A stretch of DNA of 45,858 bases from a bacterium (GTDB lineage: Bacteria > Patescibacteriota > Minisyncoccia > Phycocordibacterales > PALSA-1337). Under the pieces are notes generated by a model that searched no databases, had not been told where the DNA came from, and saw nothing but the letters and a program-made list of their open reading frames with translations. The DNA lies in NCBI GenBank assembly GCA_025355565.1, contig JANXZK010000013.1, forward strand, positions 1 to 45,858. The letters run 5' to 3'. A program made the position numbers and the translations under genes. Below, in pieces: positions 1 through 45,858 of this stretch. The number at the start of each line of letters is the position of its first letter. The first letter of the stretch is position 1.

Positions 1-90
1 CGTACCGCTCTTGTTCAGAGGCTGTGAGTTTAATATCTTCCACGGCATATATATGTTAAGTAATATGCCTAATCGTATGTTAATACATGG

Positions 91-136
91 GGGGTGTCAT
101 TTTCGCTTTGGAAGGGGTGTCATTTTCGCTTTGGTA
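91..136. repeat. 23-bp tandem duplication
   Basis: Two head-to-tail copies of a 23-bp unit whose first 21 bases (GGGGTGTCATTTTCGCTTTGG) are identical, at 91-111 and 114-134, separated by AA. They lie in the gap before the first gene. An open frame from 87 runs across them, but its first 35 residues are probably untranslated because a strong promoter and start lie downstream. No function is known. Confidence 0.8.
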
Positions 137-157
137 TTACATCCCCTTCACCCTTCT

Positions 158-185
158 TTGTTGTTTATGGACTTATTGTTATAAT
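158..185 (+). promoter_or_regulatory. Leaderless promoter of the first gene
   Basis: The -10 is TATAAT at 180-185 with an extended TGT just before it. A weak -35 TTGTTG lies at 158-163 with a 16-bp spacer. The -10 ends 6 nt before the ATG at 192, so transcription should begin at or next to the start codon. This fixes the start at 192 rather than 87. Confidence 0.7.
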
Positions 186-191
186 ATACGC

Positions 192-1478
192 ATGTCCGTT
201 GATCAGGTCATCACATCACTCTTCCATACTCTGAATCTCGAGGTCATCCCTCAGGCCATACAGATCATGATCGCTGTCTCGCCGGTAGTCTTGGCGGCTC
301 TATTACTCATCTTATTCCGTGATTTGTGGATAGATTATGTCCAAGCGAAGAATTTTCTCTCTATAAAATACTGCGTTGTCGAAGTAAAACTGCCAAAAGA
401 TACATTCAAATCTCCAGCCGCTATGGAGGTCTTTTTGACCGCGCTTCATAATACGGCAGATGGAACGCAATACGTCCAGTATTGGAAAGGAGAGACTAGG
501 CCATGGTATTCATTGGAGCTCATCTCCATAGAGGGTCAAGTCAAGTTCATGATGTGGATGGAAGAGAGGCGTAAGACGAACCTCGTATCGGCACTGTATT
601 CGCAGTTTCCTAATATTGAGGTCAGAGACGTCGAAGACTATGCGAAGTCAGTTCACTTTGATCCAGAGACGATGAAGATATGGGCTGCCGAGTTCAAGTT
701 TACCAAAGATGATCTATACCCGATCAAAACATATGTTGATTATGGATTGGACAAGGATCCGAAAGAGGAATTTAAAGTAGATCCATTGCTACCATTGTTG
801 GAATTTCTAGGCAGCGTCGGACCAAATGCTCAGGTTTGGATACAGATACCGATCATCGCGCATAAGGATGATCAGAAATTGCCGGGTCATATATTTAAGA
901 GAGGTGATCTGTGGGAAGAAGGGGCAAAAGATCTGATAAATAAAATTATGATTCGTGATCCGAAAACCAAGGGTGTGGCTGCGGAGAACAAGAAAAAAGG
1001 CGATATTGGTGAATATCTCGATATTCCGCGCTTATCAAAGGGTGAACAAGAAATCGTCGCATCTATCGAGAGGAGAGTATCCAAGTATGCATTTGATTGT
1101 GGTATTCGTGCTTTATATATCGCAAAAAGAGATGTGTTCAATACGCCATATGGAGTGGGTGGCGTCGTTGGTAGTCTAAAACAATTCGGCGCTGAAGGTT
1201 TCAACGGCTTCAAACCGAATGGCAAGAAATGGCTTCAACGGTTCGATTATCCGTGGCAAGATTTCATGAACATACGTAAAAATAGACAGTCTCGCCTGGT
1301 TCTGATGGCTTACAAGCGTAGATCTTTCTTCTACGAGCCGTTCAATAGTCCCAAATTGGTGATGAATACCGAAGAGTTGGCTACTATCTATCATTTCCCA
1401 GGATCTGTTTCCCAAACACCAACATTGGAGAGATTACCATCGAAGAAAGCGCAGGCTCCGTCGAATCTACCTATATAG
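192..1478 (+). CDS. Conserved CPR membrane protein (DUF8128-like)
   Basis: A 428-residue protein starting at the ATG 6 nt after an extended -10 TATAAT; no Shine-Dalgarno site is present. It has one hydrophobic segment at about residues 24-42, followed by a long soluble region rich in short beta/alpha stretches. The overall pattern (single N-terminal anchor, then a domain beginning near the FLSIKY...VEVKLP segment) is that of hypothetical proteins common in Patescibacteria and often annotated DUF8128; in other genomes these often sit near type IV secretion or conjugation-type ATPases. No such ATPase is visible here, although the window begins just upstream. Function is unknown. The family name is from recall and would need a profile search. 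Confidence 0.6.
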   Translation: MSVDQVITSLFHTLNLEVIPQAIQIMIAVSPVVLAALLLILFRDLWIDYVQAKNFLSIKYCVVEVKLPKDTFKSPAAMEVFLTALHNTADGTQYVQYWKGETRPWYSLELISIEGQVKFMMWMEERRKTNLVSALYSQFPNIEVRDVEDYAKSVHFDPETMKIWAAEFKFTKDDLYPIKTYVDYGLDKDPKEEFKVDPLLPLLEFLGSVGPNAQVWIQIPIIAHKDDQKLPGHIFKRGDLWEEGAKDLINKIMIRDPKTKGVAAENKKKGDIGEYLDIPRLSKGEQEIVASIERRVSKYAFDCGIRALYIAKRDVFNTPYGVGGVVGSLKQFGAEGFNGFKPNGKKWLQRFDYPWQDFMNIRKNRQSRLVLMAYKRRSFFYEPFNSPKLVMNTEELATIYHFPGSVSQTPTLERLPSKKAQAPSNLPI

Positions 1479-1486
1479 AATAAAGG

Positions 1487-2494
1487 ATGAATACACATAT
1501 TACGAATAGAAATTGGTTAGAGTCACTTATCGATCCTCTTTGGGGTCGCCATGGCCGATACGTGACATTCGTCGCGGTGGTTTTCACCATGGCATGTGTC
1601 GTCGTGGTCACTGCATATTCCATTGCGCCAGCGGATTTTCCTTCACACAAGATCATCACGATCCAGAAAAGCACCTTCTTGTCCCAGGCGGCAAAGACTC
1701 TGCATGATGATGGGATCATCAGATCCGAGTTCTTATTCAAAGTGTACGCGCTACTATCGAGCGGTCACAGGCAAGTGCAAGCGGGTGATTACTTGTTCGA
1801 TGAACCGCAGTCCGCATTGCGCGTCGCATCTCGTATGACTCACGGCGAGCAGGATTTGCCGAAGATCTCGATCACATTGTATGAGGGCATGACAGTGAAA
1901 GAGATGAGCAAGCAGATCAAGGGAAATATACCAAGTTTTGATGATACTACATTCTATAATATAGCCAAGTCTTTCGAAGGGTATCTATTTCCTGACACTT
2001 ACTATTTCTATGAAAATGTCACGCCGACGCATGTCCTCGAGACTCTCCGAGATAATTATGCCCAAAAAATAAAGACCGCACTGCTCGCGATCCAAGCATT
2101 TGGCAAGCCTATGTCTGAAGTGATGGCTATGGCATCTATAGTCGAGAGAGAGGCAACGAGCACCGCTGATCGCAAATTGATCGCGGGGGTTCTGTGGAAA
2201 AGGATAGCAACGGATATGCCTCTCCAGGTCGATCCGCCATTCTATTATATCCTCGGAAAGGGCTCGGCCCAGCTCACAAAATCGGATCTCGCCATGGATT
2301 CACCATACAATCTCTATACGCACAAAGGCTTGCCGCCGACACCTATATCCAATCCGGGTCTAGATTCCATTTTGGCAACGGTGACGCCGACGGAGACCGA
2401 TTATCTATTTTTCTTGGCTGATAGGCGCGGAACGATACATTATGCGACGACACATGATGGGCACCTAGCGAATAAGGACAAGTATCTGCAGTAA
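1487..2494 (+). CDS. mltG: Endolytic murein transglycosylase MltG (YceG-like)
   Basis: 335 residues. MltG cleaves nascent glycan strands at the outer face of the cytoplasmic membrane and so ends peptidoglycan polymerisation. A single membrane anchor lies at about residues 27-46. The family core is clear: a MASIVEREA segment carrying the catalytic Glu, then a WKRI...MPLQVDPP segment, the SPYNLYTHKGLPPTPISNPG signature, and a C-terminal TDYLFFLADRRG...HLANKDKYL end. The start ATG is 8 nt after the upstream stop, preceded by AAAGG almost touching it, so it is probably co-transcribed with the upstream membrane protein. The length is normal for the family. Confidence 0.93.
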   Translation: MNTHITNRNWLESLIDPLWGRHGRYVTFVAVVFTMACVVVVTAYSIAPADFPSHKIITIQKSTFLSQAAKTLHDDGIIRSEFLFKVYALLSSGHRQVQAGDYLFDEPQSALRVASRMTHGEQDLPKISITLYEGMTVKEMSKQIKGNIPSFDDTTFYNIAKSFEGYLFPDTYYFYENVTPTHVLETLRDNYAQKIKTALLAIQAFGKPMSEVMAMASIVEREATSTADRKLIAGVLWKRIATDMPLQVDPPFYYILGKGSAQLTKSDLAMDSPYNLYTHKGLPPTPISNPGLDSILATVTPTETDYLFFLADRRGTIHYATTHDGHLANKDKYLQ

Positions 2495-2537
2495 GAAATA
2501 GAGACGGAGGAGTGGATTCGTCGTTATAATAGGTTGG

Positions 2538-2559
2538 TTGACAATGACTTGACAATGAG
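2538..2559. repeat. Tandem TTGACAATGA repeat at a promoter
   Basis: TTGACAATGA occurs twice in tandem with an 11-bp period (2538-2548 and 2549-2559). Each copy contains a perfect -35 hexamer. Only the second is correctly spaced from the downstream TACAAT, so the first may be a duplicated contact site for a regulator or a spare -35. Confidence 0.7.
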
Positions 2560-2578
2560 AATTAGATTGGTTTACAAT
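2549..2578 (+). promoter_or_regulatory. Sigma-70-type promoter of the HTH/ATPase/STAS-like gene
   Basis: Perfect -35 TTGACA at 2549-2554, an 18-bp spacer, and -10 TACAAT at 2573-2578. Transcription would begin near 2585, only a few nucleotides before the ATG at 2589, giving a leader of about 0-4 nt. Confidence 0.75.
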
Positions 2579-2588
2579 AGAGTTGCTT

Positions 2589-3644
2589 ATGAACAATAAG
2601 GAAAAAATTTTAGAGCTAATAGAAAAACAGGGAAAAGTCACTTCTCGAGAAATCACTGAAAAGATCGGCGTATCTCGACAGTACGTTAATCTTGTTATTT
2701 CAGAACTTGTCGGAGAAGACAGAGTCATCAAGGTCGGAACAACCCGATACGCCTTTTATGTTTCCAAAACATACATGAACGAGCATCCGGAAGCGGTCCC
2801 GAACATCTTTAAGAAAAAATATCTTAACCAATCACTTGAAGAACATAAAGTTTTTTTAGAGATAGAAGACAGATTGCCTCGTCTCAAGGAACTGCCGGAA
2901 AACGTGCGAAGTATTTTTACGTTCGCTTTTTCAGAGATATTTAACAATGCAATCGAACATTCTGAATCAAAAATAATCTCTATGGAAGTAACCATGCGAG
3001 ATAGGTTTTTGTCTTTTGTCATAAATGATGCCGGCGTCGGTGTATTCCGCAATATCATGAAAAAACGGAACTTGAAATCGGAAATTGAAGCTATCCAAGA
3101 TTTGCTTAAGGGAAAGACTACGACCATACCAAAATCCCACTCTGGCGAGGGAATTTTCTTCACTTCTAAGGCAGGAGACATGTTTACACTGGATAGTTTC
3201 GGTCAAATGTTGTTAGTGAATAACTTATCGCACGATATTTCCGCGCGAACTACATCAGCTATCAAGCGTGGTACGAGAGTTGTTTTTAAAATCAATGCAG
3301 ACTCCGATCGGCATCTGAACGATATCTTTAAAAAATACACCAATTTGAACAATGAAAGCGATTACGGTTTCGACAAGACCGAAATACGAGTAAGATTGTT
3401 TACCTCCGGCGGAGTTCATATTTCGCGTTCGCAAGCACGCAGAATTTTGGCAGGACTCGACAAATTCAAGGTGGTTCTTTTCGATTACGAGAATGTGCCT
3501 CTCGTTGGTCAGGCGTTTGCTGATGAAATATACCGTGTTTTTCAAGAGCGCCATCCGGATATTCGTCTTGAGAACGAAAACATTAGCGAGGGTGTTAGTT
3601 TTATGATCGAACGAGCCAAAAACGAAGCTAGAAAGAAGCAATAA
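2589..3644 (+). CDS. HTH, histidine-kinase-like ATPase and STAS-like (DUF4325) regulator
   Basis: 351 residues from ATG 2589 (a TTG two codons upstream, at 2583, is the alternative). Three modules are visible. Residues 1-60 form a winged-helix reader (GKVTSREITEKIGVSRQYV). Residues about 100-220 form a GHKL/HATPase_c_2 domain with the N-box EIFNNAIEHS, a G1-like NDAGVGVF and a later SGEGIF. Residues about 265-350 match the STAS-like DUF4325 domain (SRSQARRIL...FDYENVPLVGQAFADEI). This resembles fused anti-sigma kinase and antagonist modules, so a one-protein transcription switch is likely. It has its own promoter and is probably transcribed with mnmA (17-nt gap). Confidence 0.75.
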   Translation: MNNKEKILELIEKQGKVTSREITEKIGVSRQYVNLVISELVGEDRVIKVGTTRYAFYVSKTYMNEHPEAVPNIFKKKYLNQSLEEHKVFLEIEDRLPRLKELPENVRSIFTFAFSEIFNNAIEHSESKIISMEVTMRDRFLSFVINDAGVGVFRNIMKKRNLKSEIEAIQDLLKGKTTTIPKSHSGEGIFFTSKAGDMFTLDSFGQMLLVNNLSHDISARTTSAIKRGTRVVFKINADSDRHLNDIFKKYTNLNNESDYGFDKTEIRVRLFTSGGVHISRSQARRILAGLDKFKVVLFDYENVPLVGQAFADEIYRVFQERHPDIRLENENISEGVSFMIERAKNEARKKQ

Positions 3645-3661
3645 ACTCTATTCAGACAAAA

Positions 3662-4873
3662 ATGGAAAGAATTTGGAATAAACATAAAATTGGGGATACC
3701 CCTCTTAAACCTAGAGTCTTCGTCGGCTTATCTGGCGGTGTAGATAGTGCTGTTTCTGCGGCATTGCTCCAAAAAGCCGGATATGATGTGACTGGTGTTT
3801 TCATCAAAGTTTGGCAACCTGATTGGATAGAATGTAATTGGAAAGAGGAGAGACGTGACGCTATGAGAGTAGCCGCTCATCTCGGAATCCCATTCATCAC
3901 CTTGGATTGCGAGAAAGAATACAAACGGGGGGTCATCGATTATATGGTCGCTGAATATCGTATTGGTAAAACTCCCAATCCTGATGTGATGTGTAATAAG
4001 ACAGTAAAGTTCGGTGCTTTTTATGATTTTGCGATGAGTCACGGTGCTGATTTCGTGGCGACTGGACATTACGCGCGGATCGGGAGTGGGAAATCAGTGT
4101 CTAGGAGTATCGATACGAAAGATCGCTCTGACCTTTCATTAAAATTATTTACAGGTATTGATCACAACAAAGATCAGTCCTACTTTATCTGGACTCTGAA
4201 ACAGGATCAGTTGGCGCACATCATATTTCCGGTTGGTGATATTGACAAGTCGAGGGTTCGTAGGTTGGCGGTTGAGTTCAAGCTGCCAAATGCTGACAAG
4301 AAGGATAGTCAAGGATTGTGTTTCATCGGAAAAGTTGATCTCAAAGATTTCCTTTCACATTACATAAAGACCAAGAATGGAAATGTGCAAAATGAAATCG
4401 GCGAAGTCATCGGCACACATCCAGGCGCATTGTTTTTTACGATCGGCGAGCGACACGGTTTTACCATCGACCGAAAAACACCGAATGATCTACCTTACTA
4501 TGTGATAGATAAAGATGTAGATCAGAACACATTGACAGCATCGAATCGTGCTATCGGTGCTGGTCATTCTCTCCCGAGTGCGACGAAAAATGTGAGATTA
4601 GAGAAGATAAATTGGATCGCTGGAAGGGTGCCGGCGATAGAGGATAGGATAGGAAATGAGGAACAGAGAGCAGGGAGCGATGATCAAGGAGAGTCGTATC
4701 CTTTACTCGTTCGTAGCCGGTATCGTCAAGAATTACAGAAAGCGCGAATCGTTTCTTCTGGAATAACAGAGACTGTCCTTGAATTTGAAAAGTCGCAGGA
4801 TACTCTGACCCCAGGTCAATCTTTGGTTATTTATGACGGCGAAGAATGTCTGGGTGGTGGGGTGATCGAGTAA
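3662..4873 (+). CDS. mnmA: tRNA-specific 2-thiouridylase MnmA
   Basis: 403 residues. MnmA uses ATP and relayed sulfur to make 2-thiouridine at position 34 of tRNA(Lys/Glu/Gln). The PP-loop GLSGGVDSAV sits at about residues 23-32. The catalytic cysteines are in NPDVMCNKTVKFG (near residue 110) and DSQGLCFIGKVDLKDF (near 219). The GHYAR motif and the RSRYRQ C-terminal barrel strand are also present. One oddity: about 20 residues rich in E, D, Q and G (roughly 323-343, DNA 4630-4695) interrupt the C-terminal domain where most MnmA proteins have a short loop. The underlying DNA resembles the purine-rich intergenic repeats of the ribosomal operon. Confidence 0.95.
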   Translation: MERIWNKHKIGDTPLKPRVFVGLSGGVDSAVSAALLQKAGYDVTGVFIKVWQPDWIECNWKEERRDAMRVAAHLGIPFITLDCEKEYKRGVIDYMVAEYRIGKTPNPDVMCNKTVKFGAFYDFAMSHGADFVATGHYARIGSGKSVSRSIDTKDRSDLSLKLFTGIDHNKDQSYFIWTLKQDQLAHIIFPVGDIDKSRVRRLAVEFKLPNADKKDSQGLCFIGKVDLKDFLSHYIKTKNGNVQNEIGEVIGTHPGALFFTIGERHGFTIDRKTPNDLPYYVIDKDVDQNTLTASNRAIGAGHSLPSATKNVRLEKINWIAGRVPAIEDRIGNEEQRAGSDDQGESYPLLVRSRYRQELQKARIVSSGITETVLEFEKSQDTLTPGQSLVIYDGEECLGGGVIE

Positions 4874-4916
4874 GCCTTATACCCAGTATTCATATGGCTT
4901 TATTGTGCATTTGCGC

Positions 4917-4922
4917 TACAAT
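4917..4922 (+). promoter_or_regulatory. -10 box of a leaderless promoter
   Basis: TACAAT ends 6 nt before the ATG at 4929, which is the spacing expected if transcription begins on the start codon. No Shine-Dalgarno sequence lies between. No good -35 was recognised. Confidence 0.6.
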
Positions 4923-4928
4923 GTTCTC

Positions 4929-5774
4929 ATGAATCATGTAATAAACATCACAAAATCAGACGGTACCAGACAATTATTCGAAGAAGAAAAATTAGTTAGT
5001 TCACTGCGTCGAGTTGGTGTGAAGCCGGAAGCGATCGAGGAGATAGTCGACGAAGTAGAAGCAACCATGAAAGAAGGCACGACTACGCATGAGATATACA
5101 CAAAGGCATTTTCTTTGATCCGTAAACATTCCGCACCGCTCGCAGCCAAATATTCCATACGAAGAGCGATGATGGAGCTCGGTCCTGATGGTTTTCCGTA
5201 TGAGAAGTTTGTAGCGAGGATATTTAGAATGTGGGGTTATGAGACGGTCACAGATCAATCCGTGATGGGGACATGTGTCGATCATGAAGTTGATGTCGTC
5301 GCTTGGAAGGGCGACAGTTTGGCGATGGTGGAGGCAAAGTTTCACAATGAATTTGGTATGAAGTCGGATCTCAAGGTCGCTCTATATGTGAAGGCGCGTT
5401 TCGATGATATCGCACCGAACACTTTCGATTTTGGAGGTAAGAAACGGAAGCTCACTGAACGCTGGCTGACGACAAACACCAAGTTTACCGACAAGGCTAT
5501 CAAATACGGCGAGTGCAATCATCTAAACTTGCTCGGGTGGAATTATCCGCAGAAAGGAAACCTGCATGAGATCATCGAACAAAATGGTCTGCATCCGATA
5601 ACTTGTCTAACTTCACTGACTAGTCAGGAAAAGAAGGATCTGGTCGCGCAAAACATCCTTGTTTGCATCGATCTCGTTGGAAAGCCCGGGGTATTGGATG
5701 ATATTGGCGTTAAGGTTGATAGACACGAGGCGATTTTGACCGAGGCGCAGATCATCATTGAGGAGGCGAAGTGA
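4929..5774 (+). CDS. ATP-cone domain fused to an Mrr-like nuclease domain
   Basis: 281 residues from ATG 4929; a start further upstream at 4905 would overlap the -10 box. Residues 1-90 match the ATP-cone, the nucleotide-sensing module of ribonucleotide reductases and NrdR (IxKSDGTRQLFEEEKL...SLRRVG...EIVDEVE, then AAKYSIRRAMMELGPDGFPYEKFVARI). Residues about 95-180 resemble a PD-(D/E)xK restriction-endonuclease fold: GYETV...CVDHEVDVVAWKGDSLAMVEAKFHN has the Asp...Glu-x-Lys spacing. Similar two-domain proteins occur widely but have no settled function. A nucleotide-gated nuclease or a repair factor is a fair guess; the uracil-DNA glycosylase gene follows. Confidence 0.7.
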   Translation: MNHVINITKSDGTRQLFEEEKLVSSLRRVGVKPEAIEEIVDEVEATMKEGTTTHEIYTKAFSLIRKHSAPLAAKYSIRRAMMELGPDGFPYEKFVARIFRMWGYETVTDQSVMGTCVDHEVDVVAWKGDSLAMVEAKFHNEFGMKSDLKVALYVKARFDDIAPNTFDFGGKKRKLTERWLTTNTKFTDKAIKYGECNHLNLLGWNYPQKGNLHEIIEQNGLHPITCLTSLTSQEKKDLVAQNILVCIDLVGKPGVLDDIGVKVDRHEAILTEAQIIIEEAK

Positions 5775-5825
5775 TATTAGGATCTATGCAGTGAATCATA
5801 CTTATGAAGATGATGTCCATTATCC

Positions 5826-6443
5826 ATGAATAATCTGACCAAACATGATCAAATGGAGAAAATGCGTGAGGAATTGTGCGGATTTACAGCGTCACCACTC
5901 TACGAATATCGCTTATCAAATAAATATTCTCCAGTGATCGGAGAGGGTAGTTATGATGCGAAGATCATGTTCGTTGGTGAGGCGCCGGGGAAAACAGAGG
6001 CGATAACGGGAAAGCCGTTTTGTGGGGCGGCAGGGAAATTTCTTTCAGTTCTACTGGAATCGATCGGGCTAAGTCGAGAAAATGTTTACATCACGAATAT
6101 CGTCAAAGATCGTCCACCAGAGAATCGTGACCCGACGCCAATAGAGATCGCTCTCTATTCACCATTCTTCGATAGGCAAGTACAGGTCATTCAACCACGA
6201 GTTATCGTAACTTTGGGTCGTCACAGTATGGGCTATGTGATGAAAAGATACGATCTCGATCTAGAGCTCGGACCGATCAGCGGGATTCACGGAAAGTCGT
6301 TTGAGACTGTATGTTTCGATCGGATGCATACACCGCAACCTCTGACCATCGTGACTCTATATCATCCTGCGGCCGCGTTATATAATGGTGGTATGCGAGA
6401 AACTTTGAAGAAAGATTTTGAGGTGCTGAAGAAGTTAATTTGA
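5826..6443 (+). CDS. Uracil-DNA glycosylase, family-4 type without Fe-S cysteines
   Basis: 205 residues. The enzyme removes uracil from DNA to begin base excision repair. Visible motifs are MFVGEAPGKTEAITGKPFCGAAGKFL (motif 1, near residue 48), NIVKDRPPENRDPTP (near 92), VIVTLGRHSM, and TLYHPAAALYN (motif 2, near 178). Family-4 enzymes bind a 4Fe-4S cluster with four cysteines: a CxxC near the N-terminus, one in KCRPP and one in the following helix (ACxPFL). Here the last two positions are KDRPP and LYSPFF, and only one N-terminal Cys (ELCGF) remains, so the cluster is presumably absent. The start ATG has no clear ribosome site. Confidence 0.85.
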   Translation: MNNLTKHDQMEKMREELCGFTASPLYEYRLSNKYSPVIGEGSYDAKIMFVGEAPGKTEAITGKPFCGAAGKFLSVLLESIGLSRENVYITNIVKDRPPENRDPTPIEIALYSPFFDRQVQVIQPRVIVTLGRHSMGYVMKRYDLDLELGPISGIHGKSFETVCFDRMHTPQPLTIVTLYHPAAALYNGGMRETLKKDFEVLKKLI

Positions 6444-6512
6444 TGTGATCTGGTTTGATCAAAGCGGGTGCATCATCTGAATGCGACCTGTAGCTTTTAC
6501 CCGCTGTTTGTG

Positions 6513-6518
6513 TAGAAT
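6513..6518 (+). promoter_or_regulatory. Extended -10 of a leaderless promoter (M3 peptidase)
   Basis: TAGAAT at 6513-6518 with a preceding TG (TGTGTAGAAT) ends 6 nt before the ATG at 6525. A possible weak -35 TAGCTT lies 16 bp upstream. Confidence 0.6.
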
Positions 6519-6524
6519 TGGGAG

Positions 6525-8384
6525 ATGAAAAAGGATCACAAACCAACCAGATCAATAGTGAAAAAAGGTGCACAGCTTCTCGACTATATGAACACGGCGT
6601 ATTCGAAGCTCCATACGGCATATGAGGATGCTTTCTGGTTATCTTATATGGGCGACCATAGTGTTGATAAGAAGATGAATGATGCTCAAGCAGAAAGGGA
6701 TGCGTTCCGAGCGGATATAGATCTGCGAAAAGAAGTGCAGGATCGCATCAAAGTCTCTAAAGGAGAGATCAGGCGTAGGCTAAAGATATGGGATCATTTC
6801 TTTGGTTTGTATCAAACGCCGCCTGAGGCGTTTGCGATCAAAGATAAGGTCAATGCATTGGAAGCCCAGGTCATGAATGTCCGAACCAGCCGCAAGGAGG
6901 GATATATCGATCCAAAATCTGGAAGTTTTGTCGAAGCTTCTGAGAACAAGATGCGTGTGGAGATGAGGACGAATCCCGATGAAGCTGTGAGAAAAGCCTG
7001 CTTCGAGGCATTGGAAAAGCTGCCGTTCGACACCTTAGACGAGTTTCTCGAGATCGTCCGATTGCGAAATGAGTTCGCTCGAGCTCTAGGTTTCAGTGAT
7101 TTCTATGACTACAAAGCTCGTATCGACGAGGATATGGAAAAAGAAGAGATCTTTTCTATCTTTGACAGGATCTATGATAAAACGAAATACGCCTTTGATG
7201 ATGTAAGAATATTGGAAAAACAATATGAAGAAAAGGGGAAACCAGGCCTTAGAAAGCCGTGGAATTTTGCTTACATGATGACCGGAGACTTTACAAAGGA
7301 GGAAGATCCATATTTCCAATTTGAAGAAGTCTTGTCGTATTGGGGCCGGTCATTTTCGGCGCTCGGTATCGACTACCAGAATGGGACGATGAAACTAGAT
7401 CTGTTGGATCGGAAAGGCAAATACAACAACGGTTTTTGTCATTATCCGACATTGGTTAGATATAATGATGGCAAGAAACTCCCGGGCTCTAGCGGCTTCA
7501 CATCGAATGCGATACCAGGTCAAGTCGGAGCGGGAATGCAAGGTATTCATACGGTTTTTCATGAAGCTGGACACGCTGCTGACAGATTGAATTCTACCCA
7601 AGAAGATGTGTGCATCAACCACGAGTATCCGCCGAACACAGTCTCATGGGCTGAAACGCACAGCATGTTCATGGATACGATATCGAGCTCTATCGAATGG
7701 AGAACGAGGTACGCAAGAGACAAGGATGAAAATATGTATCCATCTGAATTGTTCGAAAGAAAGATGCGGAAGATCTTCCCATTGCGCCCGCTCAACATGA
7801 TGCATATCAATTTCGTCGTGCAATTCGAGAAAGAAATATATGAGTGCAAAGATCTGACAAGAGAGATCTTGTTGGAGATCGCAAAGCGAACGAACAAGAA
7901 ATATTTTGACAGGTCGGAGGATTCTATTTCAATTTTGAATCTGCCGCATATATACTCGTGGGAAAGTTCGGCATATTATCATGGATATGGTTTGGCTGAT
8001 CTCACAGTCAGTCAATGGCGACAGTACTTTTTCAAGAAATTTGGCTACATAGTGGACAATCCAAAGGTCGGGAGAGAAATGACCAAGATCTGGTCTTATG
8101 CCTCACTATATCCTGCAAAAAAACTTGTGAAAATGGCTACTGGGAAATTTTTGAGTGCCGATGCGTTCATAAGAGATGTTACGGCACCGTTGGAGACGAT
8201 CCTTACCAACGCAAAAAAGAAGATCGAAAGGTTGAAGAATGTTCCGATATATAAGGGTCCAGTCAAATTGAATGCCAAGATCGAGATGTATCATGGTAAG
8301 GAATTGATCGCTGACAATAGGAAGAGTTTTGAAGATATGGATATGAAATATCGGAAGTGGCTCCGAAGTCAGAAAAAGGCCTAG
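6525..8384 (+). CDS. M3 family zinc oligoendopeptidase (PepF-like)
   Basis: 619 residues, within the usual 560-700 range for M3 peptidases. The zinc site HEAGH (in [15 protein letters not shown]) lies near residue 346. The third ligand region is the Glu in [11 protein letters not shown], 25-30 residues later, and the C-terminal HGYGLADL stretch fits the substrate tyrosine region. No signal peptide is present, so it should degrade short peptides in the cytoplasm, which suits a host-dependent organism that imports peptides. It is transcribed alone from a leaderless-type promoter. Confidence 0.92.
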
Positions 8385-8408
8385 GGTTCGAGTCTTTTGT
8401 AAAAATGC

Positions 8409-8450
8409 CGAGATATCGCTTCGCAAATTGCGAGTGAGTGAGGGGACAGG
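8409..8450 (+). repeat. 42-bp dispersed intergenic repeat, copy 1
   Basis: This 42-bp intergenic sequence recurs in inverted orientation at 41784-41825 with one mismatch; a partial copy lies at 19230-19256. Its core contains the near-palindrome TCGCAAATTGCGA (6-bp arms around one base). It sits between the M3 peptidase stop and the alaS promoter. Confidence 0.85.
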
Positions 8451-8497
8451 TGTGGAGGATTACTATGGTTCACATTTTTGAAATTGTCTGATATATG

Positions 8498-8503
8498 TTA
8501 CAT
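8498..8503 (+). promoter_or_regulatory. -10 box of the alaS leaderless promoter
   Basis: TTACAT at 8498-8503 (with TATGTT overlapping at 8494) ends 7 nt before the ATG at 8511. A possible -35 TTGAAA at 8478 is close, with a short 14-bp spacer. The position argues for the 8511 start rather than the TTG at 8478. Confidence 0.5.
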
Positions 8504-8510
8504 TTTACCC

Positions 8511-10430
8511 ATGATCCCATCAGGAAACCACATGCTTGCAGCCGACATTCGCAAAAGATTCCTCGCATTCTTCGAAAAGCGCGGACATACCATCATCCAA
8601 TCAGCATCTCTCATAACTTCTGATGAAAGAGGGATAACTAACCCGACACTTTTCAATACTGCAGGAATGCAGCCGCTCATACCGTACTTGCTCGGCAAAC
8701 CATTTATCGAGTCTGCGACTGGTAAAGAGGTGGCGCGCCTAGCCGATGTCCAGAAATGTCTGCGTACCGTCGACATCGACGATATCGGGGACAAAACTCA
8801 CGCGACTTTTTTTGAGATGTTGGGGAACTGGTCTCTCGGAGATTATTTCAAAGAAGACGCGATCAAATGGAGCTACGAATTCCTGACTTCGAAAGAGGAG
8901 GGGCTCGGATTGGATCCGAATAGGCTCTACGTGACTGTATTTGAAGGCGACGAGCTCGCATCTCGAGATGATGAGGCGGCGAAGATATGGAAAGATGTTT
9001 TTGCTAGCGACAAGAATAGTAGAGTCGCAGATTTTATGGGTGACACATTGAATGGTGAGGCTGGTCGCATATTTTACATGCCCGCATCGGCCAATTGGTG
9101 GGAGGCCGGCGAGAATGGTCCATGCGGGCCTGATTCGGAGATGTTCTATGATATAGGCGATCCGACAACTGGCAAGCCATATTTTTCCGGCAAGGGGATC
9201 ACCAAAGAACAGTATTTGAAGGCCGATGAAACACGCCAAGTAGTCGAAGTTTGGAACGATGTCTTCATGCAATATGAAAAGAAAGATGGAAATATCATAG
9301 GTAAGCTCCCGAAACTCTCCGTTGATACTGGCGCAGGGTTGGAAAGGTTAGCGATGACCATGCAGGGTGTGGATAATATCTATGATACGGATCTCCTCCG
9401 ATCGGTGATGGAAAAGATCGTCGCTACCTCTAAAAATTATGATCTCCGGTCTGCCAGGATCGTTGCCGATCATCTCCGCGCCGCGACATTTTTGATAGCT
9501 GATGGAGTGGCGCCATCAAATACAGACAGAGGATATGTCTTGAGGAAATTGATCAGGAGAGCTATTTTCAAGATGAAAGTATTGTCGATCGAGCAATCGA
9601 TCAGTAGAGAGATCATCGAGATGTTCGCAGAGCAGTATAGCAATGTCTATGAGATCGATGCGGGGACGGTGCAGGAAATTTTCGGAGAAGAAGAACAGAA
9701 GTTCCTCAAAACTCTCGCCGAAGGAAAGAAGGAATTTGAAAAGGGCGTCGATGCTTTTACTCTATTCTCGAGCTATGGTTTTCCACTCGAACTAACTCTC
9801 GAACTCGCCAAAGAGAAAGGCGTGAAGATCGATACCAAAGACTTCGACCTGAGATTCAGAGCGCATCAATCTCTCTCCCGCACTGGCGCCGAGAAGAAAT
9901 TTAGAGGTGGTTTGGCTGATGCGGATGACGAAATGGTCGTGAGATATCACACAGCGACACATCTGTTACATCAAGCATTGCATGATGTATTGGGTGATGG
10001 TGTGATGCAAAAAGGTTCCAATATAACTCCGGAGAGATTACGATTTGATTTCTCTCACGGTGCCAAGATGACAGATGAAGAAAGAACGAGAGTTGAAGAG
10101 ATCGTCAATAAAAAGATCACGGAGAGGCTATCTGTAAATCAGCTCGTCATGTCTCGTGACGAAGCGGAAAAGACTGGCGCTAGACATCTTTTCAGTGAGA
10201 AGTATGGGAATGAGATCTCTATATACTTCGTCGGTGAGGCTTCAAATCCGCCCGCCGAAGGAGATCTGGTAGCGGCATATTCAAAGGAGTTTTGCGGAGG
10301 TCCGCACGTGAAAAATACTATCGAGCTATCCGGTCCGGATGGAAAGTGGAGATTCAAAATACAAAAAGAAGAAGCGGTCGCGCAAGGAGTGCGCAGGATA
10401 AAGGCGGTATTAGAGTCCTCTAGGAATTAA
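8511..10430 (+). CDS. alaS: Alanyl-tRNA synthetase, short form
   Basis: 639 residues from ATG 8511 (ATG 8532 is also possible). The class II core begins RKRFLAFFEKRGHT and contains FNTAGMQPLIPYLLG, KCLRTVDIDDIGDKTHATFFEMLGNW (motif 2 region) and DTGAGLERLAM (motif 3). The editing domain has HTATHLLHQAL and FCGGPHV, supplying zinc and editing residues. The usual bacterial enzyme is about 870 residues; this one stops just after the editing domain at RRIKAVLESS, so the C-Ala (DHHA1) domain that bridges to the tRNA elbow is missing. That trimming is common in CPR synthetases and probably not a recent truncation. Confidence 0.93.
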   Translation: MIPSGNHMLAADIRKRFLAFFEKRGHTIIQSASLITSDERGITNPTLFNTAGMQPLIPYLLGKPFIESATGKEVARLADVQKCLRTVDIDDIGDKTHATFFEMLGNWSLGDYFKEDAIKWSYEFLTSKEEGLGLDPNRLYVTVFEGDELASRDDEAAKIWKDVFASDKNSRVADFMGDTLNGEAGRIFYMPASANWWEAGENGPCGPDSEMFYDIGDPTTGKPYFSGKGITKEQYLKADETRQVVEVWNDVFMQYEKKDGNIIGKLPKLSVDTGAGLERLAMTMQGVDNIYDTDLLRSVMEKIVATSKNYDLRSARIVADHLRAATFLIADGVAPSNTDRGYVLRKLIRRAIFKMKVLSIEQSISREIIEMFAEQYSNVYEIDAGTVQEIFGEEEQKFLKTLAEGKKEFEKGVDAFTLFSSYGFPLELTLELAKEKGVKIDTKDFDLRFRAHQSLSRTGAEKKFRGGLADADDEMVVRYHTATHLLHQALHDVLGDGVMQKGSNITPERLRFDFSHGAKMTDEERTRVEEIVNKKITERLSVNQLVMSRDEAEKTGARHLFSEKYGNEISIYFVGEASNPPAEGDLVAAYSKEFCGGPHVKNTIELSGPDGKWRFKIQKEEAVAQGVRRIKAVLESSRN

Positions 10431-10446
10431 CTTAGCCGCATTTAAG

Positions 10447-10465
10447 CCCCAGGCTCTGCCTGGGG
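10447..10465. repeat. Hairpin at the left side of the IS200/IS605-like element
   Basis: Perfect 8-bp stem CCCCAGGC/GCCTGGGG with a TCT loop, 65 nt before the transposase start and 15 nt after the alaS stop. No U-tract follows, so it is more likely the left-end hairpin recognised by a Y1 transposase than a terminator, though it could also protect the alaS mRNA end. Confidence 0.55.
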
Positions 10466-10499
10466 TCAGTGGCGGCCGTCCAGACGATTCATAATTTGC

Positions 10500-10505
10500 T
10501 ACACT
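10500..10505 (+). promoter_or_regulatory. Extended -10 before the transposase gene
   Basis: TACACT with an upstream TGC (TGCTACACT) ends 6 nt before the ATG at 10512, matching the leaderless pattern of the core genes around it. Confidence 0.5.
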
Positions 10506-10511
10506 GGACTC

Positions 10512-10941
10512 ATGCGGTTCAGAAAGAGCAGTCATGCTGTCTACAAAACTGAATATCACATCGTCTGGACCCCTCGATATCGGCGTAAAATCTTCGTACC
10601 TGGTATCCCAGCAATACGCTTTTCAAATACTCAAACATCCAGAAAACCTCGATCCCGATATCGAGGTAGTGAAGCTGAACGTCCAACCGAACCATATACA
10701 CATGGTACTCGTCATACCACCAAGAGTTTCAGCTGCCGAGGTTGTTCAATTCATCAAAACGCAATCTAGCGGAGAACTCAAGCGAAAATTTCCTTTTCTA
10801 CAAAAACAATTCTGGGGCAGGGAGGGTATCTGGTCACGTGGGTATTGTGTATCCACTGTAGGCCTGAACGAAAAGGAAATTATCGCGTATGTGGAACATC
10901 AAGACCGTGATGACCGAGGGCAACTAAAACTCGCTCTCTAG
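10512..10941 (+). pseudogene. tnpA: IS200/IS605-family Y1 transposase TnpA with a frameshift
   Basis: Two overlapping frames together encode a normal-size Y1 (HUH) transposase. The first frame gives MRFRKSSHAVYKTEYHIVWTPRYRRKIFVPGI. Reading then moves by one base to QQYAFQILKHPENL and continues to the stop at 10939-10941. Removing one C from the CCC at 10607-10609 restores a single open frame. The metal-binding NHIH motif (LNVQPNHIHMVLVIPP) and the C-terminal catalytic-tyrosine helix EIIAYVEHQD are both intact. No tnpB follows. The shift may be a true inactivating mutation, a sequencing error in the C run, or programmed frameshifting. Flanking hairpins at 10447 and 10955 fit the ends of such an element. 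Confidence 0.85.
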
Positions 10942-10954
10942 TCGGAGGGAGAAG

Positions 10955-10983
10955 CCGCCGACTCCGTCGGCGGAGGTTCACTT
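10955..10983 (+). repeat. REP-like palindrome, copy A (right of tnpA)
   Basis: Stem CCGCCGAC/GTCGGCGG (8 bp) with loop TCC, followed by AGGTTCACTT. The same 29 bases occur in inverted orientation within the perfect palindrome at 12231-12269; the loop is TCC here and GGA there. Its position 14 nt after tnpA fits a right-end hairpin. Confidence 0.8.
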
Positions 10984-11041
10984 TGAATAGATTCGAATTT
11001 AACAGGATTTGAAATAATAAAATTTCAGTTTTTTTGCTTAA

Positions 11042-11084
11042 GATTTTCTAAATAGAAAATCCCGAATAAATATTCGGGGTCTTT
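11042..11084 (+). terminator. Rho-independent terminator with a preceding hairpin
   Basis: CCCGAATA-AA-TATTCGGG at 11061-11078 is followed by GTCTTTTG. Directly before it is a second AT-rich hairpin, GATTTTCTA/TAGAAAATC, at 11042-11061. It probably ends transcription from the transposase region. Confidence 0.65.
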
Positions 11085-11122
11085 TGAACTAAATTAGCGA
11101 GTAAAAGAATAATTTTTACCCC

Positions 11123-11150
11123 TTGCTTTTCTAGACAACATGTGTAAAAC
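11123..11150 (+). promoter_or_regulatory. Possible promoter for the 11.2-kb genes
   Basis: -35 TTGCTT at 11123-11128, a 16-bp spacer, and -10 TAAAAC at 11145-11150 with an upstream TGTG. The start would be near 11157, leaving a leader of about 25 nt with a GAGGTG ribosome site. Confidence 0.4.
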
Positions 11151-11182
11151 TGTGTCCAGTTCATTAACAAACGAGGTGATAA

Positions 11183-11473
11183 ATGAAACCAACACTAAAC
11201 CAAGTCCAGTATGCTTTTTTGAAGCTACGGTACGCGAAGATTGCTGTGCCATTCCTGAAGTCATGCCTCCATCGGGCGTATGTCGTCGATCGCCGCTTTT
11301 ACGGCGGACGCGGACCAATCTTCGCAAGAGATGATCGCTTCACGTACGTGAACAAAATCGAACGCAGCGACTTCGGCGACTTCGCAGGAGAAGAACACGT
11401 GTTCGATCTAAATGAACAGTGCCTCGGCCATCATTGGTACCGAGGAATGTCACTGCTCAAAAACAACCAGTAG
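11183..11473 (+). CDS. Unknown small protein with a strong ribosome site
   Basis: 96 residues, starting 7 nt after GAGGTG. It is basic and aromatic (several Tyr, Phe and Arg residues), with a hydrophobic N-terminal third and a C-terminal acidic stretch SDFGDFAGEEHVFDL. No motif was recognised. The gene is more GC-rich than the island genes, has a Shine-Dalgarno site unlike most neighbours, and is followed 17 nt later by another such gene, so the two probably form an acquired operon beside the transposase. Confidence 0.6.
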   Translation: MKPTLNQVQYAFLKLRYAKIAVPFLKSCLHRAYVVDRRFYGGRGPIFARDDRFTYVNKIERSDFGDFAGEEHVFDLNEQCLGHHWYRGMSLLKNNQ

Positions 11474-11490
11474 AAAGAAAGGAGCAGCAA

Positions 11491-11943
11491 ATGCTAGTTA
11501 TCAAAGTCTGGTGCCTCCCGAAGTCCACTGAGCACAAGCTCACTCAAATCTTCAAAGGCATCGTCAAAGCCGTAGAGAGTGTCCCCGAACTTGGTCTCAA
11601 AGGGAAGTACGGGATAACAGTCCTCTTTCCGCCCGACATGATGAAGTTCGGTCTGGGAAGCGGGATTATCATCGAAGTGACCGGCCTATTCATCGAGTCG
11701 GAACGCGATGTTGAGGTTCGCAATCGATTGGCCGAACGCCTAGGATGGACGCTCAAGGAGTACTTCCCGCAGGCGATGGTCGAATGTATCGTGTTTCCCT
11801 TTGATCCAAAGCGCGGCTTCTGGACCAATCCTCAGATGGGCCGGCGACACAAGCCAACCGCCTCGGACCTCGTGGAAAAGTATCCGCCTATAGATCCCGG
11901 CACGCCGGTCAGGACCACAGAAAAGAAGTTGTCTGACACCTAG
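11491..11943 (+). CDS. Unknown 150-residue protein ending at an in-frame TAG
   Basis: ATG 11491 is 6 nt after AAAGGAG, a clear ribosome site. The protein begins MLVIKVWCLPKSTEHKLTQ and has alternating strands and helices, including GKYGITVLFPPDMM and IIIEVTGLFIESE, which could be a small alpha/beta sandwich. No family was recognised. It ends at TAG 11941-11943, but the same frame stays open for another 49 codons to TAA at 12090-12092, and that extension looks protein-like. Expression is probably coupled with the preceding gene. Confidence 0.65.
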   Translation: MLVIKVWCLPKSTEHKLTQIFKGIVKAVESVPELGLKGKYGITVLFPPDMMKFGLGSGIIIEVTGLFIESERDVEVRNRLAERLGWTLKEYFPQAMVECIVFPFDPKRGFWTNPQMGRRHKPTASDLVEKYPPIDPGTPVRTTEKKLSDT

Positions 11944-12092
11944 TGGACTGAAGAGGCGCTGGCGAAACGGAAGTGGGGTGTCAAAGGAATAGTCCTTAGA
12001 CATCACGACTCGCACGGCCTCTGCTACGACGTCCGGCACGATGACGGAACTGAGGGGTGCTATGATCCCTCTGAACTGGAAATCGTGCAATA
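11944..12092 (+). other. In-frame extension after TAG: 49 codons resembling a small folded domain
   Basis: Directly after the TAG, the same frame encodes WTEEALAKRKWGVKG, then VLRHHDSHGLCYDVRHDDG, then a YDPSELEIV end. The strand pattern, glycines and the repeated H-D/D-G turns look like a small SH3/KOW-type barrel rather than noise. It has no good start codon or ribosome site of its own. It could be reached by UAG readthrough, be a gene whose start was lost, or be chance. Other genes in the window end in TAG, so the codon is a normal stop here. Confidence 0.45.
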
Positions 12093-12112
12093 ACGCGCAC
12101 GACAAACCAAAG

Positions 12113-12147
12113 CCGCACCGGCACAAACTGGTGCGGTAATTTTTTAT
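12113..12147 (+). terminator. Rho-independent terminator
   Basis: Stem CCGCACCGG/CTGGTGCGG (9 bp with one G-U pair), loop CACAAA, then TAATTTTTTAT. It lies 20 nt after the TAA at 12092, supporting transcription through the frame beyond the TAG. Confidence 0.8.
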
Positions 12148-12230
12148 ACAACCGCCGCCAACTGCTCCCTCGTCGGTCAGACCAGCGGAAACAAATTTTT
12201 AGTCGTCAAACTTATATACCTGTCAGATCC

Positions 12231-12269
12231 AAGTGAACCTCCGCCGACGGAGTCGGCGGAGGTTCACTT
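12231..12269. repeat. Perfect 39-nt palindrome (REP-like copy B)
   Basis: The 18-base arm AAGTGAACCTCCGCCGAC and its exact reverse complement flank a GGA loop. Twenty-nine of these bases recur, inverted, at 10955-10983 beside tnpA. The two copies bracket the unknown genes at 11.2-12.1 kb. No U-tract is present, so this is not a standard terminator. Confidence 0.9.
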
Positions 12270-12309
12270 CCAGGACGTGATTCGAGGACGGGTAGTCAGC
12301 AAAATATGA

Positions 12310-12315
12310 TACAAT
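12310..12315 (+). promoter_or_regulatory. -10 box before the FtsA/PilM-like gene
   Basis: TACAAT (within TATGATACAAT) ends 9 nt before ATG 12325, giving a leader of 0-3 nt. Confidence 0.55.
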
Positions 12316-12324
12316 ATACATGCA

Positions 12325-13506
12325 ATGCTTTTTTCTAGTAGAAAAAATGACGGATTGGTCCTGATCCTGGACGTTCAAAGTTCAATAGTTCGCAGCGCTC
12401 TCATATTAGAGAAGACCGGAGGAAATCCTCATATACTATACACAAGCAGTGTGCCCGTATCATATCGAAAAAGTGTTGATAGTAGGACGATCATCAGCGC
12501 CACAGTCAAGGCGACAACACACACTATAGATGGAGTGATGAGATTCTTGTATAAGCGAAACGGAGCACCTTGTGAAGGAACATCGAACGATCTGATACGA
12601 TTGCCACGTAAGATCTCTGCCGTACACTATATCCTCTCGTCGCCGTGGATATTGTCTGAGGCGAAACGATCGGACAGTACATTCGATAAGGAAGAGACGA
12701 TCACTCATGATATGGTATTCAAGATGATCCGTGACGAGCGGGAAAGATTGGCTGCCGAAGTGAAAGCCAGCGACAAGACAACGGTCGTCGAGGAAAAGAT
12801 CTTCAATGTAGAATTGAATGGCTATCCTATCTCAAATTGGCAAGGAAAGATGGCAAAGTCCCTTTCGGTCTCTTTTGTGACGAGTATATCGGGTACGAGG
12901 ATGGTCGAAAGATTCAAAGAGATGTGCGCGCATATTGTTCACGGTCATGATGTCTATTTTCATTCATCTCTCCTGATGCAACATATCGGCATCGGTCAGA
13001 TATTTCCCGACAAAGACACATACGCGATCTTGCACATACATGGTGAGATCACAGACATAATAGAGATAGGGAAACATGCGTGTACATTTTTTGGCACATA
13101 CCCTATAGGCACGCAGACGGTAGTACGTGCCTTCGCGAGAGCAGGGAGGATCGGTATACATGCCGCGGAGTCGTCATTGAATCTTCACGGCACGAGCATG
13201 CTTGTGGAAAAAACAGGCAAGAATGCTCTGCATATCAAGAAAGCTTATGAGCCGTGGCTAGAACAGCTAGATAGATCATTGAAGATAGGTCATATAGATG
13301 TCGATGCTCCGACGGAGGTGATCGTCGGCGCCATGGAGAGACAAAATGATTTCGTTGAGCTTTTAAAACAGAGATATCCAAAAATGAAGGTAGAGATTTT
13401 GAAGATCGAGGAGGTCGCGTCGCATGTGACATTCGAATCGACCGCGGAGATACAGGTTATGTTGAGTTTGTATGCGATCGCCGCGGATTTACTTCGACCT
13501 ATGTAG
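12325..13506 (+). CDS. FtsA/PilM-like actin-fold protein
   Basis: 393 residues. The N-terminus LVLILDVQSSIVRSALI resembles the phosphate-1 strand of actin-fold ATPases. The later blocks TYAILHIHGEITDIIEIGKHACTFFGTYPIGTQTVVR and VIVGAMERQNDFVELLKQRYP resemble the phosphate-2 and adenosine regions seen in FtsA and PilM. There is no membrane helix. Such divergent relatives are frequent in CPR genomes next to large exported or baseplate-J-like proteins, as here. A role in cell division or in a pilus-type envelope machine is inferred from fold and context only; the sequence does not separate these two options. Confidence 0.6.
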   Translation: MLFSSRKNDGLVLILDVQSSIVRSALILEKTGGNPHILYTSSVPVSYRKSVDSRTIISATVKATTHTIDGVMRFLYKRNGAPCEGTSNDLIRLPRKISAVHYILSSPWILSEAKRSDSTFDKEETITHDMVFKMIRDERERLAAEVKASDKTTVVEEKIFNVELNGYPISNWQGKMAKSLSVSFVTSISGTRMVERFKEMCAHIVHGHDVYFHSSLLMQHIGIGQIFPDKDTYAILHIHGEITDIIEIGKHACTFFGTYPIGTQTVVRAFARAGRIGIHAAESSLNLHGTSMLVEKTGKNALHIKKAYEPWLEQLDRSLKIGHIDVDAPTEVIVGAMERQNDFVELLKQRYPKMKVEILKIEEVASHVTFESTAEIQVMLSLYAIAADLLRPM

Positions 13507-13516
13507 ATCCGTATGT

Positions 13517-13522
13517 TATGAT
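13517..13522 (+). promoter_or_regulatory. -10 box before the baseplate-J-like gene
   Basis: TATGAT ends 12 nt before ATG 13535 and begins 11 nt after the preceding stop codon. The leader would be about 5 nt, without a ribosome site. Confidence 0.45.
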
Positions 13523-13534
13523 AGTAAATATATT

Positions 13535-14944
13535 ATGCCACGAAGAGTACAAGACATAGTCCCGAGTGATCGACGTTCGATACGCAATATTTCCATACCT
13601 CGCACGGAAAGAGCGCCGATATCAAAGGGTGAAGCGCCTTTGAAGATCCACAAGATCATAGAAAAGGAAGAAAAGATCGAGAAGAGCGAAAAAACCGAAA
13701 GTAAAGCAGAGAAGATATCGGGTAGATCAGACAAAGAGCCGATGCGACGCATGGCAATGACGCCTCCATCTAGAAGACGTCAGAGGTTCGGGAGGAAAAG
13801 TATGTGGCTCATGATCACGTTGGGAGCGGTTGTGGTCGTCGTAATTGTCGCATTCATCGCTTCGACATATTTTTCCAGAGCAGTATTCACTATCACTCCA
13901 AAGATCATCCCCGTGACGGTAAACAGCACGCTCGTCGTCAAGCCTGGAGTGACGAACGACCTTTCCTATGAAGTTATCACAGTGAAGTCTATGGAAAGTG
14001 CGACTGTCCCTGCTACTAGCGGCCCGCCTGTTTCGACGAAGGCAGAAGGCAAGATCAATCTCTACAATGCATATAGCGCAAGCTCGATCCGCCTCATCGC
14101 TGGAACCAGATTGTCTGATGACAGCGGCCGCGTCTATAGGCTCAAGAGTTCTGTAGTCATACCAGGGTACACCAAGCCTTCCGGCTCTGTCATCGCAGGA
14201 AGCCTTTCGACCAGTGTGATCGCCGATCAACCGGGGGCTGACTACAATATCTCGAGATCAGATCCGATCAGCGATCTCAAGATAGTCGCGTACAAGGGCA
14301 GTGCGAAATATGACACGGTATATGCAAGGTTGACGTCCGACGTCATCGGTGGAGCAGTAGGGACAAAGAAAATCGTGAGCGCAACAGTCATGGCGTCGAC
14401 TACCGCTCTACTCAGAGCAAAGATCGTCGCTTCTCTATTGACCCAGATGAGGAATTCGGTGCCGAACGGGTACATTATGTACGATAACAGCTACACTTCC
14501 AGTTTCTCCGCGCCAACTATCGGCGGTACTGATACGAATCAAGCTACCATCACACAACAAGGGATCGTTTATGGCATCATCTTCAAGAGCGTCAACTTGA
14601 TATCGAAATTGGCGGGACCGCAAGCGGTATTGACGTTCGGCAATCTAGGCTTCACTACCCAAGGCTTGAGCGGACTCAATTTCAGCATCACGAACATGAA
14701 GGATTTTGCGCCTGACAAAAAGGGAACGCTGATCGTAAATATAAAAGGTACCATGAAATTGGTGGGGACTGTTCCTGTCGATGAATTGAAGAAGAAAATG
14801 GCTGGCAAGTCTCTGGCTGATTCGCAGGATGTATTGAAGACGTATGCTCCGGTCATAGAAAATGCGGACGGCGAACTGGTACCGCCATGGTCAAAGATAC
14901 CTTCGGATACTGATAGGATTATGATCAATGTGAAGGGCGAATAG
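13535..14944 (+). CDS. Membrane-anchored baseplate J/gp47-like protein
   Basis: 469 residues from ATG 13535, just after a TATGAT box; a longer frame from 13472 would overlap the preceding gene. Residues 1-95 are highly charged (runs of KIEKSEKTESKAEK) and probably cytoplasmic. A transmembrane helix at about residues 91-113 (WLMITLGAVVVVVIVAFIAS) follows. The rest is outside the cell and Ser/Thr-rich. The stretch AEGKINLYNAYSASSIRLIAGTRL followed by PGADYNI resembles proteins annotated as baseplate J/gp47 in Patescibacteria. It probably belongs to a surface assembly together with the FtsA/PilM-like gene 28 nt upstream. The name reflects a weak family link; this is not a phage. Confidence 0.6.
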   Translation: MPRRVQDIVPSDRRSIRNISIPRTERAPISKGEAPLKIHKIIEKEEKIEKSEKTESKAEKISGRSDKEPMRRMAMTPPSRRRQRFGRKSMWLMITLGAVVVVVIVAFIASTYFSRAVFTITPKIIPVTVNSTLVVKPGVTNDLSYEVITVKSMESATVPATSGPPVSTKAEGKINLYNAYSASSIRLIAGTRLSDDSGRVYRLKSSVVIPGYTKPSGSVIAGSLSTSVIADQPGADYNISRSDPISDLKIVAYKGSAKYDTVYARLTSDVIGGAVGTKKIVSATVMASTTALLRAKIVASLLTQMRNSVPNGYIMYDNSYTSSFSAPTIGGTDTNQATITQQGIVYGIIFKSVNLISKLAGPQAVLTFGNLGFTTQGLSGLNFSITNMKDFAPDKKGTLIVNIKGTMKLVGTVPVDELKKKMAGKSLADSQDVLKTYAPVIENADGELVPPWSKIPSDTDRIMINVKGE

Positions 14945-14973
14945 GCTATATAGATAGCTATCAACACAAGAAT

Positions 14974-15003
14974 TTGACTTTTATACCTGTTTTCTGCTAA
15001 TAT
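14974..15003 (+). promoter_or_regulatory. Promoter of the infA ribosomal operon
   Basis: -35 TTGACT at 14974-14979, an 18-bp spacer, and extended -10 TGC-TAATAT at 14995-15003. Predicted initiation is near 15010, with a leader of about 15 nt that lacks a Shine-Dalgarno site. Confidence 0.65.
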
Positions 15004-15024
15004 CTGCAGGCGTCCTTTTACGTG

Positions 15025-15246
15025 ATGGATACACCTTCCAAACCTAAACATCCGAGCTCAGGTCGAGTCGTCGAGGCTATGCCGAACACGCTGTTTAAGG
15101 TTGAGCTCGATGGTACAAAAGAAGTCATCTTGGCCTACTTGGCTGGTAAAATGCGGATGAATCGTATCCGAGTTCTTATCGGTGATAAGGTAGAGTTGGA
15201 GCTAGATCCATATGGAGGAAGAGCGAGGATCACGAGAAGGTTTTAA
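15025..15246 (+). CDS. infA: Translation initiation factor IF-1
   Basis: 73 residues from ATG 15025 (GTG 15022 is directly before it). It is a single S1/OB fold: [18 protein letters not shown], then [25 protein letters not shown], then RARITRRF, all typical of IF-1. IF-1 occupies the ribosomal A site during initiation. The N-terminus [10 protein letters not shown] is longer and more basic than the usual MAKEDVIE. It is the first gene of the alpha-type operon, directly before rpmJ. Confidence 0.95.
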
Positions 15247-15308
15247 TACGAGTAAACAGTCATCGGTAAATGGTAAATAGGGAACAGATTACCAATCACT
15301 AAACAAAA
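15247..15308 (+). repeat. Degenerate GTAAACAG-type spacer repeat (infA-rpmJ)
   Basis: The spacer repeats variants of GTAAACAG and GGTAAAT (AGTAAACAGT, GGTAAATGGTAAATAGG, GGAACAG). Related sequence fills the rpmJ-rpsM and rpsM-rpsK spacers. Confidence 0.65.
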
Positions 15309-15425
15309 ATGAGAGTAAAAGCAGCCGTAAGAAAAATTTGTCCGAAATGCACCGTCGTCCGTCGAGGGTCTTACGTGTATGTAGTTTGCAAATCAAATCC
15401 AAGGCACAAGCAGAGACAAGGCTAA
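15309..15425 (+). CDS. rpmJ: Large subunit ribosomal protein L36
   Basis: 38 residues, [20 protein letters not shown] to the end HKQRQG. The zinc-ribbon residues are all present: CPKC, the later Cys in VVCKSNP and the His in RHKQRQG, so this is the zinc-binding form. It follows infA in the conserved infA-rpmJ-rpsM order. No ribosome site is obvious; the upstream spacer is the purine-rich GTAAACAG-type repeat. Confidence 0.95.
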
Positions 15426-15478
15426 AAGTCAGTAAACAGTAATCAGTAAATCGTAAACAGAAATCAACAATAAATCAA
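15426..15478 (+). repeat. Degenerate GTAAACAG-type spacer repeat (rpmJ-rpsM)
   Basis: Contains AGTAAACAGTAATCAGTAAA and CGTAAACAG units. It is the same low-complexity family as the neighbouring spacers. Confidence 0.65.
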
Positions 15479-15859
15479 ATGCGTATCTTAGGAATAACAT
15501 TACCCGATAACAAAAGACTTGAGATTGCTCTCACCGCTATTTACGGTGTTGGCCGATCACGAGCATTGAAGGTTTTGAAACAGGCCAAAGTTGATCCAGG
15601 CGCGAAAGCCAAAGACCTGAACGTTGAGCAGGAGAACATTGTCCGTAAGCTCGTCGAAAGTTACAAGATAGAGGGTGATCTACGACGCGAAGTCGCGGGA
15701 AATATCAAGCGCTTGAAAGATATCAAAGCCTATCGAGGTAGCCGTCACGCCAGACATCTCCCAGCTCACGGCCAGAGAACAAAGACTAACTCCCGAACAG
15801 TCCGAGGTAACGTGAGAAAGACTATGGGATCAGGCAGACGTAAAGAAGAGAAGACATAG
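15479..15859 (+). CDS. rpsM: Small subunit ribosomal protein S13
   Basis: 126 residues. S13 contacts the large subunit (bridges B1a/B1b) and P-site tRNA. The H2TH motif region TAIYGVGRSRALKVLKQ and the basic tail RHARHLPAHGQRTKTNSRT are typical. Its order between rpmJ and rpsK is conserved. The length is usual and the start is the only good one. Confidence 0.97.
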   Translation: MRILGITLPDNKRLEIALTAIYGVGRSRALKVLKQAKVDPGAKAKDLNVEQENIVRKLVESYKIEGDLRREVAGNIKRLKDIKAYRGSRHARHLPAHGQRTKTNSRTVRGNVRKTMGSGRRKEEKT

Positions 15860-15942
15860 AGATCAGTAATCAGTAAACAAAACAGTAAACCGTAAACAGA
15901 GAACAGAGAACATGGAACAGAAAATCACATCAAACTAATAAA
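15860..15942 (+). repeat. Degenerate GTAAACAG/GAACAGA spacer repeat (rpsM-rpsK)
   Basis: Repeated CAGTAATCAGTAAAC, CAGTAAACCGTAAACAG and GAACAGAGAACA units. It is the longest spacer of this type in the operon and is similar to the purine-rich insertion within mnmA. Confidence 0.7.
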
Positions 15943-16374
15943 ATGGGAAAAAAAAGAATTGTAACAACTGAAGGAGCGAAAACAGCTGATGGCAAGTCGG
16001 CAGTTCAGGCCGTATCATCGAAGAAGCGTGTAGACGCAGGCATTCTCCATGTCCAGTCCACGTACAACAACACCAAAGTCATGCTCACAGACAAGTCAGG
16101 CAACGCCCTCATGTGGGGATCTTCAGGTGGCGCGGGATTCCGCGGCGCAAAGAAGGGCACTCCATTCGCCGCCGCTAAGGTTGGTGAGACATTGGCATTG
16201 AAAGCGGTGAGCATCGGACTAAAAGAAGTTGATGTTGTCGTAAAGGGTGTTGGCTCAGGTCGCGAGTCAGCTATCAGAGGCTTTGTGAGCAAGGGTATCA
16301 TCATCACATCTATCAAGGATGAGACACCGATACCATTCAATGGACCGAAGCCAAAGAAACCACGAAGAGTATAA
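15943..16374 (+). CDS. rpsK: Small subunit ribosomal protein S11
   Basis: 143 residues. S11 lines the mRNA exit platform of the 30S subunit. The core GILHVQSTYNNTKVMLTDKSGN, WGSSGGAGFRGAKKGTPFAA, and the C-terminal DETPIPFNGPKPKKPRRV are diagnostic. The N-terminal 30 residues are a basic, low-complexity extension. The rpsD start follows after 9 nt. Confidence 0.97.
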   Translation: MGKKRIVTTEGAKTADGKSAVQAVSSKKRVDAGILHVQSTYNNTKVMLTDKSGNALMWGSSGGAGFRGAKKGTPFAAAKVGETLALKAVSIGLKEVDVVVKGVGSGRESAIRGFVSKGIIITSIKDETPIPFNGPKPKKPRRV

Positions 16375-16383
16375 TACAATATT

Positions 16384-16989
16384 ATGAAAATAGGACCACG
16401 ATACAAAAAAGCAAGATATCTCGGAGCGCCGATCTTCCGAAAGACACAGACGCAGAAGTATGCTATGCGCACACAGCGCAAGGTAAAGACCGTGCGACGT
16501 CGTAGTGCAAAGAGCGAGTACGGCCGTCAGATGATGGAAAAGCAGAAAGCCCGTTTCAGCTACGGTGTCGGTGGCAAGCAATTTACGAATTACGTGAAGA
16601 AGGCATTGCAGGCATCCGGCGATAACGCCAAGAACCTGATACAGCTACTCGAAGGACGCATCGATAATACGATGGTCCGTGCCGGTTTTGCTCCGAGTCG
16701 ATCAGCAGCGAGACAGATGGTCTCTCATGGCCACATCACAGTGAATGGTACAAAGATCACCATCCCATCTATCCAAGTCAAAGCAGGAGACAAGATCGCT
16801 ATCCGCGAAGGCAGCAAGAACAAGGTTATTTTCGCCAAACTGGATGAGGAATTGAAGTCAGTGAAGGTGCCCGCCTGGATCAAGGTTGACACGGAGAAGC
16901 ACGAGATCACCATAGAGGGAGTTCCAGTCACAGATATGACAGAACTTCTATTCGATGTCCGTCAGGTGTTGGAGTTCTATACACGCTAG
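16384..16989 (+). CDS. rpsD: Small subunit ribosomal protein S4
   Basis: 201 residues. S4 is a primary 16S rRNA binder and 30S assembly nucleator. The N-terminal RYKKARYLG, the GGKQFTNYVKKALQASG helix, and the S4 RNA-binding domain (LEGRIDNTMVRAGFAPSRSAARQMVSHGHITVNG) are all clear. The N-terminal region has no zinc cysteines, so it is the zinc-free form. It is translated right after rpsK within the same operon. Confidence 0.97.
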   Translation: MKIGPRYKKARYLGAPIFRKTQTQKYAMRTQRKVKTVRRRSAKSEYGRQMMEKQKARFSYGVGGKQFTNYVKKALQASGDNAKNLIQLLEGRIDNTMVRAGFAPSRSAARQMVSHGHITVNGTKITIPSIQVKAGDKIAIREGSKNKVIFAKLDEELKSVKVPAWIKVDTEKHEITIEGVPVTDMTELLFDVRQVLEFYTR

Positions 16990-17014
16990 ACATTTCTTTA
17001 TTTTAGTGTATAAT
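16988..17014 (+). promoter_or_regulatory. Internal promoter before rpoA
   Basis: -35 TAGACA at 16988-16993, a short 15-bp spacer, and -10 TATAAT at 17009-17014. It would give rpoA a separate transcript with an AU-rich leader of about 25 nt lacking a ribosome site. Confidence 0.5.
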
Positions 17015-17046
17015 TAATCCTCTAATTTATTTTTAATAAAAAAACT

Positions 17047-18036
17047 ATGACATACGACGTTGTTCTACCATCAAAACCAAAAGTGATCAGTGAAGATGCG
17101 GTGAGTGGTGTTTACGAGATCGATGGATTGTATCCTGGTTACGGACACACGCTGGGCAATTCGCTTCGACGCATTATCCTCTCATCTCTCCCTGGTGCGG
17201 CTATCACCAAGGTGAAGATCGATGGTGTAGAGCATGAATTTTCCACATTGAATGGTGTCAAGGAAGATGTCGTCATGATCCTCTTGGCTCTAAAGAAGAT
17301 ACGCATTCGTATCGATACAGATGAGCCTCAGACTTTGACATTGAAGGTCAAAGGTGTAAAGGAAGTCACCGCCAAGGATATCGATGTCCCTGGTCAGGCA
17401 GAGATCTTGAATACCGACCTACATATCGCCTCTCTCACTGGGAAGGATGCTTCGATCTCTATCGAAATGACTGCTGAACGAGGTTTGGGATACGTTTCGA
17501 AGCAGATCATCCAGAAAGATCGCGTCGAGATCGGTGCGATCACACTCGATGCCGCTTTTACGCCTATCAGGAAAGCCAACTACGAAGTCGAGAATATGCG
17601 TGTCGGGGATCGAACAGATTTCAACAGGCTGCGTCTCTCGATCGAAACTGACGGTACTATCACTCCTCATGAGGCATTGGAGAAGTCCATCGTCCTCATG
17701 ATCACTCAGCTAAAGGCGATCGTCGGATTCAAGGAGGAGGAAGTTGTCGAAATCAAGAAAAAGGCAGTAGGAAGCAAAGACGAAGTGGCAGATGAGAAAA
17801 GCGTAGCCGGAGATAGCTTGAAAGATGTTGACACAGAACTATTGAAGACTCGCATCGATTCCCTTGGACTCTCTGCCCGAACAGTCAAAGCTCTAACAGG
17901 CGGCAATGTGAGGACTCTAGGAGGCCTCGCTCGAAAGAAAGAGTCGGACATCATGGATGTTGACGGTTTGGGAGCGAAGGGTATGCAAGAGATAAAGAAA
18001 TTATTGGCACAACACGGGATAACATTGAAACAGTAA
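17047..18036 (+). CDS. rpoA: RNA polymerase alpha subunit
   Basis: 329 residues. The alpha N-terminal domain shows the dimerisation signature YPGYGHTLGNSLRRIILSSLPGAAI and GVEHEFSTLNGVKEDV. The alpha C-terminal domain (about residues 268-329) has the helix-hairpin-helix LGLSARTVKALTGGNVRTLGGLARKKESDIMDVDGLGAKGMQEIKKLL. In the linker, residues about 225-265 are charged and lysine-rich. The usual position is between rpsD and rplQ. Confidence 0.97.
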   Translation: MTYDVVLPSKPKVISEDAVSGVYEIDGLYPGYGHTLGNSLRRIILSSLPGAAITKVKIDGVEHEFSTLNGVKEDVVMILLALKKIRIRIDTDEPQTLTLKVKGVKEVTAKDIDVPGQAEILNTDLHIASLTGKDASISIEMTAERGLGYVSKQIIQKDRVEIGAITLDAAFTPIRKANYEVENMRVGDRTDFNRLRLSIETDGTITPHEALEKSIVLMITQLKAIVGFKEEEVVEIKKKAVGSKDEVADEKSVAGDSLKDVDTELLKTRIDSLGLSARTVKALTGGNVRTLGGLARKKESDIMDVDGLGAKGMQEIKKLLAQHGITLKQ

Positions 18037-18062
18037 AAAAGTAGAAAGTCTTTTTAACTAAC

Positions 18063-18413
18063 ATGAGACACCATTCAAACACGAGAAAATTTGGCAGAGA
18101 AAAGACACAGAGGCACGCACTCTTGCGTTCTTTGGGTCGCAACCTCATTCGTGATGGTAAGATCCGTACGACATTGGCAAAAGCCAAGGAAGTCCGTCCA
18201 TTCGTCGAAAAATTGATTACTTCTGCGAAAACTGGTACGGTAGCAGGACGACGCATAGTGAATAGCCGTATCCAGGGACCAGATGAGACGAAGAAGCTGT
18301 TCGATGTCTTGGCTCCTAAGTACAAGACCCGTAAGGGGGGTTATACTAGGATTGTGAAGTTGCCAAACAGAGTATTGGACGGCGCGGCGATGGCCATCAT
18401 TGAGTTCGTATAA
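18063..18413 (+). CDS. rplQ: Large subunit ribosomal protein L17
   Basis: 116 residues. The start MRHHSNTRKFGREKTQRHALLRSLGRNLI and the block KIRTTLAKAKEVRPFVEKLIT are classic L17. L17 sits at the peptide exit side of the 50S subunit. It follows rpoA as in most bacteria. Confidence 0.97.
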   Translation: MRHHSNTRKFGREKTQRHALLRSLGRNLIRDGKIRTTLAKAKEVRPFVEKLITSAKTGTVAGRRIVNSRIQGPDETKKLFDVLAPKYKTRKGGYTRIVKLPNRVLDGAAMAIIEFV

Positions 18414-18448
18414 TTTTTCATCATAATTTTTCCATTTTATTTAAACAC

Positions 18449-18793
18449 ATGAAATACAGCATCGACGCACAGGGCAAGAAGTTGGGGAGAGTCTGCTCAG
18501 AAGCGGCCTCTGTTCTCATGGGCAAGAATTCTCCGACGTTCGCCAAAAACAAAGTCGCTGATACGAAAGTCGAGGTTTCCAATGTGAATCTGGCTGACAT
18601 TTCTGCGGAGAAGAAGATCAAAGACATTTACGTAACATATACCGGTTCTCGTGGTGGTTTGAACAGCGAGACTCTAGCTTCACTGATCGCGCGACGTGGC
18701 ATATCCGAAGTATTCAGGAGAGCGATATACCGCATGTTGCCGGGCAATAAGCTTCGAGACAAGAGGATGCTGAATTTAACTATCAAGGAATAA
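18449..18793 (+). CDS. rplM: Large subunit ribosomal protein L13, short form
   Basis: 114 residues against about 140-150 in most bacteria. The fold core is present: YSIDAQGKKLGRVCSEAASVLMGKNSP, YTGSRGGL, and VFRRAIYRMLPGNKLRDKRMLNL. The usual N-terminal strand (TxxAKxxEVxRxWYVVDA) and C-terminal tail are trimmed. It is directly followed by rpsI with 1 nt between them, the standard rplM-rpsI pair. Confidence 0.92.
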   Translation: MKYSIDAQGKKLGRVCSEAASVLMGKNSPTFAKNKVADTKVEVSNVNLADISAEKKIKDIYVTYTGSRGGLNSETLASLIARRGISEVFRRAIYRMLPGNKLRDKRMLNLTIKE

Positions 18794-18794
18794 T

Positions 18795-19205
18795 ATGATT
18801 ACAACAAAGACAACAGGAAAATATTTTGAAGCGGTTGGAAGGCGTAAAACTGCCATTGCTCGTGTTCGACTCTTCATCGCGTCAAAGGGCAGCTACGAAG
18901 TGAATGGCAAGAGTCTCGAAGGCTATTTTGCCACAAAGGAGATGCAACAAACAGTCACGGATGCTATCACTCATGGAAAGGCCGCGGAGAAGTTCCATAT
19001 AACAGCTCTCGTATCTGGTGGTGGTATCTCTGCTCAGTCAGAAGCGATGCGCCATGGTATCTCTCGAGCTCTACTCGTTTACGATGTTACGATGAGAGGT
19101 AAACTAAAGAAGCTCGGTTTCTTGAGGCGCGACGCTCGTGCCAAGGAACGCAGGAAGTTCGGTCTAAAGAAGGCCCGCAAGTCTCCACAGTGGTCGAAGC
19201 GCTAA
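18795..19205 (+). CDS. rpsI: Small subunit ribosomal protein S9
   Basis: 136 residues. YFEAVGRRKTAIARVRLF at the start and the end GLKKARKSPQWSKR are typical; the SKR tail reaches P-site tRNA. VSGGGISAQSEAMRHGISRAL is the central S9 motif. It is the last gene of the ribosomal cluster, and the repeat-rich spacer at 19206-19437 follows. Confidence 0.97.
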   Translation: MITTKTTGKYFEAVGRRKTAIARVRLFIASKGSYEVNGKSLEGYFATKEMQQTVTDAITHGKAAEKFHITALVSGGGISAQSEAMRHGISRALLVYDVTMRGKLKKLGFLRRDARAKERRKFGLKKARKSPQWSKR

Positions 19206-19229
19206 GCGGAGACCGTGTAACTCCTCGCA

Positions 19230-19256
19230 CCTGCCCCCTCACTCCCTCGCAATTTG
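19230..19256 (-). repeat. Dispersed intergenic repeat, partial copy
   Basis: 27 bases matching the first part of the element at 41784-41825 with one mismatch (CCCCTCACTCCCTCGCAATT core). The second half of the element is replaced here by the arm of the inverted repeat that begins at 19267. Confidence 0.75.
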
Positions 19257-19266
19257 ATAGCTTTTT

Positions 19267-19383
19267 AGTAATAAGTAACAGGGAATGGTTCAAGGGCACG
19301 GATATTTTTCTGCTGAAAAATTCCTCGTGTTCGCGCCAGTCGCGCTCACAAGTCCCCTTCACCATTCCCTGTTACTTATTACT
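19267..19383. repeat. 117-bp MITE-like element with 23-bp terminal inverted repeats
   Basis: Perfect 23-bp inverted arms at 19267-19289 and 19361-19383 (inner core AAGTAACAGGGAATGG) enclose 71 bp. Inside is a second hairpin, ATTTTTC-TGCT-GAAAAAT. No clear target duplication is seen. It could fold as a long RNA stem and end the ribosomal transcript, or be a non-autonomous mobile element. Confidence 0.75.
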
Positions 19384-19401
19384 TTAAATCTCAATTATAC
19401 A

Positions 19402-19429
19402 TTTACAAATCTCCTCTGGCTGTTATGAT
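19402..19429 (+). promoter_or_regulatory. Leaderless promoter of the PBP2-type gene
   Basis: -35 TTTACA at 19402-19407, a 16-bp spacer, and extended -10 TGT-TATGAT at 19421-19429. The -10 ends 8 nt before ATG 19438. Confidence 0.7.
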
Positions 19430-19437
19430 GGAACATA

Positions 19438-21150
19438 ATGCGACGCATACGAAAAAGCCGTGAGATCGATCCAGATGAGATCATGCTGGATTCTAGTAAC
19501 ATACCCAATTTCGACAGGGATCAATTCGAGGGTAGGATAGAAAAGTCGATATCCAGGATGTCGCTGTATCTCCTTGGTGGGACTTTTGCAGCGATAGCGA
19601 TCATATTTATCGTTCAGGCAGTGGACATGCAGATCGTGCATGGCGATGAATATATGAATAGGAGCGAGAGAAATATGCTCCGTCCGGTGCCGATCTTCGC
19701 AGGCCGGGGTGTGATCACCGATAGAAATGGTATCGAGCTCGCATGGAACGCTCCAGCTGATATGGTCGCGAATATCGGCTCGCCGACTTCTACTGATCTA
19801 GAGAGCCTGGTTTCGACGCGCGAGTACGCGACGTCGACGGGATTGTCGCACATATTGGGCTATGTTCAGTATCCGTCCAAGGATAACAACGGCTTCTATT
19901 ATCGAGAAGACTTCCAAGGAGTAGCGGGGTCCGAGAAATATTTTGATGAACAACTAAAAGGCGTATCAGGTTCACGTCTAGTAGAAGTCGATGCCAGAGG
20001 AAAGATAGTATCTGAAAATATCGTCAGACCACCATCACAAGGTCAGTCAGTCGCGCTTTCCATAGATAGCCGAGTGCAGTCGGCACTCTATAAAAATATC
20101 CGTGATATCGCCACACGCGTCGGCTTCTCTGGCGGAGCGGGAGTTGTGATCGACGTGAATACTGGAGAAGTTTTGGCGATGACCAGCTACCCGGAATATA
20201 GTTCACAAGTGATGTCGGACAGGGACGACCAAAAAGTTATCAGGGCAGAACTCAACAATCCTGCATTACCGTTTTTGAATAGGGCAGTTGATGGTCTATA
20301 CACCCCAGGATCGATCGTGAAGCCCTATATCGCTCTAGGAGTGCTATCTGAGGGTATTATCGACCCAAATACCATCATCCATACTACAGGGTCTATATCG
20401 ATACCGAACCCCTATGATGACACAAAATCGACCATATTTCGGGACTGGAAGAACTTGGGATCTCTCGACTTGCGTCACGCTATCGCCATGTCATCAGACG
20501 TCTATTTCTACACTGTGGGAGGAGGATACAAGGATGAGAAGGGTCTCGGCATCTTGAATATAGATAAATATCTCCGCATGTTTGGATTCGGTACGACGAC
20601 ATTGGATGGGGTTGATTCTGTATTGTTCGGTAAGGCTGGTACGATCCCTACTCCCGAGTGGAAGAAGGCGACATTCGGTGAGAGCTGGTACATAGGTGAC
20701 ACATATCACACCGCGATCGGCCAATATGGTTTCCAAGTGACTCTGATGCAGATCATCCGCGGCGTCGCCGCGGTCGCTAATTATGGAAAACTATTGACTC
20801 CGACTATATTGAAGGATGCGACACCACATATCGAGTCAACTGTGCCCATCGCTAAGAAAAATTTTGATATCGTCCACGAAGGCATGCGTCTCAGCACGCA
20901 GATCGGTACTAGTGTGGCCTTGAATGTTCCATATGTAAAGATCGCCGGCAAGTCCGGTACGGCGGAATTGGGTGTTTCCAAGGACAAGGTCAATTCCTGG
21001 ATCACAGGTTTCTGGCCGTATGACGCGCCGAAGTACGCATTCGTCGTCATGCTTGAAAGAGGCTCGGTTCACAATCTGATAGGTGCCGCCGCGGCGATGC
21101 GTGAGCAGCTGGATTGGATGAATGAGAATACGCCGGAGTATTTTAGGTAG
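19438..21150 (+). CDS. mrdA: Penicillin-binding protein 2-type D,D-transpeptidase
   Basis: 570 residues; a class B PBP that cross-links peptidoglycan, probably for elongation. A cytoplasmic N-terminus of about 42 residues is followed by a membrane anchor (about 43-63). The pedestal has GRGVITDRNGIELAWN and LSHILGYVQYP. The transpeptidase motifs are SIVK (Ser 292, Lys 295), SSD (352-354; the Asp at the third position matches PBP2 rather than the SxN of most PBPs), and KSGTA (from 505). mltG (1.5 kb) supplies the complementary glycan-strand activity. No rodA is adjacent. Confidence 0.9.
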   Translation: MRRIRKSREIDPDEIMLDSSNIPNFDRDQFEGRIEKSISRMSLYLLGGTFAAIAIIFIVQAVDMQIVHGDEYMNRSERNMLRPVPIFAGRGVITDRNGIELAWNAPADMVANIGSPTSTDLESLVSTREYATSTGLSHILGYVQYPSKDNNGFYYREDFQGVAGSEKYFDEQLKGVSGSRLVEVDARGKIVSENIVRPPSQGQSVALSIDSRVQSALYKNIRDIATRVGFSGGAGVVIDVNTGEVLAMTSYPEYSSQVMSDRDDQKVIRAELNNPALPFLNRAVDGLYTPGSIVKPYIALGVLSEGIIDPNTIIHTTGSISIPNPYDDTKSTIFRDWKNLGSLDLRHAIAMSSDVYFYTVGGGYKDEKGLGILNIDKYLRMFGFGTTTLDGVDSVLFGKAGTIPTPEWKKATFGESWYIGDTYHTAIGQYGFQVTLMQIIRGVAAVANYGKLLTPTILKDATPHIESTVPIAKKNFDIVHEGMRLSTQIGTSVALNVPYVKIAGKSGTAELGVSKDKVNSWITGFWPYDAPKYAFVVMLERGSVHNLIGAAAAMREQLDWMNENTPEYFR

Positions 21151-21220
21151 GGGGAGTTGGTAAACGGTAAACAAGGGTGGGGCGTTGTCCACATTCTAGA
21201 GCGAATAATTCTATAGGCTC

Positions 21221-21232
21221 GTGTGCTATAAT
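21221..21232 (+). promoter_or_regulatory. Extended -10 promoter of the surface-protein gene
   Basis: TGC-TATAAT with a perfect -10 at 21227-21232. Initiation would be near 21239, leaving about 27 nt of AU-rich leader without a ribosome site before ATG 21266. No clear -35 was found. Confidence 0.6.
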
Positions 21233-21265
21233 TACGCGGTAGATTTACTAGCTAGTTTTAAATAC

Positions 21266-24200
21266 ATGAAAAAAATCCTTGCGCTCATTGTTCCAATATT
21301 TGTTTTTGTGCCGATATCGGTATTCGGTCAGACGATGGTGTCGAACGGTGCAGACCGAGCCGGCTTGGCTGGTCAGGATTCTCAGCCGGTCATCATCGCA
21401 GATGTGTCCATAAACGATTTTCAATATTCATATGATGAGAGCACGAGGAAGATCAAAGTCAGTTTTGCTTTTACAAATGGAAGCCAACCTATAAACGATG
21501 TGAACTATGCCCTGTCGATCGTAGCGGACAATGGTGCGGAAAAAGACTATGTATATGATGAGAACATATATCTGTCTGCAAATGCTTCTTCACCTCAAGC
21601 GATAGAAGTATCCGTACCGAGCTATATCTACGGCAACAGCAAGATCGTGTTGCAGGCAAAAACTGCGAGCGGTATGCCGCTAGTTACGCGTATGAGAGAG
21701 GGTGTCGTTATAAAGAAGATAGCCGATATATTGTATTTGAACAGCCAGTCTTGTTATCTCACAGTATCTGGCACGACCAAGTATGACCTGAATCAGGGTG
21801 TCGATATAGATCCTACGGAAAAGTTATTTCTGAATTGCATCGTTGTAAATAGCGCGAAGCGCTCGTACACTCTGTCACCGAACATAAAAACCTATGAACG
21901 TTCACTCCAGGGTCCATCTATGGGAGAATCAAAACTTTTGGAAGTAACGATCAAGAACGCCACTTCGACTGTCAAGATCGCAGTAACCGTACCTACCAAG
22001 CCCCAGGCTTATAGCTCTATAGTCACTGTGTTGAATGGCAGTGATCCGATCGGAGAAGTCGGATTCCACTATGTCATCCGCGGTGAGAGTGGAACATTGA
22101 ACCGTGTCCAGTTGGACAAAAAGTCATATCTCGCAGGTGATACGGCTTCGGTCAAGATACTATGGTCTCCGCGAGCCGATGCATTTCCCGGAGCGAGAGC
22201 CTCTACGACGGTGGCTACTGGAACATTGTTAGGCACTATATCTATCAGCAGAGACGGTGTGCGTTGTGCGGAGACGACATCCTTCTCGCCATCGATCGTC
22301 GAGGAACAGAGTCTCGTGGTCAATGTACCTATGAGGACTGATTGTAATGGGTTCACTACGAAGGTGACTGTCACAAATCCTGTCAATAATGTTATCGTCG
22401 CGGATACGTCTTTCGACACTCCTAGAGATACTTCTCAAGATGTGATAAATGGGGGATCGGAAAATGCGGGAGCAGATCGGTATCTATCTGTAGTGAGAGT
22501 TCTCGTTACCCTCGTTTTCTTCGCACTCATCATCTTGATGATATTGCTCATAAAAAAGAAGAGGAAACAGATAGACCCAAAGGTATTGCTTTTCTTGATC
22601 ATCATCGTTTCGGCATTTTCTACGGTACAGATCGTGAGAGCCAGTTATATAGGTGCGATGATTCAGTCTGGTGGTCGGATATTTCCAGTGTATGCGAGTG
22701 CCGACTTTGAGATATTCAAGGCTGGTCGTTCGACGAGTGCAACATCTGGATATCAGGTTGGCGATACTATCACTATCACAGATTATGAATCTGCTACACA
22801 CCTACGCTGTAGCAACGGCGCCTACATATCCGTGCTGTCAAGAGCAACTGTGAGGGGACCAAATGGCAGAAATATCCTTTCTGAGAGCTATCTGCAGTCA
22901 ACTAATCCTTTTCTGCCTTATTGGGGAACATCGTCAAGAACCAGAAACGTGACGATCAACGCTCCCGGAACATATACAGTGACAGTATATTTTAAGTTGA
23001 TGGATTGGAATATTAGTGGCGTGTTGAACGGGCAAGGAGAAACTTCGTTTACGAAAACATTCACTGTCGCTGAGGCAGTTGCTCCTAAATTGACTGTACA
23101 TTTTGCTGGTAACCATATAGGTAGCGTCATGGTGAATACGGCGCCAAATAGTGCATATACACAATATTCGGAAATAACACTTAATAATCCATCGATTTGG
23201 ACCACTGTTACATGCACTGGACCATCTCCATGTAGCTATACGCTGGTGCCAAACACGCAAGTTATGATAGTACCAACAGCAGTTTCTATGAGCAATTTCC
23301 AAGGATGGTCTGGCGCATGTACAGGTAATTCTGTCCCATGCAGTATATTGTTTGGAACGACCGCACGAGACGTCACGGTAAATTTCGATGGTGGCGGTGG
23401 TGATGGTCAGTCGATCAGTGTTGATCTGAATGCAAATCCAACCTCGGTAGTCGCAAGTCTGACAGCGAATTCATCGCTAACATGGACATCAGTCGGTGCG
23501 ACATCGTGCACGACTTCTGGTGATTGGGCTTCGAATGGCGTCGCAAAGACTGGCGTCGTAACCACTGCGAACACTAATCCTGGATTTATCACTGGACCAT
23601 TGTCAGTGGCTGGGAAGGTATACACCTATAATATAACGTGTTCTAATGGTAGTAAACAAGCGACAGATACGGTGACTGTTCAGGCAATATCTCCGTCAGC
23701 GTCGTTAGCACTCACGTGCTCTGCCGACGAAACAGAAGTTCCTTTAGCTGGGGACTATGTGACATTTACGGCGACTTTGCCTCCTGGTATACCTGATGGA
23801 TCTTTCTATTGGAATGGCGCAACGGTGTCCGAGTCAAGTCGTTGGAAGAGCATTACGATATTTTACACACCGAATGCGACTCCACCTCAAACTCAAACTT
23901 TTACCGTGAAGGACTCCGGTTCACCACAAAAGTCTGGTAGTGTGACTTGTGACTCGATCCCAGCCACTGGCGGGCCACCCACCAATACATCCCCCAATAA
24001 GCCCGCTGTTACAGGGTTGGTGCCATGTATAAATGATGGTTCACCTTTTACGATACAAGTGAATTCCTCGGATGCGGAAAATGATGATATCTATTATAAT
24101 GTTCATGATGCGAATTCAGGTGCTGATACTAGATACCCACCATTAGGACTTACAGAACAAGGCAGAAATTATCCGATTACATTGCATCTTAGTGGTATAG

Positions 24201-24736
24201 GACAACATAATTTGCAGATCACAGCCATTGATTCACGTGGTTTGATTTCTGACCCGTACGAGGCAAATGTTAATGTCGCTGCATCGTGTAGCGGTATTAA
24301 TCCTGGCAACGGCGGACCTTTGAAACTCCTTATCAATCGAGCGATAAAACCATTGAACGATAACTCCGATGACACCACAGATCTGGTTGGTCCTTTAGAA
24401 GGGCCTCCTCAGTATTATGCGAACCCTAATAAGTCAGAAGTCAGAAGGAGAGGACAAAGCTTCTATTTCCTCGAAAACATCAAGACACCAAGTACATTTG
24501 ATGAATGTCGTAGGACTATCACTCCATTTCTCACCGTTATTGAAAACTCGCTCGATGATTGGAAAGCATTGACTTTAATCACGACTGCGACAGTTGTGCC
24601 CATAAAATTGACGACTACAGCGGATACCTTGTTAGGTCAATATATCTTCAAAACAACTTGTTCAACTGTTGGTAAGTTAGACGTAATTTCCTCCGTCAAA
24701 TTGAACATCACCAGTTCAGGTATCCAAGAGAGGTAG
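21266..24736 (+). CDS. Large surface protein with internal membrane hairpin and Ig-like repeats
   Basis: 1156 residues from ATG 21266, whose product starts with a signal peptide (MKKILALIVPIFVFVPISVFG). Residues about 25-400 form beta-rich extracellular domains. Two hydrophobic segments at about 409-428 and 438-456 are separated by the short KKKRKQIDPK; the second ends like another signal peptide (FSTVQIVRAS). The C-terminal half has beta-sandwich repeats: an InlB-B-repeat-like block ending FQGWSGACTG near residue 690, an Ig/PKD-like block with TSVGATSCTTSGDW near 750, and further cysteine-containing repeats. It probably decorates the cell surface and may mediate contact with a host; that role is inferred. 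It is followed directly by pheS. Confidence 0.75.
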   Translation: MKKILALIVPIFVFVPISVFGQTMVSNGADRAGLAGQDSQPVIIADVSINDFQYSYDESTRKIKVSFAFTNGSQPINDVNYALSIVADNGAEKDYVYDENIYLSANASSPQAIEVSVPSYIYGNSKIVLQAKTASGMPLVTRMREGVVIKKIADILYLNSQSCYLTVSGTTKYDLNQGVDIDPTEKLFLNCIVVNSAKRSYTLSPNIKTYERSLQGPSMGESKLLEVTIKNATSTVKIAVTVPTKPQAYSSIVTVLNGSDPIGEVGFHYVIRGESGTLNRVQLDKKSYLAGDTASVKILWSPRADAFPGARASTTVATGTLLGTISISRDGVRCAETTSFSPSIVEEQSLVVNVPMRTDCNGFTTKVTVTNPVNNVIVADTSFDTPRDTSQDVINGGSENAGADRYLSVVRVLVTLVFFALIILMILLIKKKRKQIDPKVLLFLIIIVSAFSTVQIVRASYIGAMIQSGGRIFPVYASADFEIFKAGRSTSATSGYQVGDTITITDYESATHLRCSNGAYISVLSRATVRGPNGRNILSESYLQSTNPFLPYWGTSSRTRNVTINAPGTYTVTVYFKLMDWNISGVLNGQGETSFTKTFTVAEAVAPKLTVHFAGNHIGSVMVNTAPNSAYTQYSEITLNNPSIWTTVTCTGPSPCSYTLVPNTQVMIVPTAVSMSNFQGWSGACTGNSVPCSILFGTTARDVTVNFDGGGGDGQSISVDLNANPTSVVASLTANSSLTWTSVGATSCTTSGDWASNGVAKTGVVTTANTNPGFITGPLSVAGKVYTYNITCSNGSKQATDTVTVQAISPSASLALTCSADETEVPLAGDYVTFTATLPPGIPDGSFYWNGATVSESSRWKSITIFYTPNATPPQTQTFTVKDSGSPQKSGSVTCDSIPATGGPPTNTSPNKPAVTGLVPCINDGSPFTIQVNSSDAENDDIYYNVHDANSGADTRYPPLGLTEQGRNYPITLHLSGIGQHNLQITAIDSRGLISDPYEANVNVAASCSGINPGNGGPLKLLINRAIKPLNDNSDDTTDLVGPLEGPPQYYANPNKSEVRRRGQSFYFLENIKTPSTFDECRRTITPFLTVIENSLDDWKALTLITTATVVPIKLTTTADTLLGQYIFKTTCSTVGKLDVISSVKLNITSSGIQER

Positions 24737-24746
24737 TTACACCCAT

Positions 24747-25490
24747 ATGAAGCCAGACCAGAAAGGGCACTTACACCCGATAACGCAGATCATAAGGGCG
24801 ATATATCCTGTCTTCCAGGAGCTAGGATTCGAGATAGCCGATGGGCCGGAGCTCGAAGATGAGTTTCATAACTTTGATGCATTGAATATTCCCAAAGATC
24901 ACCCGGCACGAGATATGCAGGATACGTTTTGGATAAAGCAAAATGGAAAGATGAAGATGAACGATGGTGCAGGCGAGAAGAACATGTTAGGTGAACGATC
25001 GGTTCTGCGCACTCACACTTCTTCGGTGCAGATCAGATTCATGGAAAATAATAAGCCGCCGATCAGGATCGTCGTTCCTGGCAAAGTCTATAGGAACGAA
25101 GCGACTGACGCGACTCATGAGGCGCAGTTCCATCAGCTCGAAGCTCTATATGTCGACGAGAATGTGACATTGGCGCACCTGAAGGGGGTTCTCGAGATGA
25201 TGTTCAAGCACATCTTTGGTGACGACGTCGTCATCCGTTTTCGACCGAGCTTTTTTTCATTCACGGAGCCGAGCGTCGAAGTCGATATGCAGTGGAAAGG
25301 TAAATGGCTGGAGATGGGCGGTGCTGGCCTCGTCCATCCAAATGTTTTGAGAGCCGCTGGTATCGATCCCACGATCTATCAAGGATTTGCATTTGGTTTC
25401 GGACTAGATCGGGTCGCCATGCTCAGATTCGGTATCGATGATATCAGATATCTGTATACTGGCGATCTCAGATTGGTAGATCAGTTTTGA
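24747..25490 (+). CDS. pheS: Phenylalanyl-tRNA synthetase alpha chain, short form
   Basis: 247 residues. The class II core is complete: HPITQIIRAIYPVFQELGFEIADGPELEDEFHNFDALNIPKDHPARD (motif 1 region), LRTHTSSVQIRFM, PGKVYRNEATDATHEAQFHQLE (motif 2), and GFAFGFGLDRVAMLRFGIDDIR (motif 3). The usual N-terminal coiled-coil arm of about 85-100 residues that binds tRNA is absent. The start is 10 nt after the surface-protein stop. The partner pheT is not next door but at 39693, beyond a 14-kb accessory region. Confidence 0.95.
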   Translation: MKPDQKGHLHPITQIIRAIYPVFQELGFEIADGPELEDEFHNFDALNIPKDHPARDMQDTFWIKQNGKMKMNDGAGEKNMLGERSVLRTHTSSVQIRFMENNKPPIRIVVPGKVYRNEATDATHEAQFHQLEALYVDENVTLAHLKGVLEMMFKHIFGDDVVIRFRPSFFSFTEPSVEVDMQWKGKWLEMGGAGLVHPNVLRAAGIDPTIYQGFAFGFGLDRVAMLRFGIDDIRYLYTGDLRLVDQF

Positions 25491-25587
25491 ACTCATAACG
25501 ATCTGGAAGGATCTGAACACATTGAACTCACCAGTACATCAGGCGCATTTGGGGGAGTAAACATATATTATGTTTCTATAAAAGATT

Positions 25588-25884
25588 ATGAATAAACCGC
25601 ATCTCATTATCATCCCAGGCAATGGCTCGTCTGATAAAATATGGGCGGAAAAAGCGCGCGACTATTTTGGCGATGATTTTAAATCAGTGTCGGTACAATA
25701 TTATGATCATTGGTCAAACGGCGGTGAATTGATAGATATGAAAGTCGAGCTCAATAAACTTACAAACATTATAAACTCATTGGACGGAAATATTCTGATT
25801 CTGGCCAAATCTATAGGTACGGTGCTGTTCATGTTTTCAATTCATTCAAAATCGATAGGTCCATCACGGATTTGGAATTGGTAA
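25588..25884 (+). pseudogene. Truncated alpha/beta hydrolase (N-terminal part)
   Basis: 98 residues. The beginning HLIIIPGNGSSDKIWAEKARDYFG and the nucleophile-elbow-like ILILAKSIGTVLFM (AKSIG in place of GxSxG) match the first half of small CPR alpha/beta hydrolases, which usually have about 200 residues. After roughly residue 92 the sequence ends in a short tail (SRIWNW) at the point where a radical SAM frame begins. No acid or His half is found nearby. This is a break point, probably the left edge of the accessory island. Confidence 0.65.
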
Positions 25885-26488
25885 TATTACAATTATTGGT
25901 GGAGAACCAACCCTTTGGCCTCATCTAATCGAGTTTAATCAACTCTGTGTACAGTATAAGATCAAAACAACGATCGTTACGAATGCGATTCAGTTTAGTG
26001 ACGATGAGTTTTGGGAACGATATGTAAGCTGTAGTAATGATACTGTAAGCATATCAATCAAGGCTCACAGTGCTCAACTGTTGCATAGTGCTACAGTCTC
26101 GAGTCGGTATGCGCCAATGGTCAAGGGTCTTTGTAGGGCGTTTAAACAATTCAGTGTGGGGGCGAGTACGGTATATAATCGACTCTGTGCTGGACATATC
26201 TTAGATATCGCTCAATTCGCTATGGACTGTGGTGCTCGGCGTCTAAATATTAGTCCATGCACTCCTGCGTTTTTCGGTGGTAAATCTCATGTTGAATATG
26301 TTGTGGAGCCGGCAGTGATGGTCAGACACATTGTAAGTATTTACCCCAAACTTGTTAAGATTGCCAGCGGCAAGTTTTCATTGGCGATGAAGTTACCCCT
26401 TTGCTTCTGGCCAAAAGATTTCATTGACATGTTGATAGCTAACGGTCAAATTATGCACTGGGTTAGTGTACAGTTGACACTAGATTGA
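25862..26488 (+). pseudogene. Radical SAM enzyme fragment (central part, no CxxxCxxC)
   Basis: One open frame begins at the junction near 25862 and runs to 26488, longer than the part after the first ATG at 26081. It contains GFGIGNITIIGGEPTLWPHL (the radical SAM GGEP motif), KTTIVTNAIQFSDDEF, DTVSISIKAHS, SVGASTVYNRL, LNISPCTP, and LPLCFWPKDFIDMLIANGQIMHWVSVQ. The N-terminal CxxxCxxC cluster motif is missing, cut off where the hydrolase fragment ends. It stops where a SPASM domain should begin. A matching SPASM end is found at 37745-37998. Inactive as it stands. Confidence 0.8.
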
Positions 26489-26499
26489 AGCTTGAAAAC

Positions 26500-27783
26500 A
26501 TGAATAACCCCCTTAGCGACTCATGGCTAGCCGACATCAAACGGCGTACCATCGAACGCATGACAAATCTAGCAGAAAAGAAACTAATGCACTGGTTTTT
26601 GCACTGGGTTTCAACACCTTTAGATTTAATAGTAGGATTGATATCGGTTTTGGTGTTATCATACAACAATCTTGCGTACCCAAAGTATTTTATGAATTCA
26701 GGTAATCATCTAAAAATATTCAGCGCTGGAAAGATACATAATCCAGTAAAAGGGCCAATAAAAAGGCCTTCGTTAAAGTATAGATCAATTAAAGTCACTG
26801 TTCCTGCGAGACTGAATACTATGTGTTTTGATTTGAAGACACTTACTAAACCTGAGAAAGAGTTTGTTTATAACGCTGGTGAGCTAGCTTTTTCTGTTAA
26901 TGCAAGTACTTATTCAGAGGTCGCTGTCAATCACAATTCTTCTGAAATAGAAGTGACGGGCAACACAAGAAGGAAATCTATAGTTAGGCATGCAGCTATT
27001 ATTATGAAAAATGTTTTGAATATAGATGAAGGTCTGGTTGTTGAGGCGAATAATATTCATGACTTTCCGCACTCTGGACTCGGTTCATCCTCTAGTCTAA
27101 TAACAGCAGTGTGCATTGCTATAAATGAGATGTACGGGAAACCTTTAGACAGAAGGCAGCTTTCGTTGTTTATTTCTCAAAATCATGGTGAGGAAATAGA
27201 TGGAGATGATCAAAATTTGATACACGTTCAATGCAATGGTGGTTCGCCGTCAGTAGCACTATATAGTGGTGGTATGCAAATAATTGTAGGTGAATCAAAT
27301 GTGGTGCTTCGAAATGATATACCAAATGAGTATACTTTTGTTTTTGGTATACCAAAATTTTACAAAAAGCGAGACGCTCTGGAATTGATGAGTATTGAAA
27401 CGAAACAGTTCGATAAAATGATTGAGTCCAGGGATGATTTTTCAAAGGAAATTGCATGGAAAGTATTGCATGAATTGATTCCTTCGATAATGAATAACGA
27501 TATGGGCATGATTGGAGAGGTGATTAAGTACTATAGATTTGAGACAGGTAGCCTAAAGATAGACTCCGTAACATGGAGTGGTTTATATGAACTGATGGAG
27601 GAGCTTATAAAGATGAAGAATGAGGACAGTCCAATTATCTCAGTATCATCTTGTGGCCCCGCTATATATGCATTGACTCGTGATCCAAAGACGATACAGG
27701 GTTTATTTGAAAAAAAGGGCATGGACATTTTCGTATCAACGCCAAACAATACTGGTTATGAAATACTAGAGGCTCTTGAGTAG
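26500..27783 (+). CDS. GHMP-family kinase
   Basis: 427 residues from ATG 26500 (TTG 26485 is the longer alternative). From about residue 85 it is a GHMP small-molecule kinase: KVTVPARLNTMCFDL, the ATP loop DFPHSGLGSSSSLITAVCIAIN, and a C-terminal VSSCGPAIYALTRD. The CGPAIYA and GGSPSVALYSGGMQII blocks recall the beta-ribofuranosylaminobenzene 5'-phosphate synthase/archaeal GHMP branch. The first 80 residues, including a hydrophobic stretch near 47, are not part of the fold, so the true start may be ATG 26692, or the gene may have fused to junction DNA. Its 3' end overlaps the convergent decarboxylase by 18 nt. The substrate is unknown; a sugar-like or amine pathway intermediate is likely. Confidence 0.75.
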   Translation: MNNPLSDSWLADIKRRTIERMTNLAEKKLMHWFLHWVSTPLDLIVGLISVLVLSYNNLAYPKYFMNSGNHLKIFSAGKIHNPVKGPIKRPSLKYRSIKVTVPARLNTMCFDLKTLTKPEKEFVYNAGELAFSVNASTYSEVAVNHNSSEIEVTGNTRRKSIVRHAAIIMKNVLNIDEGLVVEANNIHDFPHSGLGSSSSLITAVCIAINEMYGKPLDRRQLSLFISQNHGEEIDGDDQNLIHVQCNGGSPSVALYSGGMQIIVGESNVVLRNDIPNEYTFVFGIPKFYKKRDALELMSIETKQFDKMIESRDDFSKEIAWKVLHELIPSIMNNDMGMIGEVIKYYRFETGSLKIDSVTWSGLYELMEELIKMKNEDSPIISVSSCGPAIYALTRDPKTIQGLFEKKGMDIFVSTPNNTGYEILEALE

Positions 27784-28893
27784 ATTTGTGTAACTATCAG
27801 AATATTCTGGAAAGAAAAAAATGGTGTAACAATAACCCTCCGGTCTTTTTATGTGATGTATCCTATATTTCAATTCAGTGTTGTCTGGGATCTTTTTGTC
27901 TAAAAAGAAGCAAACTACGGGCATTCTTTCTTCGGATATATATCTAACTTTCTTTGAAACTAATTCTTTAATAAATATATTTTTGTTTTTTATGATGTGA
28001 TCTATTCTATCGATCAAGCCCCGTTTCTCTAAGTATTCTATGTTGGCCCACATTATTGCGGGTATTGTTCCAGATCGAGAACCAATTAATGTATCATCAA
28101 AAATACTTACGTACTCATCAATTTTATTTATTATTTTACTTTGAAGATCTTTTCGACACATGAAAATACCGGAAGGGTAATAAAATAAACCATATTTGTG
28201 GAAATCAAATGTTATTGATTGAACTTCTGTACGAGAAAAATCAATTTTCTGGCTCTCGGTTAGTGTCACAAAGAGTCCGCCTATGGCAGCGTCTAAGTGC
28301 AGGTAGATATGTTTGTGGTTTTCTTTTAGATAATTAGATATAGATAAGACATCATCAATAATACCGGTCGATGTGTGGCCTATGGTGGCCACACAGATTA
28401 CAGGTCGCTTTTTGTCTCCTATAATCTCCTTGAGTAATTTACCATTAAGTGGTTCTTTCCAGTTCTCGGTATTAGTCTTAAAAAGCTCTAGGTCCAATAT
28501 CCTGCAAGCCTTATCTATGGAATAATGGCTTTCTTTATGAGCAATAACTATCGGTTTACCGTATTTCTTTAATTCTTCTCTGGCTATCCAAAGACCCATT
28601 ATATTACCTTCCGTCGAACCGCTAGTGACATAGCCATCAGCATCTGGGTCTCCAAACCAGCCTGCAAGTTTTTTTATGAGTCTTTTCTCTAATTTTCGGC
28701 AACTATCTTCTGACGTCATCATTCTTGTTGTTGTCCCAATATTATTTGGATTATAGCGAAGGAGTTTGGTCATCTCTCTTAAAAAGTGATTTTGTATAAG
28801 AGGAGGCTGGGGAATACCGAGTCTCATTTTCGAAGCTTTTACTTCTCTTTTTATAACTTTCTTTAATTCAGTTTTTATGTCTCTTTTTTTCAT
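27766..28893 (-). CDS. PLP-dependent decarboxylase (group II, MfnA/Hdc-like)
   Basis: 375 residues. Typical fold-type I motifs: GYVTSGSTEGNIMGLWIAREEL (phosphate-binding), CVATIGHTSTGIIDDV, YLHLDAAIGGLFVTL (the Asp that pairs with the PLP nitrogen), and SITFDFHKYGLFYYPSG with the Schiff-base Lys near residue 233. It is shorter than animal-type decarboxylases and closest in layout to tyrosine/histidine decarboxylases of the MfnA group. It should turn an amino acid into an amine. It is the last gene of a three-gene operon with the SDR (8-nt gap) and the adenylating enzyme. Confidence 0.88.
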   Translation of the reverse strand: MKKRDIKTELKKVIKREVKASKMRLGIPQPPLIQNHFLREMTKLLRYNPNNIGTTTRMMTSEDSCRKLEKRLIKKLAGWFGDPDADGYVTSGSTEGNIMGLWIAREELKKYGKPIVIAHKESHYSIDKACRILDLELFKTNTENWKEPLNGKLLKEIIGDKKRPVICVATIGHTSTGIIDDVLSISNYLKENHKHIYLHLDAAIGGLFVTLTESQKIDFSRTEVQSITFDFHKYGLFYYPSGIFMCRKDLQSKIINKIDEYVSIFDDTLIGSRSGTIPAIMWANIEYLEKRGLIDRIDHIIKNKNIFIKELVSKKVRYISEERMPVVCFFLDKKIPDNTELKYRIHHIKRPEGYCYTIFFFPEYSDSYTNLLKSL

Positions 28894-28901
28894 AAAATAT
28901 T

Positions 28902-30479
28902 TTAAAATCCCATGCTTATGTATTGTACTCCTTTTTTCTTATTAATTATGAAGAGCAGAGGCATGATTAGATTTTCACGTCTTGTTATTTGCATGTAAGA
29001 TTTAACATTTTCGATGTCATTGGCAATTTCTGTTAAATATTCGTTTAGTCCAGTCGTATTGCCGACAAATTTACCATTTAAATACTCCATAGCTATTTCT
29101 GGATCAATATCACGGGGTAGTAGCTTAAAAGATTCTCCTTTCTCAGATTTTGTGAATTGAGCTGAACTTTTTTTTGACAATGTAATAATCGCTTTGTCTC
29201 CAAAACTATTATTATCGATAAGGAAAGACCCATAATACAGTATGTCTTCTTTAACTGGTGAGATTCTAACGGAATAACTTTTCGTGTCTGAACTGTTTTT
29301 AATCATAAACTTTCTTATGGTTTCTGGGTTTCTGGAAAAAAGATGCCCTGTATTAATAACGCTTCCCCCATCATCTCTTATTGTTACACTCCAAATAAAT
29401 TCGTCGTTATATTGAAAATCGGATATTTTAAAATCTTCAACTTTCTTATAAATTTTCACCGGAAGAGTTTTGTTTGGAAACAAGAACTTTAATATCTTCA
29501 CACCCTCTGACCTTTCTATGAAGTTTAGATTGTTGAAAGTGTTTTCTGCGGCATCTTTAATGGTGTGCTGAGGATTCCAATCCAGAAGTTTCTTTGCTTT
29601 TGTGCAATCGAAAGCCCTGTCTCTCGAAAAACCTAGAACGTCTTCTTTGAAAAGGGAAGGTCTACCTTTCCCTGCGTTAAAGTTCTCGAGCTCTTTCTCT
29701 GCTTGTTTAATAGCATCACTAATTGGGATGTTACGCGGTGTTTTTTCTTTATTTATAAGTAAATACAATTGATTTATAAAATCCTTTTGTTTGACTGGCT
29801 CGTCGGAGAGATTAATGTCTATGTTTTTGATCTCCTTTTTTTCTAATATTGATAATAATGCGCCGGTCAGATCTTTTTCGTGAATAAAACTAAATCTATT
29901 GTTACCGTCGCCAAAAATAGCTGCTTTATTATCGATTATTGCTTCTTTCAATCTGATAAATTTGGTTTTAAACGATTTGCCTAAAATTATTGGGAATCTT
30001 ATTATTATGTATGGAATACCAGATTGATGGAGTGTCTCCTCGGCTAGTAATTTATTTTTGCCGTAAATGCTTACAGAGTTCTTTCTCGAGTCTTCAAGGA
30101 TAATGCTTGAATCTGAATCACCGTAAACAGAAGAAGAGGAACAAAAAATCACTCTTATGTTTTTGATAGATGAATCCTTCAGATGATCTAATAAGTTTTT
30201 TAATGTGGTGACGTTTTTGCTTGACTTTTCCTCATCTAAATAGTCAGACTCGCCTATGGTAAAAACGATATCATCTGCGGTGGATAAGACATCGTCAATC
30301 TTTTTGATCTGGTCTTCTTCATTGAAGTCGATTTTGATCAGACTTTTATAATTTTCTGTGTCTTGGGGGTAGTGGTTGTTGTAGGTTCCGATCAACAAAT
30401 AATCAGAATCATTTAATGTTCCTGATATGGCGTGCGCCAGGCAACTTGATGCTCCAATTATTAATAACTTTTTTTTCAC
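28902..30479 (-). CDS. SDR/epimerase-like protein with an unknown C-terminal domain
   Basis: 525 residues. Residues 1-310 form an extended SDR: LLIIGASSCLAHAIS (an NAD-loop variant), VIFCSSSSVYGD, the YGKNK catalytic Tyr/Lys pair, RFPIILG, and FSFIHEKDLTGALL. The next ~40 residues end with AKKLLDWNPQHTIKDA, typical of sugar-nucleotide epimerases. Residues about 340-525 belong to no family I recognise: beta-rich, with WSVTIRDDGGSVINTGHLFS, YSVRISPVKEDILYYGSF, and a helical end. The start codon overlaps the stop of the upstream ligase gene by 4 nt (ATGA), so the two are translationally coupled. It probably acts on a sugar or polyketide-like intermediate tied to the adenylating enzyme. Confidence 0.75.
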   Translation of the reverse strand: MKKKLLIIGASSCLAHAISGTLNDSDYLLIGTYNNHYPQDTENYKSLIKIDFNEEDQIKKIDDVLSTADDIVFTIGESDYLDEEKSSKNVTTLKNLLDHLKDSSIKNIRVIFCSSSSVYGDSDSSIILEDSRKNSVSIYGKNKLLAEETLHQSGIPYIIIRFPIILGKSFKTKFIRLKEAIIDNKAAIFGDGNNRFSFIHEKDLTGALLSILEKKEIKNIDINLSDEPVKQKDFINQLYLLINKEKTPRNIPISDAIKQAEKELENFNAGKGRPSLFKEDVLGFSRDRAFDCTKAKKLLDWNPQHTIKDAAENTFNNLNFIERSEGVKILKFLFPNKTLPVKIYKKVEDFKISDFQYNDEFIWSVTIRDDGGSVINTGHLFSRNPETIRKFMIKNSSDTKSYSVRISPVKEDILYYGSFLIDNNSFGDKAIITLSKKSSAQFTKSEKGESFKLLPRDIDPEIAMEYLNGKFVGNTTGLNEYLTEIANDIENVKSYMQITRRENLIMPLLFIINKKKGVQYISMGF

Positions 30480-31585
30480 TTTCTTAAATCAACAATATGT
30501 TTTATCTTGTTTGAGATTGTTTTAGGGACTTCCACGTTTTCGTTAAAGATGATTTCCTTTTTGCAAGAAATGAAGGCCAATGACTGTTGAATATCTCTTT
30601 CTCTTTCTTTGAAATGATTGTCGATGGTAATCTCCAGCCAATCTTTATCCTCTTTTGTTTTTATGTTAATAATAAATTTATCTGTGAATTTATTTAATAT
30701 TTCGATGAGTTTAGCTTTTGAAGTCAGTGTTCCTTGTAATTTAATCAGATCATCATTCCTCCCAACAAGTAAGAACTCTTTTAATGAGCCGTCTTTGTTA
30801 AGTTTGATATCCTTGATAATATCTTTTGTATCGTATCTAATTATTGGAGTAGAATAATTATTTAAGTCGGTAATTACAAAATGAAGTCCATCCTCATTTT
30901 TTATTGCTTCGGCATAAATACCGTCATTGATTACTTCTATAGAAAGCAAATTGTTCTTTTTTGATACTCCTATTGCTGGGCATTCAGTCAGTCCAAAGTG
31001 GTTTGAAACTTCGACCCCAAATTTCTTAAAGCTTTCAATGTATGACTCCAGAAGCTTCTCGCCGGCTACTATAACTTTCTTTGGTTTGTAGTCCGAATTA
31101 AGGTCACGTAGAACACCTAATAGACCTAAGGCATAGCTTGGCACAGAAAGCCATACAGATGGTCTGATTTTGTGCATACACTCCACAACTTTTTCTTTTG
31201 AGTATGTGTTTGGTGCACCTAACGGCAACACCGCTATTTTTTCAAGCTGGCAGGCTTTCTCGTACATGCTTCCGGGGACATAATTACCATAAGCAAATAA
31301 GTTGAGTGCAATATCTTTTTTAGTTACCCCTGATTTTTTCAAAGATACACGAGTGCGGTTTATAAAAGCATTGACCGCTTCTTCTGAATAGAATACGTAA
31401 AGCGGATCACCAGTAGAACCGCTTGTAATCCTCAGTTCGGAAAATTTTTTTGGTACTACGGATGATATTACATTCTTTTTATCAGTAACAGAAATTTTGT
31501 TCCACAAATCCTTACCTTTAGCTCTTACTTTGTGCTTGGTGAGCAGTTTTTTTCTAGATGTTAACGAATTGGTTGGATTGGTCAT
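30476..31585 (-). CDS. PaaK-like AMP-forming adenylating enzyme (ANL family)
   Basis: 369 residues, somewhat shorter than phenylacetate-CoA ligase (about 430). Visible ANL motifs: SELRITSGSTGDPLYVFYS (P-loop, near residue 50), IRPSVWLSVPSYALGLL, KKVIVAGEKLLESY, SNHFGLTECPAIG (the A5 motif), and YSTPIIRYDTKDI followed by GRNDDLIKLQGTLTSKAKL (the A8 hinge). It should activate a carboxylic acid as an acyl-adenylate, perhaps then as a thioester. First gene of the ligase-SDR-decarboxylase operon with a perfect TATAAT upstream. No carrier protein is seen nearby, so the acceptor is unknown. Confidence 0.85.
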   Translation of the reverse strand: MTNPTNSLTSRKKLLTKHKVRAKGKDLWNKISVTDKKNVISSVVPKKFSELRITSGSTGDPLYVFYSEEAVNAFINRTRVSLKKSGVTKKDIALNLFAYGNYVPGSMYEKACQLEKIAVLPLGAPNTYSKEKVVECMHKIRPSVWLSVPSYALGLLGVLRDLNSDYKPKKVIVAGEKLLESYIESFKKFGVEVSNHFGLTECPAIGVSKKNNLLSIEVINDGIYAEAIKNEDGLHFVITDLNNYSTPIIRYDTKDIIKDIKLNKDGSLKEFLLVGRNDDLIKLQGTLTSKAKLIEILNKFTDKFIINIKTKEDKDWLEITIDNHFKERERDIQQSLAFISCKKEIIFNENVEVPKTISNKIKHIVDLRK

Positions 31586-31614
31586 GTTTTTAGTGTTAAT
31601 TCTAAACAGCCGTG

Positions 31615-31623
31615 ATTATACCA
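31615..31623 (-). promoter_or_regulatory. Extended -10 promoter of the ligase-SDR-decarboxylase operon
   Basis: On the minus strand TGG-TATAAT, with a perfect -10 occupying 31620-31615. Initiation would be near 31608, about 22 nt before the ATG at 31585; no ribosome site is visible. The -35 is weak. Confidence 0.6.
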
Positions 31624-31706
31624 CGAAAAAGAGGGGGAATCTAGATAATTTAGAGATATTTGATGGATATGTTATTATCTTGATGTTGCTAATCTAAGTA
31701 ACAAAT

Positions 31707-32600
31707 ATGGACCTAAAAAACATCAAAATTTGTATATCTGAGGATGTTGCCAAAATACAACATAATTCTGACATATTGTCACAGTGGCCAATAAGCTCAG
31801 TTGAAGCTATGTATTATTCGGGTCCATTTTTCATGAAATTACTTGCTGAAAGTGTCTTGGGCTCAGGTGATTCAGCGGATGATTTATTTAAAAATGGATT
31901 CTATCCTGGCAAACTTTCAAATCTAATTTTTTTCTTCCTCAATGAAAAAGTTAAGGAAATTATGGGAGCTGAAAATTATTCAAATTTACTCAATTTGATA
32001 ATATCAAAAATATCAATACTGCGGGAAGACGATCTTTCACTAAGGAAAAATAGTTCGACTATAATGCCACATTGGCTAATTGAAAACGATACAGATGAGG
32101 TGTCAGCAAGGCGAACGGTTTTTCTTCTCGATAACTTAGTCGAGATGGTAAATCCTATTTTTCGGTCATTTGGGGTTCAGTTGTTTTTCGACAAAAAATA
32201 CGCATATCGTTATTACTACAGAACAGGTTTGGATTTCAACGTTGTAATAAAATCTCCGAAAGAAGGGATGGCCGTCGATTATTTTGAGCATGTAATTAGT
32301 CCAGAGAATCTTGATTCCTCAAAAGTGTATAAGGAGACAAACGGCAAGCTTAGTGGTATGGATACAGATGATCTAAACCAAAAATTGGTAGAAAAGGTTG
32401 GTGATATAAAAGGCTTGAACACTTTTGATCGGAAATATGTAATTCAACAGATTTATGATTCTTTTGGGCTCAAAATACCGAATGAACAATTAATGTTTCT
32501 AAGCTCTCCGTTTCCTGAAATAGTGAAAGAAATGTATATCAAGACCTGTTTAATACCAATTGAGTATTTAGAAAAAGGCATACTTAATTTAATAAAATAA
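31707..32600 (+). CDS. Unknown protein in an operon with a phosphohistidine domain
   Basis: 297 residues, soluble, mostly helical by eye, with one beta-rich stretch around FGVQLFFDKKYAYRYYYRTGLDFNVVIKS. I do not recognise a family. Five nt separate it from the swivel-domain gene, and the nitrilase follows 5 nt later, so all three are one operon. In single-chain dikinase-like phosphotransferases (PEP synthase, rifampin phosphotransferase) the ATP-grasp and swivel domains work with a third domain that binds the phosphate acceptor. By position this protein could play that part, with the ATP-grasp encoded at 35777-36721. This is inference from context only. Confidence 0.55.
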   Translation: MDLKNIKICISEDVAKIQHNSDILSQWPISSVEAMYYSGPFFMKLLAESVLGSGDSADDLFKNGFYPGKLSNLIFFFLNEKVKEIMGAENYSNLLNLIISKISILREDDLSLRKNSSTIMPHWLIENDTDEVSARRTVFLLDNLVEMVNPIFRSFGVQLFFDKKYAYRYYYRTGLDFNVVIKSPKEGMAVDYFEHVISPENLDSSKVYKETNGKLSGMDTDDLNQKLVEKVGDIKGLNTFDRKYVIQQIYDSFGLKIPNEQLMFLSSPFPEIVKEMYIKTCLIPIEYLEKGILNLIK

Positions 32601-32605
32601 CATTC

Positions 32606-32914
32606 ATGACACTAAAAGGAATTGCTGCATCAGGTGGCTTGGTAAAAGGAAGAGTCCGGGTCTATTCCAAAGGTCTTTTATATTCAAATGAGGACATACT
32701 AATCGCAAAGAGTACCACTCCTGAGATGTGTGTGGAAATTCTAAGTGCTGGAGCAGTGATTACAGAACATGGTGGATTACTGTCGCATGCAGCAATATTT
32801 TGCAGGGAAATAAAAAAAGTTTGTGTTGTTGGAGTAAAAGAGCTTTTCGGTAATTTAAAAGATGGTGACCTCATCTCAGTTAACGGTAATACTGGCGAGA
32901 TAGAAAAAGTGTAA
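32606..32914 (+). CDS. Stand-alone PEP-utiliser phosphohistidine swivel domain
   Basis: 102 residues. This is the mobile domain normally at the centre or end of PEP synthase and pyruvate phosphate dikinase, here as a free protein. GIAASGGLVKGRVRVYSKG begins the fold, ILIAKSTTPEMCVEILSAGAVITEHGGLLSHAAIFCREIKKVCVVGV carries the phospho-acceptor His 61 in the GGxxSHxAIxxRE signature, and LKDGDLISVNGNTGEI closes it. It needs a separate ATP-grasp partner; the only candidate in the window is the minus-strand gene at 35777-36721. Confidence 0.9.
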   Translation: MTLKGIAASGGLVKGRVRVYSKGLLYSNEDILIAKSTTPEMCVEILSAGAVITEHGGLLSHAAIFCREIKKVCVVGVKELFGNLKDGDLISVNGNTGEIEKV

Positions 32915-32919
32915 AAATA

Positions 32920-33984
32920 ATGACAAACATTAAACAAAATTGGTTCAATGAATTATTAGAAGATGTTAATCTTAAAACAACATCTTTCGTAAAGAACACT
33001 TTTCCTGATAATAAATTCGTTGTTTTGTCTCAGGAAGAAAAAGATGGCTATATTGAAAGAGAGATAATGTTCATTCTTGGTCCGTATTCCTTGTGTTACG
33101 CCAAAAACAAATTGAAAATTAATGATATCGTTAGACAATGGACGAAAGATGAACCTTATGTGCCATTTGGTAAGATATTTGACAATAAAGATTTGACTAG
33201 GACACTAGTGTCAAAAACTCAAGATTCTAGGAAGTATAAAGTTTCTGGTGAGATTGAGGCAGAAATAGAAGAGACCTTTTTCGATTTAACTGAAATAAGT
33301 GTGTCGGTTTTTTGCGGGAAAGTACAGTCGAATGAAAAGGACGTATCTCTTGCAAAGGATTTTCAATTAAAAAATAGGTCCAACCTATCTCTTTTCGCGG
33401 AATCATACCCTTTTTCCAGGATGGTGGTGCAAAAGGGAATTTTTGCTAGCGGAACTGTGTATGGGGGATATGGGATAAACGGCCCAGAGACTTTCTTTGT
33501 TAAGGATGGAGTTGACGTAAAAATTAATAAAAATACTTTATTTGCTAATGAAAAGAAAACAGAAGATAAAGAATTTTTGCCAGAAATAATTGATTATAAT
33601 GGTGTTAGGCTAGCAATATTGGTGTGTTACGATCTTCTAAATCCAAAACTGTCGTATTTTCTCTCAAAACAGAATTTAGATCTAATACTTGTTCCATCAA
33701 TGATACCTAAGGAGGATTCTTCTAAGTGGGAAAAGTTTATTTACGCAAGAGGTCAGGAAATTCAATGTAACATAATACTTGCAAGCAACGAAGATAAAAG
33801 AAATATATGTTCTTCTCAAATTCTTTTTTATGATGCGACGAAAGAGACTGTTTTTGAAAAAAAAGAACCATTAGTTATAACTTTTAAAGTTGGCAAAAAT
33901 AAACTAACAAAATCCCCAAATGTGCATTGGAGTTGGCTTTTGAGAAATAAGGTATTCGGCCCTTTTACCGATGATTTTAATTAG
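32920..33984 (+). CDS. Nitrilase-superfamily carbon-nitrogen hydrolase
   Basis: 354 residues, with a ~150-residue N-terminal part not recognised as nitrilase. The catalytic triad can be read: Glu in LSLFAESYPF, Lys in KINKNTLFANE, and Cys 236 in RLAILVCYDLLNP. The remaining C-terminal fold matches (LDLILVPSMIPKEDSSKWEKFIYARGQEIQCNIILASNED). Members hydrolyse or form amide and nitrile bonds, so an amidase or amide synthase step is likely. It is last in the operon with the swivel domain; its 3' end overlaps the convergent trpF-like gene by 4 nt. Confidence 0.8.
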   Translation: MTNIKQNWFNELLEDVNLKTTSFVKNTFPDNKFVVLSQEEKDGYIEREIMFILGPYSLCYAKNKLKINDIVRQWTKDEPYVPFGKIFDNKDLTRTLVSKTQDSRKYKVSGEIEAEIEETFFDLTEISVSVFCGKVQSNEKDVSLAKDFQLKNRSNLSLFAESYPFSRMVVQKGIFASGTVYGGYGINGPETFFVKDGVDVKINKNTLFANEKKTEDKEFLPEIIDYNGVRLAILVCYDLLNPKLSYFLSKQNLDLILVPSMIPKEDSSKWEKFIYARGQEIQCNIILASNEDKRNICSSQILFYDATKETVFEKKEPLVITFKVGKNKLTKSPNVHWSWLLRNKVFGPFTDDFN

Positions 33985-34607
33985 GATTTAACCTTATTGA
34001 TAAAGTTTTTAACTTTATTTAGATCTCTGAAACCTTGAGCATTTCTAAGAGATGATTCTACGTCAACAGCGAATGGATTAAGTGCGACTATTGCAGACAA
34101 AACATTTTCTTCATTTAAGCCACCTGCAAGAAAAATTGGGATAGGGGAATTTTCAATTATTTTTTTGCTTATGTTCCAGTCGTGTAGTTTTCCTGTCCCA
34201 CCTAGTTGATTGTCCATTTTTGAGTCTAATAATATAAAGTCCGCGCTATAAAACTGTTTAGCTAAGTTTTCTGACTGTTCGTTGACGACGTGGACGACGG
34301 GAATTATTTTGGTGCTTGTTTTACCCAATAGACTTTCAAGACATTCAACTGTCGGACGTAACAGTTGCACACCCCAGGGGGATATTTTCTGAATAATTTC
34401 TAAAAGTTTTTTAGGATTATTTTCTAAAGTTAATATTACAAATTTAAGATCTGGGTTGCTAGACACTATTGTCTTTGTTTCATTTTGCGTTAAACTCAGA
34501 TTCGTTTTGGGTATATCGACTAGTAAACCGAGATAATCAGCACCCATGTCGTGAGCTGATCTTGCTTCTTCGATAGTTTTTATGCCGCAAATTTTTATTT
34601 TAGTCAT
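33981..34607 (-). CDS. trpF: TrpF-like phosphoribosylanthranilate isomerase
   Basis: 208 residues, a full single-domain (beta/alpha)8 barrel. TrpF signatures: KIKICGIKTIEEA with the catalytic Cys 7, ADFILLDSK with the general-acid Asp, LGGTGKLHDW (phosphate loop), IFLAGGLNEENV, and AVDVESSLR. No other tryptophan gene is in the window, and CPR genomes usually lack the pathway, so it may isomerise a different aminoaldose in the island pathway. The start codon directly follows the stop of the phosphatase gene (TAA-ATG), so they are co-translated. Confidence 0.85.
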   Translation of the reverse strand: MTKIKICGIKTIEEARSAHDMGADYLGLLVDIPKTNLSLTQNETKTIVSSNPDLKFVILTLENNPKKLLEIIQKISPWGVQLLRPTVECLESLLGKTSTKIIPVVHVVNEQSENLAKQFYSADFILLDSKMDNQLGGTGKLHDWNISKKIIENSPIPIFLAGGLNEENVLSAIVALNPFAVDVESSLRNAQGFRDLNKVKNFINKVKS

Positions 34608-35150
34608 TTAATTGAAGTTAAAAATATTGACAGACCCGTTGTTTATTAAATCTAAGTCTTTCTTTTTATATATATGATTCATGAGTCTTAAAATTCCTCC
34701 GTGAGTGATAATAACAACTTCGTCGTTGTTATGTTTGTTTTTTAATTCTTCAACAAAATTGACCACTCTTTTTTCTACATCTTCAACTGATTCTCCAGAA
34801 AATTCATGGAAATCGTATTGTGATTGTTTATATTTTTCTCTAAGACCTCTTAATTCATTGTTTTCTATATCGGTCCATGAACGACCAGTTAAAGAACCAA
34901 AATCAACCTCACGTAATTCTGGTCTAAGACTGATTTGTAGATTGAAGTTCTTGTTTATAATGTCGGCTGTTTGGGTAGCTCTGAGTAAATCAGATGAATA
35001 TATAGCAGATATTTTTTTTGGTAGAGCAGGGATTGTATTCATCACTGTTTTGTAGGCGTCTTCAGTCAAAGAATCGTTGATTTTTTGACCATTTATAACA
35101 CCTCGTTTGTTGCATTCGCTGAGGCCGTGTCTGATTGCATATATTTTCAT
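34608..35150 (-). CDS. Histidine phosphatase family (phosphoglycerate-mutase-like)
   Basis: 180 residues from ATG 35150, chosen because MKIYAIRHGLSECNKRG is the family start; longer starts at 35162 or 35222 are possible. The catalytic RHG (His 8), IYSSDLLRATQTADII, the RPELREVDFGSLTGRSW block, and the second His in VVIITHGGILRLM are all present. It resembles alpha-ribazole/broad-specificity phosphatases more than glycolytic mutase. It is paired with the TrpF-like gene, suggesting it dephosphorylates an intermediate in the same route. Confidence 0.85.
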   Translation of the reverse strand: MKIYAIRHGLSECNKRGVINGQKINDSLTEDAYKTVMNTIPALPKKISAIYSSDLLRATQTADIINKNFNLQISLRPELREVDFGSLTGRSWTDIENNELRGLREKYKQSQYDFHEFSGESVEDVEKRVVNFVEELKNKHNNDEVVIITHGGILRLMNHIYKKKDLDLINNGSVNIFNFN

Positions 35151-35273
35151 GATTGTGCTCATTTTACTATAAATAGTAGTGGTCTGCATTTGTTTGACAA
35201 CCTTTAATAAAAATGCCATCATTTATACGGATGATCTTGGAATAAAAATTGTTTAAAAAGAAAGGAGGGAGGC

Positions 35274-35714
35274 ATGGTTATCCTTGTTCTCTGCTCGGCA
35301 AATAAGCTTCGTAGTCCTCTGTTTGCAGCAATCTTAAGGTTTCGGCTTGGCGTCAGTCATGTTGTCATGAGTGCGGGCGCTAAGACTCAGAAATGGGGGT
35401 TGACTGGACAAAGAGCGAGTAAAGAAGCTGTGGAGTCTGTTTTCTCGCTAACGAATGGCATGGTCAATCTTGATAACCATCGTGCAACGCCTGTTGAGGT
35501 GTTTAACTTGGGGGGATTTGACCGGATTTACACCCTGTCAGGTGATTCGCACGAGTATGTGAAGTCTCTAGGAGTTAGACATACACATATCGTTATGGAG
35601 GATCCTTATGACAGGGGCACTCACCTGGTTGACCTTCAAAAACATCAGATCTGTGAGAGGACTGTTGTGGAGGAGGTTTCAAAGATTGTTGCAGCAATTG
35701 AGATTTCAGAGTGA
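35274..35714 (+). CDS. Low-molecular-weight phosphotyrosine phosphatase-like protein
   Basis: 146 residues. The P-loop C7-SANKL-R13-S14 at the N-terminus has the CX5RS pattern of LMW-PTP/arsenate reductase folds, and HIVMEDPYDRG holds the general-acid Asp in a DP motif. Although the loop differs from the usual CxGNxCRS, the Cys, Arg and Asp are all there. A very strong ribosome site (AAAGGAGGG) lies 5 nt before the ATG, and a strong terminator follows 10 nt after the stop, so it is an autonomous single-gene unit. The substrate is unknown. Confidence 0.75.
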   Translation: MVILVLCSANKLRSPLFAAILRFRLGVSHVVMSAGAKTQKWGLTGQRASKEAVESVFSLTNGMVNLDNHRATPVEVFNLGGFDRIYTLSGDSHEYVKSLGVRHTHIVMEDPYDRGTHLVDLQKHQICERTVVEEVSKIVAAIEISE

Positions 35715-35723
35715 TAGTTTAAT

Positions 35724-35765
35724 GGGCACACGAAACGAAAGTTTCGTGTGCCCATTTCTTTTTTT
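35724..35765 (+). terminator. Strong rho-independent terminator
   Basis: Perfect 13-bp stem GGGCACACGAAAC/GTTTCGTGTGCCC with a GAAA tetraloop at 35724-35753, followed by ATTTCTTTTTTTG. It serves the LMW-PTP-like gene on the plus strand and could also act on the convergent minus-strand ATP-grasp gene. Confidence 0.95.
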
Positions 35766-35776
35766 GATGATTCAAA

Positions 35777-36721
35777 TTATTTTGAAAGAGTGGTAATTGG
35801 TCGACTTTGCATTATGAAGAATTCATCGTTTTCATATGCCCACTCAATATCACACGGGAAACCGTAGTGACTTTCTATCTTTAAGATTATTTCTGTAAGG
35901 TTTAAAATCTGGTCTTGATCAAGAACTTGTTTCTTTCCATTATCTTTCAGGTCTCTCCATTCATTACCACCACCATCTTTCGGGTATAAACCCCTAGCTT
36001 GTTCGAAGACGTTTATGTCAATTATTTTTCTTGGGATCTTTTCAACAATATAGCTATTTGGGGTAATCTGTCCTGAAACAATAGCTTCACCTAATCCGTA
36101 TGCAGCTTCGATGACAAGTTGATTCGCATTTTCTGTAACAGGATGAACGGAAAATGCGACTCCAGACATTTCAGATTTAATCATTTTTTGAATAACTACC
36201 GCCACAGATATTTTAATTTTGTGTAAACCTCTCTCAAATCGGTAAAAGATTGAGCGAGGAGTAAATAAAGACGCCCAGCAGAGTTTCATATTATCAAACA
36301 GATTAGTTTCGGTGGTGTTTAGGTATGATTCAAGTTGCCCGGCCCATGAGTGGTCTTTGCCGTCTTCAGTTGTTGCCGAAGAACGAACCGCCACACATTT
36401 CGTGTTTAGGGCATTAAAATGTTTCTTGATTTCACTGGTAATATCTTCTGGTATTTTCTGTGAGATAATAAGACCCTTAATTTTTTCAGAAGCTAGTTCT
36501 ACTGTTTGTATATTTTTATGGTTGACTGTACTCAAAATCGCATCTATTTCTTGGAGTAGATCGGTTTCCTGGATAAATTTTTCAAATGCGTTTGAAAGCA
36601 CAACGAAGCCGGGTGGTACAGAGATTCCTGCACGAGTCATTTCTCCAAGAGAAGCCCCTTTTCCACCGGCGATTTCGGAGTCTTCTTTGTTTAAATTGCT
36701 GAGATTCCTGATTAATTCCAT
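35777..36721 (-). CDS. Stand-alone PEP synthase-type ATP-grasp domain
   Basis: 314 residues. This is only the N-terminal nucleotide-binding domain of PEP synthase/PPDK: GGKGASLGEMTRAGISVPPGFV at the start, CVAVRSSATTEDGKDHSWAGQLESYLN, VVIQKMIKSEMSGVAFSVHPVT, VIEAAYGLGEAIVSGQITPNSY, and DIEWAYENDEFFIMQSRPIT at the end. Intact PEP synthase is about 800 residues. The missing swivel domain is a separate gene at 32606, and no PEP/pyruvate barrel is seen, so the pair probably phosphorylates something other than pyruvate. A leaderless -10 precedes it. Confidence 0.88.
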   Translation of the reverse strand: MELIRNLSNLNKEDSEIAGGKGASLGEMTRAGISVPPGFVVLSNAFEKFIQETDLLQEIDAILSTVNHKNIQTVELASEKIKGLIISQKIPEDITSEIKKHFNALNTKCVAVRSSATTEDGKDHSWAGQLESYLNTTETNLFDNMKLCWASLFTPRSIFYRFERGLHKIKISVAVVIQKMIKSEMSGVAFSVHPVTENANQLVIEAAYGLGEAIVSGQITPNSYIVEKIPRKIIDINVFEQARGLYPKDGGGNEWRDLKDNGKKQVLDQDQILNLTEIILKIESHYGFPCDIEWAYENDEFFIMQSRPITTLSK

Positions 36722-36727
36722 GATTGG

Positions 36728-36736
36728 ATTTTAACA
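36728..36736 (-). promoter_or_regulatory. Extended -10 of a leaderless promoter (ATP-grasp gene)
   Basis: On the minus strand TGT-TAAAAT, with the hexamer occupying 36733-36728; it ends 6 nt before the ATG at 36721. No ribosome site. Confidence 0.6.
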
Positions 36737-36805
36737 CATAAACAATATTCTAGGTTACTGACACAACAACGTCAACAAAAATGACAGTCATCTGTAACTT
36801 TCATA

Positions 36806-36834
36806 GTCACTCTTGTGTCACTTTTGTCACTTTT
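36806..36834. repeat. Three 9-bp direct repeats between divergent genes
   Basis: GTCACTCTT (36806), GTCACTTTT (36817) and GTCACTTTT (36826) lie in the 217-bp region between the divergent ATP-grasp and NUDIX genes. The spacing of 9-11 bp puts them on about the same helix face, as a regulator site might be. Confidence 0.6.
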
Positions 36835-36864
36835 TGCTAGCGCACGAGACGCGTCGATGTGGTA

Positions 36865-36927
36865 AGCTAGAACTAAACAATTCCGTTAAACATGGCTTTG
36901 ACCGACCATGGTTCTAGCTCGAGGAGG
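36865..36927 (+). promoter_or_regulatory. Structured leader and ribosome site of the NUDIX gene
   Basis: Outer stem AGCTAGAAC (36865-36873) pairs with GTTCTAGCT (36911-36919); inside it CATGG (36891) pairs with CCATG (36906). The strong GAGGAGG ribosome site follows 1 nt after the outer stem, at 36921-36927. The fold leaves the site free, but an alternative fold could hide it, so a regulatory leader is possible. Confidence 0.5.
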
Positions 36928-36938
36928 CCAGCAAACAC

Positions 36939-37445
36939 ATGAAGATTATTGAACAATTCAAACAAGACCCGTCAGTGACTTTTGAATATGTGGATGCAAA
37001 TAGTTTTGTAGAATTGGATGTGGCTTTTTGCAAACAAAGTTATGGGATATGTTTTTGCGATGGCAAGCTTGTCATTGTTTTTGGTTTCTTTGGTGGAAAA
37101 GAAAGAGAATGGGGTTTCCCAGGAGGAAGAATTGAGCCAGGGGAAACATATGAAGATGCACTCAAACGAGAGATCAGAGAAGAATCAAACATGGAAGTAC
37201 TTTCATTCGTGCCGTTGGGCTACCAAAAAGGTAGCAGATCAGGTCAGGGTGTTTTTTCATACCAGCTTCGTTATGTATGCAAGGTTAGGCCTTATGGTGA
37301 CTTTATAGCAGATCCAGCAGGTGGTGTGATTACGGCTGTAAAACTGATTGACCCTGTAAATTACGAAAAATATCTTTCTAATTGGGGCAAAATAGGCGTT
37401 CGTTCAGTGGAAAGGGCACGAGAATTACTCCCAATATTACATTAA
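36939..37445 (+). CDS. NUDIX hydrolase
   Basis: 168 residues. The Nudix box is complete: GGRIEPGETYEDALKREIREESNMEV (Gx5Ex7REUxEExGU pattern) near residue 65. NUDIX enzymes cleave nucleoside diphosphates linked to another group (house-cleaning or nucleotide-sugar/CoA/NAD breakdown). A GAGGAGG site lies 11 nt upstream. It ends near the mosaic of broken genes at 37.5 kb. Substrate cannot be judged. Confidence 0.88.
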   Translation: MKIIEQFKQDPSVTFEYVDANSFVELDVAFCKQSYGICFCDGKLVIVFGFFGGKEREWGFPGGRIEPGETYEDALKREIREESNMEVLSFVPLGYQKGSRSGQGVFSYQLRYVCKVRPYGDFIADPAGGVITAVKLIDPVNYEKYLSNWGKIGVRSVERARELLPILH

Positions 37446-37552
37446 GAAGGTTCCAATAACATCACAGACGGTCAGCCATGATCTGGGCCCCATTTAGTGG
37501 GTACGCCCATCGATTTCTTTTGTTAGAATTACTAACAATTAACAAAAGAAAC

Positions 37553-37681
37553 ATGAGAACAATTTTCACAAAGGAAGAAATAGTGGAGTTCAAAAAGCAC
37601 CCGTGTGTTTTTCACTGTAGCGAAAGGTCGATACATTACACATATGAATTCAAGAAGCGTGCATTGGAACTGCATACATGA
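37553..37681 (+). pseudogene. Fragment of a transposase-associated HTH protein
   Basis: MRTIFTKEEIVEFKKHPCVF and then CSERSIHYTYEFKKRALELH matches the start of small helix-turn-helix proteins that precede IS3-type transposases; the frame stops after 42 residues, where DNA of another origin begins. An AT-rich inverted repeat TTGTTA/TAACAA lies just upstream (37520-37538). Confidence 0.5.
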
Positions 37682-37745
37682 GATACGATATGATATTGAG
37701 TTTGAAAAACTCGATTATGACAATGATCACCTTCATATTCTCACA
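37682..37745 (+). pseudogene. Fragment of an IS200-type transposase
   Basis: A 21-codon stretch encodes RYDIEFEKLDYDNDHLHIL, which carries an HUH-type DHLH motif in the context seen in IS200-like TnpA proteins. It is cut on both sides, by the HTH fragment before and the SPASM fragment after. Confidence 0.45.
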
Positions 37746-37998
37746 AGCTTTCGGCTGTATCGCAGTCTGCAACAGTCTTACGGATTGTCCCATAGGAAAA
37801 TACGGTGTAGATTTCAATGATGGAAATTCATTGTTGTCACACTTGAATAGTCCGTTAGTGACAAAACTGTATGATCGGATTACATCATACCCTTCAACCA
37901 AATGCGTCGACTGTGAGAAGTTCGACATGTGCGGTGGCGGATGTATGATGTTTTGGACATCTTTCAAACCTCAGGATTGTATTCCTGGTTGGAAATAA
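37745..37998 (+). pseudogene. SPASM-domain C-terminus of a radical SAM enzyme
   Basis: About 84 codons read FGCIAVCNSLTDCPIGKYG, then LNSPLVTKLYDRITSYP, then KCVDCEKFDMCGGGCMMFW, giving the SPASM CxxCx5Cx3C set that binds an auxiliary 4Fe-4S cluster. The preceding part of the enzyme is replaced by transposase debris. The piece starts just about where the radical SAM fragment at 25862-26488 ends, on the same strand and in the right order. It is followed 31 nt later by a cysteine-rich peptide gene, the usual partner of SPASM maturases. Confidence 0.8.
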
Positions 37999-38029
37999 TC
38001 TTATCTCTACAAGAAAGGAGGTGAAAAAT

Positions 38030-38179
38030 ATGGATTCAGCTATACAACTGCTTGAGTTACCGTTAACGGGAATAGTTCCCCAGTCTCGTCCGCAGGGCAT
38101 TGTACATCGCAGCGTCGCGTCGTCTGGTGATGACTGCGATTGTGATTGCGCCCCGCCGAATTGCGAAACCGTTGCGTAA
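38030..38179 (+). CDS. Candidate RiPP precursor peptide, Cys-rich C-terminus
   Basis: A 49-residue peptide with an excellent ribosome site (AAGAAAGGAGGTG, 5 nt before the ATG). The N-terminal two thirds (MDSAIQLLELPLTGIVPQSR...) has no cysteine and looks like a leader; the C-terminal core is SSGDDCDCDCAPPNCETVA with cysteines at 36, 38, 40 and 45 alternating with Asp. It lies directly after the SPASM end of a radical SAM enzyme and has its own terminator, then an HExxH protein. This is the architecture of thioether-forming radical SAM RiPPs. The maturase next to it is broken, so it may now be orphaned or modified in trans. Product unknown. Confidence 0.6.
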   Translation: MDSAIQLLELPLTGIVPQSRPQGIVHRSVASSGDDCDCDCAPPNCETVA

Positions 38180-38204
38180 GTCATCACGTAAGTGAATACT
38201 CAAA

Positions 38205-38242
38205 CTCCCGTAGATCTAAAAGTCTGCGGGAGCCTTTATTTC
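38205..38242 (+). terminator. Terminator after the precursor peptide gene
   Basis: Stem CTCCCGTAGA/TCTGCGGGAG (10 bp with one G-U pair), loop TCTAAAAG, then CCTTTATTTCC. It lies 25 nt after the peptide stop codon. Confidence 0.75.
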
Positions 38243-38253
38243 CATAAGTATGA

Positions 38254-38281
38254 TTGTTATAATATTACAATTCGATATACT
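38254..38281 (+). promoter_or_regulatory. Promoter of the HELWH metalloprotein
   Basis: -35 TTGTTA at 38254-38259, a 16-bp spacer, and -10 TATACT at 38276-38281, ending 9 nt before ATG 38291. An alternative -10 TGT-TATAAT lies at 38255-38263. Confidence 0.5.
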
Positions 38282-38290
38282 TTACTTTCT

Positions 38291-38935
38291 ATGAAAATAC
38301 TATTTAAATACGACGAGGATAAGGATATAGATTGCCTGCTCTCAAAGGGTGCCGGTTCGATCAATCAGCCTGGCAGTAAGACCAAGACTTATTTGGCTCT
38401 TGAAGCTTTTACGTCTGATATTAATGACAGAAACAAAGTGAGAGAGTTTGTCAGAAGATACATTTTAGATAACAAGATTCAACCAGAAACCCTTTGCATT
38501 TCCATGCAAAATACTTGGGATCAAGTAGGTGCGAGATTTGAAAAACGTGCAAAAGATATTTTCGGGGTGCAAATTTCAGACACAATAACCGGTTATTTAA
38601 CGATAACAGGTAGATTTCCATACAATACAAAACATAAGTTTTTCTATGTATCAACCAATGCGGTAAATATAAATGGTACTGCAATGCATGAATTATGGCA
38701 TTTTTATACCTGGGAGAAATTTGGGGAACGAGAGATTGTAAGGTTAGGAATGAATAAATATAACGATGTTAAAGAGGCACTGACTATTTTATTGAATTTG
38801 GAATGTTCTGATCTTATGACTGCAAATGATTACGGATATCCTCAGCATCAAGATCTGAGAAAAATAATAGCGGATACGTGGTTGAAGACGAAGAATATAG
38901 TGGATACATGGGATGCGGCATGTAATGCCATATAG
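38291..38935 (+). CDS. Putative zinc metallopeptidase (HELWH)
   Basis: 214 residues from ATG 38291, which follows a -10 box. AMHELWHFYTWEKFG holds an HExxH zinc site at residues 133-137; no signal peptide or membrane helix, so it acts in the cytoplasm. A possible third ligand is one of the acidic residues in the helix NKYNDVKEALTILLNLE. No exact family recognised. Its place 110 nt after the candidate RiPP precursor makes a leader-removing protease conceivable, although the terminator between them means separate transcription. It could equally be an unrelated cargo gene. Confidence 0.55.
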   Translation: MKILFKYDEDKDIDCLLSKGAGSINQPGSKTKTYLALEAFTSDINDRNKVREFVRRYILDNKIQPETLCISMQNTWDQVGARFEKRAKDIFGVQISDTITGYLTITGRFPYNTKHKFFYVSTNAVNINGTAMHELWHFYTWEKFGEREIVRLGMNKYNDVKEALTILLNLECSDLMTANDYGYPQHQDLRKIIADTWLKTKNIVDTWDAACNAI

Positions 38936-38948
38936 AAAAAGTCTCAAT

Positions 38949-39323
38949 TTATCGGCTTAACTCCGTTCGGATAACATCCCAGACGGCCAGCAAAGTTTTA
39001 ATATCACCTGTTTTGGGTGCATTTGCCATGATGTCATAGGGACTTCTGTAGCTTACTTGAGCCATGGCTCCGTCTCTCATGGAAAGGTTCCAAAGTATCT
39101 TTGAAGCGATAGTACGCTTTTCATCGTCGTTTCCATCCACAAAATCTTTCATGGCTCTGTTTCCAAGTAGAAATGCTTCTCTGGTTGGTTCCAAAGTTAA
39201 AATGCCACTCTTGCTTTTTGCATCACTGATCTGCTTTTCGGTTGAGATTTTCTCATTTTTGACATGAGATATATTGAGAGTAATATATAGTTGTGTCTGT
39301 GGGCGCAAGCCCTGTTCAGTCAT
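38949..39323 (-). pseudogene. C-terminal fragment of a serine site-specific recombinase
   Basis: 124 codons. GILTLEPTREAFLLGNRAMKDFV, then DDEKRTIASKILWNLSMRDGAMAQVSYRSPYDIMANAPKTGDI, is the characteristic C-terminal tail of large serine recombinases found in Parcubacteria. The resolvase catalytic domain and zinc ribbon are missing. It sits at the right edge of the island, next to the core gene cluster with pheT, and may be the remains of the enzyme that delivered part of it. Confidence 0.7.
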
Positions 39324-39360
39324 GGAATTTCCCTAAACTGAAGAGCAGGCACAACAAAAG

Positions 39361-39383
39361 ACGCCTCATGCGAGGTGTTTTTT
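39361..39383 (+). terminator. Rho-independent terminator at the island edge
   Basis: Stem ACGCCTC/GAGGTGT (one G-U pair), loop ATGC, then TTTTTTG. No complete plus-strand gene ends just before it, so it probably belonged to a lost gene, or insulates the pheT side. Confidence 0.65.
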
Positions 39384-39436
39384 GTAAGAAGACATATATC
39401 TAATAGATAACATATCTATTCTAAGACCAGAAATAT

Positions 39437-39442
39437 GATAAT
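39437..39442 (+). promoter_or_regulatory. -10 box of a leaderless promoter (DUF1653 gene)
   Basis: GATAAT in TATGATAATATG ends 8 nt before ATG 39451. No ribosome site. No convincing -35. Confidence 0.5.
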
Positions 39443-39450
39443 ATGTATTG

Positions 39451-39669
39451 ATGACCATCAAACCCGGAAAATACAGGCATTCAAAAAAAGGCAATGAATA
39501 TAGGGTGCATTTTGTTGCAAAAGATTCGGAAACGTTGGCAGATGTTGTCGTTTATGAAGCTCTCTATGACAACGACAAATCGAAATATTGGGTAAGACCG
39601 GTGGCGGAATTTGAAGGAATGGTCGAGATCGATGGTAAGCACGTCCGTAGGTTTGAGAAGGTAGAATAG
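39451..39669 (+). CDS. DUF1653 family protein
   Basis: 72 residues from ATG 39451 (TTG 39448 is directly upstream). KPGKYRHSKKGNEYRVHFVAKDSETLADVVVYEALYDND...YWVRPVAEFEGMVEIDGKHVRRFEKV is the complete DUF1653 pattern, a small beta-barrel of unknown role found across bacteria as a single domain. It is 23 nt before pheT and likely co-transcribed with it. Confidence 0.9.
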   Translation: MTIKPGKYRHSKKGNEYRVHFVAKDSETLADVVVYEALYDNDKSKYWVRPVAEFEGMVEIDGKHVRRFEKVE

Positions 39670-39692
39670 TCGATACATAAATATTTACTCCA

Positions 39693-41756
39693 ATGAAGAT
39701 CTCCTACAACTGGTTACAGACATATTTTGCAAAACCGCTTCCAAGTCCAGAAAAGCTGGAGGAACTTTTCATATTCCGTGCATGCGAAGTTGAGAGCATT
39801 GATGAGTCAATAGGAAAGAGTGGAAAAGTCACAGATACTATTCTAGATCTGAAGGTTCTCCCAGATCGGGCGCATTATGCACTGTCTCACAGAGGCATCG
39901 CCGATGAAGTCTTTTCACTGACACAGATCCCTCGTGTTGCCAAGAAACCAACAAAGATCATGGAAACGACGAAGACGAAACCATCCATCGAGATCCAGGC
40001 AGCTGGATTTTGCAGGCGTTATGTTGGCAGGTATGTAGCATTGAACACGATCGGAAAGTCACCGGCGAATATCGAGGCCGCCTTGAATGCTATCGGTCAG
40101 AGGACTATCGATGCCATCGTCGATGCGACCAATTATGTGATGTTCGACATAGGTCAGCCATTGCACGCTTTCGATGCTGACAAGGTAGAGGGTAATATCG
40201 TCGTTCGTGCGGCGAAGAAAGGTGAGAAGATCGCGCTCCTCGATTCGGCTGCCCAGGCAGGTGCGAGAGAGGTTGAACTTACCGAACTCGATCATGTGAT
40301 CGCCGATGATGACGGCCCTCTAGCTATCGCCGGTGTAAAGGGTGGCAAACGCGCGGCTATCACCGCACAAACAAAGCGACTCATCTTGGAGTCAGCCAAT
40401 TTCGAGCCGACAGCGGTGCGTAGGACTTCGACGAAGTATGATCTGCGCAGTGAATCATCGAAGAGATATGAAAATGAGATCACGCCAGAGCTCGCGATCG
40501 AGGGGATGAATGAATTGTCAGCACTTATCCTACAAGCGATCCCGGATGCTAGGTTCGGACCGATCGTGGATATGTACCCGACCAAGGCTGTCCAAACAGT
40601 GATCGAGATCGACCCAAGATATATCAGCGAGAGGTTGGGTATAGAAGTACCATTGGAGACGTCGCGGAAGATCTTGGAGGATCTAGGGATCGGGATTACC
40701 GACGGTCCGATGATCGATAGCCGAACGCCAAAAACCAACGAGTCCCCATGGAAACTAACGATTCCATTTGATCGTCTCGATCTGACTATATCTGATGACA
40801 TCGTAGAAGAAGTCGGGAGGATCTACGGATACGAACACGTTATCGGAGTATTGCCACCAAAGCCGGAGGGCAAGATTCGTGTTCTGCCGATATACTATCT
40901 CTGCGAGAAGATAAAAAATATCCTTGTGGCACAGGGATATTCGGAGGTCAGCCTATATTCATTGGTCGCAAAGGGTGAGATCGAAGCGGCAAAACCTCTC
41001 GCCAAAGACAAAGCCTTCGCGCGTATGGATCTAAGCGACGGCATGCTTTCTTGCGTTCTAAGGAATGTTTTGAATGCAGATCTCATAGGTCTAGAAGCTG
41101 TCAAAGTTTTCGAAATCGGTCATGTCTTTAGCAATGCTGGCGAATCTATCCATCTCGCGATCGGTGCGGTGCAGGTCAAGAAAGTGAAGGGGTTGAATGG
41201 AAAGAAACTTATCACCAACACCGTGAATGCACTCGGAAAGGAACTTGGGATAAATGATTTGGCGATCGGTGAACAAATGGGCGGGAAAAATAGCGTAGAG
41301 AACGTTATGACTGTTGAGATTACTGAAAAAGGTGTAGTATCCGTATGCGAGATTGGTCTCAATGAATTGCTGGAGTCTTACACGTTACCTGCCAATGCTT
41401 CGTATGATGATCTTGGCTTTGGGCCAGCTTCGACCAATATATACGAGAAAATATCGCCGTACCCATTCATCGTGCGCGATATCGCAGTCTTCGTGCCAGA
41501 GTCGGTCGCGGCAGATCGGGTTTGGTCAGTGATCGAAGGTGGTATGAGAAGTGCGGGCTCTACGGACGAATTCAGTGCTATAAAATTATTAGCACGTCAT
41601 TCATTATTTGATACATTCAAGAAGGATGGAAAAGTCTCCTACGCTTTCCGCATGGTTTTCCAATCTATGGAAAGGACTTTGACTGATGACGAAGCGGCCA
41701 AGATAATGGAGTCGATCAATTCGGTCTTGAAAGGGAAGGGTTGGGAGGTGAGGTAA
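39693..41756 (+). CDS. pheT: Phenylalanyl-tRNA synthetase beta chain, short form
   Basis: 687 residues versus about 800 in E. coli. MKISYNWLQTYF begins the chain as usual, but the EMAP/OB tRNA-binding domain normally at residues 40-150 is missing. The B3/B4 editing domain follows (VDATNYVMFDIGQPLHAFDADKV, then ILESANFEPTAVRRTSTKYDLRSESSKRYENEITP), then B5 and the catalytic-like core (DLTISDDIVEEVGRIYGYEHV), and the C-terminal anticodon-binding fold (YPFIVRDIAVFVPESV...GKVSYAFRMVFQSMERTLTDDEA). The partner pheS is at 24747, about 14 kb away. Confidence 0.95.
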   Translation: MKISYNWLQTYFAKPLPSPEKLEELFIFRACEVESIDESIGKSGKVTDTILDLKVLPDRAHYALSHRGIADEVFSLTQIPRVAKKPTKIMETTKTKPSIEIQAAGFCRRYVGRYVALNTIGKSPANIEAALNAIGQRTIDAIVDATNYVMFDIGQPLHAFDADKVEGNIVVRAAKKGEKIALLDSAAQAGAREVELTELDHVIADDDGPLAIAGVKGGKRAAITAQTKRLILESANFEPTAVRRTSTKYDLRSESSKRYENEITPELAIEGMNELSALILQAIPDARFGPIVDMYPTKAVQTVIEIDPRYISERLGIEVPLETSRKILEDLGIGITDGPMIDSRTPKTNESPWKLTIPFDRLDLTISDDIVEEVGRIYGYEHVIGVLPPKPEGKIRVLPIYYLCEKIKNILVAQGYSEVSLYSLVAKGEIEAAKPLAKDKAFARMDLSDGMLSCVLRNVLNADLIGLEAVKVFEIGHVFSNAGESIHLAIGAVQVKKVKGLNGKKLITNTVNALGKELGINDLAIGEQMGGKNSVENVMTVEITEKGVVSVCEIGLNELLESYTLPANASYDDLGFGPASTNIYEKISPYPFIVRDIAVFVPESVAADRVWSVIEGGMRSAGSTDEFSAIKLLARHSLFDTFKKDGKVSYAFRMVFQSMERTLTDDEAAKIMESINSVLKGKGWEVR

Positions 41757-41783
41757 AAAATATATCTATGTAACCCCTCCCTG

Positions 41784-41825
41784 CCTGTCCCCTCACTCCC
41801 TCGCAATTTGCGAAGCGATATCTCG
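41784..41825 (-). repeat. 42-bp dispersed intergenic repeat, copy 2
   Basis: Reverse complement of 8409-8450 with a single mismatch. It lies between pheT and gyrB. Confidence 0.85.
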
Positions 41826-41840
41826 TGACATATCTATACC

Positions 41841-41869
41841 TTCCATTCCATACCCCAAAATGGTATACT
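41841..41869 (+). promoter_or_regulatory. Possible distal gyrB promoter
   Basis: Extended -10 TGG-TATACT at 41861-41869 with a weak -35 TTCCAT at 41841-41846 (17-bp spacer). Used for gyrB it would give a leader of about 150 nt, in which I recognise no structure. Confidence 0.4.
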
Positions 41870-42028
41870 TATAGCATAAGTTTGATGATATTTGAGGTCA
41901 AAAAAAGTCAATGTCTTAGCCATATTATCGCAAATTTATGTTCTATAGAAGATTAGCGGTTAGTGTTTGAATGTTTGTCATTTTTTTATAAGATAAATCG
42001 ATCAGGATAATCAAGGATATCGACATTT

Positions 42029-44200
42029 ATGTCAGAAACAACCAAAACATTGAAAGATAAGAAGACCACCAAAAAGGCCGCTGGTGAAGGTAGTTATGAT
42101 GCGTCATCGATCACAGTACTCGAAGGATTGGACCCAGTAAGGAAGCGTCCAGGCATGTATATCGGTACGACTGGACCAGACGGTCTGCATCATCTTATCA
42201 CAGAGATATTCGATAACTGTCGCGATGAGGCGATGGGAGGTTTTGCCAATGATATCGAGATCGTCCTATTACCTCACAATAGAGTACGTGTCACAGACAA
42301 TGGTCGCGGCATACCGATCGATATACATAAACAGACAAAGGTTTCTGCTCTGGAGACGATCATGACAGTCCTACATGCCGGAGGCAAATTTGGCGGTGAA
42401 AATACAGGTTACAAAGTTTCCGGTGGGTTGCATGGGGTGGGAGCATCAGTGGTAAATGCTCTATCTGTTTATATGAAAGTCGTCGTCCACAAAGAAGGTG
42501 GTGTATATATGCAGGAATATTCCCGAGGCAAGAGAAAGGCGGCAGTGAAGAAGATCGGCTCTACCGAGCAACATGGGACGATCGTCACATTCGAGCCAGA
42601 TGTGGAGATATTCAAGGAAGGCATTCATTTTGAATGGAATCGCATCGTCCAGCATATGCGTCAGCAGGCATATCTAGTAAAAGGATTGCGTATCTCAGTC
42701 ATCGATGCGAGTAGAGAAGTTGACGGCTTCGGTTCTGATGACGAATTATTCTATCTGCGTGAAAGCGGAGTGGAAGCTCCGTCGTACACGTTCTTTTTTG
42801 AAGGTGGTCTGGTATCGCTCATCAGATTTACCAATCAGCTATTGAAGCCGTCGCATAAAAATATTTTCTATGTCGATAAACAGGTCGAAGGTGTAGAGTC
42901 AGTCGAAGTAGCACTCCAATACGCTGATGATGTCTCGGCCAGAGTTATGCCGTTTGCTAACAATATATACACGGCAGAAGGAGGCACACATATCACCGGA
43001 TTCAAGACTGCGCTTACGAGGACATTGAATACCTATGCCAAGAACAATAACTTGTCAAAGAATGGTGAAGACACATTTACCGGTGATGATGCGTTGGAGG
43101 GCTTAACCGCTGTAGTGTCTGTGAAATTGCGCGAGATCCAATTCGAGGGCCAAACCAAGGCCAAACTCGGTAGCATGGAAGCACAAGGCGCAGTTGCCGG
43201 TGTATTCGGTGATGCATTCACCGCGTTCTTGGAGGAAAATCCTGAGGATGCGCGAGCGATCATCAATAAAGTTATCTTGGCGATGAAGGCCAGAAAGGCC
43301 GCAAAGGCTGCCAAGGATAGTGTGCTACGCAAAGGAGCTCTCGAAGGGATGACATTGCCTGGCAAGCTCGCTGATTGTCAGTCAGACAGTCCTGCCGAGT
43401 CTGAGATATTCATAGTCGAGGGAGATTCTGCTGGTGGTACAGCCAAGCAGGGCCGTGATCGACGTATCCAGGCGATATTGCCTTTGCGTGGAAAGATCTT
43501 GAACATCGAACGTGCTCGACTCGATCGTATGCTCGCTTCAGAGATGATCAAGAACATCGTGTTGGCCCTTGGTACCGCGATCGGCGACACATTCGACATA
43601 TCTAAACTCCGATATCACAAGATCATCCTCGCTTCGGATGCAGACGTAGACGGAGCGCACATCCGTACGCTCATATTGACCTTGCTTTACAGATATTTCC
43701 GACCGCTCATCGATGGAGGCCATGTCTATATCGCTCAGCCACCGCTCTACAAAGTCAAGCGTGGCAAAGAGATCATGTATTTCTATGATGATGCTGCCAA
43801 AGAAAAGGCCCTCGGTAAGGACTTTGATGAGTCGCAGATGACAGAGATCGATAGTGAGACGGCTGCTGCAGAGAGTGCAGCTCTCGAGGATGATAAGGAT
43901 AGGTTGTTGGATGCGGCAGGTGCAGACAAGGATGATGTGGCGACAGCAGGAGAGATCGAAGCTAGCAAGCCTCTGAAACAGCAGAAGATCTCCATCCAGC
44001 GCTACAAGGGTCTAGGAGAGATGAACTCAGATGAATTGTGGGAGACGACCATGGACCCTGCTAGACGTATCTTGAAGCAGGTAACTATAGAAGACGTCCA
44101 GGAGGCTGATAAAGTGTTTGACATGTTGATGGGTGACGATGTGCCAGCGAGAAAATCATTCATTCAGTCAAATGCAAAGTTGGCGACGCTCGATATATAG
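42029..44200 (+). CDS. gyrB: DNA gyrase subunit B
   Basis: 723 residues. GHKL ATPase: TVLEGLDPVRKRPGMYIG, DNCRDEAMGG, VRVTDNGRGIPIDIH, and SGGLHGVGASVVNALS. TOPRIM: IVEGDSAGGTAKQGRDRRIQAILPLRGKILN near residue 462 and ASDADVDGAHIRTL near 534. The C-terminal YKGLGEMNSDELWETTMDPARR is the gyrase tail. Between them an acidic, alanine-rich insertion of about 70 residues (roughly 590-655) has replaced the usual short linker, which accounts for the extra length over a ~640-residue GyrB. ParE is less likely given the tail. gyrA is not in the window. Confidence 0.93.
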   Translation: MSETTKTLKDKKTTKKAAGEGSYDASSITVLEGLDPVRKRPGMYIGTTGPDGLHHLITEIFDNCRDEAMGGFANDIEIVLLPHNRVRVTDNGRGIPIDIHKQTKVSALETIMTVLHAGGKFGGENTGYKVSGGLHGVGASVVNALSVYMKVVVHKEGGVYMQEYSRGKRKAAVKKIGSTEQHGTIVTFEPDVEIFKEGIHFEWNRIVQHMRQQAYLVKGLRISVIDASREVDGFGSDDELFYLRESGVEAPSYTFFFEGGLVSLIRFTNQLLKPSHKNIFYVDKQVEGVESVEVALQYADDVSARVMPFANNIYTAEGGTHITGFKTALTRTLNTYAKNNNLSKNGEDTFTGDDALEGLTAVVSVKLREIQFEGQTKAKLGSMEAQGAVAGVFGDAFTAFLEENPEDARAIINKVILAMKARKAAKAAKDSVLRKGALEGMTLPGKLADCQSDSPAESEIFIVEGDSAGGTAKQGRDRRIQAILPLRGKILNIERARLDRMLASEMIKNIVLALGTAIGDTFDISKLRYHKIILASDADVDGAHIRTLILTLLYRYFRPLIDGGHVYIAQPPLYKVKRGKEIMYFYDDAAKEKALGKDFDESQMTEIDSETAAAESAALEDDKDRLLDAAGADKDDVATAGEIEASKPLKQQKISIQRYKGLGEMNSDELWETTMDPARRILKQVTIEDVQEADKVFDMLMGDDVPARKSFIQSNAKLATLDI

Positions 44201-44211
44201 AGTATGAAGTA

Positions 44212-44685
44212 TTAGGCGGTTTTTACCTTGAGTTTCGACTGCCTTTTCTTGTCTAACTTTGGGAGCTTCAAGATGAGTAGTCCATGTTTCTCGATCGCTT
44301 CGGACTCGTCTACGTCGATCTCTTCTGGCAGGGAAATGGAGCGGGAAAATGAACCCCAGTAAAGCTCCCTCGCGAAATAGTCGTCATCGCGGGCGATCTT
44401 TTCTTCCTCGCGTCTGCCACGGATGGTAACCATGTCTCTCGTTATAGAAATATCCAAGTCTTCCGGTCTGACTCCCGCGATCATGGACTTTATGATGATC
44501 ATTTCAGGTGTCTGATAAACGTCGACGGTGAGTTCGCCCTCTTGTTCTGTTTCCTGGTCGATCCACGCGGCAACATCAGTGGCACCACTGCCTTTCTTTG
44601 TCGGCTTTGACTCGACTTCCTCAGCTTCGTCCATACGGACGCTACCTGTGAGTCTTTCGAAAAATGATCTTTTTTCTTTTGCCAT
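44212..44685 (-). CDS. Hsp20/alpha-crystallin small heat-shock protein
   Basis: 157 residues. The alpha-crystallin domain runs from about residue 50 (GELTVDVYQTPEMIIIKSMIAGVRPEDLDISI) to LILKLPKL near the end, with the conserved ARELYWGSFSRSISLPEEID block. The first 45 residues are charged and disordered. It holds unfolding proteins for refolding by other chaperones. The tail-to-tail gap to gyrB is 11 nt. No CIRCE or sigma-32-like element is recognised upstream. Confidence 0.92.
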   Translation of the reverse strand: MAKEKRSFFERLTGSVRMDEAEEVESKPTKKGSGATDVAAWIDQETEQEGELTVDVYQTPEMIIIKSMIAGVRPEDLDISITRDMVTIRGRREEEKIARDDDYFARELYWGSFSRSISLPEEIDVDESEAIEKHGLLILKLPKLDKKRQSKLKVKTA

Positions 44686-44777
44686 GATTTTGTTTTTTAC
44701 AACTTAAGTTACCTGATTATTTTATACGATTTTCAAATTTAATGGAAGTGGACAAGTAGTGACCCCCTACCTGATCA

Positions 44778-45467
44778 TCAAACAGTCCGCGGTCTCACGG
44801 CCTTCACCTCTTCGAATAGAATGATCAAGATGATCACCGCTCCCCAGATCCAGGCAAAGATCTTCAATATGTCATTTGGATCGGTACTAACAACGGAGAT
44901 GTTGAATACGGCGTGTATGGTGATAGCCGCCACTAACCCCGAGATGATGCCTACGAATTTTGCTCCGATACTCCTATAGTAAGTGACACCCAATGCGAAG
45001 CCGACTGCGGCGGAGCTCACTATGTGTACGAGTGTGGCACCTATGAAGCGCATATTGCCAGTCACGATGCTCTCTGCGATCGCTCCTATCGATACTGGTT
45101 CCAATAGAAATAGAGCATTTTCGAGTGCCGCGAAGCCGAGCGCGACGACGATACAATATATCATCGGCTTCAATGGCTCGTCGTTGTATTTGGATTGGAG
45201 GACGATGATGGTGACAGCCATGAATTTTAGCAGTTCTTCTGTGGCGGCCCAAAGGGTATATTTCAGATTGCTATCTCCGACGCTCTCTGATATCCATTTT
45301 TCCAGGAGTATGGCGAATAATACAGCTATAATGCCTCCAATGAATGAAGCGGCTAGGAGCCATTTTGGTTCGCCGTGCTCGCTGTCTTCTCGGAGCCAGA
45401 ACCATAGCCAGATGAGGGAGGGGAGGAGTCCGGCGATCAATGCGTATATAAATGAGCTCAAGGTCAT
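44778..45467 (-). CDS. PrsW-like intramembrane metalloprotease
   Basis: 229 residues with about seven hydrophobic segments. The family motifs lie in the membrane: ATEELLKF (EExxK, near residue 75), LGFAALENALFL (FxxxEN), LVHIVSSAAVGFALG (HxxxS) and ITIHAVFN. PrsW cleaves the anti-sigma factor RsiW in Bacillus; no RsiW-like substrate is in view, so the target is unknown. It has a perfect leaderless TATAAT promoter. The upstream region is shared with the divergent secreted-protein gene. Confidence 0.85.
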   Translation of the reverse strand: MTLSSFIYALIAGLLPSLIWLWFWLREDSEHGEPKWLLAASFIGGIIAVLFAILLEKWISESVGDSNLKYTLWAATEELLKFMAVTIIVLQSKYNDEPLKPMIYCIVVALGFAALENALFLLEPVSIGAIAESIVTGNMRFIGATLVHIVSSAAVGFALGVTYYRSIGAKFVGIISGLVAAITIHAVFNISVVSTDPNDILKIFAWIWGAVIILIILFEEVKAVRPRTV

Positions 45468-45473
45468 CGGTTT

Positions 45474-45482
45474 ATTATATCA
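45474..45482 (-). promoter_or_regulatory. Extended -10 of a leaderless promoter (PrsW-like gene)
   Basis: On the minus strand TGA-TATAAT, hexamer at 45479-45474, ends 6 nt before ATG 45467. It is the clearest case of the leaderless pattern on that strand. Confidence 0.7.
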
Positions 45483-45496
45483 TATTGATTTCACTA

Positions 45497-45525
45497 TTGA
45501 CAAAGAGTCAATGATTTGGTAGAAA
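45497..45525 (+). promoter_or_regulatory. Promoter of the terminal secreted-protein gene
   Basis: Perfect -35 TTGACA at 45497-45502, 17-bp spacer, -10 TAGAAA at 45520-45525. Initiation near 45532 leaves a leader of about 100 nt ending in a strong GAGGAGGG ribosome site, in contrast to the leaderless neighbours. Confidence 0.55.
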
Positions 45526-45632
45526 GGGGACAGAAAGCATACCCAAACGATTGAACAGCTAACTTGCATAAACATGGATAGAAGGCTCTGTCTGGGCTTT
45601 CGGCTGATAGATTGAGGAGGGTAAAAACTTAT

Positions 45633-45858
45633 ATGAAGAACAATAAATGGTCAATTGTCGGGGCCATGCTTTGCGTGGCCGTAATCAACATCAGTAGTCA
45701 AGCGCAAATAGCGCCGCCAACAGCGGGTTACGACGTAACTGGGGCGATCGCGGACATGAATCCCAAGGTTCACAAGGCTTGGGTTCCGCCGTTTCAGAGT
45801 CATATCGTCACGACGGACGCTTGCCCGGTATTGGTCTACATCCAGCCGGTGCTGGGGC
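45633..45858 (+). CDS. Secreted protein, N-terminal part (runs off the window)
   Basis: 75 codons are visible. The ATG lies 12 nt after GAGGAGGG. The start MKNNKWSIVGAMLCVAVINI, ending SSQAQ, is a signal peptide with a probable cut after residue 24. The mature part begins IAPPTAGYDVTGAIADMNP and contains one Cys so far; it is proline-rich and without a recognised domain. The remainder lies outside the window. Confidence 0.7.
   Translation, partial: MKNNKWSIVGAMLCVAVINISSQAQIAPPTAGYDVTGAIADMNPKVHKAWVPPFQSHIVTTDACPVLVYIQPVLG

Follow-up and report, generated by a model that had tools for sequence, protein, structure and literature searches.

Probable remnant of a radical SAM/SPASM RiPP cassette from a family recurring in CPR bacteria

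The window analysed here, the whole stretch of 45,858 nucleotides, very probably carries the remnant of a radical SAM (rSAM)/SPASM RiPP cassette whose local maturase no longer works and which belongs to an undescribed family recurring in CPR bacteria. Sequence comparisons support this cassette model with a recurrent gene neighbourhood, with homology of three components and with the residues of the rSAM, SPASM and HExxH motifs. As judged from the sequences, a new variant of an rSAM RiPP family is well supported. The features on which the analysis is based are the following.

25588 to 25861, plus strand: truncated alpha/beta-hydrolase-like ORF at the left-hand junction, fused to the rSAM middle piece; named by eye
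25862 to 26460, plus strand: middle piece of the rSAM gene, without the N-terminal ~60 aa bearing CX3CX2C
26485 to 37445, no strand assigned: AT-rich island splitting the rSAM gene (GC 0.357; ~11.3 kb)
37553 to 37740, plus strand: probable debris of a transposon beside the right-hand junction, with a weakly HTH_Tnp_2-like N-terminus
37741 to 37998, plus strand: C-terminal piece of the same rSAM gene, coding for the SPASM auxiliary-cluster domain and assigned by TIGR04085 and identity to a relative (L067)
38030 to 38179, plus strand: 49-aa RiPP precursor with a Cys-free leader containing an LTGI motif and the core ...SSGDDCDCDCAPPNCETVA
38205 to 38232, plus strand: intrinsic terminator between the precursor and HELWH genes (11-bp stem, 6-nt loop, T-rich tail)
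38291 to 38935, plus strand: HELWH protein, predicted to be a small gluzincin-like metallopeptidase from homology, invariant residues and structure model

The precursor gene and its signals

The initial annotation had described a 49-residue peptide with a ribosome site, starting 31 nt after the SPASM ORF, and the sequence agrees exactly: the ATG lies at 38030 and is preceded by AAAGGAGGTG at about 38014-38025. The four Cys were found at the residues that had been named (36, 38, 40 and 45), and residues 1-35 are free of Cys. Within the 45.9-kb window this is the sole small ORF that combines a preceding SD with a CxCxC motif. The terminator that had been ascribed to the peptide corresponds to the hairpin at 38205-38232 (fold z=-3.9), and the HELWH protein said to follow it to the ORF at 38291-38935. 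A promoter scan gave results at chance level.

Searches of Pfam and NCBIfam with the window peptide revealed no match, and a single-sequence search in 147 relatives returned the peptide itself and chance matches only. A candidate homologue in L005 was rejected, as the match lies inside a peptide-release-factor-like gene.

Homologous loci in other genomes

Loci were gathered by rSAM homology alone, and these searches revealed intact relatives in the same order as the window genome. A search of 84,980 species genomes then gave 73 loci, of which about 22 hold full-length rSAM relatives, and one viral contig also carries an rSAM relative. On the viral-classed contig L144 (IMGVR_UViG_3300047523_000011, 5953-7268) a full-length rSAM of the family is followed by a Cys-rich ORF. 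The hosts include Portnoy-, Nealson-, Kaiser-, Campbell-, Taylor-, Falkow- and Saccharibacteria and WWE3, together with a small number of genomes from Bacillota and Nitrospirae; the 23 rSAM relatives are mostly from CPR bacteria, and many relatives are fragmented MAGs.

A short Cys-rich (CxC) ORF lies near the enzyme in 22 of the 23 loci, L075 being the exception. An SD-preceded ORF with at least three C-terminal Cys was found immediately downstream of 18/23 rSAM genes versus 6/157 of the remaining genes in these loci (p=1.5e-15), a comparison for which the ORF criteria were fixed after the first examples and in which the counts are not phylogenetically independent. Two of the six positives among the control genes are themselves precursors of the same system. 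An adjacent precursor gene, by which a radical SAM/SPASM RiPP maturase may be recognised, is therefore kept across genomes. Precursor homologues beside intact rSAM/SPASM genes occur in many CPR genomes, which supports the RiPP locus proposed in the initial annotation. The linkage of HExxH proteins to such loci holds as well: the motif is present in 12/32 mid-sized proteins near the rSAM gene versus 4/99 farther off (p=6.6e-6), and about half of the 23 rSAM relatives have such a protein. M16 peptidases are encoded in the L056, L067, L068 and G067 loci, and a prolyl oligopeptidase (S9) in L061.

The precursors of the intact relatives are 38-99 residues long, with a Cys-free stretch of 24-43 residues before the first Cys in all but L065. 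One residue is the commonest gap between Cys (65/123). The cores end similarly in the window peptide (GDDCDCDCAP), L054 (GDCDCDCAP) and L066 (NDDCDCDCAC), and a leader motif [ST]GI is present in the window peptide and in all seven members of the window rSAM subclade. Against curated family models none of the precursors scored above cut-off; the common leader motif and core offer search patterns for further members. Much longer Cys arrays, with 15 and 21 Cys, were observed in the Bacillota loci L069 (7007-7255) and L065 (7020-7319); an example from Pumilibacter muris is CDCACVCECDCDCHCVCECDDCDCYC.

The lack of a Pfam or NCBIfam match, and of a clear homologue in the single-sequence search of the 147 relatives, would fit a 49-aa frame that lies behind a pseudogene and is open merely by chance. 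Such a frame would hardly be expected to have a strong SD and a terminator of its own, nor to share core and leader with the precursors of the enzyme's own clade, and these homologues leave chance with an extremely low probability. A second reading takes the Cys/Asp-rich peptides as unmodified metal-binding, metallothionein-like molecules, with the rSAM enzyme acting on some other substrate. The CxC spacing and the Asp, Glu or Asn directly before 80/146 Cys would suit metal chelation; however, the immediate rSAM-precursor order in 18/23 loci, the Cys-free leader with its conserved motif, the protease neighbour and the nearest folds, which are those of RiPP maturases, all argue against it, and we consider it very improbable. 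We thus retain the reading of the peptide as a RiPP precursor.

The interrupted radical SAM/SPASM gene

The ORF at 37678-37998 matches the SPASM model TIGR04085 with E=1.1e-4 and 22.6 bits, below the 27-bit cut-off. Its SPASM residues start only at about 37741, and the claimed motif C-x2-C-x5-C-x3-C is present (CVDCEKFDMCGGGC). A profile (A2) built from two intact relatives and searched against the window gave two matches, one at 25868-26473 (profile positions 60-265, E=2.6e-56) and one at 37732-37983 (profile positions 270-352, E=7.5e-28). Individual alignments with L067, from a Campbellbacteria genome, showed 48.8% identity over 201 aa for the middle piece (L067 residues 61-261) and 50.6% over 77 aa for the C-terminal piece (L067 residues 272-348). 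Since L067 is the best match of both pieces (~50%), they belong to one gene. The statement that the enzyme is only a C-terminal fragment was consequently right for 37741-37998, whereas the middle part had been missed at 25862-26460. In a tree the middle piece alone is placed in the window clade (98/96 with L067, 95/92 for the clade), and this position among the enzymes with [ST]GI-leader precursors ties together pieces that are now 12 kb apart.

The first ~60 residues of the rSAM protein, including CX3CX2C, are absent from the genome, which is 99.7% complete. CX3CX2C is invariant in 22/22 aligned relatives, and so is the SPASM motif CX2CX5CX3C; having no CX3CX2C, the window rSAM is a broken member of the radical SAM/SPASM maturases. 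With the N-terminal ~60 codons lost and the gene split, the local maturase must be dead. The sequence thus presents the window cassette as a relic, in which the peptide is intact and a working local maturase is lacking. In L052 (G225:C7) and L053 (G364:C60) an rSAM gene of the same family is likewise frameshifted or broken, which hints at frequent loss, although MAG errors are possible there.

The island that splits the gene differs in GC content from pheS and pheT (0.357 vs 0.48). It encodes a GHMP kinase, a PLP decarboxylase, an epimerase, an AMP-ligase, PRAI (PRA isomerase), phosphatases, a PPDK_N protein and a Nudix protein, the PPDK_N domain (35777) being apart from a PEP-utilising mobile domain (32606), and may represent a biosynthetic cluster of its own. 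The debris at the right-hand junction matches PF20310 with E=0.006, below the cut-off, and contains an IS200-like stretch called by eye. Where the two genes could both be located in genomes of the same genus, pheS is immediately 5' of pheT, while in the window they are 14.2 kb apart (gap 25491-39692). Cassette and island therefore both lie inside this gap, which, from this gene order, has received two or more insertions. No direct repeat that would join the two junctions was found in a search for such repeats, and the internal rSAM junction lacks residues in comparison with L067; for these two reasons a programmed excision or rearrangement of the island was rejected.

The split could also be an artefact of assembly or binning, with a misjoined island and an intact cassette in the living genome. 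The genome is a draft in 27 contigs, and the related MAGs G225 and G364 also have broken rSAM frames. On the other hand, the two sides of the split share a single contig and are flanked there by pheS and pheT, transposon-like debris is found at the junction, the internal junction lacks residues, and the N-terminus is absent from a genome of such completeness. An artefact is therefore unlikely, and we continue to read the gene as truly broken.

The HExxH protein

The HELWH ORF encodes 214 aa from its ATG. Searches with Pfam and NCBIfam models gave nothing credible, but profile comparison revealed homology to the HExxH proteins of L059, L064 and L074 (hhalign 99.4%, E=5.7e-22) and, more distantly, to the type found in L055 and L067 (hhalign 98.7%). 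All 11 window-type and RiPP-linked proteins that were aligned have H133, E134, H137 and E162. An invariant Glu 25 residues past HExxH is the signature of gluzincins, and both elements are present here. In the structure model (pLDDT 90) the fold could be aligned with M1 enzymes, which account for all top matches (VIA Z 8.3, rmsd 3.2, 146/214 residues aligned); a Foldseek search with the model gave no significant match, with E above 0.1. The protein resembles gluzincins (M1, LTA4H, M4) in HExxH and downstream Glu, and may do so in its predicted fold. It differs from them in its length of only 214 aa and in belonging to no Pfam family, and its gluzincin-like role is a prediction.

We propose from these sequence features that the HELWH protein could be the leader or core protease. 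Its closest homologues, in L016 and L017, lie outside rSAM contexts, and this type of protease is therefore not exclusive to RiPPs.

Other radical SAM genes in the genome

The initial annotation had considered that the peptide might rely on an enzyme copy elsewhere. The only other related enzyme in the genome is encoded by an intact rSAM/SPASM gene (G000:C11, here C11; L026, 7686-9062) beside a HEMSH protein (region 6978-9062), and it speaks against such reliance, being of another clade with another leader. With its relatives in the order it forms a separate clade (100/100); in most of these relatives an rSAM, a CxC precursor and an HExxH protein are encoded together, and the leader is of the GF type. 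The enzymes of the two clades fall into sizes of 340-370 aa and 430-465 aa. A precursor was sought beside the C11 enzyme and none was found.

Maturation of the window peptide in trans by C11 would be in line with the intact state of this enzyme, with the apparent lack of a precursor of its own and with the CxC-type precursors that adjoin its clade elsewhere in a similar neighbourhood logic. Its distinct clade and a C-terminal extension read as PqqD-like point the other way, as does the leader of most precursors of that clade, which is GF-type (GF[VIE]xL-like) as opposed to [ST]GI in the window peptide. We regard maturation in trans as quite improbable.

In L057 (2256-5774) a clade-1 triad is followed by a 486-aa protein and then by a peptide, MPKPGFDSLLADASGIGTDEAGCDCYDCNYNCEECDNK, that resembles the clade-2 precursor of L154; going by these sequences, this contig seems to hold both cassette types side by side. 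A third peptide-maturase-like rSAM was found in the window genome (G000:C16; L027, 256-1844), matching TIGR04136 with E=3.7e-39, below the cut-off. Upstream of it lies a 63-aa ORF, MSKNVTPEQGRIALCGVHSCCPTVDFTEP..., and the locus is possibly another RiPP system of the same genome.

Comparison with known systems

PapA/PapB are ranthipeptides with Cys-Asp beta-thioethers, and in vitro PapB tolerates Cys-Xn-Asp spacings of n=0-6 (PMC9413430). They share with the family an rSAM/SPASM maturase and a Cys/Asp-rich core after the leader, and the PapB model aligns to the full length of the relatives. The scores with this model (NF047865) are, however, far from its 340-bit cut-off: 43.5-70.1 bits for intact relatives of both clades, 43-48 bits for L010 and L011, and 11.8 bits for the window fragment. 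The window core DDCDCDCAPPNCETVA differs in having CxCxC with D between the Cys and no CX3D/E, and its neighbour is an HExxH gluzincin-like protein. PapB chemistry, linking Cys to Asp, would be a reasonable starting assumption for CDCDC cores; it cannot be general, since the cores of L063 and L064 are devoid of Asp.

Among solved structures, SuiB (E=1.4e-22), CteB (2.8e-17) and SkfB (1.6e-16) come closest in profile and fold searches, in addition to sulfatase maturases. Identity of SuiB, SkfB and the SCIFF/thermocellin maturase CteB to the family is low (15-18%), and their precursors are unlike. FibroRumin (TIGR04136/TIGR04135) also pairs an rSAM with a Cys-rich target, and one relative's precursor gave a marginal match (E=0.041), but with 13.9 vs 45 bits; the window peptide gave none, and neither precursor nor enzyme reached the cut-offs. 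Enzymes compared with NCBIfam equivalogs reached no cut-off either. A defence system was rejected, because its models match only via the common viperin-like rSAM core. Among RiPP clusters, graspetides are known in CPR bacteria (PMC8939145), which differ in using ATP-grasp instead of rSAM chemistry and have no known relation to the precursors described here. A literature search of partial coverage found no description of a CxC-precursor rSAM family.

Discussion

In the intact relatives, the rSAM/SPASM enzyme would be produced together with a precursor of 38-99 residues and would most likely recognise the short hydrophobic leader motif [ST]G[I/x]. By radical chemistry it would then form cross-links at Cys in the acidic, CxC-rich core, with thioethers as the best guess for their type. 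The leader would be removed by the small gluzincin-like HExxH protease, which an M16 or S9 peptidase sometimes may accompany or replace. Modification, cross-link type, protease substrate, export and biological role are what we infer for the family from its gene content.

A new product class for the window peptide is possible but unproven. That two rSAM clades of CPR bacteria follow the same logic of a CxC/Asp-rich core and an HExxH protein tentatively suggests a peptide class with undescribed cross-links, possibly metal-binding or directed by these host-dependent cells at a partner; we hold this to be less probable than its opposite.

Few natural products have been described from CPR bacteria, which are believed to live on other microbes. 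In an antiSMASH survey the RiPP-type clusters of CPR bacteria were mainly YcaO (PMC12153355), and another survey reported no RiPP-type clusters among the Patescibacteria MAGs that it covered (PMC11613949). The recurrent rSAM RiPP cassette is compact, at about 2 kb, has an unusual core rich in CxC and a protease that looks dedicated to it, and provides intact and easily expressed test cases among the relatives. The long Cys arrays of the Bacillota relatives might be testable directly in a cultured host; the Pumilibacter muris record names a strain. The cassette would thereby give a route to the chemistry of these peptides and to a possible role in host-cell contact.
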